Origin: Acidobacteriota bacterium
GTDB taxonomy: Bacteria > Acidobacteriota > Terriglobia > Acidiferrales > UBA7541
Direction of reading: 5' to 3'
DNA length: 64,000 nucleotides
NCBI GenBank assembly: GCA_003225315.1
Contig: QHZD01000021.1
Coordinates: 1 to 64,000, forward strand
Shown one piece after another: positions 1 through 64,000 of this stretch (the stretch's first letter is position 1; each line of letters opens with the position of its first letter). The notes under the pieces were generated by a model that saw only the letters and a program-made list of their open reading frames with translations, had not been told where the DNA came from and searched no databases. The translations under genes and the position numbers were made by a program.

Positions 1-275
1 TCCTTGTCGAAAATCGGTTTCCACACCACTCCGCCGTCCGTCGTTTTCCACACGCCTCCGCCGTCCGCCGCAAAATAATAGACCGCAGGATTTCCCGGCA
101 CGCCTGCGACGGCATTCACTTTCCCCGCGCGAAACGGCCCGATCATCCGCCACTTCATCTCCGAATAGAGCGATTCCGGGATTTGCTGCGCGCGCTCAAT
201 ACCTGCCATCACAAAAACACTGCAGCAGAGAAACGTAAAACCGAGCACGATTCGAGACGTTCGCAAACTCCTCAT
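1..275 (-). CDS. Sortilin/VPS10-like beta-propeller exoprotein, N-terminal part (cut by window edge)
   Basis: The minus-strand frame opens at ATG 275 and stays open for 91 codons to the left edge, so only the N-terminus is present. A hydrophobic signal-like stretch (residues about 8-25) is followed by YSEMKWRMIGPFRAGKVNAV, GGVWKTTDGG and VWKPIFDK. This matches residue for residue the pattern of the neighbouring 1100-aa protein (WRCIGPFRGGRTVAV, GGVWKTTDFG), so the two are paralogues. The SxDxGxxW-type Asp-box is typical of BNR/sortilin propellers, which are secreted. The next gene on the same strand ends at 313 and its start at 3615 lies upstream, so the two are probably co-transcribed with a gap of about 37 nt. 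Substrate unknown. Confidence 0.85.
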   Translation of the reverse strand, partial: MRSLRTSRIVLGFTFLCCSVFVMAGIERAQQIPESLYSEMKWRMIGPFRAGKVNAVAGVPGNPAVYYFAADGGGVWKTTDGGVVWKPIFDK

Positions 276-312
276 TCCTGTCCCTTTCGAGAATCGAGTG
301 CCCGGTAACAGA

Positions 313-3300
313 TCATGGTTCATCATTCCCATCGGAATCGGCGGATGGGGCGTTATCCGGTGATTTGTTCGCATCAATCTGCGCGAGTCCGGCTTTCTTC
401 AGCTCTGCGTTAAGCGCGGCAATGTCCTGCTGCCGGATCTTCGTCCACTGTGCAACGAGCTTCTGCAAGTCGTCTTCAAGCTCCTTGTACACGGCGGTAG
501 CTTGCGTCGTGGGCGCGGTGTCCGCACTATCTGCAACCGTCAGGAGTCCTCCGAAATGCTGGTTCAAGGTGGAAAAATTCTCCGGCTGTTGCGCACCTGG
601 CGGCAAGCCAAAGAAATTGCTCTGCGCGGCGCCTTCCATTTCGCCAGCCTGTTTATCCAGCGTCGCGATCGCATCCGCAACGGCGCCCTTCCCTGCTTTC
701 GCGGCGCGCTCCTTCAATTGTGCCCGCACCGATCGAACCTGCGCGAGCGCCTCGAAGCTCTCATTCATGCCTTCAACCGCGCCGCTCTCCATTTCAAATT
801 GTTTCCGAAGATCGGCGAGCGAAGTCTTGATGCGTGGGTCCATTTTCACAGCGAGCGGCTGAGAATAGCTCTTGCCGTCAACCGTCAATTTTGCTGTGTA
901 GTTCCCCGGCAAAGCCCACGCTCCGAGCGGATGTTTCGGCGTGTCGTGCACAATCGCAGAGATCGGGAATTCGTGCGCGAGAGAATCCGGCGGCGGGTAA
1001 TGCAGGTCCCACACGAACCGGTGCATCCCTGCAGCTCCGGAAAGAATTTGCGCCGGGCGCACCCAGTACATCGGAATGGGATGCTCACCAGCAATTTTCT
1101 CCAGAGGCTCGGCTTTGTCCGCAGTGGAATAGTGCCGCACCAGATGATTCTGTTCGTCGAAAATCTCCAGCGTAACCGGTTTGCCCGCGCTGGACGCTAG
1201 GTAGTAATCGATGGTCACACCATCTGGGGGATTTTTTCCCGCAGGGACTTCCGGCGGCAATGGCGTGTCCGGATTGCGATTCCAGCGAACGCGAATCGCT
1301 TCCTGCGGTGCAAAGAGGTGCACGCCCTCTTTGGCTATGTCTGCGTTCAGTTGACGCAAAGGCGTGATGTCATCCAAAATCCAGAACGAGCGGCCATGCG
1401 TGGCAACAATTAAATCGTCGCCATGAATCGCAAGGTCGCGCATCGACGTATGCGGTAAGTTCAACTGCAGCGGCTGCCAATCGTCTCCATCGTTGAACGA
1501 AACGTAAACGGAGCCTTCCGTACCCGCGAACAGCAATCCTTTTCGTACCGGATCTTCGCGCACTACGTTGCTGGCGCCACCATCGGGAATCCCTTTTGTA
1601 ATTTCCGTCCACGTTTTTCCGTAATCGCGCGTGCGGTAAATGTGCGCGCGCAAATCATCCAGCCGGAACGAATTGATCGCCGCGTACGCCGTGCCCGCAT
1701 CGAAGTGCGACGCTTCGATAATCGAAACTTTGCTCCACGGCTTCAACTGCGGCGGCGTGACGTTTTGCCACGACTTTCCACCATCGCGTGTGATGTGAAT
1801 CAATCCATCGTCCGTGCCCGCCCAGATGGTGTTCGCTTCTTTGAATGAAGGCGCCACGGCATAAATAACGCCGCGATGCTTTCCTTTCTCCGGATCGCTT
1901 GCCGCAAATGCACCTAGATTCGCGGGAATTTCATAAGTCTCGCGTGTGAGGTCGTCACTGATGATCTGCCAACTGTTTCCCGCATCCGTCGTTTTGAAAA
2001 GTTTGTTGGCCGCAAAATACAGTGTGTGCGGCTCGACCGGCGAAAAAACCACCGGCAGCGTGCGCGTGTAGCGATATTCACCGCGGCGAATCGGCTCCGG
2101 CGTAACCTTGGCGTACTCGCCGGTATCCTGTTTGGTGCGAGTCAGCCAGTCGCCATAAAGAATGTTCGAATCCAGCGGGTCCACCGCGATGTAGCCGTAC
2201 TCGAAAATTCCCGGCAGTCGCCAATCGCGGAACGTAATCTCGCCGTAATCGCTGCGGCTTTGCGTCGCCACGGAGCCGCTTTCCTGCTGAGCGCCGTAAA
2301 CCCAGTACGGAAAACGATTGTCGGTCGTGACGTGATAGAACTGCGCCGTCGGCTGGTTGTACCAACTGCTCCACGTCGCGCCGCCGTTCACGCTGATGAC
2401 CGTGCCCTGATCGGAGCTGAGCGCGATAATCTGCGGATTTTCCGGGCTGATCCAAATTCGCTGATAATCGTCGCCGCCGGGCGCGCCTTTGAATCCCACA
2501 AAAGTTTTTCCGCCGTCCGTGGATTTCCAAGTCGTCGTGTTCGCCACGTAAATCACGTCCGGATTGTCCGGCGCCACCGCGATCCCCATCGCGCCCGGGC
2601 CGCGGCCGCCAATGCGGCGGTCGCCATTCACCTGCTTCCAGGTTTCGCCGGCATCGTCCGAGCGATAAACTCCCGCGCCCTTCGTGGCCTCCGCCGAAAC
2701 ATAAATGCGCTTCGCATCGCTTGGCGCAGCGGCAATCCCGATTCGCCCGAGCCCTTCGCTCGCTCCCGGCAATCCCTTGGTCAAGGGCTTCCAGGTATCG
2801 CCGCCATCCGTTGATTTATACAGCCCGCTCCCCGCGATATAGATCGAGCCGCCGCTGCGCACCTCCCACGGCGCAACGCGCGCAGCCCACAGTACCGCGT
2901 AAATCGTCTGCGGATTCGTGGGATCGAATGCCAGATCGGCGGCGCCGGTGTTTTCGTCCTTGTAGAGAACTTTCTGGAAAGTCTGCCCGCCATCGGTCGA
3001 ACGAAAAACGCCGCGCTCGGCGTTGGGACCGTAAGGGTGTCCTTCGGCAGCAACGAAAATGCGGTTGGGATTTTTCGGGTCGACGAGGATCGCGGTGATT
3101 TGTTGCGCGTCGCGCAGACCCCCTTTTTCCGGACCCCCTTTTTCTAAACCAACGTGCGTCCAGGTTTTTCCCGCGTCGGTGGATTTGTAGACCCCATCGC
3201 CGGTGGCCAAATCCGGGCGTTGTAAACCTTCGCCGCTGCCCACGTAAATAATGTTCGGATCGGAAGGAGCAACGGCCAGCGCGCCGACCGAGCCGGTCGG

Positions 3301-3615
3301 CTGATCGTCGAAAATCGGATTCCAGGTGTTTCCAAAATCCGTGGTCTTCCAGACGCCGCCATTGACGGCCGCCATATAGAAGATATTGGGTTGGTGCGGC
3401 ACGCCAGAGACGGCCACGGTACGGCCTCCGCGGAACGGCCCGATGCAGCGCCAGCGCATTTCGGAATACAGTTTCTGATCAAATAGCTGGCCGACCTTCT
3501 GGTCGACTTGCTGCGCCTTCGCCGCAACACTAAATGAAAAACATAAAGCTGCGCAAAAAATACTTGCGCCGACGATTCCCGCGCTGAACCACTTCCCTGC
3601 CGCACCGATTCGCAT
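313..3615 (-). CDS. Sortilin/VPS10-like beta-propeller exoprotein (glycosyl hydrolase-like BNR repeats)
   Basis: An 1100-residue protein with an N-terminal signal peptide (about residues 1-35, ending VAAKAQQ). It carries many Asp-box repeats of the form S-T-D-G-G-x-T-W (for example STDAGKTW, STDGGQTF, SDDAGETW, TRDGGKSW) spread over residues 90-760, as in sortilin/VPS10 and BNR sialidase-like propellers. The last 300 residues are helical and hydrophilic. The start is supported by GGAGG six bases before ATG 3615. Such proteins are numerous in Acidobacteriota and are often annotated as glycosyl hydrolases, but no catalytic residue set can be assigned here. It is a close paralogue of the genes at 1-275 and 19351-22515. 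Likely periplasmic or extracellular; ligand unknown. Confidence 0.9.
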   Translation of the reverse strand: MRIGAAGKWFSAGIVGASIFCAALCFSFSVAAKAQQVDQKVGQLFDQKLYSEMRWRCIGPFRGGRTVAVSGVPHQPNIFYMAAVNGGVWKTTDFGNTWNPIFDDQPTGSVGALAVAPSDPNIIYVGSGEGLQRPDLATGDGVYKSTDAGKTWTHVGLEKGGPEKGGLRDAQQITAILVDPKNPNRIFVAAEGHPYGPNAERGVFRSTDGGQTFQKVLYKDENTGAADLAFDPTNPQTIYAVLWAARVAPWEVRSGGSIYIAGSGLYKSTDGGDTWKPLTKGLPGASEGLGRIGIAAAPSDAKRIYVSAEATKGAGVYRSDDAGETWKQVNGDRRIGGRGPGAMGIAVAPDNPDVIYVANTTTWKSTDGGKTFVGFKGAPGGDDYQRIWISPENPQIIALSSDQGTVISVNGGATWSSWYNQPTAQFYHVTTDNRFPYWVYGAQQESGSVATQSRSDYGEITFRDWRLPGIFEYGYIAVDPLDSNILYGDWLTRTKQDTGEYAKVTPEPIRRGEYRYTRTLPVVFSPVEPHTLYFAANKLFKTTDAGNSWQIISDDLTRETYEIPANLGAFAASDPEKGKHRGVIYAVAPSFKEANTIWAGTDDGLIHITRDGGKSWQNVTPPQLKPWSKVSIIEASHFDAGTAYAAINSFRLDDLRAHIYRTRDYGKTWTEITKGIPDGGASNVVREDPVRKGLLFAGTEGSVYVSFNDGDDWQPLQLNLPHTSMRDLAIHGDDLIVATHGRSFWILDDITPLRQLNADIAKEGVHLFAPQEAIRVRWNRNPDTPLPPEVPAGKNPPDGVTIDYYLASSAGKPVTLEIFDEQNHLVRHYSTADKAEPLEKIAGEHPIPMYWVRPAQILSGAAGMHRFVWDLHYPPPDSLAHEFPISAIVHDTPKHPLGAWALPGNYTAKLTVDGKSYSQPLAVKMDPRIKTSLADLRKQFEMESGAVEGMNESFEALAQVRSVRAQLKERAAKAGKGAVADAIATLDKQAGEMEGAAQSNFFGLPPGAQQPENFSTLNQHFGGLLTVADSADTAPTTQATAVYKELEDDLQKLVAQWTKIRQQDIAALNAELKKAGLAQIDANKSPDNAPSADSDGNDEP

Positions 3616-3703
3616 CCGAGTCCTCCGTGAGAAAACAGAGGATACTCTGCCCGCCGAATCGGAGCAATGCGCAGCGAGCTTCAGCGCGCCGCCATTGTAG
3701 TGG

Positions 3704-3794
3704 CCGGTCTTCAGACCGGTTCTGTTTCCAGCTCTTTAGGGGGTCGGAGCTTCAGCTCCGACATTAAACGCAGACATCCACCGGGCTTCAGCCC
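3704..3794. repeat. Three TTCA-loop palindromes in tandem
   Basis: Three hairpins sharing the core pattern GG-x-CTTCAG-x-CC lie within 91 bases: CCGGTCTTCAGACCGG at 3704-3719, GTCGGAGCTTCAGCTCCGAC at 3743-3762 and GGGCTTCAGCCC at 3783-3794. They sit between a minus-strand gene and the plus-strand hicB gene. A similar hairpin occurs at 57988-58007, and a related GGGCTGAAGCCC sequence at about 15881. None is followed by a T-run, so they look like REP-type dispersed palindromes rather than terminators. Confidence 0.6.
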
Positions 3795-3917
3795 CTAAAG
3801 AATGTCGCTTATCCGGTGCTATCGGGACTAGGGACACTATTCGACCATCCACCTAGTTCAGAAACCCGCCCCTCCAGACTTCTCGTGTTAAACTCCATGT
3901 TAAGGATAGAGGTCCAA

Positions 3918-4127
3918 ATGATCTTCCATGTTTCGCTTGAAAAAGCTGAAGACGGCTGGATCGTGGCGCAATGCCCCGCACTGCCGGGGTGTGTGTCGCA
4001 GGGAAAGGACGAGCAAGAAGCTCTCGAGAACATCAAGGAAGCCATCACCGCGTGGTTATGGGCCGAAGATCAAAAAGCGGTAAAGGCCCTGGGATCTGAT
4101 CGCACGCCGGTAGTCGTCGCTGTTTGA
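3918..4127 (+). CDS. hicB: HicB-family antitoxin
   Basis: A 69-residue protein. The sequence MIFHVSLEKAEDGWIVAQCP followed by ALPGCVSQGKDEQEALENIKEAI is the classic HicB partial RNase-H-like fold (GW-x-A-x-CP-x-LPGC-x-SQG, then EALENIKEAI). It would neutralise the HicA mRNA interferase encoded immediately downstream. The frame is open further upstream to 3816, but ATG 3918 is preceded by AGAGG at a good distance and the family's usual N-terminus begins exactly there. The C-terminus lacks the DNA-binding extension found in long HicB proteins. The gene precedes the toxin gene, the reverse of the canonical hicAB order. Confidence 0.82.
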   Translation: MIFHVSLEKAEDGWIVAQCPALPGCVSQGKDEQEALENIKEAITAWLWAEDQKAVKALGSDRTPVVVAV

Positions 4128-4136
4128 CGGGACTTG

Positions 4137-4370
4137 ATGCGGGAGCGAATGGGGCGCCTCGGCAACATATCCGGCAAGGAAGCGACGCGCGCCTTCGGCA
4201 AAGCGGGCTGGCAAGTCATGGGGCAGGTGGGAAGTCACGTGGTAATGACGAAATCCGGAGTGCGGGCGAATCTCTCGATCCCGCAGCACAAGGAGCTATC
4301 CACTGGAACGCTACGAGCGTTGATCCGCGCGGCAGGAATGACGGTTGAAGAATTTCTAGCACTTCTTTGA
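4137..4370 (+). CDS. hicA: HicA-family toxin (mRNA interferase)
   Basis: A 77-residue protein containing ISGKEATRAFGKAGWQVMGQ, then GSHVVMTK and a C-terminal LSIPQHKELSTGTLRALIRAAGMTVEEFL. This is the HicA double-stranded-RNA-binding-like fold, including the catalytic His of the G-S-H motif (residue 34). The start is uncertain: TTG 4134, ATG 4137 and ATG 4149 are all in frame. The last gives the family-typical MGRL-x-x-ISGKE N-terminus but has its Shine-Dalgarno too close. Only 9 nt separate it from the hicB stop, so the two genes form one toxin-antitoxin operon. Confidence 0.82.
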   Translation: MRERMGRLGNISGKEATRAFGKAGWQVMGQVGSHVVMTKSGVRANLSIPQHKELSTGTLRALIRAAGMTVEEFLALL

Positions 4371-4454
4371 AGCCTCGCCGGCAAAGCCTTTCCTCATTTC
4401 TCGTCACCTGCTGCTTCAGCGCCCGTAAGAGCACGCAACGCGAACGAAAACAGT

Positions 4455-4679
4455 ATGAAGAAGAAAACTGAGAAACGAGAACGGCGTGACGAACTGCGTC
4501 GGGAGTACGGCCTCTCTAAATTGAAAGGCGGCGTCCGCGGCAAATATACTGCGCGCTATCGCACAGGAATCCCGCCCCCGTTGCACTCAGTCGCCTTGAT
4601 AGCGAAGCTACGGCGAAACGAAGCATTGAATACTACCGAAAGATTGCAACAGGGAGTAAGTTCTTCTAGAAACAAATAA
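4455..4679 (+). CDS. Small antitoxin-like protein, C-terminal half divergent
   Basis: A 74-residue basic protein. Its first half (RRDELRREYGLSKLKGGVRG then KYTARYRTG) resembles a widespread family of small proteins of about 70 residues usually found beside toxin genes, recognisable by DELR-x-EY-D/G-x-SKL-x-GGVRGKY-x-x-RY. In that family the second half reads like GTNLV-x-L-x-PDVA and then NEALR. Here the sequence after RYRTG does not match, apart from a possible NEAL, and another frame stays open to 4667. This suggests a frameshifted or degenerate copy. It lies 84 nt after hicA in a toxin-antitoxin-rich spot. Function not demonstrated. Confidence 0.45.
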   Translation: MKKKTEKRERRDELRREYGLSKLKGGVRGKYTARYRTGIPPPLHSVALIAKLRRNEALNTTERLQQGVSSSRNK

Positions 4680-4817
4680 TCTCGTAAACAACAGAATATA
4701 TTTGACTTACACTATATAGTTCATCCTGACTATAGCACCCTCTCACCTAGTAACATTCCCACTTTACATTTTGAGCTAACTCCATTACTCTTTCTGGGAC
4801 TTCAGAGGGAGCAAGAT

Positions 4818-5312
4818 ATGACTGACTTTTTCGAAGAACTAAAGATCAGATTTGCAGATGCCCAGAAACGCCTCGTAGCTCAGCAGCAAGAAATGCAAGC
4901 AGTACAAGCTCGCTATCAGGCTGTTGCGCAGGAATTCAACAGCTTGCAACTTCTGTTGAATGTTGAGGCTGGCAAACCTGAAAATAACCCTGCCGCCGGT
5001 ACAGCAGAGGCCGCTGCAAATGCTAACGCAATAACCGTGGGCGCGAGTACGTCTGGACGAGCTGCACCGCCGTTAGCCACTGATATCAATAAAACAGACA
5101 TGGTTCGAGAGCTGCTCCGGCAGCATCCCGCTGGAATAACTCCGACTGACTTATGGAAACAGGTTAAGACTCGAATGACCCACCGAGCATATTTGTACAG
5201 CATTTTGAAACGGCTCAAAGACAAAGACGAAGTCATGGTCCGACGCGGAAAATATATCGCGAAAATGGTGCCGAAACCTGAGGAGGGGAAAGAACAACCA
5301 ATTTTGCACTAA
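4818..5312 (+). CDS. Hypothetical protein: N-terminal coiled coil plus C-terminal winged-helix-like domain
   Basis: A 164-residue protein I cannot assign to a named family. Residues 1-50 (FFEELKIRFADAQKRLVAQQ and onwards) are a Gln/Ala-rich coiled coil. Residues 55-85 are a low-complexity Ala/Gly/Asn linker. Residues 95-155 (TDMVRELLRQHPAGITPTDL, then WKQVKTRMTHRAYLYSILKR, then DEVMVRRGKYI) have the helix-turn-helix-wing layout of small DNA-binding winged helices. AGAGGGAGC lies just before ATG 4818. The 138 bases upstream are AT-rich (4680-4817), with a weak promoter-like TTGACT at about 4702. A gene for a dimeric DNA-binding protein next to the odd tRNA is noteworthy but no link is shown. 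Confidence 0.65.
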   Translation: MTDFFEELKIRFADAQKRLVAQQQEMQAVQARYQAVAQEFNSLQLLLNVEAGKPENNPAAGTAEAAANANAITVGASTSGRAAPPLATDINKTDMVRELLRQHPAGITPTDLWKQVKTRMTHRAYLYSILKRLKDKDEVMVRRGKYIAKMVPKPEEGKEQPILH

Positions 5313-5319
5313 GAAAGAC

Positions 5320-5358
5320 CAGCGGCTGGCGAACCTTAGAGGGAGCCACCAGCCGCTG
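5320..5358. other. Perfect 10-bp hairpin between a CDS and the class II tRNA
   Basis: CAGCGGCTGG (5320-5329) pairs perfectly with CCAGCCGCTG (5349-5358) across a 19-nt loop. It lies 7 nt after the stop of the upstream CDS and 14 nt before the tRNA. No T-run follows, so it may be a weak terminator or a processing/stability element rather than a standard intrinsic terminator. Confidence 0.5.
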
Positions 5359-5372
5359 ATCTCCATGATCTT

Positions 5373-5475
5373 GGGGACGTGGCCGAGTGGTCTAAGGCAC
5401 CTCACTGTTAATGAGGCGGCAGAGGTGGGGTACATCCACCAAAGCCCGTAGGTTCGAATCCTATCGTCCCCGCCA
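5373..5475 (+). tRNA. Class II tRNA with anticodon GUU (Asn codons) on a tRNA-Ser-like body
   Basis: A complete cloverleaf can be drawn. Acceptor stem GGGGACG (5373-5379) pairs with CGTCCCC (5465-5471); discriminator G 5472 and an encoded CCA 5473-5475 follow. D-arm GCC/GGC spans 5382-5398. Anticodon stem CCTCA/TGAGG encloses loop CTGTTAA (5405-5411), so the anticodon is GTT at 5407-5409. T-stem GTAGG/CCTAT encloses TTCGAAT. The variable region is 31 nt (5417-5447) and folds as GGC/GCC plus GGTGG/CCACC. The D-arm (GCCGAG...AAGGC), anticodon loop and G73 closely resemble tRNA-Ser(GCU), differing in the middle anticodon base. Ordinary tRNA-Asn is class I with a variable loop of 4-5 nt. The structure is intact, but amino-acid identity cannot be read from the anticodon alone. 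Confidence 0.8.
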
Positions 5476-5614
5476 ACTCGGACCGACGAGAGACCCCTAT
5501 CTTGTGGAACGGAGGCTCCAAGTGTTTTTGTACTACATTCGCGAGTTACCAGCAAGTGAAAGTTGCGGGCGAGCGGCCCATCCTTGGGAGCTTGCAAGGG
5601 TGGGGCTGTCTTCG

Positions 5615-5757
5615 CTAGCCTCTTTGTTTCTATGAACTTTGGCTCGGCTCCCGGATTGCAATTCCCTCTTCTAGTTTCTGCCTTCGAATCTCCAGCTTTC
5701 CTTCCCTCTAACTCCTCTCTCCCGACCTTATAGGCAGTATAAATCTATTTATTGACG
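5615..5757 (+). repeat. Upstream direct repeat (degenerate leader/promoter copy)
   Basis: This stretch begins with a 25-nt sequence (5615-5639: ctagcctctttgtttctatg and onward) identical to 7230-7254. Similarity continues, imperfectly, through TCTTCTAGTTTCTGCCTTC to a TATAAAT...TTATTGAC segment that matches TATAAAG...TCATTGAC at 7349-7365. It therefore flanks the pentapeptide-protein gene on its left as a direct repeat of the region that precedes the promoter-bearing element on its right. Here the -35 is TTGACG and no good -10 follows. The rest of 5476-5921 shows no gene. Confidence 0.6.
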
Positions 5758-5921
5758 CGGACGTGCAGCGGATGTAGCCTAGCCGTATTTCACGGCCCCG
5801 TTACAGACTCTGGAAAACTTCCGTCATTTCACTTGTGAGCGCAGTAGTTCTCGCGCTTACCGTCAACGTCAACAAGGTGCGGTGCCCCGTGAAAACTCTC
5901 AATAGAGAGGAGACTGACATC

Positions 5922-7133
5922 GTGGACAAAGAGCATGAACAGCTGGACTCCGCGGCAGCCGAGACGAAGCCATCGAAGCGTGCCGAGGAAAGTGCCTCCA
6001 AGCAGCCAAAATCCCCAGATGCGCTGGACACCATCGAGAAAAGAGCCGTAGAGCAGGCAGAATCCTCGCAGGATCCGGACTTCACAGCCAAAGCCCTGGA
6101 CATCGCGAAGACCGTGAGCGAAATGCGCAAGCTGAGAAGTGAGACAGAAAAGATCACTTTAGATGCTAACGAAGCCTCACGCGAACATAAGGCTGCGGCC
6201 ACAAGATATTATATGACAATCCTGACGACGACTTCCGCAGTCGCGCTGGCAGCAGCAACCCTGGGTTTTCAAATCTGGCAGCAACGTTCCAACACTGAAC
6301 TTCAAACAGACACGCAGAAACTTCAAATAGATGCAAATGAAGACTCGCAATGGCGCGACACAGTCAAGACCTTGAACAGCCCGGGCACAACACTCGTCAG
6401 TGCTTTTGAAATGGGCAGTTTTTTCTATTCGAAACACCATTCGATGCAAGCACGAAACATTGCCGCCACCTTGTTGCCAACCCTTGACAATCCAGACGCG
6501 TTCGACACCGTCCTTTTTGACATGCTCGATTACGATGACGCGTCGAACGGTAGGCATATCATCGCTATCTCGAGAACCGTTTTTAATTCCCAGTTGGACC
6601 TGTATGGAATCAACGTAGGGATGAAGCAGCCATTGCGACTTGATTTTCCAACTCTCAAGAAAATACTGGGCGATGATGAACCTCCCAATTTCATCAGCCA
6701 GGATGTGGCCAGCCGCAAGAGAGCGTCGGTGGCCCCCTGGATGCTCGATAGCGTCAGCGCTGCCCTGCTTGACCTTTGGCTCACGAAGAAAGCCACTCCA
6801 GGGAAAGATCTGGGCGGAATTGTCCTCGAGAACGGCAACTTTAATGGGTTGGACTTTTCGCACATCGACCTGAAAGGTGGAGCTTTCTATAACGCTACCT
6901 TCACGGGAGCAAACTTTGCGGGGACGGACTTCACAAGGAGATTGATTTCACATGCGAACGTGGCCGGGGCTGATCTCAGCGGGGTCGTGGACTTCTCGGA
7001 AAGCAAGTGGGAACTCACGAATTGGTGGGATGCAAAATGCCTCTCCGAAGTACTGCTTCACTACCTTGAGAATAATGATGCCACAGCGAGTTCGGAAAAT
7101 AAGGCTAAGGCGCATGCGATCTCATGTCACTAA
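5922..7133 (+). CDS. Membrane-anchored protein with C-terminal pentapeptide repeats
   Basis: A 403-residue protein from GTG 5922, which has a good ribosome site (GAGAGGAG at 5905-5912). The frame is also open from GTG 5835, giving 432 aa. Residues about 1-95 are charged, Glu/Lys/Ala-rich and probably coiled coil. A single membrane segment follows at about 97-118 (YYMTILTTTSAVALAAATLG). A soluble middle domain of unknown fold spans about 130-290. The C-terminal stretch about 296-355 has pentapeptide-like A(D/N)Lxx/F repeats (NFNGLDFSHIDLKGGAFYNA, then GANFAGTDF and GADLSGVVDF). The gene is isolated and bracketed by direct repeats at 5615 and 7230, so it may be an acquired cargo gene. Function unknown. 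Confidence 0.75.
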   Translation: MDKEHEQLDSAAAETKPSKRAEESASKQPKSPDALDTIEKRAVEQAESSQDPDFTAKALDIAKTVSEMRKLRSETEKITLDANEASREHKAAATRYYMTILTTTSAVALAAATLGFQIWQQRSNTELQTDTQKLQIDANEDSQWRDTVKTLNSPGTTLVSAFEMGSFFYSKHHSMQARNIAATLLPTLDNPDAFDTVLFDMLDYDDASNGRHIIAISRTVFNSQLDLYGINVGMKQPLRLDFPTLKKILGDDEPPNFISQDVASRKRASVAPWMLDSVSAALLDLWLTKKATPGKDLGGIVLENGNFNGLDFSHIDLKGGAFYNATFTGANFAGTDFTRRLISHANVAGADLSGVVDFSESKWELTNWWDAKCLSEVLLHYLENNDATASSENKAKAHAISCH

Positions 7134-7229
7134 CAACATGGTTGCGAGCAGGCTACCACTGGATTCGCGGGTGGCCTACTTTTTCGAGTTTAGCTATTGA
7201 AACGTGGGCTATTCTTCACCTAGCCTTCT

Positions 7230-7366
7230 CTAGCCTCTTTGTTTCTATGAACTTGACTCGGCTCCCAGGCTGCAATCTTCTCTTCTTCTAGTTTCTGCCT
7301 TCTAGTTTCCCATTTTTGCCTTGCTGTAAGTCCTTTCCTATCAGTCCTATAAAGTAATCATTGACA
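7230..7366 (+). repeat. Downstream direct repeat flanking the pentapeptide gene
   Basis: This is the right-hand partner of the repeat at 5615-5757. The first 25 nt are identical, and about 50 further positions are alignable (CTCGGCTCCC, TGCAAT, TCTTCTAGTTTCTGCCTTCT). It runs directly into the strong promoter at 7361-7388, so it is both a flank of the pentapeptide gene and the leader of the promoter-bearing element. Confidence 0.6.
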
Positions 7367-7715
7367 AAGTATATTAATATGCTATAATGGGTTTATTGAG
7401 TCCGGCACGACTCCTCCGTCTGCCCGCCACAGCCCAGGGTGCCCCACGAACCATGTGCGCCTTTTGCATCCCCGTTTCCGTACCGGGGCTCGCCCCCCAA
7501 GCCGTCCTTCTAACTGGTTCAGTGTCGTTGTGCCTCCGGCAGATCCCCTCCCCAGCAGAACGAACAAGTCGAATTTGCGTCACTTCCCACCCTCGCCTTA
7601 AGTCCTTTAGCTGCAACACTTATCAATCTCTTCGCAAAAGTACTGCAAACAAACGACTTACAGTTTTGCTAAACCTTTTAGATGCAACACTTACAAAAAA
7701 CATAGGGGGTGGGGT
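7353..7715 (+). repeat. Dispersed transcribed element, copy 1 (possible ncRNA or small ORF)
   Basis: About 360 bp starting at AAGTAATCATTGACAAA and ending at AAAAAACATAGGGGGTGGGG. The first 200 bp align without obvious gaps to the reverse complement of 58390-58612: for example CCTGCCCGCCACAG, TGCGCCTTTTGCATCCC versus TGCGTCTTTTGCATCCC, and CGTCCTTCTAACT versus CAGTCCTTCTAACT. Both copies start at a consensus promoter and end in an A-run followed by a G-rich tract. An ORF beginning MGLLSPAR is open in this copy and MGSLSRHD in the other, in register, but neither resembles a known protein. A structured RNA or a selfish repeat is as likely as a peptide gene. Confidence 0.65.
7361..7388 (+). promoter_or_regulatory. 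Near-perfect sigma-70 promoter of dispersed element, copy 1
   Basis: TTGACA at 7361-7366 and TATAAT at 7383-7388 are separated by 16 bases, with an extended -10 (TGC immediately before TATAAT). The same hexamers, spacing and TGC are kept in the second copy at 58575-58602 on the minus strand, while the spacer between them has diverged. That conservation supports a functional promoter. Confidence 0.8.
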
Positions 7716-7881
7716 CCAGTTATTGTTAACTAGAATCTCTAAGATCTCAGCGTGGTTGTTTTTGCTTCGAGGGGGATCGCGGCGGCTCTCCGAGATAGTA
7801 CGGCGCGCTCACGGTGAAGATGCGCTCGTTGCCGCGCACCAGCAGCATCCATTCCAGCAAGCGGCCGCTTCTGCCACGGAG

Positions 7882-8388
7882 TTATTGGGGCGCAATCTCC
7901 TTAGGGCTGGAGAAAATGACGGCGAGCGCCCACAGATTGAGGCCGAACGTGAGGACGTGAAGGACGTCGTTGACTCCCGACCAGCGGGAGACGGTCAGAA
8001 ATATTTGCTGGAGTTGAGCGGCATTGGTGCCCGCGTCCCGCAAAGCGAACATCTCCGGGAGAATGAGCGCGCGAGTGACGGTCGCCCAAACAATCGCCAG
8101 CAGGGCCGCGGCGTGGATGGGAAAGCGGCGCGAACCGCGCGCGGTACGGTCCAGGCGAAAGGCGAGCGCGGCGGAAACCGTGAAGAGCAGCGCCGCAAGG
8201 CCGAGCACAGGATAGAAAAGAGCTCCAATCCCGACATTTTCTGCGCGCGTGAAGTTTGCCCAGGGAATGACGCCGAGGCGTTCCCACGCCGGCAGCAGGA
8301 CGAAGGCTCGGTTGGCGGTCACGCCCGCTTGCAAGCCGCCGAAAAGGGCGGCGCCAAGCGCAAGACCTTTGGTTGAGGAAGAAGCCAT
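7882..8388 (-). CDS. DUF1772-like four-helix membrane protein
   Basis: A 168-residue integral membrane protein with about four hydrophobic segments (GLALGAALFGGLQAGV near the N-terminus, GIGALFYPVLGLAALLFTVS, FPIHAAALLAIVWATV and a C-terminal HVLTFGLNLWALAVIF). The motif NRAFVLLPAWERLG, then a TRAENVGIGALFYP segment, resembles DUF1772 (anthrone-oxygenase-like) proteins of about 150-170 residues. The start is at ATG 8388, 24 nt from a divergent region. The same reading frame stays open for 44 codons beyond the TAA stop, to TGA at 7747-7749. Biochemical role unknown. Confidence 0.7.
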   Translation of the reverse strand: MASSSTKGLALGAALFGGLQAGVTANRAFVLLPAWERLGVIPWANFTRAENVGIGALFYPVLGLAALLFTVSAALAFRLDRTARGSRRFPIHAAALLAIVWATVTRALILPEMFALRDAGTNAAQLQQIFLTVSRWSGVNDVLHVLTFGLNLWALAVIFSSPKEIAPQ

Positions 8389-8649
8389 CGGGTTGACCTC
8401 CCTTGGAACGGAATGAGCGTTCTACAGGGAGTTTACGAGGCGAAGGAAGCAAGGGTTACAGCGGTAGGTTCCGGAATCGACTCAGCGGCTCCGCTTACGG
8501 GGGTTTCATTTTGGCAAACCGGCAAACATTTTGTGGACACGGATTTGGTTTTGCTCTTACTATTTTGCTGGGTGGGCGCCGTGCCCAGCGTGCGCACTTC
8601 CCGGGGAACCTCATGTTCAACCATTTCAACGCACAGGGGGGAAGCGCTG

Positions 8650-9228
8650 ATGGCGCAGTCGCAGCACGCTACATCATCATTCCACAAGCCGCTCCCATAT
8701 CTCTCACCCGGGCAAATCAAGGAAATCTGCGAAGCGGGCGAGAATTACATATCGGAGCAACGAAGCCGGTTTTTGGGGCGCGGCGCAAACTTGTCGCGCG
8801 GACAAATATCCAGGCTGTCCGCATTTTTCCGGTCCGACTTACTGAACTCGATCCGGCTGTTCGTTCTGGAAGACGATCGAGTTCCTAATCCACCGTTTTA
8901 TCCCACGCTGCGCGCGATGGGCTTTGCCAGCCTGCCCGATTTTGCGCTGATGGCGGCGGCGACCTTCAGAGATGTAATCGTTTCGTACGAAGCGTGCTCC
9001 GAGGGAGTGCTTTTCCATGAGCTGGTGCATGCAGAGCAATATCGCCAGCTCGGCGTGGGCCGCTTCGCGGAACTGTACATTCGCGGATTTCTTTCCGGCG
9101 GCGGCTACGACGGGATCCCGCTGGAGGTCAACGCGTACTCGCTGGGGGCGCGCTTCGAGGATCGCCGCGAGGCGCACTTTTCCGTCGAGGCGGAAGTTTC
9201 GTCGTGGATTAGACGGCGCGCGTTCTAG
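8650..9228 (+). CDS. HExxH-containing putative metallopeptidase-like protein
   Basis: A 192-residue protein. ATG 8650 is preceded by a strong GGGGGGAAG ribosome site; the frame is open upstream to 8413 but that part lacks coding character. The central sequence ACSEGVLFHELVHAEQYRQL contains HELVH, a zinc-binding HExxH motif, at about residues 124-128. A Glu-containing helix (GYDGIPLEVNAYSLGARFED) follows 25-30 residues later and could supply the third ligand, as in gluzincins. There is no signal peptide and no membrane segment. The arrangement resembles DUF4157-like domains, but I cannot assign a family. The C-terminus is basic (SWIRRRAF). Confidence 0.65.
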   Translation: MAQSQHATSSFHKPLPYLSPGQIKEICEAGENYISEQRSRFLGRGANLSRGQISRLSAFFRSDLLNSIRLFVLEDDRVPNPPFYPTLRAMGFASLPDFALMAAATFRDVIVSYEACSEGVLFHELVHAEQYRQLGVGRFAELYIRGFLSGGGYDGIPLEVNAYSLGARFEDRREAHFSVEAEVSSWIRRRAF

Positions 9229-9347
9229 TTTTGGAGGACGAATACGGACAAAGGCGCAGGCTTTAGAAATTGAGCACAAGAAGACGGAGGATCTATTTTC
9301 TTGGCCCGTGGGGTCCCTTATGTTTGAGGAGAAGGGGGATCATCCAT

Positions 9348-9773
9348 ATGTCGAACAAGATGTATGCGCTCGCGGTATGCCTGGTTTTTGCGGGTGTGTG
9401 CGCCGCCAAAGAGCACGACTACCAAAAAGGGACTTTGCTGCGAATGGACTCGACATCCTGCGGGATGCAGGAAAAGGGATCGAAGTCCTTGACTGGTGAA
9501 TTGCTGGGCACGGACGCGCAAAGCAAGAAAACTCAGGAAGTGCTTTGCCAGGAATATGTGCTCCAGACCGAGCGGGTGGTCTACCGGATTCGCCCGAAGG
9601 ACGACAAGCACCCGGTGCTGCTGCCGATCGGGGAGACGGCGCATTTCCGGATTCATAAGGATAAATTGATTCTGAAAGTGGCGGAAGGCGGCGACGATAA
9701 AGAGCGGGAATACATTGTGGTGTCCATGACGCCGCGACAGGATGCTCCGCAGCAGGCAGCGAGCAAAAACTAG
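9348..9773 (+). CDS. Small secreted protein of unknown function
   Basis: A 141-residue protein from ATG 9348, which has the ribosome site AGGAGAAGGGGG nine bases upstream; a longer frame from 9270 lacks one. A signal peptide is visible (MSNKMYALAVCLVFAGVCAA). The mature part is hydrophilic and beta-rich, with two Cys close to each other (TSCGMQEKG, then EVLCQEYVLQTERVVYRIRP). No family recognised, although Acidobacteriota commonly carry such single-domain exported proteins. A strong intrinsic terminator follows at 9800-9835. Confidence 0.7.
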   Translation: MSNKMYALAVCLVFAGVCAAKEHDYQKGTLLRMDSTSCGMQEKGSKSLTGELLGTDAQSKKTQEVLCQEYVLQTERVVYRIRPKDDKHPVLLPIGETAHFRIHKDKLILKVAEGGDDKEREYIVVSMTPRQDAPQQAASKN

Positions 9774-9799
9774 GTCACGTTTCAAAGAGATTGAGAGAA

Positions 9800-9835
9800 A
9801 CGGCGCTCCGACGCGGTCGGGGCGCCGTTTTGTCT
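9800..9835 (+). terminator. Intrinsic terminator
   Basis: ACGGCGCTCCGAC (9800-9812) pairs with GTCGGGGCGCCGT (9816-9828) around a 3-nt loop, with one G-U pair, and is followed by TTTTGTCTT. It lies 26 nt after the stop of the small secreted-protein gene. The 170 bases after it (to 10007) hold no gene. Confidence 0.8.
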
Positions 9836-10007
9836 TATGAGTGCAGCGGAAAAAGGCGAAGAAAAAGATTTAACGCAGAGGTCACAGAGTTTGCAGACGA
9901 CACAGAGTAGAGAGATTTCTCTCCACGCAGGCCGACCGCCCCGATTCGGAATCGGGCGAGAAGAAAAAATCGGCCTGCTTCGCTCGAAATGACGGGCTTG
10001 GGAGGCA

Positions 10008-11072
10008 CTATGGCGCGTGTGCGGCGGGGACGCCGAGGTCGGCAATGTTGTCGCCTTTTTTGAGCGAAGGAACGGCGTTGACGTGGAGGACTATCCCGGA
10101 GACGGGGGCGCGAGGCTCGGCGATAACTTTGCCGACATAGTCGGTGATGGTGCCGAGTTTCATTCCGGCGGAGACGTAGGCGCCGCGCTTGACGAGGGGA
10201 TACCAGATGCCGGGGCCCTCGGCGAGAACGTCGACTAGTTTTTCAATCCAAACAGGATTTTCGATGGTGTGCGGCTCGCCTGGAAGCATTCTGAGCGCGC
10301 GCATGGTGCTGAGGGTGCCGTTGACGAGGAGAGCGACGTCATCGGACTCGACTGTGCCGGCGTGCCCGGCTTCGACAACGATGGAAGGCTTGCCGCGGAT
10401 GGAAGCCGTGTTATCGAGATAACGGGTGGCGGCGGGATCGGTGGGACGTTCGCGCCAGATGATAATGTGATCGAGGCCGAAGGCGAGGACCATTTCCTTG
10501 GAGGTGCGGTCCTGGGCCTCGCGGCCAGTGGGGCCCCAGTAGGCGTAGGGGCGAAGGCTCTCGTCGAGGTCGCCGCCATGATAGTCGATGAGGTAGTCGC
10601 AGCGGTCAACGATTTCCTTGGTGATGAGGTAGGAGGCGCGCTCGGTTTGCGTGCCATCGGCTTTGCCGGGGTAAAACCGGTTCATGCTTTTGTTGTCGAC
10701 GGGATTGACGTGGGGGACTTTTTGTTCGAAGGACTGAATGTTGATGAGCGGAACGAGGATGACGGTGCCCGTGACTTGCGCGGGGTCGAGAGCGGCGATG
10801 AGTTTTTCGATGGCGATGATGGAGACGTATTCGGTGCCGTGCGCGCCGGAGACGAGCGCGAGGACTTTGCCGGGCTTGGCGCCGTTTACGACGACGATGG
10901 GAATGCTGGTGGACGCATCGACGCCGGCGGGGACTTCGAGAGCGCCGGCGGATTTTTCGCCGGGAGCGGCGGAGGCGGTGCCGACTGTGAATTTAGATTG
11001 CGCCGAAACGGGCATACAACAAAACGAAACGAGAAACAGGGCGCCAAAAATCGAATCACGGAGACGCATCAT
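10008..11072 (-). CDS. Succinylglutamate desuccinylase/aspartoacylase-family (M14-like) exported hydrolase
   Basis: A 354-residue zinc-hydrolase-like protein with a signal peptide (about residues 1-25, ending PVSAQ). Zinc ligands are visible in GAHGTEYVSI (H-x-x-E) and in the later YLIDYHGGD. A likely catalytic Glu lies in VVEAGHAGTVE. The C-terminal part is a beta-barrel-like extension, as in AstE/AspA relatives. The start codon overlaps the stop of the upstream S9 peptidase gene by 4 bp (ATGA), which implies translational coupling. An exported amide or peptide hydrolase working with the S9 peptidase on extracellular peptides is plausible; the substrate is unknown. Confidence 0.82.
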   Translation of the reverse strand: MMRLRDSIFGALFLVSFCCMPVSAQSKFTVGTASAAPGEKSAGALEVPAGVDASTSIPIVVVNGAKPGKVLALVSGAHGTEYVSIIAIEKLIAALDPAQVTGTVILVPLINIQSFEQKVPHVNPVDNKSMNRFYPGKADGTQTERASYLITKEIVDRCDYLIDYHGGDLDESLRPYAYWGPTGREAQDRTSKEMVLAFGLDHIIIWRERPTDPAATRYLDNTASIRGKPSIVVEAGHAGTVESDDVALLVNGTLSTMRALRMLPGEPHTIENPVWIEKLVDVLAEGPGIWYPLVKRGAYVSAGMKLGTITDYVGKVIAEPRAPVSGIVLHVNAVPSLKKGDNIADLGVPAAHAP

Positions 11073-13186
11073 TCACCTACGGCTTTCGTCGCAGTCACCG
11101 ATGGCTCCGACGGGCGCGGCGGCGTGGAGTCGCCTTTGACGTAGTGGGCGTACCAGGCGAGGTAGCGCTCGAGGCGGTCCTTGATGTGAGACGGAGTGGT
11201 GAAGCCGTGAAACTCGCCCGGGTAGACGACGAGCTCGGTGGTGCGGCCCAGGCTCTTTAGCGCCTGGTACATCTGCTCGCCACCGATAATGGGAACGTTC
11301 CAGTCAACGTCGCCGCCCATGAAAAGGGTGGGCGTAGTGATGTTGTTCACGCGATAGTAGGGAGAGATTTTTTCCCACACGGTTTTGTTTTCCCAGGGAC
11401 GGCCCAACTCGGAGTCGTAGTCTCGAATGTATTGGTCATGGCCGTAGCCGCTGGTCATCAGCGCAATGCCGGCGCCAGAGATGGCAGCTTTGAAGCGCGT
11501 GGTCTGGGCGATGATGAAGTCGGTGGACATGCCTCCGTAGGACCAGCCGCCCACACCGAGCTTGTCGGGATCGGCAATGCCTTGCGCAACGGCGTAATCG
11601 ACCATAGCCATGTCGTCCTGAAAATCCTTGTTGCCCCAGTCGGCAAAAATGGCTTCGCAGAATTTTTGGCCGTAGCCGGAAGAGCCGCGCGGATTGGGAA
11701 GAAGAACGGCGTAACCGTTGGCCGCGTAGAGCTGCGCGAGATGGTAGAAGGAAGCGGAATATTGGCCGACCGGTCCGCCATGGGGATTGAGCAGCGTGGG
11801 GACTTTTTTGCCGGGAGTGTAGTCGACCGGTTTGTAGAGATATCCGGCGACGGAAGTGTCGTCCTTGCTTTTGAAATGAACGTAATCGGCTTGGGCGAGA
11901 CGCAGTTGCGAGAAGAGCGCATCGTTCGTCTTTGTGAGTCGAGTGAGATCCTTTTCATTCGAAAGAAAGATTTCGTCCGGGCGATCGAGAGTGCTGATTT
12001 GCGCGGCGATCGCGCCGTCTTTGCTGAGCGAATAAGAGGCCACAACAAGGCGACCGCCGATGGGGCGCGTGACTTCACCACCGCTGATGGCGATGCGGCA
12101 GAGATTTTCTGTGCCGTCGTCGTCTGCAATGAAGTAGATGGAGCGGCCGTCGGCGGAGAAACACGGGCGACGGATGCTGCGGTCGAATGCCAGAGTCAGA
12201 ACTTTCGCCTCGCCGCCGGAGGAAGGAGCGATGGCGAGATGATGAGTGGCGTAGATCATGGCCTTCATGTCGATTTCGCTGATGAAGGCGATCCATTTGC
12301 CGTCGGGTGACCAGGCGGGCGAACGGTCAGGACCGGGATTGGTGGTGATTTGTGTGAGGTGCGCGCCCTTGTCGGTGTTGTTGGCCGCGACGACCCAGAT
12401 GTCCGAATTGTAAGTGGCGTCGGGATCGGGAGTGGAGCGATTGCTGGCGAAAGCGAGTGATTTGCCGTCCGGTGACCAGGCGGGCTCGGAATCGTCGAAG
12501 TCGCCAGAGGTCACTTGCGTACTTTTTTTCGAGGCGACGTCGAAGACGTAGAGATGGGTGCGGCGGCGGTCGAGATAGCCGACGGTGTCGCGCTTGAACT
12601 GGAGACGATCAATCACGAAGGGCGGCGGAGTTTTGGGTTTGGCAGCGGCGGTGGGCTTGTCTTTGTCCTTGTCTTTGGCAGCTTCCAAGTCCTCCGGCTT
12701 GGGATCGCGAAGAACGAGAACCAAGCGAGTGCTGTCCGGAGACCATTCGAAATCGTCAACACCTTGAGGAATATCGGTGAGGTGAGCGGCTTCGCCACCA
12801 AGGCGATTGAGAAGCCAGACCTGGGTTTTGCCATTATTTCGGGCGGAGAGGAAGGCAAGGTACTTGCCGTCAGGGCTCCAGCGAGGATGCGAGGAGGAGA
12901 CGCCTTCGGCGGTCAAGGAGATGGGATCTCCGCCGTGCGTGGAAACCATCCAGAGGCGCTGCTCGTTCTTGTCTTCCTTGAGCATGCGCGTGCGCACGGC
13001 GTAAACGACCCACTGGCCATCGAGACTGATCTCGGGTTGCGAGACATCGCGAATCTGGAAGTAGTCGTCAATGGTGATGTTGCGTGGAGCGGCAGAGGCA
13101 GGCTTCGGCGCGGATTCCTGAGCGCGGATGCGTAGCCACGGAAACAAAACAAGAGACGCGAGGGCTAGACAGCGAAAGGTTTTCAT
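11069..13186 (-). CDS. S9 family prolyl oligopeptidase (acylaminoacyl-peptidase-like), secreted
   Basis: A 705-residue protein with a signal peptide (about 1-22), an N-terminal seven-bladed PD40/TolB-like propeller (repeats such as WSPDGKYLAFLS, WSPDGKSLAFAS, WSPDGKWIAFIS) and a C-terminal alpha/beta-hydrolase. The catalytic triad is visible: Ser in GGWSYGGMS, Asp in GGDVDWNVP and His in GEFHGF. The start has GAGGAG upstream. It is the first gene of a tight pair with the aspartoacylase-like gene. Likely function is cleavage of short peptides in the periplasm. Confidence 0.92.
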   Translation of the reverse strand: MKTFRCLALASLVLFPWLRIRAQESAPKPASAAPRNITIDDYFQIRDVSQPEISLDGQWVVYAVRTRMLKEDKNEQRLWMVSTHGGDPISLTAEGVSSSHPRWSPDGKYLAFLSARNNGKTQVWLLNRLGGEAAHLTDIPQGVDDFEWSPDSTRLVLVLRDPKPEDLEAAKDKDKDKPTAAAKPKTPPPFVIDRLQFKRDTVGYLDRRRTHLYVFDVASKKSTQVTSGDFDDSEPAWSPDGKSLAFASNRSTPDPDATYNSDIWVVAANNTDKGAHLTQITTNPGPDRSPAWSPDGKWIAFISEIDMKAMIYATHHLAIAPSSGGEAKVLTLAFDRSIRRPCFSADGRSIYFIADDDGTENLCRIAISGGEVTRPIGGRLVVASYSLSKDGAIAAQISTLDRPDEIFLSNEKDLTRLTKTNDALFSQLRLAQADYVHFKSKDDTSVAGYLYKPVDYTPGKKVPTLLNPHGGPVGQYSASFYHLAQLYAANGYAVLLPNPRGSSGYGQKFCEAIFADWGNKDFQDDMAMVDYAVAQGIADPDKLGVGGWSYGGMSTDFIIAQTTRFKAAISGAGIALMTSGYGHDQYIRDYDSELGRPWENKTVWEKISPYYRVNNITTPTLFMGGDVDWNVPIIGGEQMYQALKSLGRTTELVVYPGEFHGFTTPSHIKDRLERYLAWYAHYVKGDSTPPRPSEPSVTATKAVGE

Positions 13187-13320
13187 GCGGCAAAACTCCT
13201 CAGAAGAAAAATGGAGTGCGATCCGGGGGCGTAGTGTAGCAGAGGGAGAGACAGAGGATGTTTGAAAAAATGCGGCGCGTTCACCTGCGAAGGCTCTGCT
13301 TGCGACGAGGAGGCGATCCG

Positions 13321-15813
13321 CTATTCGTAGCGCAGGGCCGTAAGGGGATCGAGTTTGGAGGCGCGACGGGCCGGCAAGAAACTCGCCAGGGAGGCTACCG
13401 CGCTCAACAGGATAACGGCCATCACGAGGGTTACGGGATCGCGCGGCTTCAAACCGTAGAGCAAGGATTTGGCAGCTTGCGCCGCGCCCAGAGCCAAGGC
13501 AGTGCCAATGACTAGGCCTGCGATTGTGAGGACGCCCGCTTCGCGCAGAATCATTTTGACGACGTCGGCACGCTTCGCGCCGATGGCCATGCGAATGCCA
13601 ATTTCCCTGGTACGCTGCACCACCATGTAGGAAATGACGCCGTAGAGTCCAATAGCGGCGAGCAGCGCCGCGAGGAAGCCGAAAAAGCCCGAGAGAGTAG
13701 CCATCAGTTCATCCTGCAACAGCGAGTTGTGAATTCGCGTCTTTAAAACCCTAAAGTCCAGGTCGATACCGGGATTTACTTCGCCAATGGTTTGTTTCAG
13801 CGAGCCCATGAGGGTGGTCAAGGGGAGCGAAGAGCGGATCAGGATTTGATCGTCGGGGCTGGGCTTTTCCTGCTGTGTAGCCGGGAAATACATGAAGGGC
13901 AAGAATTCCTCATGCATGTTCTGAAACTTGTTGTCGCCCGTGACTCCCACAATCTCATAGAGAGGGCGAGGCTTTCCCGGCGGTTCGTGTATGCGGAACC
14001 TCTTGCCAAGGGGATCGGCGCCTTTGAGAATCTTGCGTACAAACGCCTGATTGACGATGGCGACTTTGACCGAAGTGGCGGTATCGCGGTCATCGAAGTC
14101 CCGGCCCGCGAGGAGCGGCGTTCCGATAGTCTGAAAATATCCAGGGCCAAGATAGTTGATCCACGCCACACCGGCGTCCTGGTCGGAACCCTCGTTGATG
14201 ACGTCGTCATTCCAGGAACTGCCGCCAAACGGCACGAGCATGGCGTTGGCGGCGGATTCGACGCCGGGCATAGCCTGCACATGCTTCAAGATGTCGCGTT
14301 TGTATTCCGTAGAGCGTTCCTCGGGGATTTGCAAGCGGCGGAAATCGACGTCAGTGACTAAGATTCCGCTCTGCTGAAATCCGACATTCAGGGTGGTCAA
14401 GTTGCGCAGGCTCCGGACAAAAAGCAGCGCGCCCATCAACAGCACAACGGACAGCGCCACTTGCGAGACGACCAGAATGCGCCGGAGGCTAAAGCGCTCG
14501 CGGCCTCCCGACATTCCGCGGCTGCCGGATTGCAGCAAGGTGGCAGGCTCCGCGCGCGTGGCACGCACGGCAGGCGCCAGCCCAAAGGAGACAGTGGTCA
14601 GCACGGCGAGTGCAGTCGTGAAAGCCAGCAGGCGCCAGTCCATCCCGAGATCTAGGAAGACTTGACTTTGCGGCGTGCTGATGAAGGCGACAAGCAGCCG
14701 GCTTATCGCGAACGCCAGAAACAGCCCGCAAATCGTTCCAGCAACTGCGAGCAGGAGGCTTTCAGAGAGCAGATCGCGAATCATTCGCCAACGCGAGGCT
14801 CCAAGCGCTCGCCGGATGGTTATCTGTCGTTCGCGAGCACCGGCGCGGGCCAACATCAGGTTCGCCAGGTTCGCGCACGCGATGAGCAAGACCAATCCGG
14901 AAATTCCGAGCAGCAACCAAAGAGACGTCTCCGAATCCTCGCGCAACTCCGAAAATCCCGTGCTGGCGGAGAAGGCTCCGAGCTTGTATTCGAGATATTT
15001 CTTGACTCCCGCGGCATCGTAAACGGGCGGAATCGTCTCCTGCAGAATCGCGTGGGTCACGGCGTTGATCTGCGCGTTGGCGCGGGCGATGGTCCATCCG
15101 GGTTTCAAGCGACCAACGGAGGCGAGCCACCAGGCGTGACGAAGCGTAAGGCGGTTGTTGCGCGGGCTGAGTATGGGCTCGACGCAAATGGGCACAGCCA
15201 CGTCAAAGGTATCGCCCACTGAGATGCCATTGAAACCAGGAGGCGTGACCCCGACAACTTCGAAGACATTGCCATCGAGCGTTAGGGGCTTTCCAACTAT
15301 GGATGGATCGCCCGCAAAATTCCGCTGCCAGAACGAGTAGCTGACGTTTGCTCCGGAAGCGCCGCAACCGGGCCGGTCATCTTCTGGACCGAGCAGCCTT
15401 CCCAGAATCGGCTCGACACCGAGGACATGAAAGAAATCGCCGCTGACACGGATACCTTTTGCTTTGCGGACCTCCCCGCCGGTGGCCAGATTGAATCGCT
15501 GGTCGGACCAGACGGCGATTTCGGCGAACCCCTCCTGGCGCTTGCGGATCTGCTCCCACATGGGAAAGGAGAGCTGGGAATACTGGCTCGAAAACTGGCC
15601 GGAACCCCAATGACGGTCGGCAATGCGGATAGTGCCCAACTCCTGGGGATTCTTGACCGGAATGGCGCGGAGGCGAACGGAGTCAATGAGCTGGAAGATG
15701 GCAGTGTTGGCGCCGATGCCGAGGGCCAAGGTGAGGATGGAAATGATGGTAAAACCGGGACTCAGGCGAAGAAGGCGAAAGGCGTGGCGAAGGCTTTGCC
15801 AGAATGAGGCCAT
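13321..15813 (-). CDS. MacB/FtsX-type orphan ABC permease (ADOP family)
   Basis: An 830-residue permease from ATG 15813, which has GAGGGGG five bases upstream; the frame is open to 15999 but the extra residues look non-coding. It starts with SLRHAFRLLRLSPGFTIISI and LTLALGIGANTAIF, the signature of the acidobacterial duplicated orphan permeases. The layout is TM1, a large periplasmic MacB core, three TMs, then a second repeat with another periplasmic core and three TMs ending ALRYE. There is no ATPase gene beside it, as is usual for this family. Transport substrate unknown. Confidence 0.9.
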   Translation of the reverse strand: MASFWQSLRHAFRLLRLSPGFTIISILTLALGIGANTAIFQLIDSVRLRAIPVKNPQELGTIRIADRHWGSGQFSSQYSQLSFPMWEQIRKRQEGFAEIAVWSDQRFNLATGGEVRKAKGIRVSGDFFHVLGVEPILGRLLGPEDDRPGCGASGANVSYSFWQRNFAGDPSIVGKPLTLDGNVFEVVGVTPPGFNGISVGDTFDVAVPICVEPILSPRNNRLTLRHAWWLASVGRLKPGWTIARANAQINAVTHAILQETIPPVYDAAGVKKYLEYKLGAFSASTGFSELREDSETSLWLLLGISGLVLLIACANLANLMLARAGARERQITIRRALGASRWRMIRDLLSESLLLAVAGTICGLFLAFAISRLLVAFISTPQSQVFLDLGMDWRLLAFTTALAVLTTVSFGLAPAVRATRAEPATLLQSGSRGMSGGRERFSLRRILVVSQVALSVVLLMGALLFVRSLRNLTTLNVGFQQSGILVTDVDFRRLQIPEERSTEYKRDILKHVQAMPGVESAANAMLVPFGGSSWNDDVINEGSDQDAGVAWINYLGPGYFQTIGTPLLAGRDFDDRDTATSVKVAIVNQAFVRKILKGADPLGKRFRIHEPPGKPRPLYEIVGVTGDNKFQNMHEEFLPFMYFPATQQEKPSPDDQILIRSSLPLTTLMGSLKQTIGEVNPGIDLDFRVLKTRIHNSLLQDELMATLSGFFGFLAALLAAIGLYGVISYMVVQRTREIGIRMAIGAKRADVVKMILREAGVLTIAGLVIGTALALGAAQAAKSLLYGLKPRDPVTLVMAVILLSAVASLASFLPARRASKLDPLTALRYE

Positions 15814-15911
15814 CGAAACCCCCTCGGGAGTATAAGACGACGGAGGGGCAGGAATGTCACGTTGCGCCAGGGAAAAAGGGGGCTGAAGCCCGCCCCTACA
15901 CGGTCGGTCAC

Positions 15912-17477
15912 TCAAGGTTGTGGGCGCGCGGGCTGCGGCTTGGGCAGGGGCTTGCGCGGGATCATTTCGTCGCGGTTGGCGGTCAGGTAGACGAAGCAAG
16001 CGACGATGACGGCCATCTGCTTCATGTCCGGCTCCTGAATGCGCTCGTAGACGTCCATGTTGGAATGGTGAGTGCGCGTGTCGTAGTCCAGAGGATCCTG
16101 GATAAATTGAAAACCGGGCAGGCCGACCGCATTGAAGGCCAGGTGATCGGTGCCGCCGGTGTTGCGGATGGTGAGCGTATTCATACCGAGGTCGTGGAAC
16201 GGTTCCATCCAGGCGGAGAAGACGGGGGCCACCATTTCATTGCCCTGGAGATAGACGCCGCGGATTTTGCCGGTGCCATTGTCAACGTTGTAGTAGGCGT
16301 CGAGCTTGGCATGTTCCGGAGAAGGCTTCATTACTTCGGGATCGGCGAAATGCTGCTTGACGTAGGCGCGGGAGCCGAGCAAGCCCTGTTCTTCGCCGGT
16401 CCAGAGGCCGATGCGAACGGTGCGGCGCATCTTGAGGCCAGTGGCCTTGAGAATGCGGATGGCTTCGAGCATGACGCCGGAGCCTGCGCCATTGTCGGTG
16501 GCACCGGTGCCACCATGCCAGGAATCGAAGTGCGCGCCGAGCATGACGACTTCGTCGGCTTTGCTTTTGTCCGTGCCGGGGATTTCGCCGATGATGTTGA
16601 AGGAATTGAGGTCCTCGTCGTAGAACTTGTTTTCGATATCGAGCTGCATGGTGACTTGCACTTTCTTATCGAGCATTCGATAGATGCGGCCGTAGTTTTC
16701 GCTGGCGACGGCGACGCGCGGAGGAGCTGGCGGGTCTTTCTCCTTATCGCGGCCGCCTCCTTGCTGAACGAATACGGTTCCGTCGTCGCCGCGAGAAGGC
16801 TCGATCCAAGCGGCAACGCCTTCTTCGACGAGAAACTTCTGTATTTTCAGACTCAATTCGCGCTGGGCGCGAAATTGCGCGGCGCGATCTTCAGCAGGCG
16901 TAACGGGGACCGGCTGCGTCGCAAGCTCCGCCAACTCGGCATCGGTGTAGCGATGCGCTTGCGGCTCGAAGCGTTCGGGATTTTCGGGGATGGCGGCGGT
17001 GAGGACAAACTTGCCTTTCAGTTGGCCGCGATATTTTGCGATGTCTTCCTCTTTCAAGATTGGCGCGAGAACGGCTGCGGCGGTTACGGGACCGTTGGTG
17101 CCAGGTGTCCAAGCCTTCGGGTAGGCAATCAGAGGAAATGGGCGCGGCGACATTACCTGAGCGGAAAAGCGTTCGTTGGACCAGCCTCGGCCGAACGGCC
17201 CCCAAGGCTCGAGGTGGACGTTGGCGAGCTGCCATTCCTTCATCTTGCCGGTGGTCCAGGCCGTTGCCTCCTTGATGTCCGGGGAGTTCGTCAAGCGGGG
17301 GCCGTAGACATCAGTCAGGTAGCTCATGATTTCCATTACTTTGGAATTGTTGAAGCCTTCGTCCTTGATCTGATGAATCGCGGACAGCTCCGACTGGCTC
17401 GGGGCCTGTGCCGCCAAGGGCAAAACGATTAAAGAGACGACGAATACCGCTAACGCGCTCGCATGCTTTCGCACCAT
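15912..17477 (-). CDS. M28 family zinc aminopeptidase/carboxypeptidase Q-like, secreted
   Basis: A 521-residue protein from ATG 17477 (GGAGG just upstream; the frame is open to 17567), with a signal peptide ending LPLAAQA. A PA-domain-like insertion lies in the first half (VTAAAVLAPILKEEDIAKYR region). The M28 di-zinc site is visible: H and D in GAHFDSWHGGTGATDNGAGS, Glu pair in TGEEQGLLGS, Asp in YYNVDNGTG and His in TDHLAFNAVG. It lies 98 nt upstream of the permease gene on the same strand. Role: extracellular or periplasmic peptide degradation. Confidence 0.92.
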   Translation of the reverse strand: MVRKHASALAVFVVSLIVLPLAAQAPSQSELSAIHQIKDEGFNNSKVMEIMSYLTDVYGPRLTNSPDIKEATAWTTGKMKEWQLANVHLEPWGPFGRGWSNERFSAQVMSPRPFPLIAYPKAWTPGTNGPVTAAAVLAPILKEEDIAKYRGQLKGKFVLTAAIPENPERFEPQAHRYTDAELAELATQPVPVTPAEDRAAQFRAQRELSLKIQKFLVEEGVAAWIEPSRGDDGTVFVQQGGGRDKEKDPPAPPRVAVASENYGRIYRMLDKKVQVTMQLDIENKFYDEDLNSFNIIGEIPGTDKSKADEVVMLGAHFDSWHGGTGATDNGAGSGVMLEAIRILKATGLKMRRTVRIGLWTGEEQGLLGSRAYVKQHFADPEVMKPSPEHAKLDAYYNVDNGTGKIRGVYLQGNEMVAPVFSAWMEPFHDLGMNTLTIRNTGGTDHLAFNAVGLPGFQFIQDPLDYDTRTHHSNMDVYERIQEPDMKQMAVIVACFVYLTANRDEMIPRKPLPKPQPARPQP

Positions 17478-17683
17478 CGTCCTCCGACTGTCGTATTTAC
17501 GTTTCTCGCTTGTCAGGAAATCACCCAGGGAAAGCACTCGCTTTGCATGTGACGCCGTTGATCGCAAATCGGTTTCATTACAATGAGGCTAAACTTGGAA
17601 AGGCGCGGCAAACTCCGCCCTACGGGTGGCACGGAAGCGCGCTTGGCGAAACAAAAAATATTTTGCTGAGGCGCATTTTTTCC

Positions 17684-17711
17684 TTGCATGCGGGGTCGGC
17701 TCTTGTATGCT
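17684..17711 (+). promoter_or_regulatory. Candidate sigma-70 promoter for the APC permease
   Basis: TTGCAT (17684-17689), a 16-base spacer and TATGCT (17706-17711) lie about 95 bases upstream of the permease start. The surrounding gap 17478-17805 is a divergent promoter region between the M28 peptidase and the permease, and no other feature was seen in it. Confidence 0.4.
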
Positions 17712-17805
17712 GCGAATGCGAACTCGCTTTATTTTTTGAGAGTGACTGCGAGACGGTTAACGCAGCGGCAAGAGCGAGATTCCCTTAGGAGGACGAGAGT
17801 AAAAA

Positions 17806-19230
17806 TTGAGTTCTTTAACGCTTCCCGCCCAGCTACCTGCCCGCGCAATTCCAACACCAAGAAAACCAGCCGTTAAGCTTACGCTCTGGCCGCTGGTGGC
17901 TGCCACGTTCTTTATGGTGTCCGGCGGCACTTACGGCACGGAAGAGATCATTCACGGGGCCGGGTACACCCGCGGAATACTGATCCTGCTATTCCTGCCG
18001 GTGCTGTGGTGCCTGCCGACGGCGTTCATGATCGGGGAGCTATCGAGCGCGCTGCCGCAAGAGGGCGGCTACTACGCGTGGGTGCGGCGCGGCTTGGGAA
18101 ACTTCTGGGGCTTTCAGGAAGCGTGGCTATCGCTGGCCGCAAGCATTTTTGACATGGCGATTTATCCGACGCTGTTTGTTTTTTATTTGAAACAGATGTC
18201 GCCGTGGTTTGGGCTCGGGAATCATGGAGTCTACGCCGGACTTTTTGTGGTGGCTACTTGCGTGGCGTTGAATCTTGCGGGAATTCGCGTGGTGGGAATC
18301 ACTTCGCTGTGGCTTTTCTTCCTGCTTTCGGCGCCGTTCGCACTGATTGTCGTGCTGTCGCCGCTCAAAATGGGTGCGCTGGCGGAAGCGGATGCCGCGC
18401 CGGCGGCTACCGGGCTGAGCTTGCTCGGGGGCGTGCTGGTAGCGATGTGGAACTACATGGGCTGGGATAACGCTTCGACGATTGCACGGGAAGTCGCGCG
18501 GCCGCAGAGAACTTATCCGAAGGCCATGATTGTGGCAGTCGCCTTGGTGGCGCTGTCCTACGTGCTGCCGTTTGCTGCGGTGTATCTGACCGGAGTTCCG
18601 TCTTCGACTTTTGGAGGCGACGGCTCGTGGGCCGCGGTGGCAGGAGCGATCGGGGGAAAGTTCCTGGGATTCGAATGGCTGAGATTCCTGATCATCCTTG
18701 GCGGAATGATGAGCTCTTTCGGGATGTTCAACGCGCTGGTGATGAGCTATTCGCGGCTACCGCTGGCGATGGCGCATGACGGAATGCTGCCGAGGATTTT
18801 TGGCAAGGTGAGCGCGCGGACTCGCGTGCCGTGGGCAGCCATTCTTTTTTGCGCGACGTGCTGGGCGCTGTGCCTGGGGCTAGGATTCAAGCGGCTCGTG
18901 ACGCTGGACATTATGCTTTACGGGGTCAGCCTGATGCTGGAGTTCGTGACGCTGGTGGCGCTGCGCATCCGCGAACCGGAGTTGAAGCGCGGATTCCGCG
19001 TCCCAGGCGGCATGCCCGGCGCGATTCTCGCTGGTGTGTTTCCGTTGGCGCTGCTGAGCCTGGCGATGGTCGAGAGTAACCACGAAACCGTGCTGGGAAT
19101 GAACGGGCTGCTGTTCGGAGTGCTCATTATTATGACCGGATTCTTGATTTATTTTGCCACCGGCAAATTGAAGATTCGCAAGTCGAAGCCGGTCGTGGTG
19201 AAAAGCATCGAGGAGTTGGAAACAGCCTAG
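17806..19230 (+). CDS. APC superfamily amino-acid permease
   Basis: A 474-residue protein with about twelve hydrophobic segments. The first repeat contains FFMVSGGTYGTEEIIHGAG, equivalent to the TM1 glycine-rich substrate-binding break of APC transporters. The GEL-SSALPQEGGYYAWVRRGL segment is the family signature at TM2-loop-TM3. The start is TTG 17806 with AGGAGG about 13 bases upstream; no better codon lies nearer. The C-terminus is a short basic tail. Probably a proton-coupled importer of amino acids released by the neighbouring peptidases; specificity not readable. Confidence 0.9.
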   Translation: MSSLTLPAQLPARAIPTPRKPAVKLTLWPLVAATFFMVSGGTYGTEEIIHGAGYTRGILILLFLPVLWCLPTAFMIGELSSALPQEGGYYAWVRRGLGNFWGFQEAWLSLAASIFDMAIYPTLFVFYLKQMSPWFGLGNHGVYAGLFVVATCVALNLAGIRVVGITSLWLFFLLSAPFALIVVLSPLKMGALAEADAAPAATGLSLLGGVLVAMWNYMGWDNASTIAREVARPQRTYPKAMIVAVALVALSYVLPFAAVYLTGVPSSTFGGDGSWAAVAGAIGGKFLGFEWLRFLIILGGMMSSFGMFNALVMSYSRLPLAMAHDGMLPRIFGKVSARTRVPWAAILFCATCWALCLGLGFKRLVTLDIMLYGVSLMLEFVTLVALRIREPELKRGFRVPGGMPGAILAGVFPLALLSLAMVESNHETVLGMNGLLFGVLIIMTGFLIYFATGKLKIRKSKPVVVKSIEELETA

Positions 19231-19350
19231 GCAATTCCCCAACCTGACGATTCCCTGCCGGTTCGAAAGAGCCGGGCGGTTTTGTTGTGCGGCTGAGATA
19301 TACTCAGCAATCTTTGGGAAAGGCTGCTTTTCGCCAGGAGACTGCTGACC

Positions 19351-22300
19351 GTGAGACTGCGCTGCTTCACTCTTGCATTTCTGGTTGTTCTGTTAGCGCT
19401 CGCTGTTTCAGTTCGGCTGTTTGCCGAGCCTGATGCGCCAAAGCAGTATGAACCGAAATTATTTCAGGAGCTGCGGTGGAGGCTCATTGGTCCATCGCGT
19501 GGAGGGCGAGCGCTGGCGGTAACGGGCGTGCGCGGGCAGCCGGAGGTTTTCTATTTTGGAAGCGTGGGCGGAGGCGTTTGGAAGACGAATGATGCGGGGC
19601 GGACGTGGAAGCCCATCTTCGATTCGCAGGCGATTGCTTCGATTGGAGCAATCGCGGTAGTGCCATCGGATTCGAACGTGATTTACGTGGGCTCGGGCGA
19701 GGCGGACATGCGCTCGTCGATTTCCTACGGGAATGGAATGTACAAGTCCACGGACGGCGGCAAAACGTGGACGCACATTGGGCTGGAGGACTCGCGGCAG
19801 ATTGGGCGAATCATCGTGGACCCGCGGGACGTAAACAAGGTTTTCGTCGCCTCGCTGGGGCATCCTTACGGGCCGAACCAGGAGCGAGGCGTGTTCCGCT
19901 CGAAAGATGGCGGAAAGAGTTGGCAGAAAATTCTGTTTCATGACGAGAACACGGGCGCGATTGATTTGGCGTTCGAGCCAGGAAATCCGAGAACGATTTA
20001 CGCATCGCTGTGGCAAACGCGAAGGCCGCCGTGGAGCGTGTATCCGCCTTCGAATGGACTGGGCAGCGGGCTGTATCGCTCGATTGACGGGGGCGATCAT
20101 TGGGAACGCGTGCAAGGGCAAGGATTACCGTCGGAAGGACTGGGACGAATTGGCATAGCGTTTGCGCCGAGCAATCAGCGGCGAATTTATTTGATCGTGG
20201 ATGCCAAAGAAGGCGGGCTGTTTCGTTCGGATAACTCTGGGCAGAGCTGGCAACGCGTTTCGAATGACCGGCGCATCTGGCAGCGCGGCTGGTATTTTGG
20301 GGAAGTCAGCGTGGATCCCAAAGACCCCGACACGGTGTACGTTCCGAACACCACGACGTACCAATCGCGTGACGGAGGGAAAACGTTCACGGCGTTCCGA
20401 GGCGCACCGGGCGGCGATGACTATCACGAACTGTGGATTGATCCGGATGAGCCGCGACGGATGGTTTTGAGCAGTGACCAGGGCACGATCGTAACGCGCA
20501 ACGGCGGTGAGACGTGGAGCTCGTGGTTCAACCAACCAACCGGGCAGTTCTATCACGTAATAACGGACAACCAGTTTCCCTACTGGGCGTATGGAGCGCA
20601 GCAGGACAGCAATGCCCTGGCAACACCAAGCCGCAGCCGGTACCGCTCGCTGAATTTTCACGATTGGCGGCCAATCGATGCTGGCGACGAAAACGGATAC
20701 ATCGCGCCGGACCCGCTGAATCCTGGCGTGGTTTTCGGTGGGTTTGTCGCACGACAGGATTTGAGCGATGAACAGCTCCAGCAGATGCCGCCAACGCTGG
20801 CGCATCCCGGCGAGTACCGGCGCACCTGGACCCTGCCGCTTGTTTTTTCGCCGATCGATCCGCACGTGCTGTACTTCGGCTCGCAAGTTCTTTTTCGGAC
20901 GGCAGACGGAGGAAATTCGTGGCAAGTGATGAGTCCCGACCTCACACGTAAAGATGCGGGAGTCCCGGCAAACCTGGACGGCGCGACATCTGCGGATGCG
21001 CCAAAAGGGAAACGCCGAGGCGTGATTTACACCATTGGCCCATCGTATGTGCGGGCTGGAGAAATCTGGACGGGCACGGATGACGGCCAAATCCAACTGA
21101 CGCAAGACGAAGGGAAAACCTGGGAGAACGTCACGCCGTCGGAATTGACGCCGTGGAGCAAGGTGACGCACATCGAGGCGTCGCATTCCGATGCAGGAAC
21201 GGCATATGCCGCGGTGGACCGGCATCGTCTTGATGATTATCAGCCGTATCTCTATCGCACGCGCGATTTCGGAAAAAGCTGGCAACGCGTTTCAAGTGGA
21301 ATTCCCGAAGGCAGCTTTCTGAACTGCGTGCGAGAGGATCCGGCGCGAAAAGGATTGCTGTACGCTTGCACGGAAAAGGGCGTGTATGTTTCTTTCAATG
21401 ACGGCGAGGATTGGCAGTCTTTGCAACTGAATTTGCCGGTGACCTCGGTGCGTGACCTGGTGGTCCACGAAAGCGACCTGGTGATTGCTACGTTTGGCCG
21501 GTCGTTTTGGATTTTAGACAATGTGACGCCCCTGCGGCAGGTGGACGCGCACGTTGCTGCAGCCGATGCATGGTTCTTTCGACCCGAAGCCGCGATTCGC
21601 TTGCGACCACCATCGGATCAAGGGACTCCCGTCCCGATGGATGAATTCATGGCCGCGAACCCGCCCGAGGGCGCAATGCTGGATTATTACTTGAAGCAAA
21701 AAGCGTCAGCGCCCATTCAACTGGAAATTTTCGATGCCGAAGGAAAGCTCGTGCGACGATTTGCGAGCGATGACGTCTTGCACAAGACAAATCCGAACGA
21801 TGTGCCAATTCAAATGGAGTGGGTGCGCGACCCGAAACCCCTTTTGGCGGACGCGGGGATGCACCGATTCGTATGGGACCTTCGTTACCCGATCCCGAAG
21901 GGCGTTCGGAGGTCGTTCTGGGGCCCGGCAGGACCATTAGCGGTGCCAGGTAACTACACAGTGAAACTTACGGCGAACGGCAAGAGCAGCACGCAGCCGC
22001 TGACTATCAAGCCAGACCCACGCGTGAAAACGCAGCCCGACGCGCTGACGCGGCAGTTCAGCCTGGCGTCGAAACTTGCAGCGCGATTGGGTGAAGTCTC
22101 GGTAGCGCTGCAACAGACCGGCGATCTGCGAAAGCAAATCGACGCGCGCAAGAAGGATGCCAGCTCCAGCCGCGAGCTTCTGACGGCATTGCAGGAACTG
22201 GAAAGGAAGGTGGAAGCGGCGGTCGAGCTCGATAGTGACGCAGATTTTGGATTGTTTGGGCAAGCTTTTCCGGGCAAGGAGCACGAGTCTCTCCCACAAG

Positions 22301-22515
22301 TCCAGGGGGCGCTCACGCGGCTTTTGATCATCGTAGACAGCTCCGAACTGGGGCCCACGACGGATGCCGCGACCGCCAGCGTAAAATGGGAAGAGGCTGC
22401 GCAGGATACGCTGGCGCGTTGGGCCGCGTTCCAAAAGGAAGATCTGGCAAGCGCCAATGCCTTGCTCGAAAGGGCCAAACTGAAGCCGTTGGTCCTTGCT
22501 CCGACGAACCCTTGA
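19351..22515 (+). CDS. Sortilin/VPS10-like beta-propeller exoprotein
   Basis: A 1054-residue paralogue of the proteins at 313-3615 and 1-275. The start is GTG 19351 with CCAGGAG upstream. There is a signal peptide (about 1-26), then QELRWRLIGPSRGGRALAVT and repeated Asp-boxes (STDGGKTW, SKDGGKSW, SIDGGDHW, SDNSGQSW, TRDFGKSW). A helical C-terminal region spans about 880-1054. The 120-nt gap upstream contains no clear terminator. Alignment by eye with the 1100-aa paralogue extends end to end, including GGDDYHELWIDPDEP versus GGDDYQRIWISPENP. Secreted; ligand or activity unknown. Confidence 0.9.
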   Translation: MRLRCFTLAFLVVLLALAVSVRLFAEPDAPKQYEPKLFQELRWRLIGPSRGGRALAVTGVRGQPEVFYFGSVGGGVWKTNDAGRTWKPIFDSQAIASIGAIAVVPSDSNVIYVGSGEADMRSSISYGNGMYKSTDGGKTWTHIGLEDSRQIGRIIVDPRDVNKVFVASLGHPYGPNQERGVFRSKDGGKSWQKILFHDENTGAIDLAFEPGNPRTIYASLWQTRRPPWSVYPPSNGLGSGLYRSIDGGDHWERVQGQGLPSEGLGRIGIAFAPSNQRRIYLIVDAKEGGLFRSDNSGQSWQRVSNDRRIWQRGWYFGEVSVDPKDPDTVYVPNTTTYQSRDGGKTFTAFRGAPGGDDYHELWIDPDEPRRMVLSSDQGTIVTRNGGETWSSWFNQPTGQFYHVITDNQFPYWAYGAQQDSNALATPSRSRYRSLNFHDWRPIDAGDENGYIAPDPLNPGVVFGGFVARQDLSDEQLQQMPPTLAHPGEYRRTWTLPLVFSPIDPHVLYFGSQVLFRTADGGNSWQVMSPDLTRKDAGVPANLDGATSADAPKGKRRGVIYTIGPSYVRAGEIWTGTDDGQIQLTQDEGKTWENVTPSELTPWSKVTHIEASHSDAGTAYAAVDRHRLDDYQPYLYRTRDFGKSWQRVSSGIPEGSFLNCVREDPARKGLLYACTEKGVYVSFNDGEDWQSLQLNLPVTSVRDLVVHESDLVIATFGRSFWILDNVTPLRQVDAHVAAADAWFFRPEAAIRLRPPSDQGTPVPMDEFMAANPPEGAMLDYYLKQKASAPIQLEIFDAEGKLVRRFASDDVLHKTNPNDVPIQMEWVRDPKPLLADAGMHRFVWDLRYPIPKGVRRSFWGPAGPLAVPGNYTVKLTANGKSSTQPLTIKPDPRVKTQPDALTRQFSLASKLAARLGEVSVALQQTGDLRKQIDARKKDASSSRELLTALQELERKVEAAVELDSDADFGLFGQAFPGKEHESLPQVQGALTRLLIIVDSSELGPTTDAATASVKWEEAAQDTLARWAAFQKEDLASANALLERAKLKPLVLAPTNP

Positions 22516-22531
22516 GAGGGCCGGATTTGGT

Positions 22532-23377
22532 ATGCTGTCGTGGGTGAGCAAAATCCTCCGAATGAAGTTTCTCTCTTTGCTTGGGCTGTTATCCGTGGCC
22601 CTTGTGGCTGGGGTGTTGGTTTCTCCATCGCTAACTCCATCGCAAGCGCAACAACCTGCGCCCAGCAATCCGGCAGCGACAAGTCCCGCTGCGACTCCTA
22701 CGCCCGGGAGAGTGGCGGGATCGGCGGCTTCCCCGTTTGGCACGCAAACCCCGCAAGGTGGACTGAACATCGTCGTGCTCGATCCGGCGCACGGCGGAAC
22801 CGACCCGGGCGCGCGCGGCACAGGCGGCATCCGCGAGAGTGAGATCGTTCTGGATTTTGCGGTTCAAGTTCGGCGCGCGCTGGAGTTGCAGGGCTTTCAA
22901 GTGGTGCAGACGCGGCAGGGGAACGAGAATCCTTCGTTTGACGATCGCTCCGCAACCGCCAACGCGCAACGCGGGGCGGTGTTCGTTACGCTGCACATCT
23001 CATCGACGGGATTGCCGGGCACGGCGCGCGTTTACGTGAACTCGGATTTGCCGCCGGTTGCAAATGCGGGTGGCCTGATTCCCTGGGACCGCGCACAGGC
23101 GCCGTTTCTTGGACTCAGCAAGGCGTTTGGCGATTTGGTTCAGGGATTCCTCGCGCAGCGTTTCAAAGGTTCGCCCGACACCGCGCAGTCCGCCAGCGTG
23201 CGCCAGCTTCGAACTACGGCCGCGCCTGCGATCGCAGTGGAAGTTTCGAGTGTGACAGTGGAGGACCGCGCCGACCTGGACCGCATGGCGCCGGGCGTGG
23301 CGGACGCCATCGCGCGTGGCACAGCGGCATTCAAACCCTCCTACGTCGTTCCAAGCACGCCGGGGGCGCTGCCGTGA
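22532..23377 (+). CDS. N-acetylmuramoyl-L-alanine amidase (Amidase_3)
   Basis: A 281-residue protein from ATG 22532 with a GAGAGGG ribosome site; a signal or anchor segment covers residues 11-32 and a Pro/Ala-rich linker covers 40-75. The Amidase_3 zinc site is visible: His87 in VVLDPAHGGTDPGARG, a Glu in GGIRESEIVLDFA and His in FVTLHIS, with the catalytic Glu in AIAVEVSSV. It cleaves the lactyl-amide bond of peptidoglycan in the periplasm. It overlaps the next gene by 4 bp (GTGA) and heads a compact run with the GerMN, rph and rdgB genes. Confidence 0.88.
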   Translation: MLSWVSKILRMKFLSLLGLLSVALVAGVLVSPSLTPSQAQQPAPSNPAATSPAATPTPGRVAGSAASPFGTQTPQGGLNIVVLDPAHGGTDPGARGTGGIRESEIVLDFAVQVRRALELQGFQVVQTRQGNENPSFDDRSATANAQRGAVFVTLHISSTGLPGTARVYVNSDLPPVANAGGLIPWDRAQAPFLGLSKAFGDLVQGFLAQRFKGSPDTAQSASVRQLRTTAAPAIAVEVSSVTVEDRADLDRMAPGVADAIARGTAAFKPSYVVPSTPGALP

Positions 23378-24120
23378 CCCCAAGCTGGAAATATTGGCTG
23401 ATTGGTGGATTAGCGGTTGCAGTGCTTGCCGCCGCGATTTATTTTCCAATTCTCCGCAGACGCGTGAAGCGCGCTGCGAGGCTCCAGCAGCAAAGCGAAG
23501 AACAGGCGCGGCGCGAATTGACGCAACCGATCCCAATCAATCCGAGCGATCCCCGCGTGAAAGCCAAAGTTTTCTGGGTTTCGGATGCGATCGATTCCAC
23601 GCTGGCGCCGGTAACGGTCGAACTGCCGCTATCGAACGACCCGGCGCTGCGGTCGAAACAGGTTCTGAACACCCTGCTTGCGGGTCCCGTGGACGCGGAG
23701 TTGCGCACGTTGCCGCCGGACGCTTCGCTGCTGGCGTTCTATCTCTTGCCGGATGGAACGGCGATTGCGGATTTTTCCGAGGCGCTGGCGACTTCGATTC
23801 CTTCGGGGATTGTTAGCGAGCAGTTGGCTGTGAATTCCATCACCCGGACTCTGGAAGCCAATGTGCCGCAGGTGCAGCGGCTGAAAATCCTGATTCATGG
23901 GCAGGAAGTGGAAACGCTCGCGGGGCATTTGGACTTGGCGGGAACATTTGTAGTGAACACCAAAGTAGCGCAGGAACCGGCAAAGCCGACACCAACACCG
24001 TCCGGCACAGACAAGCCAGCATCGCCAGCGGCGGCCGCGAAGGCACGCGCTGCAGTTCCGGGCACGTTGACAGCGACTAGAGCGCCCGGCAAACTGGCTC
24101 AAGCCGAGAGCAGGCCGTAG
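23374..24120 (+). CDS. GerMN-domain membrane-anchored protein
   Basis: A 248-residue protein starting at GTG 23374, coupled to the amidase stop. A single N-terminal membrane segment ([20 protein letters not shown]) is followed by a GerMN domain at about residues 65-195 ([20 protein letters not shown], then [10 protein letters not shown] and [20 protein letters not shown]). The tail is a low-complexity Ala/Thr/Pro stretch. GerMN domains sit at the cell surface in spore and envelope proteins, and the association gerM-rph-rdgB recurs in bacteria. Probably an envelope or peptidoglycan-associated role with the amidase. Confidence 0.82.
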
Positions 24121-24137
24121 AATTCTTAGGCGCAGAG

Positions 24138-24896
24138 ATGACGACCGCAGGAGGAAGAGTGAGAGCCGACGGCCGGACCGCGGACCAGATGCGTCCCTTG
24201 AAAATCACGCCGGACTTTATTTCCACGGCGGAAGGCAGCGTGCTGATCGAGCTGGGAAATACGCGAGTGATTTGCACTGCCACGGTCGATGATGGCGTGC
24301 CCAGCTTTCTGAAGGGCAGCGGCAAAGGCTGGGTTACCAGCGAATATGGAATGCTGCCGCGCGCCACCGAAGAGCGCACGCCGCGCGAAGCAGCGCGTGG
24401 CAAACAATCCGGGCGCACGCTGGAGATTCAGCGATTGATTGGCCGTTCGCTGCGCGCGGTGACGGATCAGGAAGCGCTGGGCGAGCGCACCGTATGGCTC
24501 GATTGCGACGTGATTCAAGCGGATGGCGGAACTCGTACGGCATCCATCACCGGAGCGTTCGTCGCGCTGGCGCTGGCATTCGAACGACTGACCGCCGCGG
24601 GAATCTTGAAGCGGTCACCGCTGATTGACACTGTGGCGGCCACGAGCGTCGGCATTGTGGACGATCGGGCGCTGCTGGATCTCGCTTACGAAGAAGACTC
24701 GCGCGCGGAAGTGGATATGAACGTGGTCATGACCGGCGACGGACATTTTGTGGAAATCCAGGCGACGGCGGAGGGACGCGCGTTTTCCGGGAGCGAGATG
24801 CAGGACTTGCTAGCGCTCGCCGCCGCGGGGATTCGCCGGCTGACGGAAGAACAGCGCGCACTCCTGCCCCTGAAATTCAGTGCGCGGGCCCGCTAA
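24138..24896 (+). CDS. rph: Ribonuclease PH
   Basis: A 252-residue protein of normal family length. Signatures: [20 protein letters not shown] at the N-terminus, [40 protein letters not shown], and [20 protein letters not shown] for the phosphate-binding active site. It is a phosphorolytic 3'-5' exoribonuclease that trims tRNA 3' ends. The 17-nt gap from the GerMN stop and the 17-nt overlap with rdgB indicate an operon. Confidence 0.95.
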
Positions 24897-25494
24897 GCTT
24901 TTTCTCGCCTCGTCTAACCCAGGGAAACTTGCTGAGTATTGTGAACTCGCATCGTCGTCCGCATCTTCGCTTACGGTTGAATTGGCATTGCTGCCGCGTT
25001 TCGAGGCGCTCCCCGCGTTTGAAGAAAGCGCTCCAACGTTTGCCGAAAACGCCGCGGGCAAGGCGCTGCACTACTCCAGGCTGCGGAGCGGGCTAGTTTT
25101 CGGCGACGATTCCGGATTGGTCGTGCCTGCGCTCGGCGGTGCGCCCGGGATTCACTCCGCAAGGTACGGGGGGCCGCAGGCGACGAACTCGCAAAGGATT
25201 GAAAAGCTGCTCGTCGAGTTGCGACGCAAGACCGGAACCGAACGCGCAGCGTATTTCGTTTGCGCGATTGCGCTGGCGCAACGCGGACGCGCCAAGGCCA
25301 TCGTGACGGACCGCGTTGACGGAGAAATCCTGGAGGCTCCGCGCGGTTCAGGTGGATTCGGGTACGATTCAGTGTTCCACTTCCCTGCCCTCGGAAAAAC
25401 TTTCGCGGAGATGCCCGCGGAAGAAAAAAATCAGTGCAGCCACCGGGGAAAGGCGTTTCGCCGATTGCTCGTGGCTCTTTCCTCCATGCTATAG
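24880..25494 (+). CDS. rdgB: RdgB/HAM1 non-canonical purine NTP pyrophosphatase
   Basis: A 204-residue protein starting at GTG 24880 inside the end of rph. Family motifs: [14 protein letters not shown] (substrate-binding SxNxxK), [20 protein letters not shown] (catalytic Asp), [11 protein letters not shown] and CSHRGKAFR. It hydrolyses ITP, dITP and XTP to the monophosphates and so keeps them out of nucleic acids. It is followed 11 nt later by the endonuclease III gene, which forms a nucleotide-hygiene/repair pair. Confidence 0.93.
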
Positions 25495-25505
25495 TTTTGG
25501 CTCCT

Positions 25506-26255
25506 ATGGCCAGGAAATCGAAGAAGAAACCGTCGAAGAAGAAACCGGCTTCAGCAAAATCGAAAACAGCGAAAGCCGCGAAATCAGCAAAGGCTGCCAA
25601 GCCGGCCCGCGCGGCGGGAACAGATCCCAAGCGCGTGGCGGCAATCCTCGCAGAGCTGGATGAAGCGTACCCGAATGCAACGTGCGAGCTGAAGCATAAC
25701 AATGCATTTCAACTGCTGATCTCCACGATTCTTTCGGCACAGTGCACCGACGTGCGCGTGAATCAGGTCGCAGAAACGCTTTATAAGAAATATCCAGATG
25801 CGAAGGCATTCGCCTATGCCGCGCCGAGTGAGTTGGAACAGGACATTCGTCCAACAGGGTTCTTTCGCAACAAAACGAAGTCCGTGATGGGCGCGAGCAA
25901 AGCGATTCTTGAAAAATTTGGCGGCCAAGTGCCGCGAACAATGGAAGAAATACTCACGCTACCTGGAGTGGCGCGAAAAACTGGCAACGTCGTACTCGGC
26001 ACTGCTTACGGGATTCCCAGCGGCGTGGTGGTGGATACGCACGTGCTGCGCCTCTCAAAGCGCCTGGATTTATCGCAGAATGACGATCCAAAAAAGGTCG
26101 AGCAGGATTTGATGAAGATTATCCCGCAGGAGAAATGGATCCAGTTTTCCCACCAACTGATCTGGCATGGACGCCGGGTCTGCTACGCTCGCAAACCGAA
26201 ATGCATCGAGTGCAACATGGAATCGCTGTGCTACGCGAAAGACAAGACAGTCTGA
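25506..26255 (+). CDS. nth: Endonuclease III
   Basis: A 249-residue protein from ATG 25506. The in-frame extension to 25434 overlaps rdgB and is unlikely. The N-terminal 45 residues are an extra Lys/Ala/Ser-rich basic tail compared with the 211-residue E. coli enzyme. Helix-hairpin-helix and catalytic Lys are in LPGVARKTGNVVL and the catalytic Asp is in VVDTHVLRLSKRL. The [4Fe-4S] loop is complete: C-x6-C-x2-C-x5-C in VCYARKPKCIECNMESLCYA. It is a DNA glycosylase/AP lyase for oxidised pyrimidines. Confidence 0.95.
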   Translation: MARKSKKKPSKKKPASAKSKTAKAAKSAKAAKPARAAGTDPKRVAAILAELDEAYPNATCELKHNNAFQLLISTILSAQCTDVRVNQVAETLYKKYPDAKAFAYAAPSELEQDIRPTGFFRNKTKSVMGASKAILEKFGGQVPRTMEEILTLPGVARKTGNVVLGTAYGIPSGVVVDTHVLRLSKRLDLSQNDDPKKVEQDLMKIIPQEKWIQFSHQLIWHGRRVCYARKPKCIECNMESLCYAKDKTV

Positions 26256-26284
26256 AAGACGAGTCTAAATAAGACTAGATGGAA

Positions 26285-26303
26285 CTAGTCTCAATTAGAC
26301 TAG
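26285..26303. terminator. Possible bidirectional hairpin between convergent genes
   Basis: CTAGTCT (26285-26291) and AGACTAG (26297-26303) pair perfectly over a 5-nt loop in the 66-nt gap between nth and the convergent molybdoenzyme gene. The AGACTAG motif also occurs once more just upstream, at about 26272. No T-run follows on either strand, so termination is only suggested by position. Confidence 0.35.
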
Positions 26304-26321
26304 CCTAGACAAGACTCAATC

Positions 26322-28481
26322 TTACGCGAGCCGAAGGTCGTTGGGAACCATTGGCAAGCTATTGAGGCGAACCCCGGTAGCGTCAAAAATGGCGTTGCCG
26401 ATGGCAGGCGCCACGGCCATGATCGGCGTCTCGCCCGCGCCCGCTGAAGGAATATCTTTTCGATCGAGCAGGACAGCTTCGATTTCCGGCACGTCGCGGA
26501 AGCGCGGGACTCGATAGATCGAGAAACGCGGATTCTTGATGCGCCCATTCTCAAATTCGATGGCTTCGAAGAGCGCGCCGCCCAATCCCTGAATCATCGC
26601 CCCGACCACCTGGTTGCGCAGTCCATCGGGGTTGACGATGGCGCCGCATTCGAACGCCTCGACCAACTTCACCACACGAACAGCGCCGGAGCCGCGATCC
26701 ACGGAAACTTCGGCGCAGGTTGCGACATAGCTGCCCTTTTCTGCGCCGCATGCGATCCCGAAGCCTTGGCCTTCTCGCGTTTTCTTGCGCGGCCAGCCTA
26801 AAGATTTAGCTGCCGCCTCCAGCACCGCGCGCATTCGCGTGTCGGCAAGATTTTTCATACGGAAATCGATGGAGTTCATCTTGGCCGTGCTCGCCAGCGC
26901 ATCCATGTGCGTTTCGCGCGCGAAGTGATTCGCTGTGGCCGCAAGCCCTCGATAGGAGCCGCTGCGCAAAATCAGCGGCACAGCATGGTATTCCGTTCGC
27001 TGGTTCGCGACGACGTAAGGGGTCTCGATTCCCGAGGCCCCGGAATGGTAGTTGTGAAATTCCCATGCCGTTAGCGCGCCATCGCTGGCGATTCCGCTCT
27101 TGATCTCAATCACGCCTGCGGGACGGAAATACGCCCATGTGAATTCTTCCTCGCGCGTCCAGACGACTTTCACGGGGCGCCCTGCAGCGCGCGCCAGTCG
27201 AGCAGCTTCCATCGCTGCGTCGCTGGTGTGCTTGCCTCCATAGGCCGAGCCGGTGTCCGGTACAATCACGCGAACACTGCTCTCTGGCAGATGGAATGCC
27301 GCAGCGAGCTCGTCGCGATTGGCGAATGGCCGCTGCGTTCCCGTCCAGACGGTGAGCTTTCCATCGGTCCACTGAGCTACGGCCGCGCGCGGTTCGAGCG
27401 GAGCATGCGCGATATACGCAACGGTGTACGTAGCGTCTAGCCGATGCGCGGCGTTCGCCAGCCCTTCCTCGATCGAACCTTTCTGTCTGCGAAAGCGGTC
27501 CTCGGTTTTCCCTACGCCGTTCTGCTTAAGGTACGCAAAGAGTTCTTTGTTGGAAATCTGCGGGACTTCTTTCCATTCCGCCTTCACGGCATCGAGCGCC
27601 TCTTGCGCCTCGCGCTCTGTTGGCGCTGCCGCGCCGACGAAATCCCCATCTCGCACAACGAAAACTCCAGGCATCGCCTTCGTTTCGTCTTGCCGGAAGG
27701 AAGTCAGTGTTGCGCCAAAGGAAGGCGGGCGCAGCACTTTGCCGTACAGCATGCCCGAGGGCCGCAAATCCGTGGTGTACTGGTGACGGCCGGTAACGAA
27801 CGCGCGGCCGTCGACTTTCGGAATTGCTTTCCCCGCAATCGTCCATTCCGTTGCTGGCGTGATGGGATCCTCCGCCGGAAGATTCTGCGCGAGCGTCTTG
27901 CCGCGCGCGAGTTCCGCATATTTAATCGAGCGGCTCGATGCCGGATCAGTGACTTTCGCGTTGGCAGCCACCAGTCCGGCGGGTGCGACGTTCCACTCCT
28001 TCGCCGCCGCCTCCACGAGAATGTCCCTGGCCGCGGCCGCCACGCGGCGCAATTGCGGCGCCATTGTGGGAGTCGTCCTGCTGCCAAAAGTTCCCGCATC
28101 AAACGGGGTCAGCGCAGTATCCGCCATCACCATGCGAACACTCTCAAGCGGCACGCGCAATTCGTCCGCAATCGTCTGCGCAAGTTCCGTGCGAATGTTC
28201 TGTCCGATTTCCGCCTTACCTGTGAATCCCGTTACGCCGCCGTCTTCGCCGACGTGCAGCCACGCGCTAATGTCCTTTGGCAAGTCTTCATTGTGGAAAC
28301 TCCGGTGACCTGGCGCCGTTTCCTGCGCGGCTGGCGCATCTTTCGCAACCGCGAATACGGCGATTCCAGCGCCAAGAATTTTGAAGAAGTCGCGGCGCGC
28401 CAATTCGAATTGATGGATCGAAGCGGCGGTAAATTCATAGCGCTCCGGCTCGATGAAGAGTTTTCTTTCGACGTTATTCAT
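26322..28481 (-). CDS. Molybdopterin-binding xanthine dehydrogenase-family large subunit (isoquinoline 1-oxidoreductase beta type)
   Basis: A 719-residue protein from ATG 28481, which overlaps the small-subunit stop by 4 bp (ATGA). A twin-arginine-like signal is present (ELARRDFFKILGAGIAVFAV). The Ald_Xan_dh_C2-type molybdopterin core follows (GSAYGGKHTSDAAMEAARLA; RGLAATANHFARETHMDALA; AFECGAIVNPDGLRNQVVGA; GAGETPIMAVAPAIGNAIFD). It forms a two-subunit periplasmic molybdenum hydroxylase with the adjacent [2Fe-2S] protein and oxidises an N-heterocycle or aldehyde of unknown identity. An alternative longer frame to 28823 overlaps the small subunit and is spurious. Confidence 0.92.
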   Translation of the reverse strand: MNNVERKLFIEPERYEFTAASIHQFELARRDFFKILGAGIAVFAVAKDAPAAQETAPGHRSFHNEDLPKDISAWLHVGEDGGVTGFTGKAEIGQNIRTELAQTIADELRVPLESVRMVMADTALTPFDAGTFGSRTTPTMAPQLRRVAAAARDILVEAAAKEWNVAPAGLVAANAKVTDPASSRSIKYAELARGKTLAQNLPAEDPITPATEWTIAGKAIPKVDGRAFVTGRHQYTTDLRPSGMLYGKVLRPPSFGATLTSFRQDETKAMPGVFVVRDGDFVGAAAPTEREAQEALDAVKAEWKEVPQISNKELFAYLKQNGVGKTEDRFRRQKGSIEEGLANAAHRLDATYTVAYIAHAPLEPRAAVAQWTDGKLTVWTGTQRPFANRDELAAAFHLPESSVRVIVPDTGSAYGGKHTSDAAMEAARLARAAGRPVKVVWTREEEFTWAYFRPAGVIEIKSGIASDGALTAWEFHNYHSGASGIETPYVVANQRTEYHAVPLILRSGSYRGLAATANHFARETHMDALASTAKMNSIDFRMKNLADTRMRAVLEAAAKSLGWPRKKTREGQGFGIACGAEKGSYVATCAEVSVDRGSGAVRVVKLVEAFECGAIVNPDGLRNQVVGAMIQGLGGALFEAIEFENGRIKNPRFSIYRVPRFRDVPEIEAVLLDRKDIPSAGAGETPIMAVAPAIGNAIFDATGVRLNSLPMVPNDLRLA

Positions 28482-28957
28482 CGCCCGTGCTCCTGCATCA
28501 TCCTGGCCGCCTGGCGGACCGCATCGATGATGCGTGGATGCGTGCCGCAGCGGCAGATATTGCCTTGCAAGGATTGATTGATGTCCATCTGGCTGGGACT
28601 CGGATTGGTTTGCAGCAGGCCCACGCTGCTCATGATCATTCCCGAGGTGCAGTACGCACACTGAAACGCGCCGGCATCGAGGAACGCCTGCTGGACAGGA
28701 TGCAAGCGCCCGTCTTTTTCCAGACCCTCGATAGTCACCACGGGTTTTCCCGCAGCCGCGCTCGCAGGAATCTGGCAAGACCGCCGCGGCGCTCCACCAA
28801 TCAATACGGTACAAGCGCCGCACTGCCCTTCCCCGCAGCCGTACTTGCTGCCGGTCAGTCCAAGCTCATCACGCAGAACATACAGAAGCAGCGTATCCGG
28901 AGGGTAGGTGACCGGATAGCGCTTGCCGTTAACTTCCAGTTCGGTCAGTTTCGCCAT
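28478..28957 (-). CDS. [2Fe-2S] small subunit of molybdenum hydroxylase (isoquinoline 1-oxidoreductase alpha type)
   Basis: A 159-residue protein of typical length. The plant-type [2Fe-2S] site is in YGCGEGQCGACTVLIGG with a fourth Cys in RRSCQIP, and the C-terminal four-helix [2Fe-2S] site is in CAYCTSGMIMS and GNICRCGTHPRI. It passes electrons from the molybdopterin subunit to an acceptor, probably a cytochrome. It is the first gene of a coupled two-gene operon. The 188-nt gap upstream (28958-29145) is a divergent promoter region with nothing else recognisable. Confidence 0.94.
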   Translation of the reverse strand: MAKLTELEVNGKRYPVTYPPDTLLLYVLRDELGLTGSKYGCGEGQCGACTVLIGGAPRRSCQIPASAAAGKPVVTIEGLEKDGRLHPVQQAFLDAGAFQCAYCTSGMIMSSVGLLQTNPSPSQMDINQSLQGNICRCGTHPRIIDAVRQAARMMQEHGR

Positions 28958-29145
28958 GGCTTGCCCTCGGAAAAATTTTGCTCCGAATCTGTGCTTGTGG
29001 CAAGGGTTACAAGTTCCCGCGAGGACGGATAGGCCAGGAACATTTTATTTCGGACGGTCTGGCAACTTTTTAGCTGAAACGCCGTCGAACTAATCTACGC
29101 GAGCGTGCGTAGCTATAGGGGACGTCGACGGAACTGGGGGCGAAC

Positions 29146-31590
29146 ATGGAAACGCTGGGGCAGGATGTCCGATACGCGCTGAGGAACCTTCGCAAGACGC
29201 CAGGATTTGCGGCCATCGCCGTACTTACTCTGGCGCTGGGGATTGGAGCGTCCACGGCAATTTTCAGCGTTATCGACAATATTCTGATGGAGCCCTTCCC
29301 CTACCCTGATGCCCAACGGTACTTTTCCGTCCAAATCCATGACACGGAACGGAGTGAACCAGGCGGGCGAGCGGGCTATACCGGGCCGGAGCTTTTGGAT
29401 TACATGGAACAGAATCATGTGTTTGACCGAGCGATTGCGAATGACCAGACGGACGTGTTGTACCGGTCTGGAGAGGGGACAGAGCGCTTCGACGGAAACT
29501 TCGTGACGCCGGGAACTTTCGAGTTTTTGGGGATGCCGGCGCTCCTCGGGCGGGTGATGCAGCCAGCCGATTACGAGCCGGGAGCGCAACCAGTCTTTGT
29601 GCTGCGCTACAAGACGTGGGTGAAGAGCTTTGGAGCCGATCCGGGGATCGTGAATAAGACGTTTGTACTAAACGGTGTATCGAGGACGCTGATCGGGATT
29701 ATGCCGCCGCGATTTGGGTGGGGGAATGCGGACATGTGGATTCCGGCCAAGCCGAGCCGGGCGGCGACGGGAAGAGTTATTGCCGGGGCGTTTCAGCAGC
29801 ACTGGTGGATGCTGGGGCACCTGAAGCCGGGAGTCAGAGTGAAGGAGGCGGAAGCGGATTTTACCGTGATAGCAAAACGGCTGGCTACGGTCTATCCCAC
29901 GGAATACCCGAAACATTTTACAGTACAAATGGAATCGCTAACGAATCTGGTGGTCGGGAGATTCAAAACGACGCTCTTTATTGTCTTGGCGGCGGTGGGG
30001 TTACTGCTGCTGATCGGCTGCGGAAATGTGGCGAACTTGCTGCTGGCACGGGCAACGACACGGGAGAAGGAGTTTGCCATCCGCTCGGCGCTGGGAGCAA
30101 GCCGAAGGAGATTGGTGCGGCAACTTCTAGTCGAGAGCCTGATACTGGCCACAGGTGGAGCAGCAGTGGGAACGCTGCTGGCGTGGGGAGCACTCAAGTT
30201 TCTGGTAGCGCTGATGCCGCAAGAGATTATCCCAGCCGAGTCCGTGATCCAGCTAAACACTCCAGTTCTGGCGTTCACGCTGAGTGTGGCAGTGCTGACC
30301 GCGCTGGTATTCGGGCTGGTGCCGGCGCTGAAAGCGGCGCGGAAGGACATCAACGATCCGCTGCGGGACAGTGGGAAAGGGATTAGTGGCGGATTTCGTC
30401 ATGGACGCTTGCGTGATGCGGTGGTGGTGCTGGAAGTGGGGCTTTCATTGACGCTGCTGGTTGCGGCGGGATTGTTGATGAGGAGTTTCGTGGCGATCAG
30501 GGACGTGAAGCTGGGGTTGCAACCGGACCACATATTGGTGGCACGGCTTCCCTTGCCAGTGGACCGTTACAAGACCGCGGATCAGGTAGCGGGATTCTAC
30601 CGCCCTCTGCTGCAAAGGCTGAAAGCTCTGCCAGGCGTCCTCGAAGCGACGGAAACGAGCACGCTGCCTCCGTATGGCGGAATCCCCAGCGACATCGAAA
30701 TTCCCGGGAAGACGCACGCTGAAAAGTGGAATGCGATGTTTCAACTGGTCAGCGAGGGATATTTTCCGGTGCTGAAAATCCAGTTCGTGGATGGAAGAGG
30801 TTTCACAGAAGCGGAAGTAACTGGAGCGCGCAAGCTAGCGGTCGTGAACCAAACGTTCGTGAAAAAGTATTTAGGAAACGAGAATCCGATTGGGAGACAA
30901 GTGAGAATCGCGCAGCTAGGGGAGTTTGACGACGCGGTGAAAGAGCCCACGTTTGAAATTATCGGCCTGGTGGCTGATGCAAAGAACCGGGGATTGCAGG
31001 ATCCGCCCGAGCCGGAGATTTGCGTGCCTTTTACGGTGACGGGTTCGGCGTTCCGAGGAATCCTGGTGCGGACAGCGAAAGAACCGCTAACGATGTTGAA
31101 CGCGGTGGAGCATGAAATTTGGGCAACCGATAGCAACGTGGCGCTGACTTTCACGGGAACACTCGATGGCTATATCAGCCAGTTCTCCTACGCGGGGCCG
31201 CGATTTGGATTTTTTCTGATGACCATCTTTGGCGCGATCGGCCTGCTGCTTGTGACAATCGGCGTCTATAGCGTGCTGGCATACACCACAGCGCGAAGGA
31301 CGCACGAGATTGGAATACGAATGGCGCTGGGGGCGGAAGGGTCGGACGTACAGGGAATGGTCATTCGAATGGGATTGCGGCTGGTGGGAATCGGCGTGGC
31401 TATTGGGCTGATTGTAAGCGTGGCGATAGGGCGAGTGATTGCGACGCAGTTGTGGGGAGTGTCGGCGTACGATCCTTGGACGCTGGTGTGCGTGCCCGCG
31501 CTGCTATTGATCACCGGGATCGTGGCGTGTTGGCTGCCTGCACGCCGAGCAGCGAGCGTGGACCCGCTCGTCGCTTTGCGGTACGAATAA
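29146..31590 (+). CDS. MacB/FtsX-type orphan ABC permease (ADOP family)
   Basis: An 814-residue permease starting at ATG 29146 (GGGGG upstream). Opening signature: DVRYALRNLRKTPGFAAIAV, LTLALGIGASTAIFSVIDNI. Two MacB-like periplasmic cores are each followed by three TMs, ending ASVDPLVALRYE. It is a paralogue of the gene at 13321-15813. No ATPase gene is adjacent. It lies between two molybdenum hydroxylase loci but no functional link is evident. Confidence 0.9.
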   Translation: METLGQDVRYALRNLRKTPGFAAIAVLTLALGIGASTAIFSVIDNILMEPFPYPDAQRYFSVQIHDTERSEPGGRAGYTGPELLDYMEQNHVFDRAIANDQTDVLYRSGEGTERFDGNFVTPGTFEFLGMPALLGRVMQPADYEPGAQPVFVLRYKTWVKSFGADPGIVNKTFVLNGVSRTLIGIMPPRFGWGNADMWIPAKPSRAATGRVIAGAFQQHWWMLGHLKPGVRVKEAEADFTVIAKRLATVYPTEYPKHFTVQMESLTNLVVGRFKTTLFIVLAAVGLLLLIGCGNVANLLLARATTREKEFAIRSALGASRRRLVRQLLVESLILATGGAAVGTLLAWGALKFLVALMPQEIIPAESVIQLNTPVLAFTLSVAVLTALVFGLVPALKAARKDINDPLRDSGKGISGGFRHGRLRDAVVVLEVGLSLTLLVAAGLLMRSFVAIRDVKLGLQPDHILVARLPLPVDRYKTADQVAGFYRPLLQRLKALPGVLEATETSTLPPYGGIPSDIEIPGKTHAEKWNAMFQLVSEGYFPVLKIQFVDGRGFTEAEVTGARKLAVVNQTFVKKYLGNENPIGRQVRIAQLGEFDDAVKEPTFEIIGLVADAKNRGLQDPPEPEICVPFTVTGSAFRGILVRTAKEPLTMLNAVEHEIWATDSNVALTFTGTLDGYISQFSYAGPRFGFFLMTIFGAIGLLLVTIGVYSVLAYTTARRTHEIGIRMALGAEGSDVQGMVIRMGLRLVGIGVAIGLIVSVAIGRVIATQLWGVSAYDPWTLVCVPALLLITGIVACWLPARRAASVDPLVALRYE

Positions 31591-31606
31591 GTTCCGCGAT
31601 GGCCGG

Positions 31607-33826
31607 CTAGGCCCAGGAGTAGCCGTGCTTCAAAAGCGGTAGCGACCGAATGCGCTCACCAGTGGCGGCGAAGATGGCATTGCATAGAGCCGGGAGAACT
31701 GGCGGAAGGGCCGGCTCGCCGAGGCCCGTCGGTGAATTTTCCGTCTTGAGGAAATGAACTTCGATTTCCGCGGGAACCTGGTTCATGCGCACCGGGGGAT
31801 ATTCGTGGAAATTGCTCTGGACCGCGCGGCCACCGTCGATGATGATTTCGTAGGACATAACGGAACTTAGCCCCTCGATAACCGCTCCGCGAACCTGATT
31901 TTCAGCATTGATAGGATTGATGATCTGACTGCCAACGTCGCCGGCGACCCAGATTTTGTTGACCTTGATTTTCTTGTTGGCGTCTACACGAAGCTCGACA
32001 ACCTCCGCAAAATAACCGCGATGCGCAAATTGGAAGGCGACGCCCATGCCGGTTCCCTTGGGGAGTTTTCTTGCGCCCCAGCCGGATTTTTCTGCGACGA
32101 GTTTCAACACTCCCTGCATGCGAGAAGCATCCAGATCGACATCGCCGGGATTCGAAGAAGGCGATGCGCTGGGCACGCGCGTAGCACTTAGAAGATCGAG
32201 GCGAAATTGCACAGGATCTTTTCCGGCGGCATGCGCGAGTTCGTCGGTGAAGGATTGAAAGACCCATGAGTAGGCATTTGTACCAGGGGCGCGCAACGCA
32301 TAAGTTGGAATGCCAAGCGGCATGAGGGAGGCGCCGAAGAAAAAGTCCGTGAGAAACGTGCCTGGGAATTGATTACCAGCAATGCCCGCAGAGGGAGCGA
32401 ACTTATCGCCTTCGCCGAAGCTGACGAAATGATTGCGCCAGGCTACCAGCTTGCCGGAGGAATCTAGACCGCCCTTGAGGAAATGATAGCCAGCTGGGCG
32501 ATAGTGATCGTGGTGAAAATCGTCTTCACGCGTCCAGAGGAGCTTCACGGGAACGCCGACCCGTTTGGCGATGGCGCCGGCTTCGAGCATGTAGTCGTTG
32601 GTGAGGCGGCGGCCGAATCCGCCGCCCGCTCGCTTCAAGTGAACAATGATGTCGTCGTGGGGAATGTTGAGAACTTTAGAGACAAGCAGGCGGCCATTCT
32701 CCGGCGTCTGGCTGGGGGACCAAAATTCGAGCTTGCCGTCGTGGTAATGTGCAAGGCAGTTTTCAGGCTCCATCGGAGCGTGCGCGAGGAACGGATACGA
32801 ATAAGCGGCCTCAACGGTCTTTGCGGCGGACTGAAGAGCTTTTTCGGCGTCTCCATCCTTGCGAAGAGTGATGGTCGGCGGTTCCTTGGAAAGTTCCTCC
32901 GCGCGGCGGGCGAAACCTTCACTGCTCTGCTGAGAAGTTGCGCCTTCGTTCCATTTTGCCTGCAACTTTTTGCGGGCGGCATTGGCCTGCCACCAAGTGT
33001 CGGCGACTACGGCGATGCCCCAATGCAGGCCAAGCAGATCCTGCGTGCCCTCCACCTCAAAGGCGTGGCGCACGCCTGGCATGGCTCTGATCTCGTCGAG
33101 GTTGGCACCAACACACTTCCCTGCATAGACGGGACACTTGTCATAGACGGCGTACAACATTCCCGGAACTTTGAAGTCAATGCTGTAAAGATTTTTGCCC
33201 GTGACAATGGAGGGGTTGTCAACGCTGTGCGTGGAGTGGCCGATGATCTTGTAATCCTTAGGATCCTTGAGCTTCACGGACTTGAGATCGGGTGCGGGTA
33301 ACGCGGCTGCTCTTTCCGCGAGTGCACCATAGGTAAGAACGCGCTGAGACGGTTGATGGATGACGCGGCCTGAGGACGTCTGGCATTCGGATTCCGGGAC
33401 GGACCAGGATTGCGCAGCGGCGGTAACAAACATCTGGCGGCACGCGGCGCCGACGCGGCGCAGCGGATCCCAATTGGTGGGCGTGGAAGTGCTGCCACCG
33501 GCGCGCTGCGGGCCGAATTTCGTTTCGTCGAGATCGGCTTGCTCGATGTGGACGTCTTTCCAGTCGACATCGAGTTCATCGGCGATGAGCATGGGGAGGT
33601 GCGTCTTGACGCCCTGGCCGACTTCGGGATTTTTGCTCATGATGGTCACGATGCCATCGGCAGCGACGCGCAGAAACGCCGTGGGCTCGAAAGCGGCGGG
33701 CGGCGCTTGCAGCGTTTGTCCAAAGACTTCTCCGACAGGATCGAAATGGAGAGCGACGAGAATTCCTCCTCCGGCGACGGCGGATACGCGGAGAAAACTG
33801 CGGCGATCGAGGAGTGTGGCTTGCAC
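31607..33826 (-). CDS. Lone molybdopterin-binding large subunit (isoquinoline 1-oxidoreductase beta type)
   Basis: A 739-residue protein starting at GTG 33826 with AGGAGG four bases upstream. A Tat signal is visible ([20 protein letters not shown]). Molybdopterin-domain motifs include [40 protein letters not shown] and [20 protein letters not shown]. Unlike the locus at 26322-28957 there is no [2Fe-2S] subunit gene next to it: upstream is a tRNA and downstream a convergent permease. It must borrow a small subunit, act with an unlinked one, or be an orphan. Confidence 0.9.
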
Positions 33827-34038
33827 GGGACCTCCTTATTGTGTGCACTTGGTGCGTGCAAAATTTGTCGCGGGCGGGCGGGGTAGCCAGCATAGCCGGT
33901 ATTGTAACGCCATCCGGGCCGATTTGGTTTCACCCTCCACTGGGGAACGGAATTGGGGCATGGGGCTTGCCATCCCGTACGGGTGATTCAGCGCTAGGGA
34001 AACTGCGAAGTGCTCTATAATGGGAAAGCATTTCGTGT

Positions 34039-34115
34039 CGGGGCGTAGCGCAGCCTGGTAGCGCGCCTGCCTTGGGCGCAGGAGGTCTCCGGTTCAAATC
34101 CGGACGCCCCGACCA
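34039..34115 (+). tRNA. tRNA-Pro(UGG)
   Basis: A full cloverleaf: acceptor CGGGGCG (34039-34045) pairs with CGCCCCG (34105-34111), A73 and encoded CCA follow. The anticodon stem CCTGC/GCAGG encloses CTTGGGC, giving anticodon TGG. The T-arm is CCGGTTCAAATCCGG-like. Its 3' half is duplicated at 41656-41692, marking it as an integration target. Confidence 0.95.
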
Positions 34116-34246
34116 AAATATCTCGCGTATTCTCTTTAGGTTAAGCAGAGACCTGTCTGCGCAATATCCAGCAATCTTACCGCCCGCATTCAACTTTTTG
34201 GCCTCCATTCTGAGATCTAACATTTACAATTCGAACCTGGGGCCTG

Positions 34247-34261
34247 TTGTGCAATGCACAA
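34247..34261. promoter_or_regulatory. Perfect operator-like palindrome upstream of the TonB receptor
   Basis: TTGTGCAATGCACAA is a perfect inverted repeat (6 bp arms, 3-nt centre) in the 455-nt leader (34116-34570) of the TonB receptor. Short-arm palindromes of this form are common sites for GntR- or LacI-type repressors, but no regulator gene is adjacent. The rest of the leader shows no ORF with coding character. Confidence 0.35.
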
Positions 34262-34570
34262 TACCGATTCGTTCCATTTGCAATTCAGATGTCTCCATTC
34301 CTTCTCCCGGCACGCCATAAGTCCTTGAAAAAACGCGATGAGGGAGCTCTCCGCTTTGAACTCAGTAGTTTTGGAATGCGAAACGCCCAGCTCTGATAAC
34401 GAAAGCTTTGACGGCGATTTTGGTCAGGAGTAGAACCAACGCTGTTCTCGGAGTGCGAGATGGCTGTTCTCGAACAAGAATTACATTGGGGGACTCCGTT
34501 GCTCCTATCAGAACGAGATCTGCGTTTTTTTGTGCGTCAGTGCGCGCACAAAGAAAAAGAGGTTAAGCAC

Positions 34571-37500
34571 ATGAAAGTGTGTCTGATTTGGGTCGCGGCC
34601 CTATTCCTTTCAGCCAGTGGCGCGGCGCAGACCAATCGCGGCGGCATCAGCGGCACCGTTACAGATAAGAGCAGTGCCGTTGTGCCGGACGTAACCGTCC
34701 AGATAACGAATGTGGGCACGAATGAGACATATCGCGTGACCACGTCAAAGCAAGGCGCTTTCAGCGTTCAGAACCTTGATCCTGTCGTTTATAGGGTTGA
34801 GGTAGATGTGCCTGGGTTTAAAAAAGCGATCGTTGAGCATGTCAAAGTCGATACCGCAACAGTTGAAACAGTAAATTTAATCCTAGAGCCAGGGGATCAA
34901 GCTACCGAGGTGCGGGTTACGGAACAGGCGCCTTTGCAAAACCTCGAAAATGGAACGCTGAGCCAGACTATTTCAGAACGTTTGCTGACGGATGTTCCTC
35001 TGTTGAACCGCAGCGTGCTCGATTTGGCAGTTGTCACTCCCAACATATCTGGAGACGTTGGAACGGAAGATCCAACGATTAATGCTAATGCCGTGCCGGT
35101 TCCCGGCTTCAATCTGAGCATCAACGGAGGCAGACCTGGTTCGACCTACATGATCGTGGATGGAGTTAGCAACACGGGCGTCGGTCTGGGACGTGAAGTG
35201 GTGTCTTTTTCTCCTGAAACCGTTCAGGAAATAACGGTCCAAACATCTTCCTATTCGGCGGCATTTGGTCACACGGGCGGCGGCATCATCAATGTAACGA
35301 CCAAATCGGGCACCAACAACTATCACGGCGCGGCGACGGTGTACCATCGGAATCCGCTCACAAATGCAGCTCCTTGGACGAACGCCATTGTGAATCGTCC
35401 GCAATCAAACCTTCGCTACACGCAGATGTCGTTTGATCTCGGCGGTCCCGTGCGTATTCCCAAACTGTACAATGGGCACGACCGGACCTTTTTCTTTCTG
35501 GCCATCGAGCCGCGTTACCAGTCTGATGCCACGCAGGGATACACTCTGCTGCCCACGGACGCCATGCGGAATGGCGATTTCAGTAATCTGACGAACGTGA
35601 ACAACGGGTGGGCCCCTACGAGCGTGGTAAACCAGTTTCAGGCAACTCTTCCCGCGGGACGTACGTTGCTTACCCCATTCTCCAGTACCATCTACCAGGT
35701 ATACAACCCGGTAGCAGTCAACGGCCAACAACAACTACAACAGATAGCACTGGGCACCAGCACTGGCGGATGCGGCGCTGGTTTTACAACTTACTGCGCC
35801 TTTCCGGGCAACGTGCTGCCTTCCGATTTCATTGACCCGACGTCGCAAAGAATTTTGCAGTTCTTGCCCAAAGCGGGCGCTTATTTCCTCGATGGAAACG
35901 GCGATCTTCAAAACTATGTGGCGACCGGCTTTGTCCGCGATAACCAGGTGCGATACCTCGTGCGCGCTGACGAAACTATTACCCAGAAAAACCGCGCTTT
36001 CTTTCGCTACACATCCGTTCCCATCATCGGCGTCTACGGAAACAATGGCCCACTAAACACCACTGGAGCGACTTACAGCAGTTCGCGCCAATACGCAGTG
36101 GGAGACACCCAGGCCATCTCCCCCTCGATGTACAACGAGGTGCGATTTAACTATACCTACGGCAGGTTCAGCGGAACCTTCTCCCCTGAGTTCGACATCA
36201 TGTCCGGGCAAAATTTGAGCACACAGTTGGGACTGCCCAGTTTGACTAAAGGTGGTCTGCCCTTATTCACTTTCAGCGCGACTGCCAACCGCCGCACGGT
36301 TGGCGCGGATATTGGAGCGGGAAGTTCCCAGATCAACGACAATAGCGAAAGGCAATATCAAATTGTAGACAATCTATTCGTGTCCCACGGCAGCATGACC
36401 TGGACGTTCGGATTTGAACTGAACCAGCAGAATCTAGACACTCTCCAGTACAACTTCGCCGCCGGAGGGCGGTATGGTTTCCGCTACAACCAGACCACCA
36501 GCAACGGTGGGTCCACCGGCGACGGCGGAATCGTCTGGGCGAGTTTTCTGGAGGGCGCAATCAACGACAATCTGCTCGCCACTTCCCTCGTTCCTTATGG
36601 TTATAGCTGGAGAGGCGCGGCTGGATTCATTCAAAACGACTGGAAAGTGCGCCCGAATCTGACGTTGAATCTGGGCGTGCGCTACTCGCTGCAAATCCCC
36701 CGAGCGGAGGCAAACAACCTACAGGGTTATTACGTACCGGCGAAAGCCCAAAGCATGCCCATCCTTTACGATTATTCCAAAACCACTTCCGTGGCAGCTA
36801 CGTCGATATCGCAAGTCCGAGTTGTTGCTGGCGGAGGCGGAGCGGCTGCTAATGGCAGCACGCTAAACCTTCCCACGCCCATCAGTTCCGTGTCGGTTGT
36901 TCCGTTCGCCTACAGCGGCGTATCCGGAAACTCTACCTTCATGGCCCCTATCAATTGGACTGACTTCGAGCCGCGCTTTGGGCTCGCTTATGCCCCACGT
37001 CTGCGCGGCCTGAACAATTTCGTGATTCGCGGAGGCTACGGACTGTCCCATGTTCCACTGACGGGTGAGAACCGCCAGCCTCTCCCCAACTTCGGTGGCC
37101 CTCAGATTTTGCCCTCCGCAAATATCGCCTTTGCGCAGACGCTCTCCGGAAACCCGCCCAGTGTGGTGCCGCAAACTCCGCAGCAAGCAGTAGGCCTCGG
37201 CAACGCCGTTAATGGGCTTTCGTACATAAATAGCATTAATCTTCCGGGGGCCATTCTGTCCTCGAACACCAAAACGCCCTACGTTCAGAATTGGAACTTA
37301 TCGCTTTCGCGAACCTTTGGGGCCAACACGGTGATCGAAGCGGCATATGTGGGCGCCAAGGGTACTCATCTGTTCCTGCCGCAAATCAACGTCAATCTGT
37401 TTGATCAGAATTGGGTTGCGTTTTTGGAGTCCAATGGCATCAGCGCTTTTAACACCAAAATCCTGGATCCGCTGGGTCGCTGTGTTGCCGGCAACGTCCC

Positions 37501-38737
37501 TGACATAGCGGGCTCTCGGTGCAGTGGTAGCGCTGGTCACAGCGTTATACAAGTTCCCATCGGAACGCTGTATTCCAACTTTCCGGGTTTTTCAAACGTG
37601 TTCACTTTGAATGATGCATCGGCCAACAGCATACGCCATGCCGGATACATAAGTGTGGTACGCCGTCCGGCTCATGGTCTTACCTTGAGCACAAACTACA
37701 CCTACGGCAAGTCCATTGACGACGCATCGAATGCATCTCCCGACAAAAACGTGCTCACCAGCAGCAATCTGCCAGGCGGCCAGATCACCTTTGGAGGAAC
37801 GCCGAGCGGCGACCGGGCTGTTTCCACCTTCGACGTTAAGCATACTCTGAACGTCTTGGCTCTATACGATCTTCCCTTCGGACACGGCCAGAGATTCATG
37901 AGGAACGTCTGGACATCTGTAGATGTGGTCCTCGGCGGATGGACCGTAGCGGGGGTCGAACGTTTTTACAGCGGATTTCCGTCCGTCGTTACCCAGGCGT
38001 TTGCCAACGATTTGGGTACCACGGTCACTCACGACATTCGTCCTAATATCCTTCCAGGCGTACCGATCGTTAACCCTTTGTTTGATCCCAAGTGCCCCGT
38101 GGGCAATCTATGCCAGCCATATATCAATCCATCTGCGTTTGAGGAAGCTCCCGTCGGCCAACTTGGCAACGCGCCACGGACATTAGACGGCGCACGAGGC
38201 CCATGGCAGCAAACCCTTGATCTTTCCGTGCAAAAGAACTTCAAGGTCACCGAAAGATGGCGCCTGCAGTTGCGTATGGACGCGCTCAATGCTCTGAACC
38301 ATCCGATTTTCCGCACAGTGCCCGATAACTTTGGCGGAACCGACATTTGGGGTGGAGGCGGTGGCGGTCTGAACACAGGTCCTTTGAGCGCGGCGGACTA
38401 TAACAACTGGGCCGTTGCCAACGGTCAACCGACAACCGCGCAGCCCGCGGGAACGGCACTTCTTAACCAGATCAATGCCATGATCAACAGCTACAGGCTG
38501 CCTCCGCCTGCGGGATCGAATACTGGAGCGCTCGGTCGGCTCCCAGCTGATTTCTTTACGGTTCCGGTGCCGCAGAACTTTAACTTCATAAATGTAAATT
38601 CTTTCGATATTACAACGGTGGCTGGCTACAAGCTGTTCCGCGTACGGCAAGATCTTGGAAATTCTGGAGCTGGGAGGCTTTTTGTCCCTGTCCAGAGTTC
38701 GCGTTATCTGCAGTTTGGCCTCAGAGTATTTTTCTGA
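34571..38737 (+). CDS. TonB-dependent outer-membrane receptor, Oar-like, with carboxypeptidase-regulatory N-domain
   Basis: A 1388-residue protein from ATG 34571 (AGAGG eight bases upstream; the longer frame to 34460 is unlikely). A signal peptide ends SGAAQ. A carboxypeptidase-regulatory domain follows (GGISGTVTDKSSAVVPDVTV to about residue 110), then a plug domain (about 115-240; NGGRPGSTYMIVDGVSN) and a long beta-barrel ending in aromatic YLQFGLRVFF. These receptors import large or complex ligands across the outer membrane. The two genes downstream suggest plant-polysaccharide fragments. It is the first gene of the island's three-gene set. Confidence 0.92.
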   Translation: MKVCLIWVAALFLSASGAAQTNRGGISGTVTDKSSAVVPDVTVQITNVGTNETYRVTTSKQGAFSVQNLDPVVYRVEVDVPGFKKAIVEHVKVDTATVETVNLILEPGDQATEVRVTEQAPLQNLENGTLSQTISERLLTDVPLLNRSVLDLAVVTPNISGDVGTEDPTINANAVPVPGFNLSINGGRPGSTYMIVDGVSNTGVGLGREVVSFSPETVQEITVQTSSYSAAFGHTGGGIINVTTKSGTNNYHGAATVYHRNPLTNAAPWTNAIVNRPQSNLRYTQMSFDLGGPVRIPKLYNGHDRTFFFLAIEPRYQSDATQGYTLLPTDAMRNGDFSNLTNVNNGWAPTSVVNQFQATLPAGRTLLTPFSSTIYQVYNPVAVNGQQQLQQIALGTSTGGCGAGFTTYCAFPGNVLPSDFIDPTSQRILQFLPKAGAYFLDGNGDLQNYVATGFVRDNQVRYLVRADETITQKNRAFFRYTSVPIIGVYGNNGPLNTTGATYSSSRQYAVGDTQAISPSMYNEVRFNYTYGRFSGTFSPEFDIMSGQNLSTQLGLPSLTKGGLPLFTFSATANRRTVGADIGAGSSQINDNSERQYQIVDNLFVSHGSMTWTFGFELNQQNLDTLQYNFAAGGRYGFRYNQTTSNGGSTGDGGIVWASFLEGAINDNLLATSLVPYGYSWRGAAGFIQNDWKVRPNLTLNLGVRYSLQIPRAEANNLQGYYVPAKAQSMPILYDYSKTTSVAATSISQVRVVAGGGGAAANGSTLNLPTPISSVSVVPFAYSGVSGNSTFMAPINWTDFEPRFGLAYAPRLRGLNNFVIRGGYGLSHVPLTGENRQPLPNFGGPQILPSANIAFAQTLSGNPPSVVPQTPQQAVGLGNAVNGLSYINSINLPGAILSSNTKTPYVQNWNLSLSRTFGANTVIEAAYVGAKGTHLFLPQINVNLFDQNWVAFLESNGISAFNTKILDPLGRCVAGNVPDIAGSRCSGSAGHSVIQVPIGTLYSNFPGFSNVFTLNDASANSIRHAGYISVVRRPAHGLTLSTNYTYGKSIDDASNASPDKNVLTSSNLPGGQITFGGTPSGDRAVSTFDVKHTLNVLALYDLPFGHGQRFMRNVWTSVDVVLGGWTVAGVERFYSGFPSVVTQAFANDLGTTVTHDIRPNILPGVPIVNPLFDPKCPVGNLCQPYINPSAFEEAPVGQLGNAPRTLDGARGPWQQTLDLSVQKNFKVTERWRLQLRMDALNALNHPIFRTVPDNFGGTDIWGGGGGGLNTGPLSAADYNNWAVANGQPTTAQPAGTALLNQINAMINSYRLPPPAGSNTGALGRLPADFFTVPVPQNFNFINVNSFDITTVAGYKLFRVRQDLGNSGAGRLFVPVQSSRYLQFGLRVFF

Positions 38738-38752
38738 CGTCGCTGAGAGAAC

Positions 38753-39967
38753 ATGTCGAAGGGCCTTGCAATGCGGAATTCAGCGCGCATGTTTCTGCCG
38801 AGTGCGTTGGTGATTGTCGGATCGCTCGCTGCTCAAGAGCCACCGCCAGCGGAATGGGTTGATCCATCAACCGGTCGTCGTATTATTCGCCTGACCAACG
38901 AGCCGGGCAGCGCCAGCCTTTACTTCCATCAGAATGCCTACACCATGGATGGCGATTTGATGGTTTTCACCACCCATGAAGGCCTTTCCGTCGTTAATCT
39001 CCAGACGCACAAGATCCGGGCAATGGTTGAGGGCCGTGTCGGTCAGGTGGTTGTGGGCCGCAAGACCCGGCAAGTCTTCTACATAAGAGACGGCGCGGTC
39101 TGCGCTACGAACCTAGATACGGGAGCCACGCGCGTCATCGTCGCCAAGCTGGAGCAGCAGTCCGGATCGGGGCTGGCGGTGAACGCGGATGAAACGCTCC
39201 TAGGCGGCAGCTTTGTCGAGGATGCAAAACCTCAGCCTCCTATCCCTGAGTCCCCCGCAAAACCCGAAGAACACAGCGACAACCCACCGGGCAAAGGCCA
39301 GATGATGGAGCGGCGCCTTGCCGAACACATTCCGATGGCGCTCTATACAATCGATATCAAGACGGGAAAGATCAACACCTTCCATCACAGCACGGACTGG
39401 CTGAACCATGTGCAGTTCTCGCCGACCGACCCCACGCTGATAATGTTTTGCCACGAAGGACCCTGGCACAAGGTGGATCGCATCTGGACAATCCGCACGG
39501 ATGGCACCGGCCTGCGCAAAATCCATACGCGAACCATGGATATGGAGATTGCCGGCCATGAGTTCTTCAATCCCGATGGCAAGATCATTTGGTACGACTT
39601 ACAAACGCCTAAAGGAAAGGAGTTCTGGCTGGCGGGTGTCGTGCTCGCTACCGGCGAAGCCATACGCTACAAGGTGCAGCGCTCGGAATGGTCCGTACAC
39701 TATAACGTCTCGCCCGACGGAAAACTCTTCGCTGGGGATGGGGGTGGTCCAACGAGCGTTGCCGCCCCCGGCAATGGCCAGTGGATTTATCTATTCACGC
39801 CGCACGATGGTGCCTTGCAGGCCGAGAAACTCGTTGACCTCTCGAAACACAATTACCGTTTGGAACCTAACGTGACATTTACTCCTGATGGCAAATGGTT
39901 GGTCTTTCGCTCCAACATGTTTGGCCCGACATACGTATTTGCGGTTGAACTGCGGAAAGCGCCGTAG
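38753..39967 (+). CDS. Oligogalacturonate lyase family protein (PL22-like seven-bladed propeller)
   Basis: A 404-residue protein starting 15 nt after the TonB receptor stop, with a signal-like N-terminus ending SLAAQE. The propeller contains LNHVQFSPTDPTLIMFCHEG, PWHKVDRIWTIRTDGTGLRK and MEIAGHEFFNPDGKIIWYDL, the His-rich metal-site signature of oligogalacturonate lyases (family PL22). Such enzymes split short pectin fragments into 4-deoxy-uronate products. A PD40/TolB-like propeller is the generic alternative, but the HEGPWH motif favours PL22. Confidence 0.75.
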   Translation: MSKGLAMRNSARMFLPSALVIVGSLAAQEPPPAEWVDPSTGRRIIRLTNEPGSASLYFHQNAYTMDGDLMVFTTHEGLSVVNLQTHKIRAMVEGRVGQVVVGRKTRQVFYIRDGAVCATNLDTGATRVIVAKLEQQSGSGLAVNADETLLGGSFVEDAKPQPPIPESPAKPEEHSDNPPGKGQMMERRLAEHIPMALYTIDIKTGKINTFHHSTDWLNHVQFSPTDPTLIMFCHEGPWHKVDRIWTIRTDGTGLRKIHTRTMDMEIAGHEFFNPDGKIIWYDLQTPKGKEFWLAGVVLATGEAIRYKVQRSEWSVHYNVSPDGKLFAGDGGGPTSVAAPGNGQWIYLFTPHDGALQAEKLVDLSKHNYRLEPNVTFTPDGKWLVFRSNMFGPTYVFAVELRKAP

Positions 39968-40043
39968 CCGGTTTATGCGGTTCTTTATTCTGTGCAGATC
40001 TCGAGAAAAGGTCCGACTTACCGAGGTTCAGATTTCTGTGTCA

Positions 40044-41594
40044 ATGAATACTAGTTCGATGATCCTATTCCTTGCGATTCTGTTAGTGGCTCCGGCGGCA
40101 CGCGCCAATGTCGCCGTCCCTGACGTGATCGGCAACGCCATGGTGTTGCAGCGTGACCAAGCAGTTCCGATCTGGGGAACAGCGGACCCGGGCGAAACCG
40201 TCGTCGTGAAATTCGCCTCTCAGACCCGGAACACAAAGGCTGGGTCTGACGGCAAATGGCAGGTCACACTGAGCTCGATGCCTGCCAGCGCTACTCCCGG
40301 CACGATGACGATTTCGGGCAACAACACGATCACACTGGGCGACGTACTCGTCGGAGAAGTCTGGATCGTCTCAGGCCAGTCGAACATGCAGTTCACGCTG
40401 GCAGAGAGTGCGGATGGCGAGGCTGCGATTGCCGCCGCCAACGACACGGCCATCCGGTTATTCAACATCAATCGCAAGGTTGCTTTCCAGCACGAGTCGG
40501 GCCCGCTCGCCTTGTGGCAGCCGGTTTCGCCCTCGTCGGTACGAGGATTCTCGGCTGCGGGCTATTATTTTGCTGCCCAGTTGCGCGATGCGCTGCACAT
40601 TCCCATCGGAATGATCAATTCATCTTATGGCGGGACTCAGGCCGAAGCTTGGACACCGGTGGAATACCTACTTGCTTCCCCGGATCTGCGCCCCTGCGTT
40701 GACCGTACAAAAATCTGGGACGAAGAGCGGCCTCGAGTCAAAGCGGAATACGAGCAGCGGATGCAAGATTGGCGTGAAGCTGCGGAAAAGGCGAAGGCGG
40801 AAGGGGCGCGCGCGCCGTCAGAACCACGGGTTCCCGATGCATTGCGCGAAAGCCGCATTGCCGCTTCGCTTTACGATCGGATGATCGCCCCGTTGATCCC
40901 CTATGCCATTCGGGGCGTTGTCTGGTACCAGGGCGAATCCAACGAGGGCCGCGCTCAGCAATACGAAGTGCTGCTTCCCACCTTGATCAAAGCGTGGCGC
41001 GAACGTTGGGGCGAAGGCAACTTTCCTTTCGGCATCGTGCAGCTGCCCAATTACCGCGATGTGCTACCAGAGCCGTCGGATGAACCGTGGAGCTATCTGC
41101 GGGAAGCGCAACGGCGCACCGCACTAACCACTCCAAATAGCGGTCTGATCGTAACAATTGACATCGGCGAGGCCCACGATATTCACCCGAAAGATAAACT
41201 CAACCTCGGTAAAAGAATGGCCCGCTGGGCGCTGGTCACCGCATATCATTACAAGATGACCGCGTCGGGCCCGGTGTTTCGCAACGCCAAGTTGAGGGGA
41301 TCAAAACTTGTGGTGACTTTCGATGATGTTGGCAAGGGATTGCGCATCCGCAACGGCGGCAAGCTCGAGGAATTCGCAGTGGCCGGGGCCGACCACCAGT
41401 GGCACTGGGCTAGCGCCAAGAGCGAAGGCCGTAACCGTGTTGCCGTGTGGTCTGACGCCGTGCCTCGCCCGGTAGCGGTGCGATACGCGTTTAACAGCAA
41501 TCCGCGAAATCCCAACCTCACCGACGACGCGGGTCTTCCCGCCGCGCCATTTCGCAGCGACAGTTGGCCCGGGCCGACGGATGGGAAACGTTGA
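40044..41594 (+). CDS. SASA-domain carbohydrate acetylesterase (sialate O-acetylesterase family), secreted
   Basis: A 516-residue protein from ATG 40044 with signal peptide MNTSSMILFLAILLVAPAARA; an in-frame extension back to 39888 overlaps the previous gene. SGNH-type motifs: catalytic Ser in VSGQSNMQF, a conserved GVVWYQGESN and the Asp/His pair in AHDIHPKDKLNLG. Family members remove acetyl esters from sialic acid or plant glycans. Next to a PL22-like gene, de-acetylation of pectic oligosaccharides is the more likely role here. Confidence 0.87.
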   Translation: MNTSSMILFLAILLVAPAARANVAVPDVIGNAMVLQRDQAVPIWGTADPGETVVVKFASQTRNTKAGSDGKWQVTLSSMPASATPGTMTISGNNTITLGDVLVGEVWIVSGQSNMQFTLAESADGEAAIAAANDTAIRLFNINRKVAFQHESGPLALWQPVSPSSVRGFSAAGYYFAAQLRDALHIPIGMINSSYGGTQAEAWTPVEYLLASPDLRPCVDRTKIWDEERPRVKAEYEQRMQDWREAAEKAKAEGARAPSEPRVPDALRESRIAASLYDRMIAPLIPYAIRGVVWYQGESNEGRAQQYEVLLPTLIKAWRERWGEGNFPFGIVQLPNYRDVLPEPSDEPWSYLREAQRRTALTTPNSGLIVTIDIGEAHDIHPKDKLNLGKRMARWALVTAYHYKMTASGPVFRNAKLRGSKLVVTFDDVGKGLRIRNGGKLEEFAVAGADHQWHWASAKSEGRNRVAVWSDAVPRPVAVRYAFNSNPRNPNLTDDAGLPAAPFRSDSWPGPTDGKR

Positions 41595-41655
41595 GATCCA
41601 TGCGGAATCGCTCACGGCCCGATTCCGAAGCGGATGCCGAAGGCCGAAATAGGAA

Positions 41656-41692
41656 GCGCAGGAGGTTTCCGGTTCAAATCCGAACGCCCCGA
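41656..41692 (+). repeat. tRNA-Pro 3'-end duplicate (putative right attachment site)
   Basis: A 37-nt copy of the tRNA-Pro 3' part (GCGCAGGAGGT...CGCCCCGA) with two substitutions relative to 34076-34112. It has no 5' half and no CCA, so it cannot make a tRNA. It lies 62 nt after the acetylesterase stop and bounds the island on the right. The remaining gap to 41903 shows no gene. Confidence 0.75.
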
Positions 41693-41903
41693 GCACTAAC
41701 TCATTGAACTGGCTGACCTTCCGCCTATCCCCGCTCCTCAGCGGTCGCACTCCTTCACTCGCCTAAAATATCTGTTGCAACGATTATCGTGATAACGCAT
41801 CTAAGATGGTGAAAGGTTGGCAAGCATGAGCGTCCCGTTCGTGAAGGCCTGAATCGTTTACCGTGCGGCACACATCGAATGTGTGTCGCAGAAAGGGAAG
41901 GGT

Positions 41904-42809
41904 ATGTCACTCAGACCCGTAAAGCAGGTTATCCAAACACAGCCCACCATCGAGGGCGCTGGCGTTAAGCTGCAACGCGCCTTCGGTTTCGGAAAAACGA
42001 AGGAGTTCGATCCGTTTCTGCTGCTGGATGACTTTCGCAACGACAATCCAAAAGACTATCTCGCTGGATTTCCGTGGCATCCACATCGCGGGATCGAGAC
42101 AATCACCTACGTTCTCGCCGGCTCCGTCGAGCATGGTGACAGCCTTGGCAACAAGGGCAAGATGACTGCCGGTGACGTGCAATGGATGACCGCTGGCAGC
42201 GGCATTCTGCACCAGGAGATGCCCAAGGGTGATACCCATGGCCGCATGCACGGCTTCCAACTCTGGGCGAACCTGCCTTCCGCGCTCAAGATGACTGACC
42301 CGCGGTATCAGGACATTCCGTCGAGCGCGATCCCCGAGATCGCCGATGACGACGGCACCCGCGTGCGCGTCATCTGTGGTGCCTTCTGGGGCAAGAAGGG
42401 GCCGGTCGAGGGCGTGGCTGCTGACCCAAATTACCTGGACATTTCAGTTCCACCAGGTCAGCGCAAGCGGCTCAAAGTCGAAACCACGCGCAACGCCTTT
42501 GCTTACGTGTTCGCGGGCTCCGGCACGTTTCGCGATTCCTCGGAACCTCGCGCGGTTCTGACTGAACAAGTCGCCAAACCCGATGCGCCGCCGGTATACG
42601 ACGTCAAGAATCACTCGCTGGTGCTGTTCGACCGCGGCGATGAAATCACCGTCCAAGCGGGCGACGAAGGCATCCGCTTCCTGCTCGTCTCCGGGAAGCC
42701 TATCGAAGAGCCCGTGGCTTGGTACGGCCCCATCGTGATGAATACGCAAGCGCAGCTACGCCAGGCTATGGCCGAGCTGAATGACGGAACGTTCATCAAG
42801 CACCGCTGA
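41904..42809 (+). CDS. Pirin family protein
   Basis: A 301-residue bicupin from ATG 41904 (AAGGGAAGGG upstream; GTG/ATG starts further up are less likely). The N-terminal cupin has the pirin signature FDPFLLLDDF, GFPWHPHRGIETITYVLAGS and AGSGILHQEMP, supplying the three His and one Glu iron ligands. The C-terminal cupin holds KPIEEPVAWYGPIVMNT. Bacterial pirins can act as quercetinases or as regulators of metabolic enzymes; which applies here is unknown. It lies just outside the island. Confidence 0.93.
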   Translation: MSLRPVKQVIQTQPTIEGAGVKLQRAFGFGKTKEFDPFLLLDDFRNDNPKDYLAGFPWHPHRGIETITYVLAGSVEHGDSLGNKGKMTAGDVQWMTAGSGILHQEMPKGDTHGRMHGFQLWANLPSALKMTDPRYQDIPSSAIPEIADDDGTRVRVICGAFWGKKGPVEGVAADPNYLDISVPPGQRKRLKVETTRNAFAYVFAGSGTFRDSSEPRAVLTEQVAKPDAPPVYDVKNHSLVLFDRGDEITVQAGDEGIRFLLVSGKPIEEPVAWYGPIVMNTQAQLRQAMAELNDGTFIKHR

Positions 42810-43307
42810 TAGCCTCGCTGGCCGATCAGGGCCGCCCCGCCCCACGCCCCTCTTTGCCTATGCAGAGAAAAGCTGCTTTGCATCTGTTTTCTTTACGCTA
42901 GAATCCGGCCGTTGAACCACTACCAAAGGGGGCGATCTCTCAACAAAACATCCAAGTCTTGGTATTGGTCGGTTTGAATTCTCTTAATCGTGACAATATC
43001 GTGACAATAAGGGTCAAAATGCAAATGACCCGCTACCAAAGTTTTCCTGGACTTTTCCAAAAACCGTGATACACTTACCATTGTAGATAACTGCGTTTTG
43101 GGCTGCGGGAGCTTGCTCCCGCTTTTTCTTTTCTAGGCGGCCATTCGCGCTTTGCAAACCCAAAACAACCCAAATCGTGCCCTTTAAAATCAGCCACTTA
43201 CGAAATGTAAATTTTGTAAGCTCTTTGCTTTCACATTCATGCAAAATGATGGGGGGGAGGGGGTAGCATGCCCTTCACAGCAAAATACGCAACCCGACCC
43301 GGCTAGC
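42810..43307. other. Intergenic region with terminator and G-rich repeat end
   Basis: This 498-nt gap between convergent genes has no credible CDS. It holds a direct repeat CGTGACAATA(T)CGTGACAATA near 42990, the intrinsic terminator at 43105-43132, and at 43225-43265 a tract (CTCTTTGC..., GCAAAATGATGGGGGGGAGG, GGGTAGC) that resembles the A-run plus G-tract at the 3' ends of the dispersed elements at 7715 and 58113. It may be a third, degenerate copy. Confidence 0.45.
43105..43132 (+). terminator. Intrinsic terminator
   Basis: GCGGGAG (43105-43111), loop CTTG, CTCCCGC (43116-43122), then TTTTTCTTTT. It is a textbook plus-strand terminator, but it lies nearly 300 nt after the pirin gene. A TAGATA-type -10 about 15-20 nt before it raises the possibility of a very short transcript. 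Confidence 0.75.
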
Positions 43308-43538
43308 TCAGCAGTTCTCCTGATCGCGCTTTTTTCCGTAGTAGAGCGCCAGTCCAACGCCAAGGCTCATGAAGCCCGCTGGTGGGACAAGCAGCACGAG
43401 GACGCCCTTGCTGATGGCTCTCTGGCCGTCCTTGGAGGCCGCCGCAGCCGTGCTGAAGCACATCGCGCAGCCCTGGCTGAACGCAGGCGCCGTCCACATA
43501 GAAAGCAACAAGCCGAGTATCGCAGCGCGCAGTTTCAT
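43308..43538 (-). CDS. Small exported/membrane protein with CxxC at the oxidase operon's end
   Basis: A 76-residue protein from ATG 43538, overlapping the subunit IV stop by 4 bp. A signal peptide (MKLRAAILGLLLSMWTAPAF) is followed by SQGCAMCFSTAAAASKDG and one membrane helix (GVLVLLVPPAGFMSLGVGLA) with a charged tail. The CAMC motif right after the signal cleavage site would face the periplasm, where a Cys pair could bind copper or heme or be redox-active. Tight coupling to the oxidase genes suggests a role in assembly or as an accessory subunit. Not a named family to me. Confidence 0.7.
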   Translation of the reverse strand: MKLRAAILGLLLSMWTAPAFSQGCAMCFSTAAAASKDGQRAISKGVLVLLVPPAGFMSLGVGLALYYGKKRDQENC

Positions 43539-43873
43539 TTCACTCCCAGCTCGATAATACGCCTGGCGTCCGGGAAAAAGAAGATGGTCATCAAGATGAG
43601 GCAGGCCACGACCGAGCACATCGTCAGCCACTTCATGCGCGAAACTTCGTACTTCAAGTGCATGAAAAATCCGATGATCAGCGCGGCCTTGATCAGCGAC
43701 AAGCCCATCAGAATGGTCAACATCTTGACCGGCTCCATGTTCTGATAGGTCAGGTAAACCTCAATGGCAGTCATCACCAGCAACGCGCCCCAAACCCAGA
43801 AGAACAGCGCTTTTTTGTGATGGCGGTGCTGCTCTGCAACCCGCTCCGCAATGGCGATTTGATCTGGTTCCAT
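43535..43873 (-). CDS. Cytochrome c oxidase subunit IV-type small membrane subunit
   Basis: A 112-residue protein with three hydrophobic helices (FFWVWGALLVMTAIEVYLTY; KMLTILMGLSLIKAALIIGF FMHL; WLTMCSVVACLILMTIFFF). This matches the CyoD/CtaF-like prokaryotic COX4 family, whose central helix carries K-x-x-x-x-x-FFMHLK. It follows coxC by 13 nt and overlaps the next gene. Structural role in assembling the heme-copper oxidase. Confidence 0.87.
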   Translation of the reverse strand: MEPDQIAIAERVAEQHRHHKKALFFWVWGALLVMTAIEVYLTYQNMEPVKMLTILMGLSLIKAALIIGFFMHLKYEVSRMKWLTMCSVVACLILMTIFFFPDARRIIELGVK

Positions 43874-43886
43874 AACTCTCGCGCTC

Positions 43887-44681
43887 CTAGAGGATCTTCG
43901 CCGACATCAGATACACCAAAGGAAAGATGAACATCCACACGAGATCCACGAAATGCCAGTACAGGCCGGCAACTTCTACGTCGGACGAGTCGTATACTTT
44001 CGGTTTTAGCCACAGGATAATTCCGCACACAATCGCCGCGATTAAGAGAACGTGCGCGCCGTAATGGAACGGGCTATAGGCCGGCGTCGCCAGCCACGCC
44101 ACCAGCCACAGCACCAGCAAAATGGGGATGAACTTGCGCCGCAGCGCGACCACGCCAAGGTAAATCACACCCAGCGTCACGTGCAGCATGTGCATTCCTG
44201 TCAGCGTAAAGAATGTGGAGGCGAACTGCGGCACGGTTCGGGATACGTTGACAAACTCGCTGGCGGCTTCATGCCCGGGAACTTTGGGGAACATCGGAAG
44301 CGTCAAGCCTTCTGCGATCAAGTTGCTCCACTCGCGGCCGTGAAGGATGATGAATCCCGCACCGCACGCCATGGTGGCGAGTAACCAAAGCGTCTGCGCC
44401 TTGGCGTTGTGGTCCACCGAGGCGCGCACCGCCAATACCATGGTCAGCGAACTGGTGAGCAGGAACGCCGTCATGATAGTTGCGTTGACAATACTTTCGG
44501 AGTGGAACGGCGTCGGCCAATTCGCCGTGGAAATGCGCCCATAGCTGTACGCGTAGAGCAGCGCGCCAAACGTCAGCGAATCGGAGAGCAGGAACAGCCA
44601 CATCCCGATTTTCTTCGAGTACGTGCCGAATAGCGACGGTTCGTAAACCGACGGAATGTCGTGCAACGCGGAATCAGCCAT
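43887..44681 (-). CDS. ctaE: Cytochrome c oxidase subunit III (second copy)
   Basis: A 264-residue protein with about seven hydrophobic segments. It has KKIGMWLFLLSDSLTFGALL near the N-terminus (the W-x-F-L-x-S/E-x-x-F motif), TGMHMLHVTLGVIYLGVVAL for the conserved HxxHV helix, and EVAGLYWHFVDLVWMFIFPL at the C-terminus (the YWHFVDxVW signature). It lies 27 nt after the first subunit III gene, so this operon encodes two. Confidence 0.9.
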   Translation of the reverse strand: MADSALHDIPSVYEPSLFGTYSKKIGMWLFLLSDSLTFGALLYAYSYGRISTANWPTPFHSESIVNATIMTAFLLTSSLTMVLAVRASVDHNAKAQTLWLLATMACGAGFIILHGREWSNLIAEGLTLPMFPKVPGHEAASEFVNVSRTVPQFASTFFTLTGMHMLHVTLGVIYLGVVALRRKFIPILLVLWLVAWLATPAYSPFHYGAHVLLIAAIVCGIILWLKPKVYDSSDVEVAGLYWHFVDLVWMFIFPLVYLMSAKIL

Positions 44682-44708
44682 GCGTTCGACCTCCGGATCA
44701 ACTCGCAG

Positions 44709-45395
44709 CTAACTGACGAACTTCATCAAGCCAAAAATGTAAATCCACAACAGGGCCATGAAATGCCAGTACCACGCCGTCACGTCGACAACGATGCTGC
44801 GCGTCTTCAAGGAACGGTGCAGCAGCGCAGCGACGCTCGCGATAAGCAGCGCGACAACTCCGCCGAGCAAGTGCGCCGCGTGCGCGCCGGTCAGCAAGTA
44901 AATGAAAGAACTGCTCGGCGTCGTGGAAACGTAAAATCCGTTTGCCGCCAACTGCTTCCAGGCTGTCCACTGGCCGAAAAGAAACGCGAAGCCGAGGACA
45001 AGTGTCATCCCCAGCCAGGGCATCCTTGTTGGATCGCTGCTGGAAACTCCAGTGCCCGTTGAATTCGTCTCCATCACCGCTCGCGCCCTGATTTGCCGCC
45101 GCGCTAATTCCATGCTCACGCTGCTGACGAGCAGCACAAACGTATTGAGCAGCAACAACCTCGGCAGCGCCACCGGTATCCAGTCGCGAATGAGATTATT
45201 CGTGCGCGGGTCCAGCGACGGCAAACCTTGCCGCACCACGTAAGCGCTGGTAAACGAAACAAACAGCATCAGCACCGGTATCAGCGCAACGAGCAGTCCC
45301 AGCCGCGCGCGCCGCAACCGCGTGCCGTAGTCCAGCAACCCGACACGCGAGATTTCTGGTTCCATTACTGTCGCCGTTGTAGTCAAGCTGGCCAT
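44709..45395 (-). CDS. ctaE: Cytochrome c oxidase subunit III (first copy)
   Basis: A 228-residue protein with five or more membrane segments. The C-terminal signature VVDVTAWYWHFMALLWIYIF replaces the usual YWHFVDxVW with YWHFMALLW, so the conserved Asp is missing. The helix LLTGAHAAHLLGGVVALLIA carries the HxxH-type motif. It starts 6 nt after coxA. The divergence from the second copy suggests that the two proteins occupy different roles or that one is an alternative subunit. Confidence 0.87.
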   Translation of the reverse strand: MASLTTTATVMEPEISRVGLLDYGTRLRRARLGLLVALIPVLMLFVSFTSAYVVRQGLPSLDPRTNNLIRDWIPVALPRLLLLNTFVLLVSSVSMELARRQIRARAVMETNSTGTGVSSSDPTRMPWLGMTLVLGFAFLFGQWTAWKQLAANGFYVSTTPSSSFIYLLTGAHAAHLLGGVVALLIASVAALLHRSLKTRSIVVDVTAWYWHFMALLWIYIFGLMKFVS

Positions 45396-45401
45396 ATGTG
45401 A

Positions 45402-45983
45402 TCAGTGTTTTGGTTTGATTTCCGGATCCGTCTGCATCACGAAATCGCGAGGCGTGCCCGGCACGCTGTATTCGTAAGGTCCATTGTTAACCACCGGCGT
45501 ACGCCCGCCAAAATTGTCGTGCGGCGGCGGCGTGGCGGTGATCCATTCGAGCGTGGTTGCTTCCCACGGATTGTCGCTGGCCTTCGCTCCCTTGAACATG
45601 CTCCAGAAAAGATTAATGACAAAAATAAACTGGCTGGCGATGGTGATGAACGCGGCAATCGTTATGAATCTCTGTATCGGGAGCAATCTAAGAATGAAGG
45701 CCACTTCCGTGGATTGCGAGTAGCGCCGCAAACCCGCGCTCATGCCGTAATAGTGCATGGGCATGAAAATGGCGTACGCGCCAACGAACGTGAGCCAGAA
45801 ATGCAGCTTCGCCAGCGGTTCGTTCATCATTCGCCCAAACATCTTCGGGAACCAATAATACGTTGCCGCGAATATTCCGAAGATCGACGCCACGCCCATA
45901 ATCAAATGAAAGTGTGCGATCACGAAATAGGTCTCGTGCAGGTAAATGTCCAGCACAGGCTGCGCGAGGAGAGGGCCGCTGAT
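45402..45983 (-). CDS. ctaD: Cytochrome c oxidase subunit I, C-terminal part after in-frame TGA
   Basis: In the same frame as the upstream ORF and directly after its TGA. It continues ISGPLLAQPVLDIYLHETYF, VIAHFHLIMG, the conserved subunit I segment whose HFH provides the heme a3 and heme a axial ligands. It then runs to a normal C-terminus (VMQTDPEIKPKH). A separate start would be GTG 45956, but no ribosome site precedes it and a stand-alone fragment would make no sense. Read as one gene with 45984-47147 the protein is about 581 residues, the family's usual length. Confidence 0.85.
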   Translation of the reverse strand: MSGPLLAQPVLDIYLHETYFVIAHFHLIMGVASIFGIFAATYYWFPKMFGRMMNEPLAKLHFWLTFVGAYAIFMPMHYYGMSAGLRRYSQSTEVAFILRLLPIQRFITIAAFITIASQFIFVINLFWSMFKGAKASDNPWEATTLEWITATPPPHDNFGGRTPVVNNGPYEYSVPGTPRDFVMQTDPEIKPKH

Positions 45984-47147
45984 TCACCCAGTCACAAAGA
46001 GAGACACAAAGCCGATGGCAAAAAGCATGGGCGACGTGAATCGAATCCGCCCGCGCATGAGCGTGCCCAGCCAGTTAAACGTCTTGATGGCCGACGGGAC
46101 GCCAATGCCCATGGTCATGATCGAGAAAGCAAAAGCGGTGTAGGGACTCATGCCGCTCATGAACATGTGGTGGCCCCAAACCATGAACCCGAGAAAACCG
46201 ATGGCCATGATCGCGTACACCATCGCCTTGTACCCGAAGATAGGTTTGCGCGAAAAAACCGAGAGCAACTGCGAACACATGCCCATGGCCGGCAAAATCG
46301 CGATGTATACCTCGGGATGGCCGAAGAACCAGAACAGGTGCTGCCAAAGGAGCGGCGAGCCGCCTTTGTGCCCTGTAAGCTGGCCGTTCACTGTAACCAG
46401 CGGAACAAAAAAACTAGTGCCCAGGTTGCGGTCCATCAACAGCAAAATGCCTGCCGAGAGCAGCACGCCGAACGCCAGCAGGCCCAGGATCGCGGTGACG
46501 AACCAAGCCCACACCGTCAGTGGCATGCGCATCATGGTCATGCCCTTGGCGCGCATATCGAGCGTCGTAGTAATGAAGTTCAGGGCTCCCATCAACGCAC
46601 CGATGCAGAAAATCGCAATGCTGGTGATCCACAGGTCAGCGCCTAATCCCTCACCGGGGCCGGCGGATTGCAGCGCGCTAAGCGGCGCATAACCGGTCCA
46701 CCCGTGCAGCGGAGCGCCACCGGTTACGACAAATGCCGCAAGCAGCACGATAAAGCCGAGGAAGGTGGTCCAAAACGAAAGCATGTTCAGCACCGGAAAA
46801 GCCATGTCCGGTGCGCCAATCTGAATCGGCAGGAAATAATTTCCAAAGCCGCCCTGCGGTGCAGTGGTCAGCACGAAGAAAACCATGATCGTGCCATGCA
46901 TGGTCAGAAGGCTTAGGTAAGTTTCCGGCTTGATCTCGCCAAAGAACGGCAGTGTCGCCGTCGGCCAGATCAAGTGAATGCGCATCAGCAGCGAAAGGAA
47001 CATGCCTACAAAGACCGCTGTGAGCGCAAGAAAGTAATACTGAAGCCCGATAACTTTGTGGTCCAGGCTGAAGATCCATTTGCGAATAAATCCCTGCGGC
47101 GCCGCGTGTGCGTGGGATGCGTGGGCAGCTGATTCGTGAGTAGCCAT
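45984..47147 (-). CDS. ctaD: Cytochrome c oxidase subunit I, N-terminal part ending at in-frame TGA
   Basis: 387 residues from ATG 47147, which follows the coxB stop by one base. Motifs: LTMHGTIMVFFVLTTAPQGG (heme a ligand His), WFFGHPEVYIAILPAMGM (CuB His and the cross-linked Tyr) and MVWGHHMFMSGM (CuB His pair). The frame ends at TGA (minus strand of 45984-45986) in FVSLFVTG-stop-ISGPLLA, where the family has a Gly (GGL/ISG). GGA to TGA is a single-base change. Without the downstream part both heme-ligating His of HFH would be lost. An aa3-type oxidase of the inner membrane is implied. Confidence 0.9.
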   Translation of the reverse strand: MATHESAAHASHAHAAPQGFIRKWIFSLDHKVIGLQYYFLALTAVFVGMFLSLLMRIHLIWPTATLPFFGEIKPETYLSLLTMHGTIMVFFVLTTAPQGGFGNYFLPIQIGAPDMAFPVLNMLSFWTTFLGFIVLLAAFVVTGGAPLHGWTGYAPLSALQSAGPGEGLGADLWITSIAIFCIGALMGALNFITTTLDMRAKGMTMMRMPLTVWAWFVTAILGLLAFGVLLSAGILLLMDRNLGTSFFVPLVTVNGQLTGHKGGSPLLWQHLFWFFGHPEVYIAILPAMGMCSQLLSVFSRKPIFGYKAMVYAIMAIGFLGFMVWGHHMFMSGMSPYTAFAFSIMTMGIGVPSAIKTFNWLGTLMRGRIRFTSPMLFAIGFVSLFVTG

Positions 47148-47148
47148 G

Positions 47149-47955
47149 TTATTGCTTCTCCGCCTCCCTCGCCGCCAGCCATTTGTCAAACTCTTCCTGA
47201 CTGACCACCTTCAATATGCCGTGCATCTTGTAATGACCGAGGCCGCAGAGTTCCGCGCAAGCAATCTCGTAATCACCGGTCTGAATGGGCGTGAAGTGCA
47301 TGTGAATCGCCAGGCCGGGCACGGCGTCCTGCTTGAAGCGCATGCTTGGAACAAAAAAACTGTGAATCACGTCCTGCGCACGCAAGATCACTTCGATCTC
47401 GCGGTTCACCGGCACCACCATGACTCCGCTCACCACGTCGTCCTTCGATGCCGAGTCATGCGTATCCAGCCCTAAAGCCGCTTCGCCGCCGGCGGATGCG
47501 TCTTCCAATTCAGGTTTGGTTAATCCGAATATGCTGTCCGGCCCCGGGTAACGGAAGTACCAAGCAAACTGCATTCCGGTCACTTCCACGTGCACCGCAT
47601 TGGCCTCTGCCGCGCGGAATCGTTCCGCCGCCCAGATCGAACTGCTCGCCAGATTCAATCCCACGAAAAGGATCGTGGTAAGCACTGTCCAGACAACTTC
47701 CAGTGTGGTGTTGCCGTGTGAGTACGACGCTTTCTGGGAAGAACCGCCTTCGCGATATTTCCAGACCAGATAGCCAAGGGCTAATTGCGCGGCAACGAAT
47801 ACGAATCCCATGAGATAGAAAGAAACCGTGAAGTGATGATCGATACCAGCGGCCGCCGCGGAAGCCCCTGCTGGCAGCCACCACGTCTTCGCCACAAAAA
47901 AATAGGTGCTGACGAGGGTGATCAGCCAGATTACGACGAGCAGAACGAGGCCCAT
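47149..47955 (-). CDS. ctaC: Cytochrome c oxidase subunit II
   Basis: A 268-residue protein from ATG 47955 (GGAGG nine bases upstream). Two N-terminal membrane helices (LVLLVVIWLITLVSTYFFV; FYLMGFVFVAAQLALGYLVW) are followed by the linker segment NTTLEVVWTVLTTILFVGLN and the cupredoxin domain. The CuA site is complete: ITGMQFAWYF-like region, H in DVIHSFFVPSMRFKQDAVPG and C-x3-C-x3-H-x2-M in CAELCGLGHYKMHG. No c-type heme is fused at the C-terminus, so the electron donor must be a separate cytochrome c, possibly the multiheme protein of the divergent operon. Confidence 0.93.
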   Translation of the reverse strand: MGLVLLVVIWLITLVSTYFFVAKTWWLPAGASAAAAGIDHHFTVSFYLMGFVFVAAQLALGYLVWKYREGGSSQKASYSHGNTTLEVVWTVLTTILFVGLNLASSSIWAAERFRAAEANAVHVEVTGMQFAWYFRYPGPDSIFGLTKPELEDASAGGEAALGLDTHDSASKDDVVSGVMVVPVNREIEVILRAQDVIHSFFVPSMRFKQDAVPGLAIHMHFTPIQTGDYEIACAELCGLGHYKMHGILKVVSQEEFDKWLAAREAEKQ

Positions 47956-48164
47956 TGTGCGAGACCTCCGAAGTGGTTTCCAGAGCCTTCCCCGCGAAGC
48001 TTTCCCAATATTCCAAAAAAGAAATGCGGAGAATTCAAACCGGGGCGAATATATCACAGCTTTTTCTCAGCGCAAGCAGCTTCTTGCATCTATTATTTCT
48101 TGTTGTTGATCGTTCTTTCTAGAAAGCGCTCTAAATCATTTCCGGCCAGCGCCGCAAACACGCA

Positions 48165-48193
48165 TTGACGAAATTTTTTGTTTTGAGTAATAT
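48165..48193 (+). promoter_or_regulatory. Candidate sigma-70 promoter of the quinol oxidoreductase operon
   Basis: TTGACG (48165-48170), a 17-base T-rich spacer and TAATAT (48188-48193), pointing to the Rieske gene 300 bases downstream. The gap 47956-48496 (541 nt) separates the divergent oxidase and Rieske operons. Apart from this promoter and a long leader with no convincing ORF, nothing else is recognisable. Confidence 0.5.
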
Positions 48194-48496
48194 CCGTTTC
48201 GTTTCTGGGGGGTCCAGCGAAATGTTGAGGACCTCGCGATGTTTTCGGATCAAACTTTCCCAATTCGTCGGGCCTCGGACGCTTCCAGCGATTGCGCCCT
48301 CCTCCCATAGTTTTTCCAGCCCATCCGAAAAAATATTCGTGTGCTGTGGACAGCCGTCTCCATCCGTCGCCGGCGAGTCGAAGTCTTTTCTGGAACGTTC
48401 CGTAATTTGTGGTGGCCCATAACCTGAGGGGGAACGGGCGGCGCTTTCGGTGGCCGCCAAATTATTTTCGAGGACCACGAATCCAGGAGGTAACGC

Positions 48497-49138
48497 ATGG
48501 CGGGCCCGGAAACTGATTCGGCCAAACCAAAACCGGAAGCGGCGAAAACATCCGCGACCGGTAGCGGCGATGCTACCAAGTATGTTGGTACGCCTGCTGT
48601 CGGTACATCCAAGGCGGCGGCGGCTGGCGGTTTGGCAACCGTCGGTCCCGAGCCGAGCGAAATCAATCGGAAGCGGCGGCGGCTGGTGTGGGTTACTGTC
48701 ACGGCATTTCTTGGCGCATGGTTCATCGCCTTCCTTCGTTTTTTTCTTCCCCGTACGCTTTTCGAACCTCCCACGGTTTTCAAAATCGGCTACGCCTCAG
48801 ACTACGCCCTCGGCGTGGATACCAAGTGGCAGCAGAAATATCGTATCTGGGTGGACCGCACACCCGATCGCGTGTTTGTCATCTACGCGCGCTGCACGCA
48901 CCTCGGCTGCACGCCCGACTGGAAAGCCGGCGAAAACAAATTCAAGTGTCCATGCCACGGCAGCGGCTACGACAGCGAAGGGGTCAACTTTGAAGGGCCC
49001 GCGCCGCGCCCCATGGATCGCGCGCACGTAGAGCTGGCGCCAGACGGCCAAATTATTGTGGACACCTCCCGGCTCTATCAGTGGCCCAAGGGACAACCCA
49101 GCCACTTCAGCGATCCGGGATCGTATTTGCCGGTGTAA
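48497..49138 (+). CDS. Rieske [2Fe-2S] protein of a bc-type complex
   Basis: A 213-residue protein with AGGAGG before ATG 48497. The N-terminal 60 residues are a Lys/Pro/Ala-rich cytoplasmic tail, unusually long. One membrane anchor (LVWVTVTAFLGAWFIAFLRF) precedes the Rieske fold, with cluster ligands in CTHLGC (about residues 136-141) and CPCHGSGYD. It transfers electrons from quinol at the Qo site to a cytochrome c. First gene of the operon; the next starts 80 nt later. Confidence 0.93.
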   Translation: MAGPETDSAKPKPEAAKTSATGSGDATKYVGTPAVGTSKAAAAGGLATVGPEPSEINRKRRRLVWVTVTAFLGAWFIAFLRFFLPRTLFEPPTVFKIGYASDYALGVDTKWQQKYRIWVDRTPDRVFVIYARCTHLGCTPDWKAGENKFKCPCHGSGYDSEGVNFEGPAPRPMDRAHVELAPDGQIIVDTSRLYQWPKGQPSHFSDPGSYLPV

Positions 49139-49218
49139 CTGGGAACGCCCCGAAAGCGTTCCACGCGCAAGGGAGAAATAGCAACAGTTCGAGCCGCTAC
49201 AGAACGGGAGAGCAGACG

Positions 49219-50145
49219 ATGCCCGAAGAGAAAACGCCGAACGGAAAAAATGGCAAATCCGCTGGCTTGGTCGAGCGTCTGAAAGCTGGCGTCAAGGAAG
49301 ACCTCGAATCCCTCAAGACAGAACTGCCTGCAAAAGCCAAAGAGCAAGTTGAAATTCTGAAGAAGCCCACCAAGACCCAGGTCTACACTTCGATTTTCCG
49401 GCACAAGCACGACGACACACCGCGCAATCGCGCCCTCGGCGTGCTCTCGAACGTTTTTCTCCATCTGCATCCGGCCAAGATTAATCGTGACGCCGTTCGC
49501 TACAGCTACACCTGGGGGATGGGCGGCATCACTTTTTATTTGTTCATCGTCCTTACGCTCACTGGCGTCATGCTGATGTTTTACTACCATCCCAGTAAAG
49601 TGCAGGCTTTCCGAGATGTGCTCTATCTCGAACACGACGTGCCCTTCGGCAAATTGTTGCGCAACATGCATCGCTGGGCCGCTCACTTGATGGTCATCGC
49701 CGTCGAACTCCACATGTTCCGCGTGTTTCTCACCGGCTCGTACAAGAAGCCACGTGAGTTCAATTGGAACGTCGGCGTGATTCTTCTGGTTCTGACGCTG
49801 CTGCTCTCTTTCACCGGTTATCTGCTTCCCGACGATCAGCTCGGCTTCTGGGCCGTCACGGTCGGCACCAACATGGCCCGCGCCACTCCGCTCCTCGGCC
49901 ACGAAGGTCCCTTCGGCCAACAGTTAGGCATGACGCCGTACAACGACGTGCGCTTCGGACTGCTCGGCGGCTCTATCGTGGACGCCAACGCTCTCCTCCG
50001 CTCCTACATCTGGCACTGCATCGGCATTCCCATCATCGCTTCCATTTTCATGGTCCTCCACTTCTGGCGCGTTCGTAAGGATGGCGGCATCTCCGGCCCC
50101 GCACCCGTGGTTCTCGACTCCGAAGTGAAGGAGGCGAAGAAATAG
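49219..50145 (+). CDS. Cytochrome b6-like subunit (four-helix heme domain)
   Basis: A 308-residue protein from ATG 49219 (GGGAG upstream; an earlier in-frame start overlaps the Rieske gene). The N-terminal 75 residues are charged and helical. The heme-ligand pairs are spaced as in b6: His-x13-His in MHRWAAHLMVIAVELHMF and His-x14-His in WHCIGIPIIASIFMVLHF, followed by VRKDGGISGP. At the position of the b6 Cys that binds heme cn (FYCLGGIT in b6f) this protein has YTWGMGGIT, so that covalent heme is absent. It is a split cytochrome b paired with the next gene. Confidence 0.92.
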   Translation: MPEEKTPNGKNGKSAGLVERLKAGVKEDLESLKTELPAKAKEQVEILKKPTKTQVYTSIFRHKHDDTPRNRALGVLSNVFLHLHPAKINRDAVRYSYTWGMGGITFYLFIVLTLTGVMLMFYYHPSKVQAFRDVLYLEHDVPFGKLLRNMHRWAAHLMVIAVELHMFRVFLTGSYKKPREFNWNVGVILLVLTLLLSFTGYLLPDDQLGFWAVTVGTNMARATPLLGHEGPFGQQLGMTPYNDVRFGLLGGSIVDANALLRSYIWHCIGIPIIASIFMVLHFWRVRKDGGISGPAPVVLDSEVKEAKK

Positions 50146-50147
50146 CC

Positions 50148-51077
50148 ATGGATTGGAAACAACTGTGGGAAATCCTCTCAGCCCCGGACAACGTTCCGAT
50201 CATTGCGATGATTCCGCTGCTCGCATTTTACATTTACCTCGCCTGGAAGCAGGCGCATGCCAATGACGTCCTGATCGAGCAACTGGCCGGAGATGCAGCG
50301 CTGGCCAAAACGCATCATCGCAAGGCTTGGCCCTTCAAGCCCGGATGGGCGAAAGAAGTCCACGTCTGGCCATTTCTGTTGCGCATCGAATTCCTGGCCG
50401 CCATCATCGTCACCATCATTCTGATGGTCTGGTCCATCACTCTGAACGCGCCGCTTGAAGAACCGGCCAACCCCAACCTCACCATGAACCCGGCGAAAGC
50501 GCCGTGGTATTTCCTCGGCCTGCAGGAAATGCTGGTCTACTTCGACCCGTGGATCGCCGGGGTGGTCATGCCCACGCTCATCATCTTCGGCTTGATGGTG
50601 ATTCCTTATATCGACACTAATCCCTTGGGCGCGGGCTACTACACCTGGAAGCAACGCAAATTCGCCATCGGAACGTTTCTCTTCGGCTTCATCATCCTGT
50701 GGGTCTCCATGATTTTCATCGGCACGTTTATTCGTGGTCCGGGTTGGCAGTGGTTCTGGCCAGGGCAGACCTGGGACCACAACCGCCTCATTTACGAAGT
50801 CAATCGTGACTTGCCGGATCTCTTCGGAATCACTTCGAATTGGGGCAAGGGCATCTTCGGAGCAGCCGTGGTCGGCGGTTTCTTCGCCATCGGCGGCATG
50901 CTCGTTCATGCCTTTTTTCGCCGTCACAACGCGAAAGACTTCAAGCGCATGAGCCTGCTGCAGTATTCCATCATGATGACGTTTTTTCTGACCATGATCG
51001 GATTGCCCATCAAGATGCTGTTGCGGTTGCTCTTCCACATTAAATACGTGTGGATTACACCTTGGTTCAACGTTTAG
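50148..51077 (+). CDS. Cytochrome b C-terminal/subunit IV-like protein
   Basis: A 309-residue membrane protein starting 2 nt after the b6-like gene. There are about six hydrophobic helices, more than the three of b6f subunit IV, with an N-terminal helix and a C-terminal pair added. The quinol-site loop reads NPAKAPWYFLGLQEMLVYFD, that is APWY instead of the PEWY of mitochondrial bc1 and b6f. An LNAPLEEPANPNLTMNPAK periplasmic loop precedes it. It completes the cytochrome b core. Confidence 0.88.
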   Translation: MDWKQLWEILSAPDNVPIIAMIPLLAFYIYLAWKQAHANDVLIEQLAGDAALAKTHHRKAWPFKPGWAKEVHVWPFLLRIEFLAAIIVTIILMVWSITLNAPLEEPANPNLTMNPAKAPWYFLGLQEMLVYFDPWIAGVVMPTLIIFGLMVIPYIDTNPLGAGYYTWKQRKFAIGTFLFGFIILWVSMIFIGTFIRGPGWQWFWPGQTWDHNRLIYEVNRDLPDLFGITSNWGKGIFGAAVVGGFFAIGGMLVHAFFRRHNAKDFKRMSLLQYSIMMTFFLTMIGLPIKMLLRLLFHIKYVWITPWFNV

Positions 51078-51362
51078 TGCCGTTCCAACTGGTGAGGCTA
51101 TGAATTACGTATACGTATTGCAGAGCTTGAGGGACAGTCGATGGTATACCGGGATGGCCGCGGACTTGCGAAAGCGAATTCACGACCATGAAGCGGGCCG
51201 TGTCCACTCGACACGTTTCCGGCGTCCGCTCCGATTGGTCTACTATGAGGCTGATGCAGCCCGCCGCGAACGATATCTGAAGACAGGGCGAGGAAAGAAA
51301 TATCTCGGCCAACGACTCTGTGATTGGATCTCAGTAAATAGTCCCAGCAAGTTGGAACGGCA
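51078..51362. repeat. 13-nt perfect inverted repeats bracketing the GIY-YIG gene
   Basis: TGCCGTTCCAACT at 51078-51090 begins immediately after the upstream stop codon. Its exact reverse complement AGTTGGAACGGCA lies at 51350-51362, overlapping the last codons of the GIY-YIG ORF. The enclosed 285-bp module separates two genes of a respiratory operon. The arms are too far apart for a terminator and look like cassette ends. Confidence 0.7.
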
Positions 51363-51366
51363 TTAG
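51100..51366 (+). CDS. Small GIY-YIG nuclease-domain protein (UPF0213/YhbQ-like)
   Basis: An 88-residue single-domain protein. MNYVYVLQSLRDSRWYTGMA provides the two motif strands (YVY...WYTG), followed by DLRKRIHDHEAGRVHSTRFR (catalytic Arg) and LVYYEADAARRERYLKTGRG with the conserved Glu helix. The family is usually free-standing and of uncertain function; related domains are found in homing endonucleases and UvrC. It interrupts the bc-type operon and is itself flanked by perfect 13-nt inverted repeats, so it is probably an inserted mobile ORF rather than part of the complex. Confidence 0.87.
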   Translation: MNYVYVLQSLRDSRWYTGMAADLRKRIHDHEAGRVHSTRFRRPLRLVYYEADAARRERYLKTGRGKKYLGQRLCDWISVNSPSKLERH

Positions 51367-51375
51367 GAGGAACTG

Positions 51376-54300
51376 GTGCCCGAAAAGCCCATTCCCGAAA
51401 ACGATCCGGTAGTTAGCAAGTCGCTGGCTCCTCATTACGTCATCTCCATGGTCATTCTCATGGCCACTTTCTTTTGGGCAATGTGGGACGAGGATTTCGG
51501 GCAGCGCCCGTGGAAAGCTTTCCAGCATGAATGGAAGGACCGCTACTCGACATTCCTAAAGAGCGCCCGCTCGCAATCCGGCGACGCGCAAAAAGAAGTC
51601 GAGGCCAACCCCGATTACCAGAAACTCAAACAGGATTACGACAGCGCCAGCCAGAACGCCGCCCCGCGCATCCAGGAACTTAGGGAGAAGCTGCGGGATT
51701 TGGCCGCAAGAATCCTAGCTGTCCAGGACGGCACTAATCACTTCACTGACCGGCGCGCCTACGTCACCGCCGCAACGTACGCCATCGAAACTGAGACGAG
51801 CTCGTCGTCCAAACAACGCATGCAGCGCAACCTTGAAGAGTACAAAGCCAAACCCAGCACCGTTGAAATGCCCGATGGCAAGCTCCAGACCTTCAAGAAT
51901 TTCGGCGAACTGGAAGAGGCCTATAACGAACTCAAGAACGAACGAACGCAATTTAGTGCGGAGCTCGGCGAACTCATCAAGCCCGTCAATGAGAAAAAGG
52001 AATTGATGGATTCCTTCCTCACCGACCACATGGTAAGCCTCACGCCCTCGCAACTGACGAACTTGCAGAACGGCGTGGAAGTCTGGACTCCGAAAATCCG
52101 CCAGATCAACGTCAACGAGCACAACGCCGATATCGTGAGGGAGGACAGTTCCCAAATCGTCGACCGCTGTGAGTCCTGTCACATGGGCATTCGCGAGCCG
52201 GTGAAGCTCACGGCCGCCGCCATGTCCTTACCAGGCAAAAAGCCTGATGTGTACGCGCGGGCCTTCACCAGCCACCCGGAGCCCGATCTCTTGAAGATTC
52301 ACGATCCTGACAAGTTCGGCTGTACGCCTTGCCACCAGGGTAATGGACGCGCCACTACTAGCGTCGAAAAAGCGCACGGTAACTATGAACACTGGCTGTG
52401 GCCCGTCTTTCCTCGTGCAAATTTCGAAGCGGGCTGCCAGGTTTGCCACTCCGCCGACATGGTCGTCGTCACCAATGACGTTGGGTGGGTGGTCAGTGAA
52501 GGCAAGGATCTTTTCCGCCAGCGCGGCTGCGTCGGCTGTCACCGTTTCGAAGGCTACGACAAGGAACCCGAGGATTTGCTCTCCGTCGCCCAGCAAATCA
52601 AGCAGCTCGATCAAGAGAAGAAGGACAACTTCAAGCAAGCCGGCGACTTGATGAAGCAAGCCGACAAAGCCGAGAGTAACGAGGAAGCCAACCGCCTCAA
52701 CGATCGCGCCGTCGCTCTCAAAGTCACCAACAGCAAGCTCGACCTGCGCATCGTGCAACTCGACCGCTCCACCAAGAGCCTTCTCGAGGACATGAAAAAG
52801 GTCGGTCCCAATCTCAAGGACATTCGCCTCAAGCTAAACAAAAATTGGATTCCGGTTTGGCTCAAAAAGCCCAGCGACTTCCGCGCCACCACGAAAATGC
52901 CGAATTTCCGCCTTAGCGACGACCAGATCAAGGCCATCTCCGCTTTCATCTGGCAGTCCGCGCTCAAGGATTCCTTGCACAAGCACAAACTCGGCAATGC
53001 CGCTCACGGAAAGGAATTGTTCGAATCGCGCGGCTGCCTCGCCTGCCACTCCATCGGTGAAGGCGATCAGTTGCAGGGCGGAACTTTCGCGGCCAATCTC
53101 ACTCGCGTCGGCGAGAAGGCCAATTACGATTACCTGGTTCGTTGGGTCCACAACGCGCGCGAGCGCACGCGCCCTTATTGCCCTCTTGAAAAGAAAGACA
53201 TCGGCCCCGAGGATTACAAAAAGAAAGGCCTGCCCTACGTTTTCGACCTCGAGCACAGCCGCTGTCCGAATGACGGCCACGAACTCCAGGTCCAGAACAT
53301 GACCGTCATGCCCAGCCTCCGTCTTTCTCCACAAGACGCCGAGGACGTTGCCAGCTATCTAATTACTTTGAAAAAGCAGGATCCTTCCTCCTACGCCGAT
53401 GCCTCCTTCATGGACGATCCTAATTTGAAGGACGAAGGCAAGAAGTGGGTTCGCCATTTCGGCTGCGCCGGTTGCCATGAAATTTCCGGCCTCGAGGAAG
53501 AAGGCCGCATCGGCACCGAGCTGACTATCGAGGGCAGCAAGCCAATCGAGCGTTTGGATTTCGCATTGTTCACGGAAATTGCCCAGCGCGGCGGCGTCGA
53601 GCCAATTACCGATCCAGAAGATCTTGCGCGCTTGCCCGAAGGCCCCGCGAAACAGCCTTGGTACGACCAGAAAGGCTTCTTCGAACACAAACTCGCCGAG
53701 CCCAACATTTGGGACAAGGGCAAGGACAAGCCCGAAACAGAAAAGTTGCGCATGCCGAATCTGCACCTCACCAAGGACCAGATTCGCGCGCTCACCACTT
53801 TCCTTTTGGGCAGCCAGGAAAATCCGCTTCCTCCCAACTATCAGTACCGCCCGCTCGATTATCGCCGTGACATCCAGGAAGGCTGGTGGGTGGTCAAAAA
53901 ATATAACTGCATGGGCTGCCACCAGCTCATCCCCGGCCAGAAAACTTCTCTCATGGGTATGGCCCGTTACAAGGACGCGCAGGAGCAACTTCCTCCCAAG
54001 CTCCTAACCGAAGGCGCGCGTGTCGATCCCGAGTGGTTGCAGCGGTTCCTGAAGAATCCGTCTCTCAGCGCCACGGACACCAATCGCAACGGTGTGCGCT
54101 CCTACCTCCAGGTCCGCATGCCAACGTTTTCTTTCTCCGAAAACGAGCTTGGAAAATTGGTTCGATTCTTCCAGGCTCTCTCGCGCCAGCCCTTCCCTTA
54201 CATTCCGGAAGAGGTTCCCGTCCTCACCGCGAAAGAGACCGAAATGGCGCGCAGCCTTTTCAGCAGCACTGCCGCTCCGTGCTTGAAGTGCCACGCCACC

Positions 54301-54660
54301 GGAGATCCGGCCCACGATCGCTTCGCGACTGCTCCCAACTTCCTCCAGGCCCGCGGCCGCTTGAAGCCCGATTGGATGGAACGTTGGATGCTCGACCCGC
54401 AAGCCATCGCTCCAGGCACCTCCATGCCTTCTGGCCTCTTCAAGCGCGATAACGGTCACTGGGTTTTCTCCGGACCGACGCCCGCTTCTTTCCAGGGCTA
54501 TGATAAGGACCATACAAAACTTCTGGTCGACTACATTCTGCAGCTCACGCCGGAAGAGCAGCGCCGAGTTGGCGCTGCCATGGGCCGTTCGAGTGCTGGG
54601 TCCGGTAGTTCGTCCGGCTCGAAATCTTCCGGCAACGGTGGCCGCGGCGCGCCTGAATAA
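51376..54660 (+). CDS. Large multiheme cytochrome c (eight CxxCH), membrane-anchored
   Basis: A 1094-residue protein starting at GTG 51376 with AGGAGG six bases upstream. One N-terminal membrane segment (HYVISMVILMATFFWAMW) anchors it. A coiled-coil region fills residues about 45-230. Eight heme motifs are visible: CESCH (about 263), CTPCH (316), CQVCH (354), CVGCH (385), CLACH (555), CAGCH (697), CMGCH (845) and CLKCH (970). A second helical insertion lies between the fourth and fifth hemes. The C-terminus is a Gly/Ser-rich tail. It probably carries electrons from the Rieske/b core to the terminal oxidase and replaces cytochrome c1. Confidence 0.92.
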   Translation: MPEKPIPENDPVVSKSLAPHYVISMVILMATFFWAMWDEDFGQRPWKAFQHEWKDRYSTFLKSARSQSGDAQKEVEANPDYQKLKQDYDSASQNAAPRIQELREKLRDLAARILAVQDGTNHFTDRRAYVTAATYAIETETSSSSKQRMQRNLEEYKAKPSTVEMPDGKLQTFKNFGELEEAYNELKNERTQFSAELGELIKPVNEKKELMDSFLTDHMVSLTPSQLTNLQNGVEVWTPKIRQINVNEHNADIVREDSSQIVDRCESCHMGIREPVKLTAAAMSLPGKKPDVYARAFTSHPEPDLLKIHDPDKFGCTPCHQGNGRATTSVEKAHGNYEHWLWPVFPRANFEAGCQVCHSADMVVVTNDVGWVVSEGKDLFRQRGCVGCHRFEGYDKEPEDLLSVAQQIKQLDQEKKDNFKQAGDLMKQADKAESNEEANRLNDRAVALKVTNSKLDLRIVQLDRSTKSLLEDMKKVGPNLKDIRLKLNKNWIPVWLKKPSDFRATTKMPNFRLSDDQIKAISAFIWQSALKDSLHKHKLGNAAHGKELFESRGCLACHSIGEGDQLQGGTFAANLTRVGEKANYDYLVRWVHNARERTRPYCPLEKKDIGPEDYKKKGLPYVFDLEHSRCPNDGHELQVQNMTVMPSLRLSPQDAEDVASYLITLKKQDPSSYADASFMDDPNLKDEGKKWVRHFGCAGCHEISGLEEEGRIGTELTIEGSKPIERLDFALFTEIAQRGGVEPITDPEDLARLPEGPAKQPWYDQKGFFEHKLAEPNIWDKGKDKPETEKLRMPNLHLTKDQIRALTTFLLGSQENPLPPNYQYRPLDYRRDIQEGWWVVKKYNCMGCHQLIPGQKTSLMGMARYKDAQEQLPPKLLTEGARVDPEWLQRFLKNPSLSATDTNRNGVRSYLQVRMPTFSFSENELGKLVRFFQALSRQPFPYIPEEVPVLTAKETEMARSLFSSTAAPCLKCHATGDPAHDRFATAPNFLQARGRLKPDWMERWMLDPQAIAPGTSMPSGLFKRDNGHWVFSGPTPASFQGYDKDHTKLLVDYILQLTPEEQRRVGAAMGRSSAGSGSSSGSKSSGNGGRGAPE

Positions 54661-54724
54661 ATTTGCGCCCGAATAATTTTTCATTGTTTTATGCTTTAAA
54701 ATTTAGGAGAGGTACAGCGAAATC

Positions 54725-55498
54725 ATGAAAACGAAAACATCCATGGCAGTTTGGAGCCTTGCCGCGTTGGTGGGATTTGTTTTCCTCGCAGGTTGCGGCA
54801 AGAAAGAAGAAGAGCAGCCCGCCGGTGCTCCCACGGCCGCGCCTGCGGCCGCTGCCACTCCAATTGATCCCGCCACGGCCGCCAGCATCAGCGGCACCGT
54901 GAAACTCGATGGCGAAGCCCCCAAGGCCGCCAAGATTGACATGAGCCAGGATCCCGCCTGCAAAGGCACGAACACGGCTGAGAACGTTGTGGCCTCCGGC
55001 GGCCACCTCGCCAACGTTTTCGTCTACGTGAAAGAAGGCCTTGGCAACCGCACCTTCGATGTTCCCAAGGTGCCCATCACGCTCGATCAGAGCGGCTGCA
55101 AATATCATCCCCACGTGATGGGCGTAGTCGCCAATCAAACCATCAAGATCGTCAACAGCGATCCAACCACGCACAACATTCATCCCACTCCGAAAGACAA
55201 CCGCGAGTGGAACGAGTCGCAGCCTCCGCAGGCCGCTGCGCTCGAGAAAACTTTCGCCCGCGAAGAAATCATGCTGCCCGTGAAGTGCAACCAGCATCCC
55301 TGGATGCGCATGTTCGTCAACGTAACCAAGAACCCGTTCTTCGCGGTCACCGGCCCCGACGGCAAGTTCGAAATCAAGGGCCTGCCTCCGGGCGACTACA
55401 CCATCGCGTTCGTCCAGGAAAAGCTCGGTGAACAAGACGTCAAAGTCACGCTCGCCGCAAAAGACTCAAAGACCGTGGACGCGACGTTCAAGCCCTGA
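54725..55498 (+). CDS. Cupredoxin-like lipoprotein with carboxypeptidase-regulatory segment
   Basis: A 257-residue lipoprotein: signal with lipobox LAGC (Cys24), then a Pro/Ala linker. A beta-rich domain opens with ISGTVKLDGEAPKAAKIDM. A copper-site-like set is visible: His in SDPTTHNIHPTP, Cys and His in MLPVKCNQHPWMRMFVNV, with Met following, resembling a plastocyanin C-x2-H-x2-M loop. The C-terminal FAVTGPDGKFEIKGLPPGDY is a carboxypeptidase-regulatory strand pair. It could act as a periplasmic copper electron carrier next to the multiheme cytochrome. Confidence 0.72.
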   Translation: MKTKTSMAVWSLAALVGFVFLAGCGKKEEEQPAGAPTAAPAAAATPIDPATAASISGTVKLDGEAPKAAKIDMSQDPACKGTNTAENVVASGGHLANVFVYVKEGLGNRTFDVPKVPITLDQSGCKYHPHVMGVVANQTIKIVNSDPTTHNIHPTPKDNREWNESQPPQAAALEKTFAREEIMLPVKCNQHPWMRMFVNVTKNPFFAVTGPDGKFEIKGLPPGDYTIAFVQEKLGEQDVKVTLAAKDSKTVDATFKP

Positions 55499-55523
55499 GG
55501 CATTGCGTTAATGGCGATTGTCG

Positions 55524-55556
55524 TTCTGAGGGCATCCGATGAGGATGCCCTCAGAA
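55524..55556. other. Long perfect hairpin inside the respiratory operon
   Basis: TTCTGAGGGCATCC (55524-55537) and GGATGCCCTCAGAA (55543-55556) form a perfect 14-bp stem over a GATGA loop, in the 145-nt gap between two operon genes. There is no T-run on either strand, so it is more likely an mRNA-stabilising or partial-attenuation structure than a full terminator. Confidence 0.6.
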
Positions 55557-55643
55557 TCTCAACTGTAAGTGTGGCAAGCTCATTTGGTGGAGAACATCGG
55601 GCCACGATGAAACCGTCGCGATGAACGATCCTGAGGAGGTCCA

Positions 55644-55883
55644 TTGCTTCCTGTGATGCTCTTGATTTCCATCTTGCTCGGCCTCATCCCACTAGTGGGC
55701 ATCGGGTGGATTGTCGTCTCCGGAACCATCACTACCGTCGATGGACTTTTCGAGAGCATCATCATGCTCAGCATCTCCGGCGTTTTTTTCCTCAACGTTT
55801 TCTGGGAGCTTCGCGACCGCGGCCTCTTTGGCAAGAGCAAGGCAGAGCCATCCAAGACGCCGCCCGCCTCCGACGAGGGCTAG
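55644..55883 (+). CDS. Small two-helix membrane protein in the respiratory operon
   Basis: A 79-residue protein. TTG 55644 has AGGAGG five bases upstream, while ATG 55656 is the nearest alternative. Two hydrophobic helices (MLLISILLGLIPLVGIGWIV; SIIMLSISGVFFLNVFWEL) are followed by a charged cytoplasmic tail (FGKSKAEPSKTPPASDEG). No family recognised. Its tight position, 14 nt before the next gene, suggests a small accessory subunit. Confidence 0.65.
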   Translation: MLPVMLLISILLGLIPLVGIGWIVVSGTITTVDGLFESIIMLSISGVFFLNVFWELRDRGLFGKSKAEPSKTPPASDEG

Positions 55884-55897
55884 CGGCGCGAGAAACA

Positions 55898-56833
55898 ATG
55901 GCCAGTATTCCATCCTCGCCGGAAAATGGCGACCAATCGAAATTTCCCGCGGAAGATCCTTCCGCGAAGCCTGTTTCCTCGCCGCATCACAAAATGTCTC
56001 CACGCAATCGCGCGCTGTTTTTCGTCACCGCCTGGCTGATCGTCCTGATGCCGTTCCTGTTTTGGTGGAACACCTGGTTTGGCCGCGGGCTCCCCGACAA
56101 GCAAATCACTGAATACCTCCAAGATGAAAAACATCCGCGCCACATTCAGCACGCCCTCATTCAGCTCGGCGAGCACATGAGCCACCACGACTCAGCAGCG
56201 GCGCGCTGGTATCCGGAATTGATCCGCCTGGCTTCGCATCCCGTCGAAGAGGTTCGCAATACCGATGCCTGGGTGATGGGGCAGGACACTTCCGCGCCGG
56301 GCTTTCACGAAGCGCTCCTCAAGATGCTCCAGGATTCCTCCCCGATGGTCCGCGGAAACGCCGCTCTCTCTCTCGTCCTCTTCCACGACAATTCCGGTCG
56401 TCCGCAAATCGTCGAGCTTCTCCAGCCCGCCAGAATCGTTGCTCCCTTCGCGGGCCGCGTTAGGGATTCCGATAAGGCAGGAACCGCCGTTCACCAGGGC
56501 GGCCTCATCGCAAAAATTCAAGTCGACCCCTCCGTGGAAGCCTCTCAGAACGAGCTGCGAAGTTTCGAGCTGCGCTCGCCCATCAGCGGTCGCATCCGCA
56601 CACTCTTCGTGGCTCCGGGCTCGCACGTAGGCGCTGGCGCCGAAGTCGCCACTGTCGACCCCGGCGACGAACAAGTTTGGGAAGCCCTTCGCGCGCTCTA
56701 CCTCATCGGTCAGGTTGACGACTTACCCGCCATCCGCCCCTATCAGCGCGAACTCCCTGAAATCTCTGATCGCGTCCGCCAGCAAGCCCTGCTCACCGAG
56801 AAATCCATCCGCGATCGCGCCGCCCATCCCTGA
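55898..56833 (+). CDS. Membrane protein combining HEAT-like repeats and a barrel-sandwich (HlyD/lipoyl-like) domain
   Basis: A 311-residue protein from ATG 55898; the in-frame extension to 55706 overlaps the previous gene. The N-terminus is disordered (about 1-35). A membrane helix follows (ALFFVTAWLIVLMPFLFWWN), then helical HEAT-like repeats (HIQHALIQLGEHMS; VEEVRNTDAWVMGQ; SPMVRGNAALSLVL). A barrel-sandwich hybrid follows (ARIVAPFAGRVRDSDKAGTA; FELRSPISGRIRTLFVAPGS; GAGAEVATVDPG) without a biotinyl/lipoyl Lys, and then another helical repeat. The fusion is unusual. Position suggests an assembly or scaffold protein of the reductase complex. Confidence 0.7.
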   Translation: MASIPSSPENGDQSKFPAEDPSAKPVSSPHHKMSPRNRALFFVTAWLIVLMPFLFWWNTWFGRGLPDKQITEYLQDEKHPRHIQHALIQLGEHMSHHDSAAARWYPELIRLASHPVEEVRNTDAWVMGQDTSAPGFHEALLKMLQDSSPMVRGNAALSLVLFHDNSGRPQIVELLQPARIVAPFAGRVRDSDKAGTAVHQGGLIAKIQVDPSVEASQNELRSFELRSPISGRIRTLFVAPGSHVGAGAEVATVDPGDEQVWEALRALYLIGQVDDLPAIRPYQRELPEISDRVRQQALLTEKSIRDRAAHP

Positions 56834-56991
56834 GACCGCGTCCTCTCTTCCGCGAAAACATCGAATGTCCTTGCAAAAGGATACCGGCAGAGCGTATATC
56901 CGTGTTCTGGCCCAACCTGGAAACTCTCCCTTCCCTGACCTGCCCGGGCGGTTCGACGGAGAGACAATCTCTCTACTCTGGAGGTGCATGA

Positions 56992-57903
56992 ATGTTGAAT
57001 GCTAGGAAGTTACCCGCAACTTGGAAACTCAGAGTGTCCCCAAGACTCTGCGTGACGGCGAGCGCGGTCATACTCGTCGTGGCAGTGGCTTGCGCACTCG
57101 CTGCAAGCAGCGCCACGCAAAACACCGATGACCAGGGCTTCTCATGCTCAAACCTTCCCAACTTTTCCGCGTTAAAGAACGCTATCGCTTCGGCCACTGC
57201 CGCGGAAACCAGCGGCCTGAACAACCAGATGTGGGCGACTCTCGTCAATCGCGACGGTGTGGTTTGTGCCGTCGCCTTCTCCGGTGTCAACCGGGGCGCC
57301 CAGTGGCCCGGCAGCCGGGTCATTTCCGCACAGAAGGCCAACACTGCCAATGCCTTCAGTCTAGACGCTTCGTCCAATAGCAATGGCTCCGGCCAGGCCG
57401 GTGGCTTGGCGCTGTCCACGGCAAACCTCTATTCTGCCGTCCAGCCTGGCGGCAGCCTCTATGGACTGCAGCACAGCAATCCTGTCGATACCGGTGTCGG
57501 CTACGCCGGACCTTCCGCCAACTACGGCACTGCTTCCGACCCCATGGTTGGACACAAAATCGGTGGCGTAAACGTCTTTGGCGGCGGCTTGGGCCTCTAT
57601 GCGCACGGCCATCTGCTTATCGGCGGAGTTGGCGTAAGTGGTGACACTTCCTGCGCGGACCACAACATCGCCTGGCGCGTGCGAAATCTCCTCGGTCTTG
57701 ATCATATGGCCGCCTCCGCCTCGCAGCCGGCAGTTCCGGGCCCCGCAAGCCTGTTTGCCGGCGACTCTATGCATCCGGACAACATCATTTTCGACATCAC
57801 CGCAAACCCGAACGGCGGCACGGGCAATAGCAAGTCCGGGTTCGGCCATGCGACGTGCCCGAACACTTCTGGCTCGGCGACTCTTCCTGCCGTCGAACCC
57901 TGA
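56992..57903 (+). CDS. Heme-binding-type GlcG/HbpS (DUF336) family protein, exported
   Basis: A 303-residue protein with a signal/anchor segment (about 20-40). The GlcG/HbpS fold is recognisable from MWATLVNRDGVVCAVAFSG, WPGSRVISAQKANTANAFSL, STANLYSAVQPGGSLYGLQH and GLYAHGHLLIGGVGVSGDTS-CADH. HbpS proteins bind heme and sense redox state. The 158-nt gap before it has its own weak promoter-like TTGCAA/TATATC pair, so it may be transcribed apart from the operon. A strong terminator follows. Confidence 0.82.
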   Translation: MLNARKLPATWKLRVSPRLCVTASAVILVVAVACALAASSATQNTDDQGFSCSNLPNFSALKNAIASATAAETSGLNNQMWATLVNRDGVVCAVAFSGVNRGAQWPGSRVISAQKANTANAFSLDASSNSNGSGQAGGLALSTANLYSAVQPGGSLYGLQHSNPVDTGVGYAGPSANYGTASDPMVGHKIGGVNVFGGGLGLYAHGHLLIGGVGVSGDTSCADHNIAWRVRNLLGLDHMAASASQPAVPGPASLFAGDSMHPDNIIFDITANPNGGTGNSKSGFGHATCPNTSGSATLPAVEP

Positions 57904-57946
57904 GCGGGTTGGCAGCTTGCCATCGACCTGAGCGTTATTAATCCCG

Positions 57947-57984
57947 GGAGGCGCGCCTTCACCGCGCCTCCTCTTCTTGCTTTT
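57947..57984 (+). terminator. Intrinsic terminator
   Basis: GGAGGCGCG (57947-57955) pairs with CGCGCCTCC (57963-57971) over a 7-nt loop and is followed by a T-rich tail TCTTCTTGCTTTT. It closes the respiratory/GlcG region. Confidence 0.75.
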
Positions 57985-57987
57985 GTG

Positions 57988-58007
57988 GCACAGCCTTCAG
58001 GCTGTGC
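57988..58007. repeat. TTCA-loop palindrome
   Basis: GCACAGCC-TTCA-GGCTGTGC, an 8-bp stem with the same TTCA loop as the three palindromes at 3704-3794. Probably a member of the same dispersed hairpin family. Confidence 0.55.
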
Positions 58008-58112
58008 GCTTCATCCGTGCGCCTAGACATGCCCTTACCGCGAACGCGCCGCCCATCCCATAGCTTCTTTCCATGAATTTGTCCTTGTAGAGGCGAGATC
58101 TCTTCGACATCC

Positions 58113-58612
58113 ATCCCCCCCACCCCCGGTGTTTTTTGGCAAAGAGTGCGGAATCGGTTGAAAATAAAAGAGTTGAGTTTTGGTGAGTGCAAAAGAGTGC
58201 GCAACAGTGTGAAAAGAACGAACTTGAATACAGTTGTGAGTGCCTGTGACGAGTGGAGTGCTCCCCTTCGTTGTTGCAATCGGTTTGAACCAGAACAGGA
58301 ATTGTTGGTATACACACCGGCAGTTTTCGTAAGAGTGGCAAGCAAAGGACTTACGGGATACGGAACTTGGAAGAGAGACGGAGAATAGAATCGTCTTGTT
58401 CGTTGTGCTGGAGAGCGAAACTGGCAGAGGCACAACGATATGGTAGGAGTTAGAAGGACTGCGTAGAGGGCGAGCCACGGTACGAAAACCGGGATGCAAA
58501 AGACGCACATGGGGTTTGCGGGCATCCTGAGCTGTGGCGGGCAGGCGGAGGAATCGTGCCGACTTAACGAACCCATTATAGCAGATTGGTACCGTTTGTC
58601 AATGATTACTTG
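58113..58612 (-). repeat. Dispersed transcribed element, copy 2 (possible ncRNA or small ORF)
   Basis: On the minus strand this 500-bp stretch begins AAGTAATCATTGACAAA, carries the promoter at 58575-58602 and ends in AAAAAACACCGGGGGTGGGG. It matches 7353-7715 over the first 200 bp and again at the G-rich end, and is about 135 bp longer through an extra central part with CTTACGAAAACTGCCGG. An ORF (MGSLSRHDSS onward) is open but resembles no known family. The G-tract on the RNA-like strand could form a quadruplex. Confidence 0.65.
58575..58602 (-). promoter_or_regulatory. Near-perfect sigma-70 promoter of dispersed element, copy 2
   Basis: On the minus strand TTGACA (58602-58597) and TATAAT (58580-58575) are separated by 16 bases, with TGC before the -10. 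This is identical in architecture to the promoter at 7361-7388. Confidence 0.8.
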
Positions 58613-58770
58613 TAAGTGCTTTGGATGCCGGGGGATAGCGGAGTGGTTGTTTCAGCTTGTAATTGGGAAGTGCGTGAGAATGCGGAGCGTCGGAGCGTGG
58701 ACTCTGCGCGTAAATCAAGGCTCGGAGCCCCCATTTTCTGGGAGCGCATCTTGAGTAATTTCGTGACGGT

Positions 58771-59463
58771 TCAGTTTTTTGGGAGTTCCCGCATGAGCCT
58801 TTCGCCTACAGCTATTCGGATCGGCGAGTTTGGCGGCAAGATTCCAATGAGCCCCATGATAGGAACGCGTTTGCCGAGAGCAGCACTTATAGCATTCAAG
58901 GCGTTGATGCTTTCGAGCGGTCCCCCAATGCTGGTCTCGTATAAGACACGGCTAGCTTCCTGTAGCTGAACAGAGAAGCCAGCCTCTTTCAGCGCGTTGT
59001 AAATCTGTATTCCTAGGCCGCCGCTGTTTCCTAGAGATATTTCAACGGTGATGTGGATGTCTGCGTTGGCGACGGGGCGAAGCTCATCTACGATTTCCCG
59101 AATCTGTGAAATGGCAAGAGATCGGGGCGCGATTGCGGATGCCAGCTTTACTCTTGCGATGTGTTCGGCCTCGGCCTTTTGATTTGCGATAGCCGCCCGT
59201 TCCTCGGCAACAGCAGCTCGTTCGATAGCCGCGCCTGCCGCCTGCCTCGCGTCTCCAGCTTCCTTATTCAGTCTCGCTATCTCCGCCTGCCTTTTTTGGT
59301 CTTCGAAATGAACCAAACCTTGCAACCGGCGATTCAAGATCCAATGCCGGACTCCAAAGCCGACTTCGCCGACAATTCCAATAGCCACAAGGACAGCAAA
59401 TACTTGAATCAAAGTGTCGAGGAGAGCAAGTGAGGATTCGAGATCGCCAATCTTCCCGGACAT
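58771..59463 (-). CDS. Hypothetical membrane-anchored coiled-coil protein
   Basis: A 230-residue protein from ATG 59463 (GGAGAG nine bases upstream; GTG 59484 is an alternative giving 237 aa). One N-terminal membrane helix (LIQVFAVLVAIGIVGEVGFG) is followed by an Ala/Glu-rich coiled coil (about residues 55-105, many E-R-A-A heptads). A globular C-terminal domain of about 115 residues follows (ISQIREIVDELRPVANADIH; SLGNSGGLGIQIYNALKEAG), with an alpha/beta character I cannot assign. Other bacterial proteins with this layout exist as unnamed families. Accessory-region context. Confidence 0.65.
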   Translation of the reverse strand: MSGKIGDLESSLALLDTLIQVFAVLVAIGIVGEVGFGVRHWILNRRLQGLVHFEDQKRQAEIARLNKEAGDARQAAGAAIERAAVAEERAAIANQKAEAEHIARVKLASAIAPRSLAISQIREIVDELRPVANADIHITVEISLGNSGGLGIQIYNALKEAGFSVQLQEASRVLYETSIGGPLESINALNAISAALGKRVPIMGLIGILPPNSPIRIAVGERLMRELPKN

Positions 59464-59626
59464 ATTCAAGCGCTCTCCCGACACCTGCGCGAAGAAACGT
59501 AAGTCTACTATAATTTATCGAGTATATAACGCCCATCCGTTTGGACCCGGCGGCCCCGTTCATGGCAGGGGACGGGACAACTGTGGCGTGGCTTGCGGGC
59601 GAGTACGCCGTCGGCGTTACAAGAGA

Positions 59627-59646
59627 GGGCACGATGTATCGTGCCC
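59627..59646. repeat. REP palindrome, left copy
   Basis: GGGCACGAT-GT-ATCGTGCCC, a 9-bp perfect stem followed by CCTACGG. It lies 54 nt upstream of the RAYT transposase gene. The same palindrome plus CCCTACGG occurs at 60295-60316, downstream of the gene. Confidence 0.8.
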
Positions 59647-59699
59647 CTACGGGTGCCGCGGGCGGGACACGAAGGGCAGATGCGCGCGAGTAAGCTTGC

Positions 59700-60263
59700 A
59701 TGCCTGAAGAGAAGAAATTTCATCGCCGGTCGATCCGATTGCGAGGAGTGGACTATTCGGAACCAGGGGCGTATTTCATTACGATTTGCGCCGCGAGACA
59801 CAGGGATATTTTCGGCAAAATTGAGAATGACCGAGTTGCTTTGAGTCCGCTTGGAGAAATCGTTCGAGCGTGTTGGGTCGAGATCCCCGACCATTTTGCA
59901 AGTGCATCGGTGCAGGAATTCGTGGTGATGCCCAACCATGTGCACGGAATAGTTGGGTTGACCGTAGGGGCACGATATATCGTGCTCCTCGATCCGAAGG
60001 CGAGGACTCCGGAGAAGTTTCAAAAGCCAGTGAAAGGCTCCATACCGACGATTATCCGGGCGTTTAAGGGAGCAGTTGCGCGCCGGACAAGAAGAGAATT
60101 GGGAGTCAGCGGTAATGAGATCTGGCAACGAAACTACTTCGAACGCGTATTGAGGGATGGAAAAGAATATGCGGACGCGAGCCGATACATCCTCGAAAAC
60201 CGCCGGCGGTGGGAGTGGGATAGGGAAGACCTTGAGCGAAGAATGAAGCCTTTCGACGAGTAG
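59700..60263 (+). CDS. REP-associated tyrosine transposase (RAYT, Y1/HUH type)
   Basis: A 187-residue protein. The N-terminus has HRRSIRLRGVDYSEPGAYFI and TICAARHRDIFG. The HUH metal site is MPNHVHGIV (about residues 77-85), and the catalytic Tyr is expected in IWQRNYFERVLRDGKEYADA. SIPTIIRAFKGAVARRTRR is the conserved linker. RAYTs mobilise or maintain REP sequences rather than acting as full insertion sequences, which fits the REP palindromes on both sides. A third REP copy lies inside the gene and is translated as GARYIVLL. Confidence 0.92.
   Translation: MPEEKKFHRRSIRLRGVDYSEPGAYFITICAARHRDIFGKIENDRVALSPLGEIVRACWVEIPDHFASASVQEFVVMPNHVHGIVGLTVGARYIVLLDPKARTPEKFQKPVKGSIPTIIRAFKGAVARRTRRELGVSGNEIWQRNYFERVLRDGKEYADASRYILENRRRWEWDREDLERRMKPFDE
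59967..59988. repeat. REP palindrome inside the RAYT coding sequence
   Basis: GGGGCACGAT-AT-ATCGTGCTCC, a near-perfect palindrome with one arm mismatch, preceded by GTA as in the flanking downstream-type copies. It lies in frame between the HUH motif and the conserved linker of the transposase, at about residues 90-97. Confidence 0.75.
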
Positions 60264-60294
60264 GTGGCAAGATCAACTGATCGCGCCGCGAAGA

Positions 60295-60316
60295 GGGGCA
60301 CGATGTATCGTGCCCC
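60295..60316. repeat. REP palindrome, right copy
   Basis: GGGGCACGAT-GT-ATCGTGCCCC, a perfect 10-bp-arm palindrome followed by TACGG, 31 nt after the RAYT stop and between it and the convergent ferredoxin gene. Confidence 0.8.
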
Positions 60317-60351
60317 TACGGTGAAAAGCCACTACAGGAGGAAATAGTCGC

Positions 60352-60732
60352 TCAATACGCCATGGGGCCGACTTCTTTTTCCACTTCGGCGATATCCACC
60401 ATGACGATGGCGTCCCACGGGCAGCCGTCCAGGAAGCAGCCGTCGGGGCCTTTGCTGAGGCATTTCTTGCAGCCGATGCACTGGATGGGGTCTATCTGGA
60501 TGCGCCCGAACGGAGGATTGTCCTCGTCCGGCACCCAGAACATGCAGTCTTCCACCGGGCAGTACTCGACACAGGCCGGCGAGCCCGCGCAACCGGTACA
60601 GCACTCGGTAATGACGGCCAGTTCTTTGGGCTTCTTCTTGCGCGCGGTGGCGATTCCCTTGGAGCGCGGCTCGTGCTTCAGCTCGTCGGGCACCATCCCG
60701 GGCGCTTTTGCGACATCGGGTGCGTTAGCCAT
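60352..60732 (-). CDS. Ferredoxin with two [4Fe-4S] cluster motifs
   Basis: A 126-residue protein from ATG 60732. The N-terminal 45 residues are Pro/Lys-rich. The first cluster motif is spread over CCTGCAGSPACVEYCPVEDC and the second over CIGCKKCLSKGPDGCFLDGC, followed by PWDAIVMVD. Both have spacings longer than in bacterial 2[4Fe-4S] ferredoxins (an insert between the third and fourth Cys of the second motif). A small cytosolic electron carrier; partner unknown, as no oxidoreductase gene is adjacent. Confidence 0.87.
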   Translation of the reverse strand: MANAPDVAKAPGMVPDELKHEPRSKGIATARKKKPKELAVITECCTGCAGSPACVEYCPVEDCMFWVPDEDNPPFGRIQIDPIQCIGCKKCLSKGPDGCFLDGCPWDAIVMVDIAEVEKEVGPMAY

Positions 60733-60926
60733 TTGCAGAGATTTTACCTTGAGTGTCAAGCCCTTGCCAGCGCGTTCTTGCGGCCAGTCTGCCTCTCGCC
60801 CAGTGTTTACGCGGAGATGCGGATCAGCGGATCATATGAGATCCCTCGCTCCGCTCAGGATGACGGCGGCTCCCTGCGCAATGCATTACAATGCCGGTGC
60901 GTCCGAATCCTCTTCGCCTGCACACC

Positions 60927-62372
60927 ATGTTCCCCAAACCGTTCTACAAACACGTTTTGCCCGCGCTCCTCGCCGGACTTGCGTTGCGCCTCTTTTTCAT
61001 CTGGCGCTTCCCCTTCTATTCCGGCGATACCGCCTACTACGAAGAGCTGGCGCGCAATTGGCTGTATCACGGAGTTTACGGCTTCTACTCCCACGGCCAG
61101 CTTCTTCCCTCGGATGCGCGTGTCCCCGGCTATCCGGCGTTTCTGGCCGCGATTTATTTTCTGGCTGGAACGGGCCGCAAGGCTGTCATGCTCGCGCAGG
61201 CGTTCGTCGACCTTGCGACGTGCGTTCTGGCCGCGGGCATCGCCAGCCGCCTGGCGGCCGACGCTCCCGTTGCGGCGCGCGGCCGCGTCGCAACTGTAGC
61301 GCTTTGGCTGACGGCGCTGTGCCCCTTCACAGCGAACTACGCGGCGGTGCCGCTGACGGAAGTGCTGGCGACATTTTTCAGCACGCTCGCGCTGTTGATT
61401 TTTCTGTCGCCCGCGGGAATGGAGTTCGATCGAATCTCCTCGAAGCGCGATGGGGGCCGCGCCGCAAAAAATTGGTTCGCCGGCGGACTGGTGGTTGGCC
61501 TCGGAACGCTGGTCCGGCCGGAAACGCCCCTGCTTCTTGCGTCCGTGCTGATCGCGCTGTGGCTGCGCCATCACCGTCCTGCGAATTGGAAAAAGCTCGA
61601 GGCCGCAACGTTGTGGATGGCCCTTGGCTTGCTGCTGCCGCTGGCGCCGTGGGCCGCGCGCAACGCGCTGAGTCTCGGCCGCGTGCAGTTTCTCGCGCCG
61701 CGTTACGCGGAAACGTATGGCGACGTCCTGCCGACGGGATTTTACGCCTGGACGCAAACGTGGATGTTTCGCTTTCGCGACGCCTATCTCTTCACCTGGA
61801 AATTGCCGTCGCAGCCGATCGAATTGAAAAATGTTCCTTCGTACGCCACGGATTCGCCGGAGGAATTTTCGCGCGTCGCTTCCCTGCTGGACCGCTACAA
61901 CCGCGGGCACCGCATGACGCGCGAACTCGATTTCGAATTCGCGGAGCTGGCGCGGGAACGCGCGGAGCGCCATCCGATTCGCACTTACCTGTGGGTTCCC
62001 ATCGAGCGCGCCGCTGCGATGTGGTTCACTCCGCGGATTACGCTGCTGCCGTACTCCGGCCGGCTGTGGCCGCTCGCGGAAAGTTACCACAGCAATCCGG
62101 CGGACTTTGAAGTTACGCTTGGCTTGGCGCTGCTCAACGTTCTATATGTTGGAATGGCACTTGCCGCCGCGTGGTTCTGGCGCGCGAATCCTGGGGTGTT
62201 ACTGATCGCGACATTCATCGTTGTTCGCACGGCATTCTTCACGCAAGTGCAGACCTGTGAGCCGCGTTACATCCTGGAGTGCTTCCCCGCCGTGCTCGCT
62301 CTGGCCGCGCAACTCTTCCGGAGGTCAGTACAGGTACGGCGTGCGCAACCCGTGCTAGCAAATTCGAAGTGA
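60927..62372 (+). CDS. GT39-like membrane glycosyltransferase (ArnT/PMT-type)
   Basis: A 481-residue polytopic membrane protein. ATG 60927 is preferred; ATG 60891 is in frame, and neither has a good ribosome site. After the first helix comes FYSGDTAYYEELARNWLYHG with the acidic residue typical of the first periplasmic loop of GT39/GT83 enzymes, followed by DARVPGYPAFLAAIYFLAGT. About ten further hydrophobic helices follow. Such enzymes transfer sugars from polyprenyl-phosphate donors to lipid or protein in the envelope. Acceptor not readable. Confidence 0.8.
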   Translation: MFPKPFYKHVLPALLAGLALRLFFIWRFPFYSGDTAYYEELARNWLYHGVYGFYSHGQLLPSDARVPGYPAFLAAIYFLAGTGRKAVMLAQAFVDLATCVLAAGIASRLAADAPVAARGRVATVALWLTALCPFTANYAAVPLTEVLATFFSTLALLIFLSPAGMEFDRISSKRDGGRAAKNWFAGGLVVGLGTLVRPETPLLLASVLIALWLRHHRPANWKKLEAATLWMALGLLLPLAPWAARNALSLGRVQFLAPRYAETYGDVLPTGFYAWTQTWMFRFRDAYLFTWKLPSQPIELKNVPSYATDSPEEFSRVASLLDRYNRGHRMTRELDFEFAELARERAERHPIRTYLWVPIERAAAMWFTPRITLLPYSGRLWPLAESYHSNPADFEVTLGLALLNVLYVGMALAAAWFWRANPGVLLIATFIVVRTAFFTQVQTCEPRYILECFPAVLALAAQLFRRSVQVRRAQPVLANSK

Positions 62373-62379
62373 ATTTTTC

Positions 62380-64000
62380 TTATTGGACGTTCACTTTGGT
62401 GTCGGATTGTTGATGCGGCGCGATCTCGACGCTTTCTCCGCCGGCCAGATATTTTTTCAATACATCCGGATCGTCCCATTCCAAATCCCAGCCGTCTTCA
62501 ATGGCCATGAGCGTATAGCGGCCGGGAACAACAGCGTTCAGCGAGAAAGTTCCATCGGAATCGGATTGGTCGCGGCGAAAAAGCGCAGGATTGCTGCGCA
62601 GATCGAGCGGCGCGAGAACGATCATTACGCCGGAGACCGGCTTGTCTTTCTTGAGCGCTGTGCCGGTGATGTGGCCGGTGCCTTTCGAAGCGTTGATGGT
62701 AACGCTCACGTCCTGCGCGCCAGCGATTTGAAAGGAACGGCCGGTGGTCTTGATGCCGGTGGAGGAGAGGCTGCGAATAAAGAGGGCTTGTGGCTCGATG
62801 ATGACAAGCTCATAGCTTCCCATTTCAGAGGGATTGTTCTTGAGTGAAAACTCGCCTGTTGCGGAAACGTCCGCGGTAAAGCCCTGCCCGGTAGTGACAT
62901 TTCGAAGCAGAACGCGAGCAGGCTGAGGAACAGGGGAGGCGTCGTCCAGTTTGAGAATTCCGCTGACCACAACGGAGGGGGCGCTTTGCGTCGCGTCAAT
63001 CTCCGCGTCATTCGAAACCTGAAGGCTCTGGGTGCGGCGGGTCGTCGCGTTCCCGTTTGGAGTCATCACTGCGAGGCTCAAACGACCCGGAGGAACACCA
63101 CCGACTTCCATCAAGCCGGGAGCCACTTGATGGAAAGAAACGGGGACGTGAATTTCGCGGCCTTCCGCAACAGACTGTGTGACTTGAATGTTTACACCTT
63201 GATTCGGGTCCGCGGCAGGCGCTCTGACCAGGAAGTGGAGAGCAGGGATAGGACGAAGGCGAAAATCGGCGATAGCCATTTCGCCAGCATGAAGCGCAAG
63301 AGGGGCGGCGCCGGAAATGTCGTTCGAATCGGGAAAGAACATCACGGGATAAACGACATCGAGAGTCTGGTCCTGCTCGGAGAAAGACGGAGGGTCGGCT
63401 TCCTGGACGTTCTGGTTATCTTGGCTCATACGATGACGAGTATTGTGCTGCGCATACCAAGGCCGGGCGGAAACAGAGACGAAGTAGATCCCGGGAGGCA
63501 GGTGGCCAAAATGATAGCGGCCCTGATCGTCGGTTGGCTTCTGGCCGAAGGAGGAGGTGCGGCGCCGGCCTCCGACGAGATTTTCGCGGAAGAGCATGAC
63601 CATGGCGCGGCGGACGGGATCGTCGGATTCATCGCGGACTTCGCCCGAAATGGACGCGGAAGGCCGCAAACCGAAAGTCAGATTTTCCGATTCCAGGCCC
63701 GGACCGACGACGATCGCGGTCGTGAAGTTTTCGTGTTGCTGATACATCTGAGGGAAGTAGCCGCGGTGATGAGCAGTCAGGGAGTATTTACCGGGAAGCA
63801 CGTCGGCGAAAGCGAATCGGCCTTCGGGGTCCGTGAGCTCGGTGCGGCCAGAATCGGGAGGGACACGCGCACCAGCGGACGCTGAAACATTTATGCTGAC
63901 CGACGCGCGGGCGAGCGGCTGGCCGGTGATGGCGTCGATGACTCTGCCACTGATTCGAAAGGAGGAAGGAGCGGCGGGAGCTTGTGGTTGAGCTGGCTGA
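62380..64000 (-). CDS. Carboxypeptidase-regulatory-like repeat protein (5' end beyond window)
   Basis: The minus-strand frame is open from the right edge (64000) to the stop at 62380, at least 540 residues. A GTG at 63801 is not a true start, because coding character continues upstream with SSFRISGRVIDAITGQPLAR. Repeated beta-sandwich units follow (ASISGEVRDESDDPVRRAMV; VVSGILKLDDASPVPQPARV; HITGTALKKDKPVSGVMIVL; GTFSLNAVVPGRYTLMAIED), as in CarboxypepD_reg domains. Such exported proteins are frequent in Acidobacteriota and their role is unknown. It converges with the GT39 gene, 7 nt apart. Confidence 0.82.
   Translation of the reverse strand, partial: QPAQPQAPAAPSSFRISGRVIDAITGQPLARASVSINVSASAGARVPPDSGRTELTDPEGRFAFADVLPGKYSLTAHHRGYFPQMYQQHENFTTAIVVGPGLESENLTFGLRPSASISGEVRDESDDPVRRAMVMLFRENLVGGRRRTSSFGQKPTDDQGRYHFGHLPPGIYFVSVSARPWYAQHNTRHRMSQDNQNVQEADPPSFSEQDQTLDVVYPVMFFPDSNDISGAAPLALHAGEMAIADFRLRPIPALHFLVRAPAADPNQGVNIQVTQSVAEGREIHVPVSFHQVAPGLMEVGGVPPGRLSLAVMTPNGNATTRRTQSLQVSNDAEIDATQSAPSVVVSGILKLDDASPVPQPARVLLRNVTTGQGFTADVSATGEFSLKNNPSEMGSYELVIIEPQALFIRSLSSTGIKTTGRSFQIAGAQDVSVTINASKGTGHITGTALKKDKPVSGVMIVLAPLDLRSNPALFRRDQSDSDGTFSLNAVVPGRYTLMAIEDGWDLEWDDPDVLKKYLAGGESVEIAPHQQSDTKVNVQ

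What the first reader, a model, noticed from the sequence alone, without database searches (positions are those of the whole stretch)
5373..5475. Intact class II tRNA carrying an Asn (GUU) anticodon on a tRNA-Ser(GCU)-like body
Seen: every stem pairs, CCA is encoded, the variable arm is 31 nt with a strong GGTGG/CCACC stem, and the D-arm, CTGTTAA anticodon loop and G73 match tRNA-Ser(GCU) except for one anticodon base (GCU to GUU). Known: bacterial SerRS recognises the long variable arm and G73 and ignores the anticodon, while AsnRS requires GUU and a class I body. Inference: this tRNA could be serylated and insert Ser at AAC/AAU codons, act in a stress or regulatory setting, or be a non-translating tRNA-like RNA. 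The 31-nt arm is also longer than in usual class II tRNAs.
Basis: partly seen in the sequence, partly recalled or inferred. Interest (0 to 1): 0.75.

Follow-up and report, generated by a model that had tools for sequence, protein, structure and literature searches.

The report
Transposon-type tRNA with swapped anticodon
A bacterial tRNA gene has the body of a serine tRNA but the anticodon for asparagine, and its closest parallels ride inside small jumping genes that carry whole families of such mismatched tRNAs, a way to alter how the genetic code is read that we have not found described.

Summary
The gene is real: an intact class II tRNA at 5373-5475, anticodon GUU, G73, encoded CCA, 31-nt variable arm. 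The genome also has two ordinary tRNA-Asn, tRNA-Ser(GCU) and AsnRS. A pattern search of 399 class genomes found no other copy. Its neighbour led further. The upstream gene has a 40%-identical homologue in a same-genus genome, followed, as here, by a hairpin and a 31-nt-arm class II tRNA with a switched anticodon (Leu body, Pro anticodon). That set lies inside an IS1595-family transposon with terminal repeats and an 8-bp target duplication. In 110 IS1595 loci of the class, 22 of 27 predicted tRNAs have long arms and none of the 22 an anticodon normal for such bodies; 400 kb of control DNA from 16 of the same genomes held none. Leu bodies keep A73, Ser bodies G73. Best reading: orphaned transposon cargo, with no transposase or terminal repeats left, probably charged by anticodon-blind SerRS with AsnRS competing, so putting Ser (and Asn) at AAC/AAU. 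Charging and expression are untested; a codon test for private recoding was inconclusive.

The parts
5373..5475 (+). class II tRNA gene, anticodon GUU, G73, encoded CCA
   Evidence: Rfam RF00005 59.6 bits; cloverleaf parse; one blast match in the own genome
5407..5409 (+). anticodon GTT in loop CTGTTAA (5405-5411)
   Evidence: cloverleaf parse
5417..5447 (+). 31-nt variable arm, two-tier stem GGC/GCC and GGTGGG/TCCACC
   Evidence: parse and fold
5316..5362 (+). long hairpin between the upstream gene and the tRNA, apex CCTTAGAGGGA
   Evidence: inverted repeat; stretch 5313-5372 folds with z -3.93, 0 of 200 shuffles as stable; matching hairpin in G032 (L194 1424-1494), z -5.24, 0 of 200
4818..5312 (+). 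164-aa gene, read by eye as coiled coil plus winged helix; homologue in G032 lies inside an IS1595 transposon
   Evidence: 40% identity, E 1.2e-27; no Pfam family at its cut-off; element bounds
3673..7225 (.). lineage-specific segment that holds the gene, hairpin and tRNA; absent from the syntenic site of the two nearest genomes found
   Evidence: conserved flanks end at 3672 and resume at 7226 (G001) or 7761 (G002); GC 0.522 against 0.573 for the window

Best explanation
Shown: the window tRNA is an intact Ser-nearest class II tRNA with an Asn anticodon, downstream of a gene and hairpin whose one close relative among the class genomes searched lies inside an intact IS1595-family transposon together with another long-arm, anticodon-swapped class II tRNA; and IS1595-family transposons of this bacterial class repeatedly carry such tRNAs. 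Inferred: the window copy is orphaned cargo of such an element that has lost its transposase and ends. Inferred mechanism: SerRS and LeuRS do not depend on the anticodon, so swapping it on a Ser or Leu body gives a tRNA still charged with Ser or Leu but reading another codon. The window tRNA would thus deliver Ser at AAC/AAU in competition with two normal tRNA-Asn, and part of it would be charged with Asn by AsnRS. In the transposon such a tRNA would change how its own or the host's mRNAs are read.
For: Same order gene-hairpin-long-arm tRNA, same strand, in window and G032 (gaps 60 and 71 nt). The G032 set lies between repeats CGGAATTATCCACTTG[G/A]CAGACCC with duplication GGATTTTC. In 110 IS1595 loci (454,039 bases): 27 predicted tRNAs, 22 with arms of 9 nt or more, in 20 loci, 22 of 22 with a non-Leu/Ser/Tyr/Sec anticodon (one, L280 Arg, is doubtful; one, L239, is the G032 locus that prompted the search); control 20 x 20 kb from 16 of the same genomes: 1 tRNA, 0 class II. 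A covariance search of 90 of the 110 loci found L250 and L260, which ARAGORN had missed, and in the controls only the one normal tRNA. Of 18 tRNA-bearing loci with longer flanks, 17 have inverted repeats enclosing the tRNA and 12 of these also an 8-bp duplication (two of the 12, L384 and L385, hold class I tRNAs). Identity signs kept: 17 Leu-nearest tRNAs have A73 (16 by script, L278 re-read by one base) and 8 Ser-nearest have G73; window, L111 and L090 are Ser-nearest with G73. Window tRNA has G1-C72, G2-C71, G73 and a long arm, the bacterial serine features given in PMC9976931 section 26.
Against: No transposase on the 138,916-base contig (best hit E 0.40), no tested terminal repeat nearby, no enclosing repeat pair with duplication: the window locus itself fails the transposon test. 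The link rests on one relative at 40% identity. L090 (Rhodobacteraceae, argG neighbour) shows no transposase in its 8-kb ORF list, by eye, so a long-arm GUU tRNA can occur without one. Phage class II GUU tRNAs suggest that some such tRNAs may simply be Asn tRNAs. No expression or charging data. Five plasmid IS1595 elements with a related passenger gene and four further plasmid loci held no such tRNA. Most of the 110 IS1595 loci (90) show no class II tRNA by ARAGORN.
Confidence: 0.6

Rival explanations
1. It is an extra tRNA-Asn: AsnRS charges it through GUU and G73, tolerating the long arm, and it simply adds Asn supply or resists an anticodon nuclease.
For: Anticodon plus G73 gave a tRNA-Lys Asn identity (PMC9976931 section 30); AsnRS present; 19 nt of anticodon arm identical to a class I tRNA-Asn of this genome; 42 of 74 viral loci from three pattern scans carry GUU tRNAs with arms of 10 nt or more, many in tRNA arrays and several with U1-A72 acceptors (contigs partly redundant, some arms weakly paired).
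Against: Its IS1595 relatives carry Pro, Ala, Ile or other anticodons on Leu or Ser bodies with A73 or G73 that keep the body's own identity, which this rival does not explain; the body here is Ser-nearest, G1-C72.
Confidence: 0.25
2. The tRNA-like RNA is not used in translation; together with the hairpin and the upstream protein it regulates the element or the host.
For: Shared hairpin beside the tRNA whose apex resembles the start region of the upstream gene.
Against: The window gene keeps U33, A37, a normal T loop and CCA; among the transposon tRNAs anticodons recur across divergent elements (UGG in 11, UAU in 7, UGC in 4). Against this, some of those tRNAs lack an encoded CCA or have an odd T loop.
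Confidence: 0.1
3. A chance product: a relic tRNA from a mobile segment, intact but silent.
For: One copy, no other found in 399 class genomes by pattern; no sigma-70-like promoter in 5100-5950 by a simple consensus scan; segment absent from the nearest genomes.
Against: The cloverleaf is intact and CCA is encoded; the acceptor stem pairs 7 of 7 in 25 transposon relatives.
Confidence: 0.15

Closest known systems
tRNA-ProX of Streptomyces and Kitasatospora (dual-identity mistranslating tRNAs)
   Same: body of one amino acid with the anticodon of another, including Asn (PMC11415595 section 17, read)
   Different: Pro body, A33 and A34, partnered with ProRSx; here Ser or Leu class II bodies, no synthetase partner seen, carried by IS1595-family transposons
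IS1595-family transposons (PF12762) with passenger genes
   Same: transposase, terminal repeats and 8-bp duplications at G032 and other loci
   Different: a tRNA gene as cargo; I recognised none in the listings (listings only, papers not read)
tRNA-Ser(CAG) of Candida and relatives
   Same: anticodon-swapped Ser-bodied tRNA changes the reading of a codon (PMC11415595 passages)
   Different: nuclear eukaryotic gene and fixed code change, not mobile
Phage-borne tRNA arrays
   Same: GUU tRNAs with class II-length arms occur there
   Different: 18-25 nt arms, Tyr-like or Gln-like features by eye, mostly in tRNA arrays

Membership tests
tRNA (Rfam RF00005) | cloverleaf above gathering score | tested here: met
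   59.6 bits against 29
tRNA-Ser | long variable arm, G73, G1-C72, G2-C71 | tested here: met
   features from PMC9976931 section 26
tRNA-Ser | Ser anticodon | tested here: not met
   GUU
tRNA-Asn | GUU anticodon and G73 | tested here: met
   PMC9976931 section 30
tRNA-Asn | class I body | tested here: not met
   31-nt variable arm
IS1595-family transposon (window locus) | transposase gene | tested here: not met
   best tblastn E 0.40 on contig C14
IS1595-family transposon (window locus) | terminal inverted repeats with 8-bp duplication | tested here: not met
IS1595-family transposon (G032 locus, L371) | transposase, repeats and duplication enclosing the tRNA | tested here: met
   PF12762 E 6.8e-34 (on L194, the same locus); 4850-8099, duplication GGATTTTC
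tRNA-ProX | Pro body, A33, A34, ProRSx neighbour | tested here: not met
   Ser-nearest body, U33, G34; no synthetase seen by eye in the ORF list of 1-14000 or in the six window proteins scanned
allo-tRNA (recalled) | 8/4 or 9/3 acceptor-T arrangement | tested here: not met
   7/5 here; definition recalled
serylated mistranslating tRNA | charged with Ser and read at AAC/AAU | not testable with these tools
   needs bench work

The most novel reading that the evidence does not exclude
IS1595-family transposons run a private code: each element's genes use codons (AUA, CCA, GCA, AAC/AAU, UAA) that its own anticodon-swapped, SerRS- or LeuRS-charged tRNA reads as Ser or Leu, so the element works properly only where its tRNA is expressed, and the window tRNA is a stray from such an element. 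Not excluded: matching codons are enriched in the transposases (AUA 30 of 133 Ile-family codons against 99 of 1379, Fisher 1.4e-7; CCA and GCA p about 0.03) and carry weak support for their standard meaning (0.23, 0.47 and 0.20 bits per codon), but clade-like control sets reach such values in 56 of 217, 22 of 300 and 14 of 300 cases and the standard residue still outscores Ser or Leu; the AAY and UAA cases gave no support.
Probability: 0.12. Interest if true: 0.97.

Novelty: categorically new. Interest (0 to 1): 0.85.

Why it matters
Transposons that carry tRNAs with switched anticodons would be mobile agents of programmed misreading: they could spread ambiguous decoding between bacteria, or lock their own genes to a private code. 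That would give a concrete route to how codon reassignment starts, a long-standing open question. Such genes are easy to miss: ARAGORN as usually run did not report this one, and a large screen for alternative codes excluded transposon proteins from its input (PMC8629427 passage). Because the G032 element has transposase, terminal repeats and target duplication, the idea can be tested directly in a laboratory strain.

Tried and rejected
Decay of a nearby tRNA-Ser: rejected, one copy and no related tRNA on the contig. Integrase att site: the 3' end recurs in the own genome only at 3 mismatches, in two tRNA-Asp 3'-half fragments on other contigs, so no paired att site was found. Plasmid or phage copy of the tRNA or of the upstream protein: only partial tRNA matches, and no protein match. 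Most of the 51 genome contigs pattern hits look like tRNA-Asn with an archaeal-type intron, or tandem T-arm artefacts, judged by eye; my parser kept 7, and of these L090, L098 and L111 are bacterial class II GUU tRNAs, L098 with T73 and no CCA. Wider Alphaproteobacteria: 1 of 385 genomes, the query's own; the L111 genome was not the centre. Upstream protein profile across the phylum: 1 of 396 genomes, the own one (G032 gave no row there). UAA use beside the UUA tRNA of L378: the transposase ends at UAG and its frame then shows further stops; no other frame was examined. AAY codons of the L111 transposase: 10, of which 6 lie where the four nearest relatives mostly have Asn; one (position 50) lies where more distant ones often have Ser. 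Conserved-Ser or conserved-Leu columns: AUA none; CCA one C-terminal column (Leu in 71 of 110 transposases), Pro in 11 of 12 Pro-anticodon elements and 4 others; confounded by ancestry and not seen for the Ala-anticodon group. L111 repeats are imperfect and without a duplication. In one search five of 27 tRNAs have short arms: L243 and L246 (Leu-nearest, Pro anticodon, 6-7 nt), L259, L321 Ala and L369; L280 Arg, counted among the 22, is an intron-type prediction without CCA and doubtful. L250 and L260 were found later and are not in the 22. Loci were taken down the ranked list, not at random; L290 and L296 are near-identical in tRNA.

Full report
WHAT IS THERE. Window 5373-5475 (+) is an intact class II tRNA: acceptor 7/7, D stem 3, anticodon stem 5/5, T stem 5/5, loop CTGTTAA, 31-nt variable arm with a two-tier stem, G73, encoded CCA; RF00005 59.6 bits, E 5e-12. 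ARAGORN as run by the tool misses it and with introns allowed reports tRNA-Asn(gtt). It has one blast match in the genome, itself. The own genome (4,975,678 bases, 57 contigs, completeness 97.64) gave 50 RF00005 matches, with 150 of 160 candidates scored; among the other 49 are two class I tRNA-Asn(GUU) and tRNA-Ser(CGA, GGA, UGA, GCU). AsnRS scores 457.5 bits against a cut-off of 342.6. So the gene is not needed for Asn decoding.

BODY. With the anticodon masked, the nearest own tRNAs are Ser(GGA) and Ser(CGA), then a class I Asn. The 19-nt stretch CACCTCACTGTTAATGAGG of the anticodon arm is shared with the class I tRNA-Asn on contig C25, so a partial conversion is possible.

DISTRIBUTION OF THE tRNA. 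Blast of 89 family genomes gave 16 with matches: the own gene, 13 class I tRNA-Asn, one tRNA-Asp and one locus without a predicted tRNA. A pattern for class II GUU tRNAs matched 3 of 399 class genomes: the own gene, one non-tRNA and one tandem artefact, judged from the matched sequences. It matched 1 of 385 Alphaproteobacteria in a slightly different form. A stricter pattern over genome contigs gave 51 loci, of which I keep three as bacterial class II GUU tRNAs: L111 (Hyphomicrobiaceae, 34-nt arm), L090 (Rhodobacteraceae, 30-nt arm) and L098 (Lachnospiraceae, 23-nt arm, T73). In viral contigs, GUU tRNAs with class II-length arms turned up in 31 of 37 loci and in 11 of 37 further loci, often inside tRNA arrays. 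Their arms are 18-25 nt and some pair weakly. So class II bodies with GUU exist elsewhere, but arms of 30 nt or more were seen only in the window, L090 and L111.

NEIGHBOURHOOD. The tRNA lies in a segment (3673-7225) missing from the syntenic site of the two nearest genomes found: conserved flanks at 92% (G001) and 85-87% (G002) identity enclose different contents there. Segment GC is 0.522 against 0.573 for the window. A 164-aa gene (4818-5312, no Pfam family at its cut-off) precedes the tRNA by 60 nt, with a stable hairpin between them (z -3.93).

THE LINK. Of 299 class genomes, 3 hold a relative of that 164-aa protein at E 1e-8: the own one, G032 (same genus, 40% identity, E 1.2e-27) and a weak one, G115, 24%, near which no tRNA was predicted. 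In G032 the gene is followed after 71 nt, on the same strand, by a hairpin (z -5.24) and then another long-arm class II tRNA: Leu-nearest body, A73, anticodon GGG (Pro), 31-nt arm. The apex of both hairpins reads CCTTRGAGGGA, similar to the start region of the same gene. Downstream and convergent lies an IS1595-family transposase (PF12762, E 6.8e-34). With more flank, the whole set sits between near-identical terminal repeats at 4850-8099 with the 8-bp duplication GGATTTTC. L111 also has an IS1595 transposase beside its tRNA and two similar small ORFs, with only imperfect repeats. Plasmid relatives of one of these ORFs sit beside an IS1595 transposase in 5 of 5 fetched records (best place of each), with perfect 18-base repeats in two, but without such a tRNA.

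SURVEY. The G032 transposase matched in 124 of 379 class genomes at E 1e-40. I examined 110 loci: 30 fetched by the tool and 80 taken down the ranked list; one of them, L239, is the G032 locus itself. ARAGORN with introns allowed predicts 27 tRNAs in these 454,039 bases. Twenty-two, in 20 loci, have a variable arm of 9 nt or more and none of the 22 has a Leu, Ser, Tyr or Sec anticodon: Pro (UGG, GGG), Ala (UGC), Ile (UAU), Asp (GUC), one UUA, and one doubtful Arg (L280). The other five have short arms: L243 and L246 (Leu-nearest, Pro anticodon), L259, L321 Ala and L369. Twenty 20-kb control stretches from 16 of the same genomes gave one normal tRNA-Val and no class II tRNA; a covariance model likewise found only that one. 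The model, run on 90 of the 110 loci, gave 19 matches and added L250 and L260, both UGG; it did not list some that ARAGORN has (L277, L290, L296, L321). In 18 tRNA-bearing loci refetched with longer flanks, 17 have inverted repeats of at least 17 of 20 enclosing the tRNA, 12 of these with an 8-bp duplication, and one (L376) has none; L384 and L385 among the 12 hold class I tRNAs. In comparison, 0 of 8 arbitrary placements in the window gave a repeat pair with a duplication, though pairs of 16-18 of 20 without one are common.

IDENTITY. Every Leu-nearest transposon tRNA has A73 (16 by script, L278 re-read by one base) and every Ser-nearest one G73 (8); window, L111 and L090 are Ser-nearest with G73. 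The anticodons of these 25 are all foreign to the body. This is what one expects if the tRNAs are kept chargeable by LeuRS or SerRS, while the codon they read is switched. For the window tRNA the anticodon's own enzyme is a serious competitor, because anticodon plus G73 sufficed for bacterial Asn identity in a transplant (PMC9976931 section 30). Charging itself is inference.

CODON TEST. I asked whether the transposases use the codon read by their own tRNA at positions that suggest another residue. The matching codon is enriched (AUA 30 of 133 against 99 of 1379; CCA 32 of 110 against 165 of 833; GCA 21 of 69 against 390 of 2020) and supports its standard residue weakly, yet the standard residue still scores above Ser or Leu, and clade-like controls reach the same low support in 56 of 217, 22 of 300 and 14 of 300 cases. 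The test is inconclusive; 88 or 85 transposases without a known tRNA served as reference.

LIMITS. The window locus itself has no transposase on its contig, no tested terminal repeat and no enclosing repeat pair with a duplication, so I do not file it as a transposon, only as probable orphaned cargo. Expression and charging are unknown.

LITERATURE. Searches for class II tRNA-Asn, for IS1595 with tRNA or passenger genes, for mistranslating tRNAs, and for transposon-borne or noncanonical tRNAs listed no paper that I recognised as describing this; I saw only listings for most. Read: PMC9976931 passages and sections 26 and 30; PMC11415595 passages and section 17; PMC8450103 and PMC8629427 passages. 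The library holds only open-licence papers.

Noticed in passing
window 3897-4370: HicB-like antitoxin (Pfam above cut-off) followed by a HicA-like ORF at 4137-4370 (recognised by eye); the lineage-specific segment looks rich in toxin-antitoxin genes.
   Followed up: partly
L168, L169 (G000 contigs C4 and C13): Two 3'-half fragments of tRNA-Asp, typical of integrase attachment sites; no full tRNA-Asp was seen among the 50 tRNA matches of the genome (150 of 160 candidates scored).
   Followed up: no
L378 1365-1549: Tandem tRNAs in one IS1595 element, one with anticodon UUA (ochre-suppressor type, Ser-nearest, G73) and one with UAU.
   Followed up: partly
L250, L251, L260, L278: Transposon-borne UGG tRNAs share a T loop TGCAAAT, with G in place of the usual U55.
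   Followed up: no
L260 2645-2720: A second tRNA-like gene, with apparent Cys anticodon, A33 and T73 (read by eye), beside the UGG tRNA.
   Followed up: no
L385 8461-8536 and L384 3332-3411: Class I tRNAs inside IS1595 elements whose anticodons (ACU, AUU) also differ from their nearest bodies (Arg; Ala/Arg) (on L369 and L259, the same loci).
   Followed up: no
window 5610-5693 and 7225-7310: A direct repeat of about 85 bp at 85% identity flanks the pentapeptide-repeat gene; a shared core CTAGCCTCTTTGTT also lies near the junction in G001.
   Followed up: no
viral loci L122, L129, L130, L137, L140, L141, L146, L152-L154: Phage tRNA(GUU) with a shared, weakly paired variable region ending ATTGAAATAAA.
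   Followed up: no
L371 6765-7436; L388 6745-7344; L266 802-1491: NYN-type nuclease genes (Pfam for the first, on L194; by eye for the others) beside the transposon tRNAs; possible functional link with tRNA.
   Followed up: no
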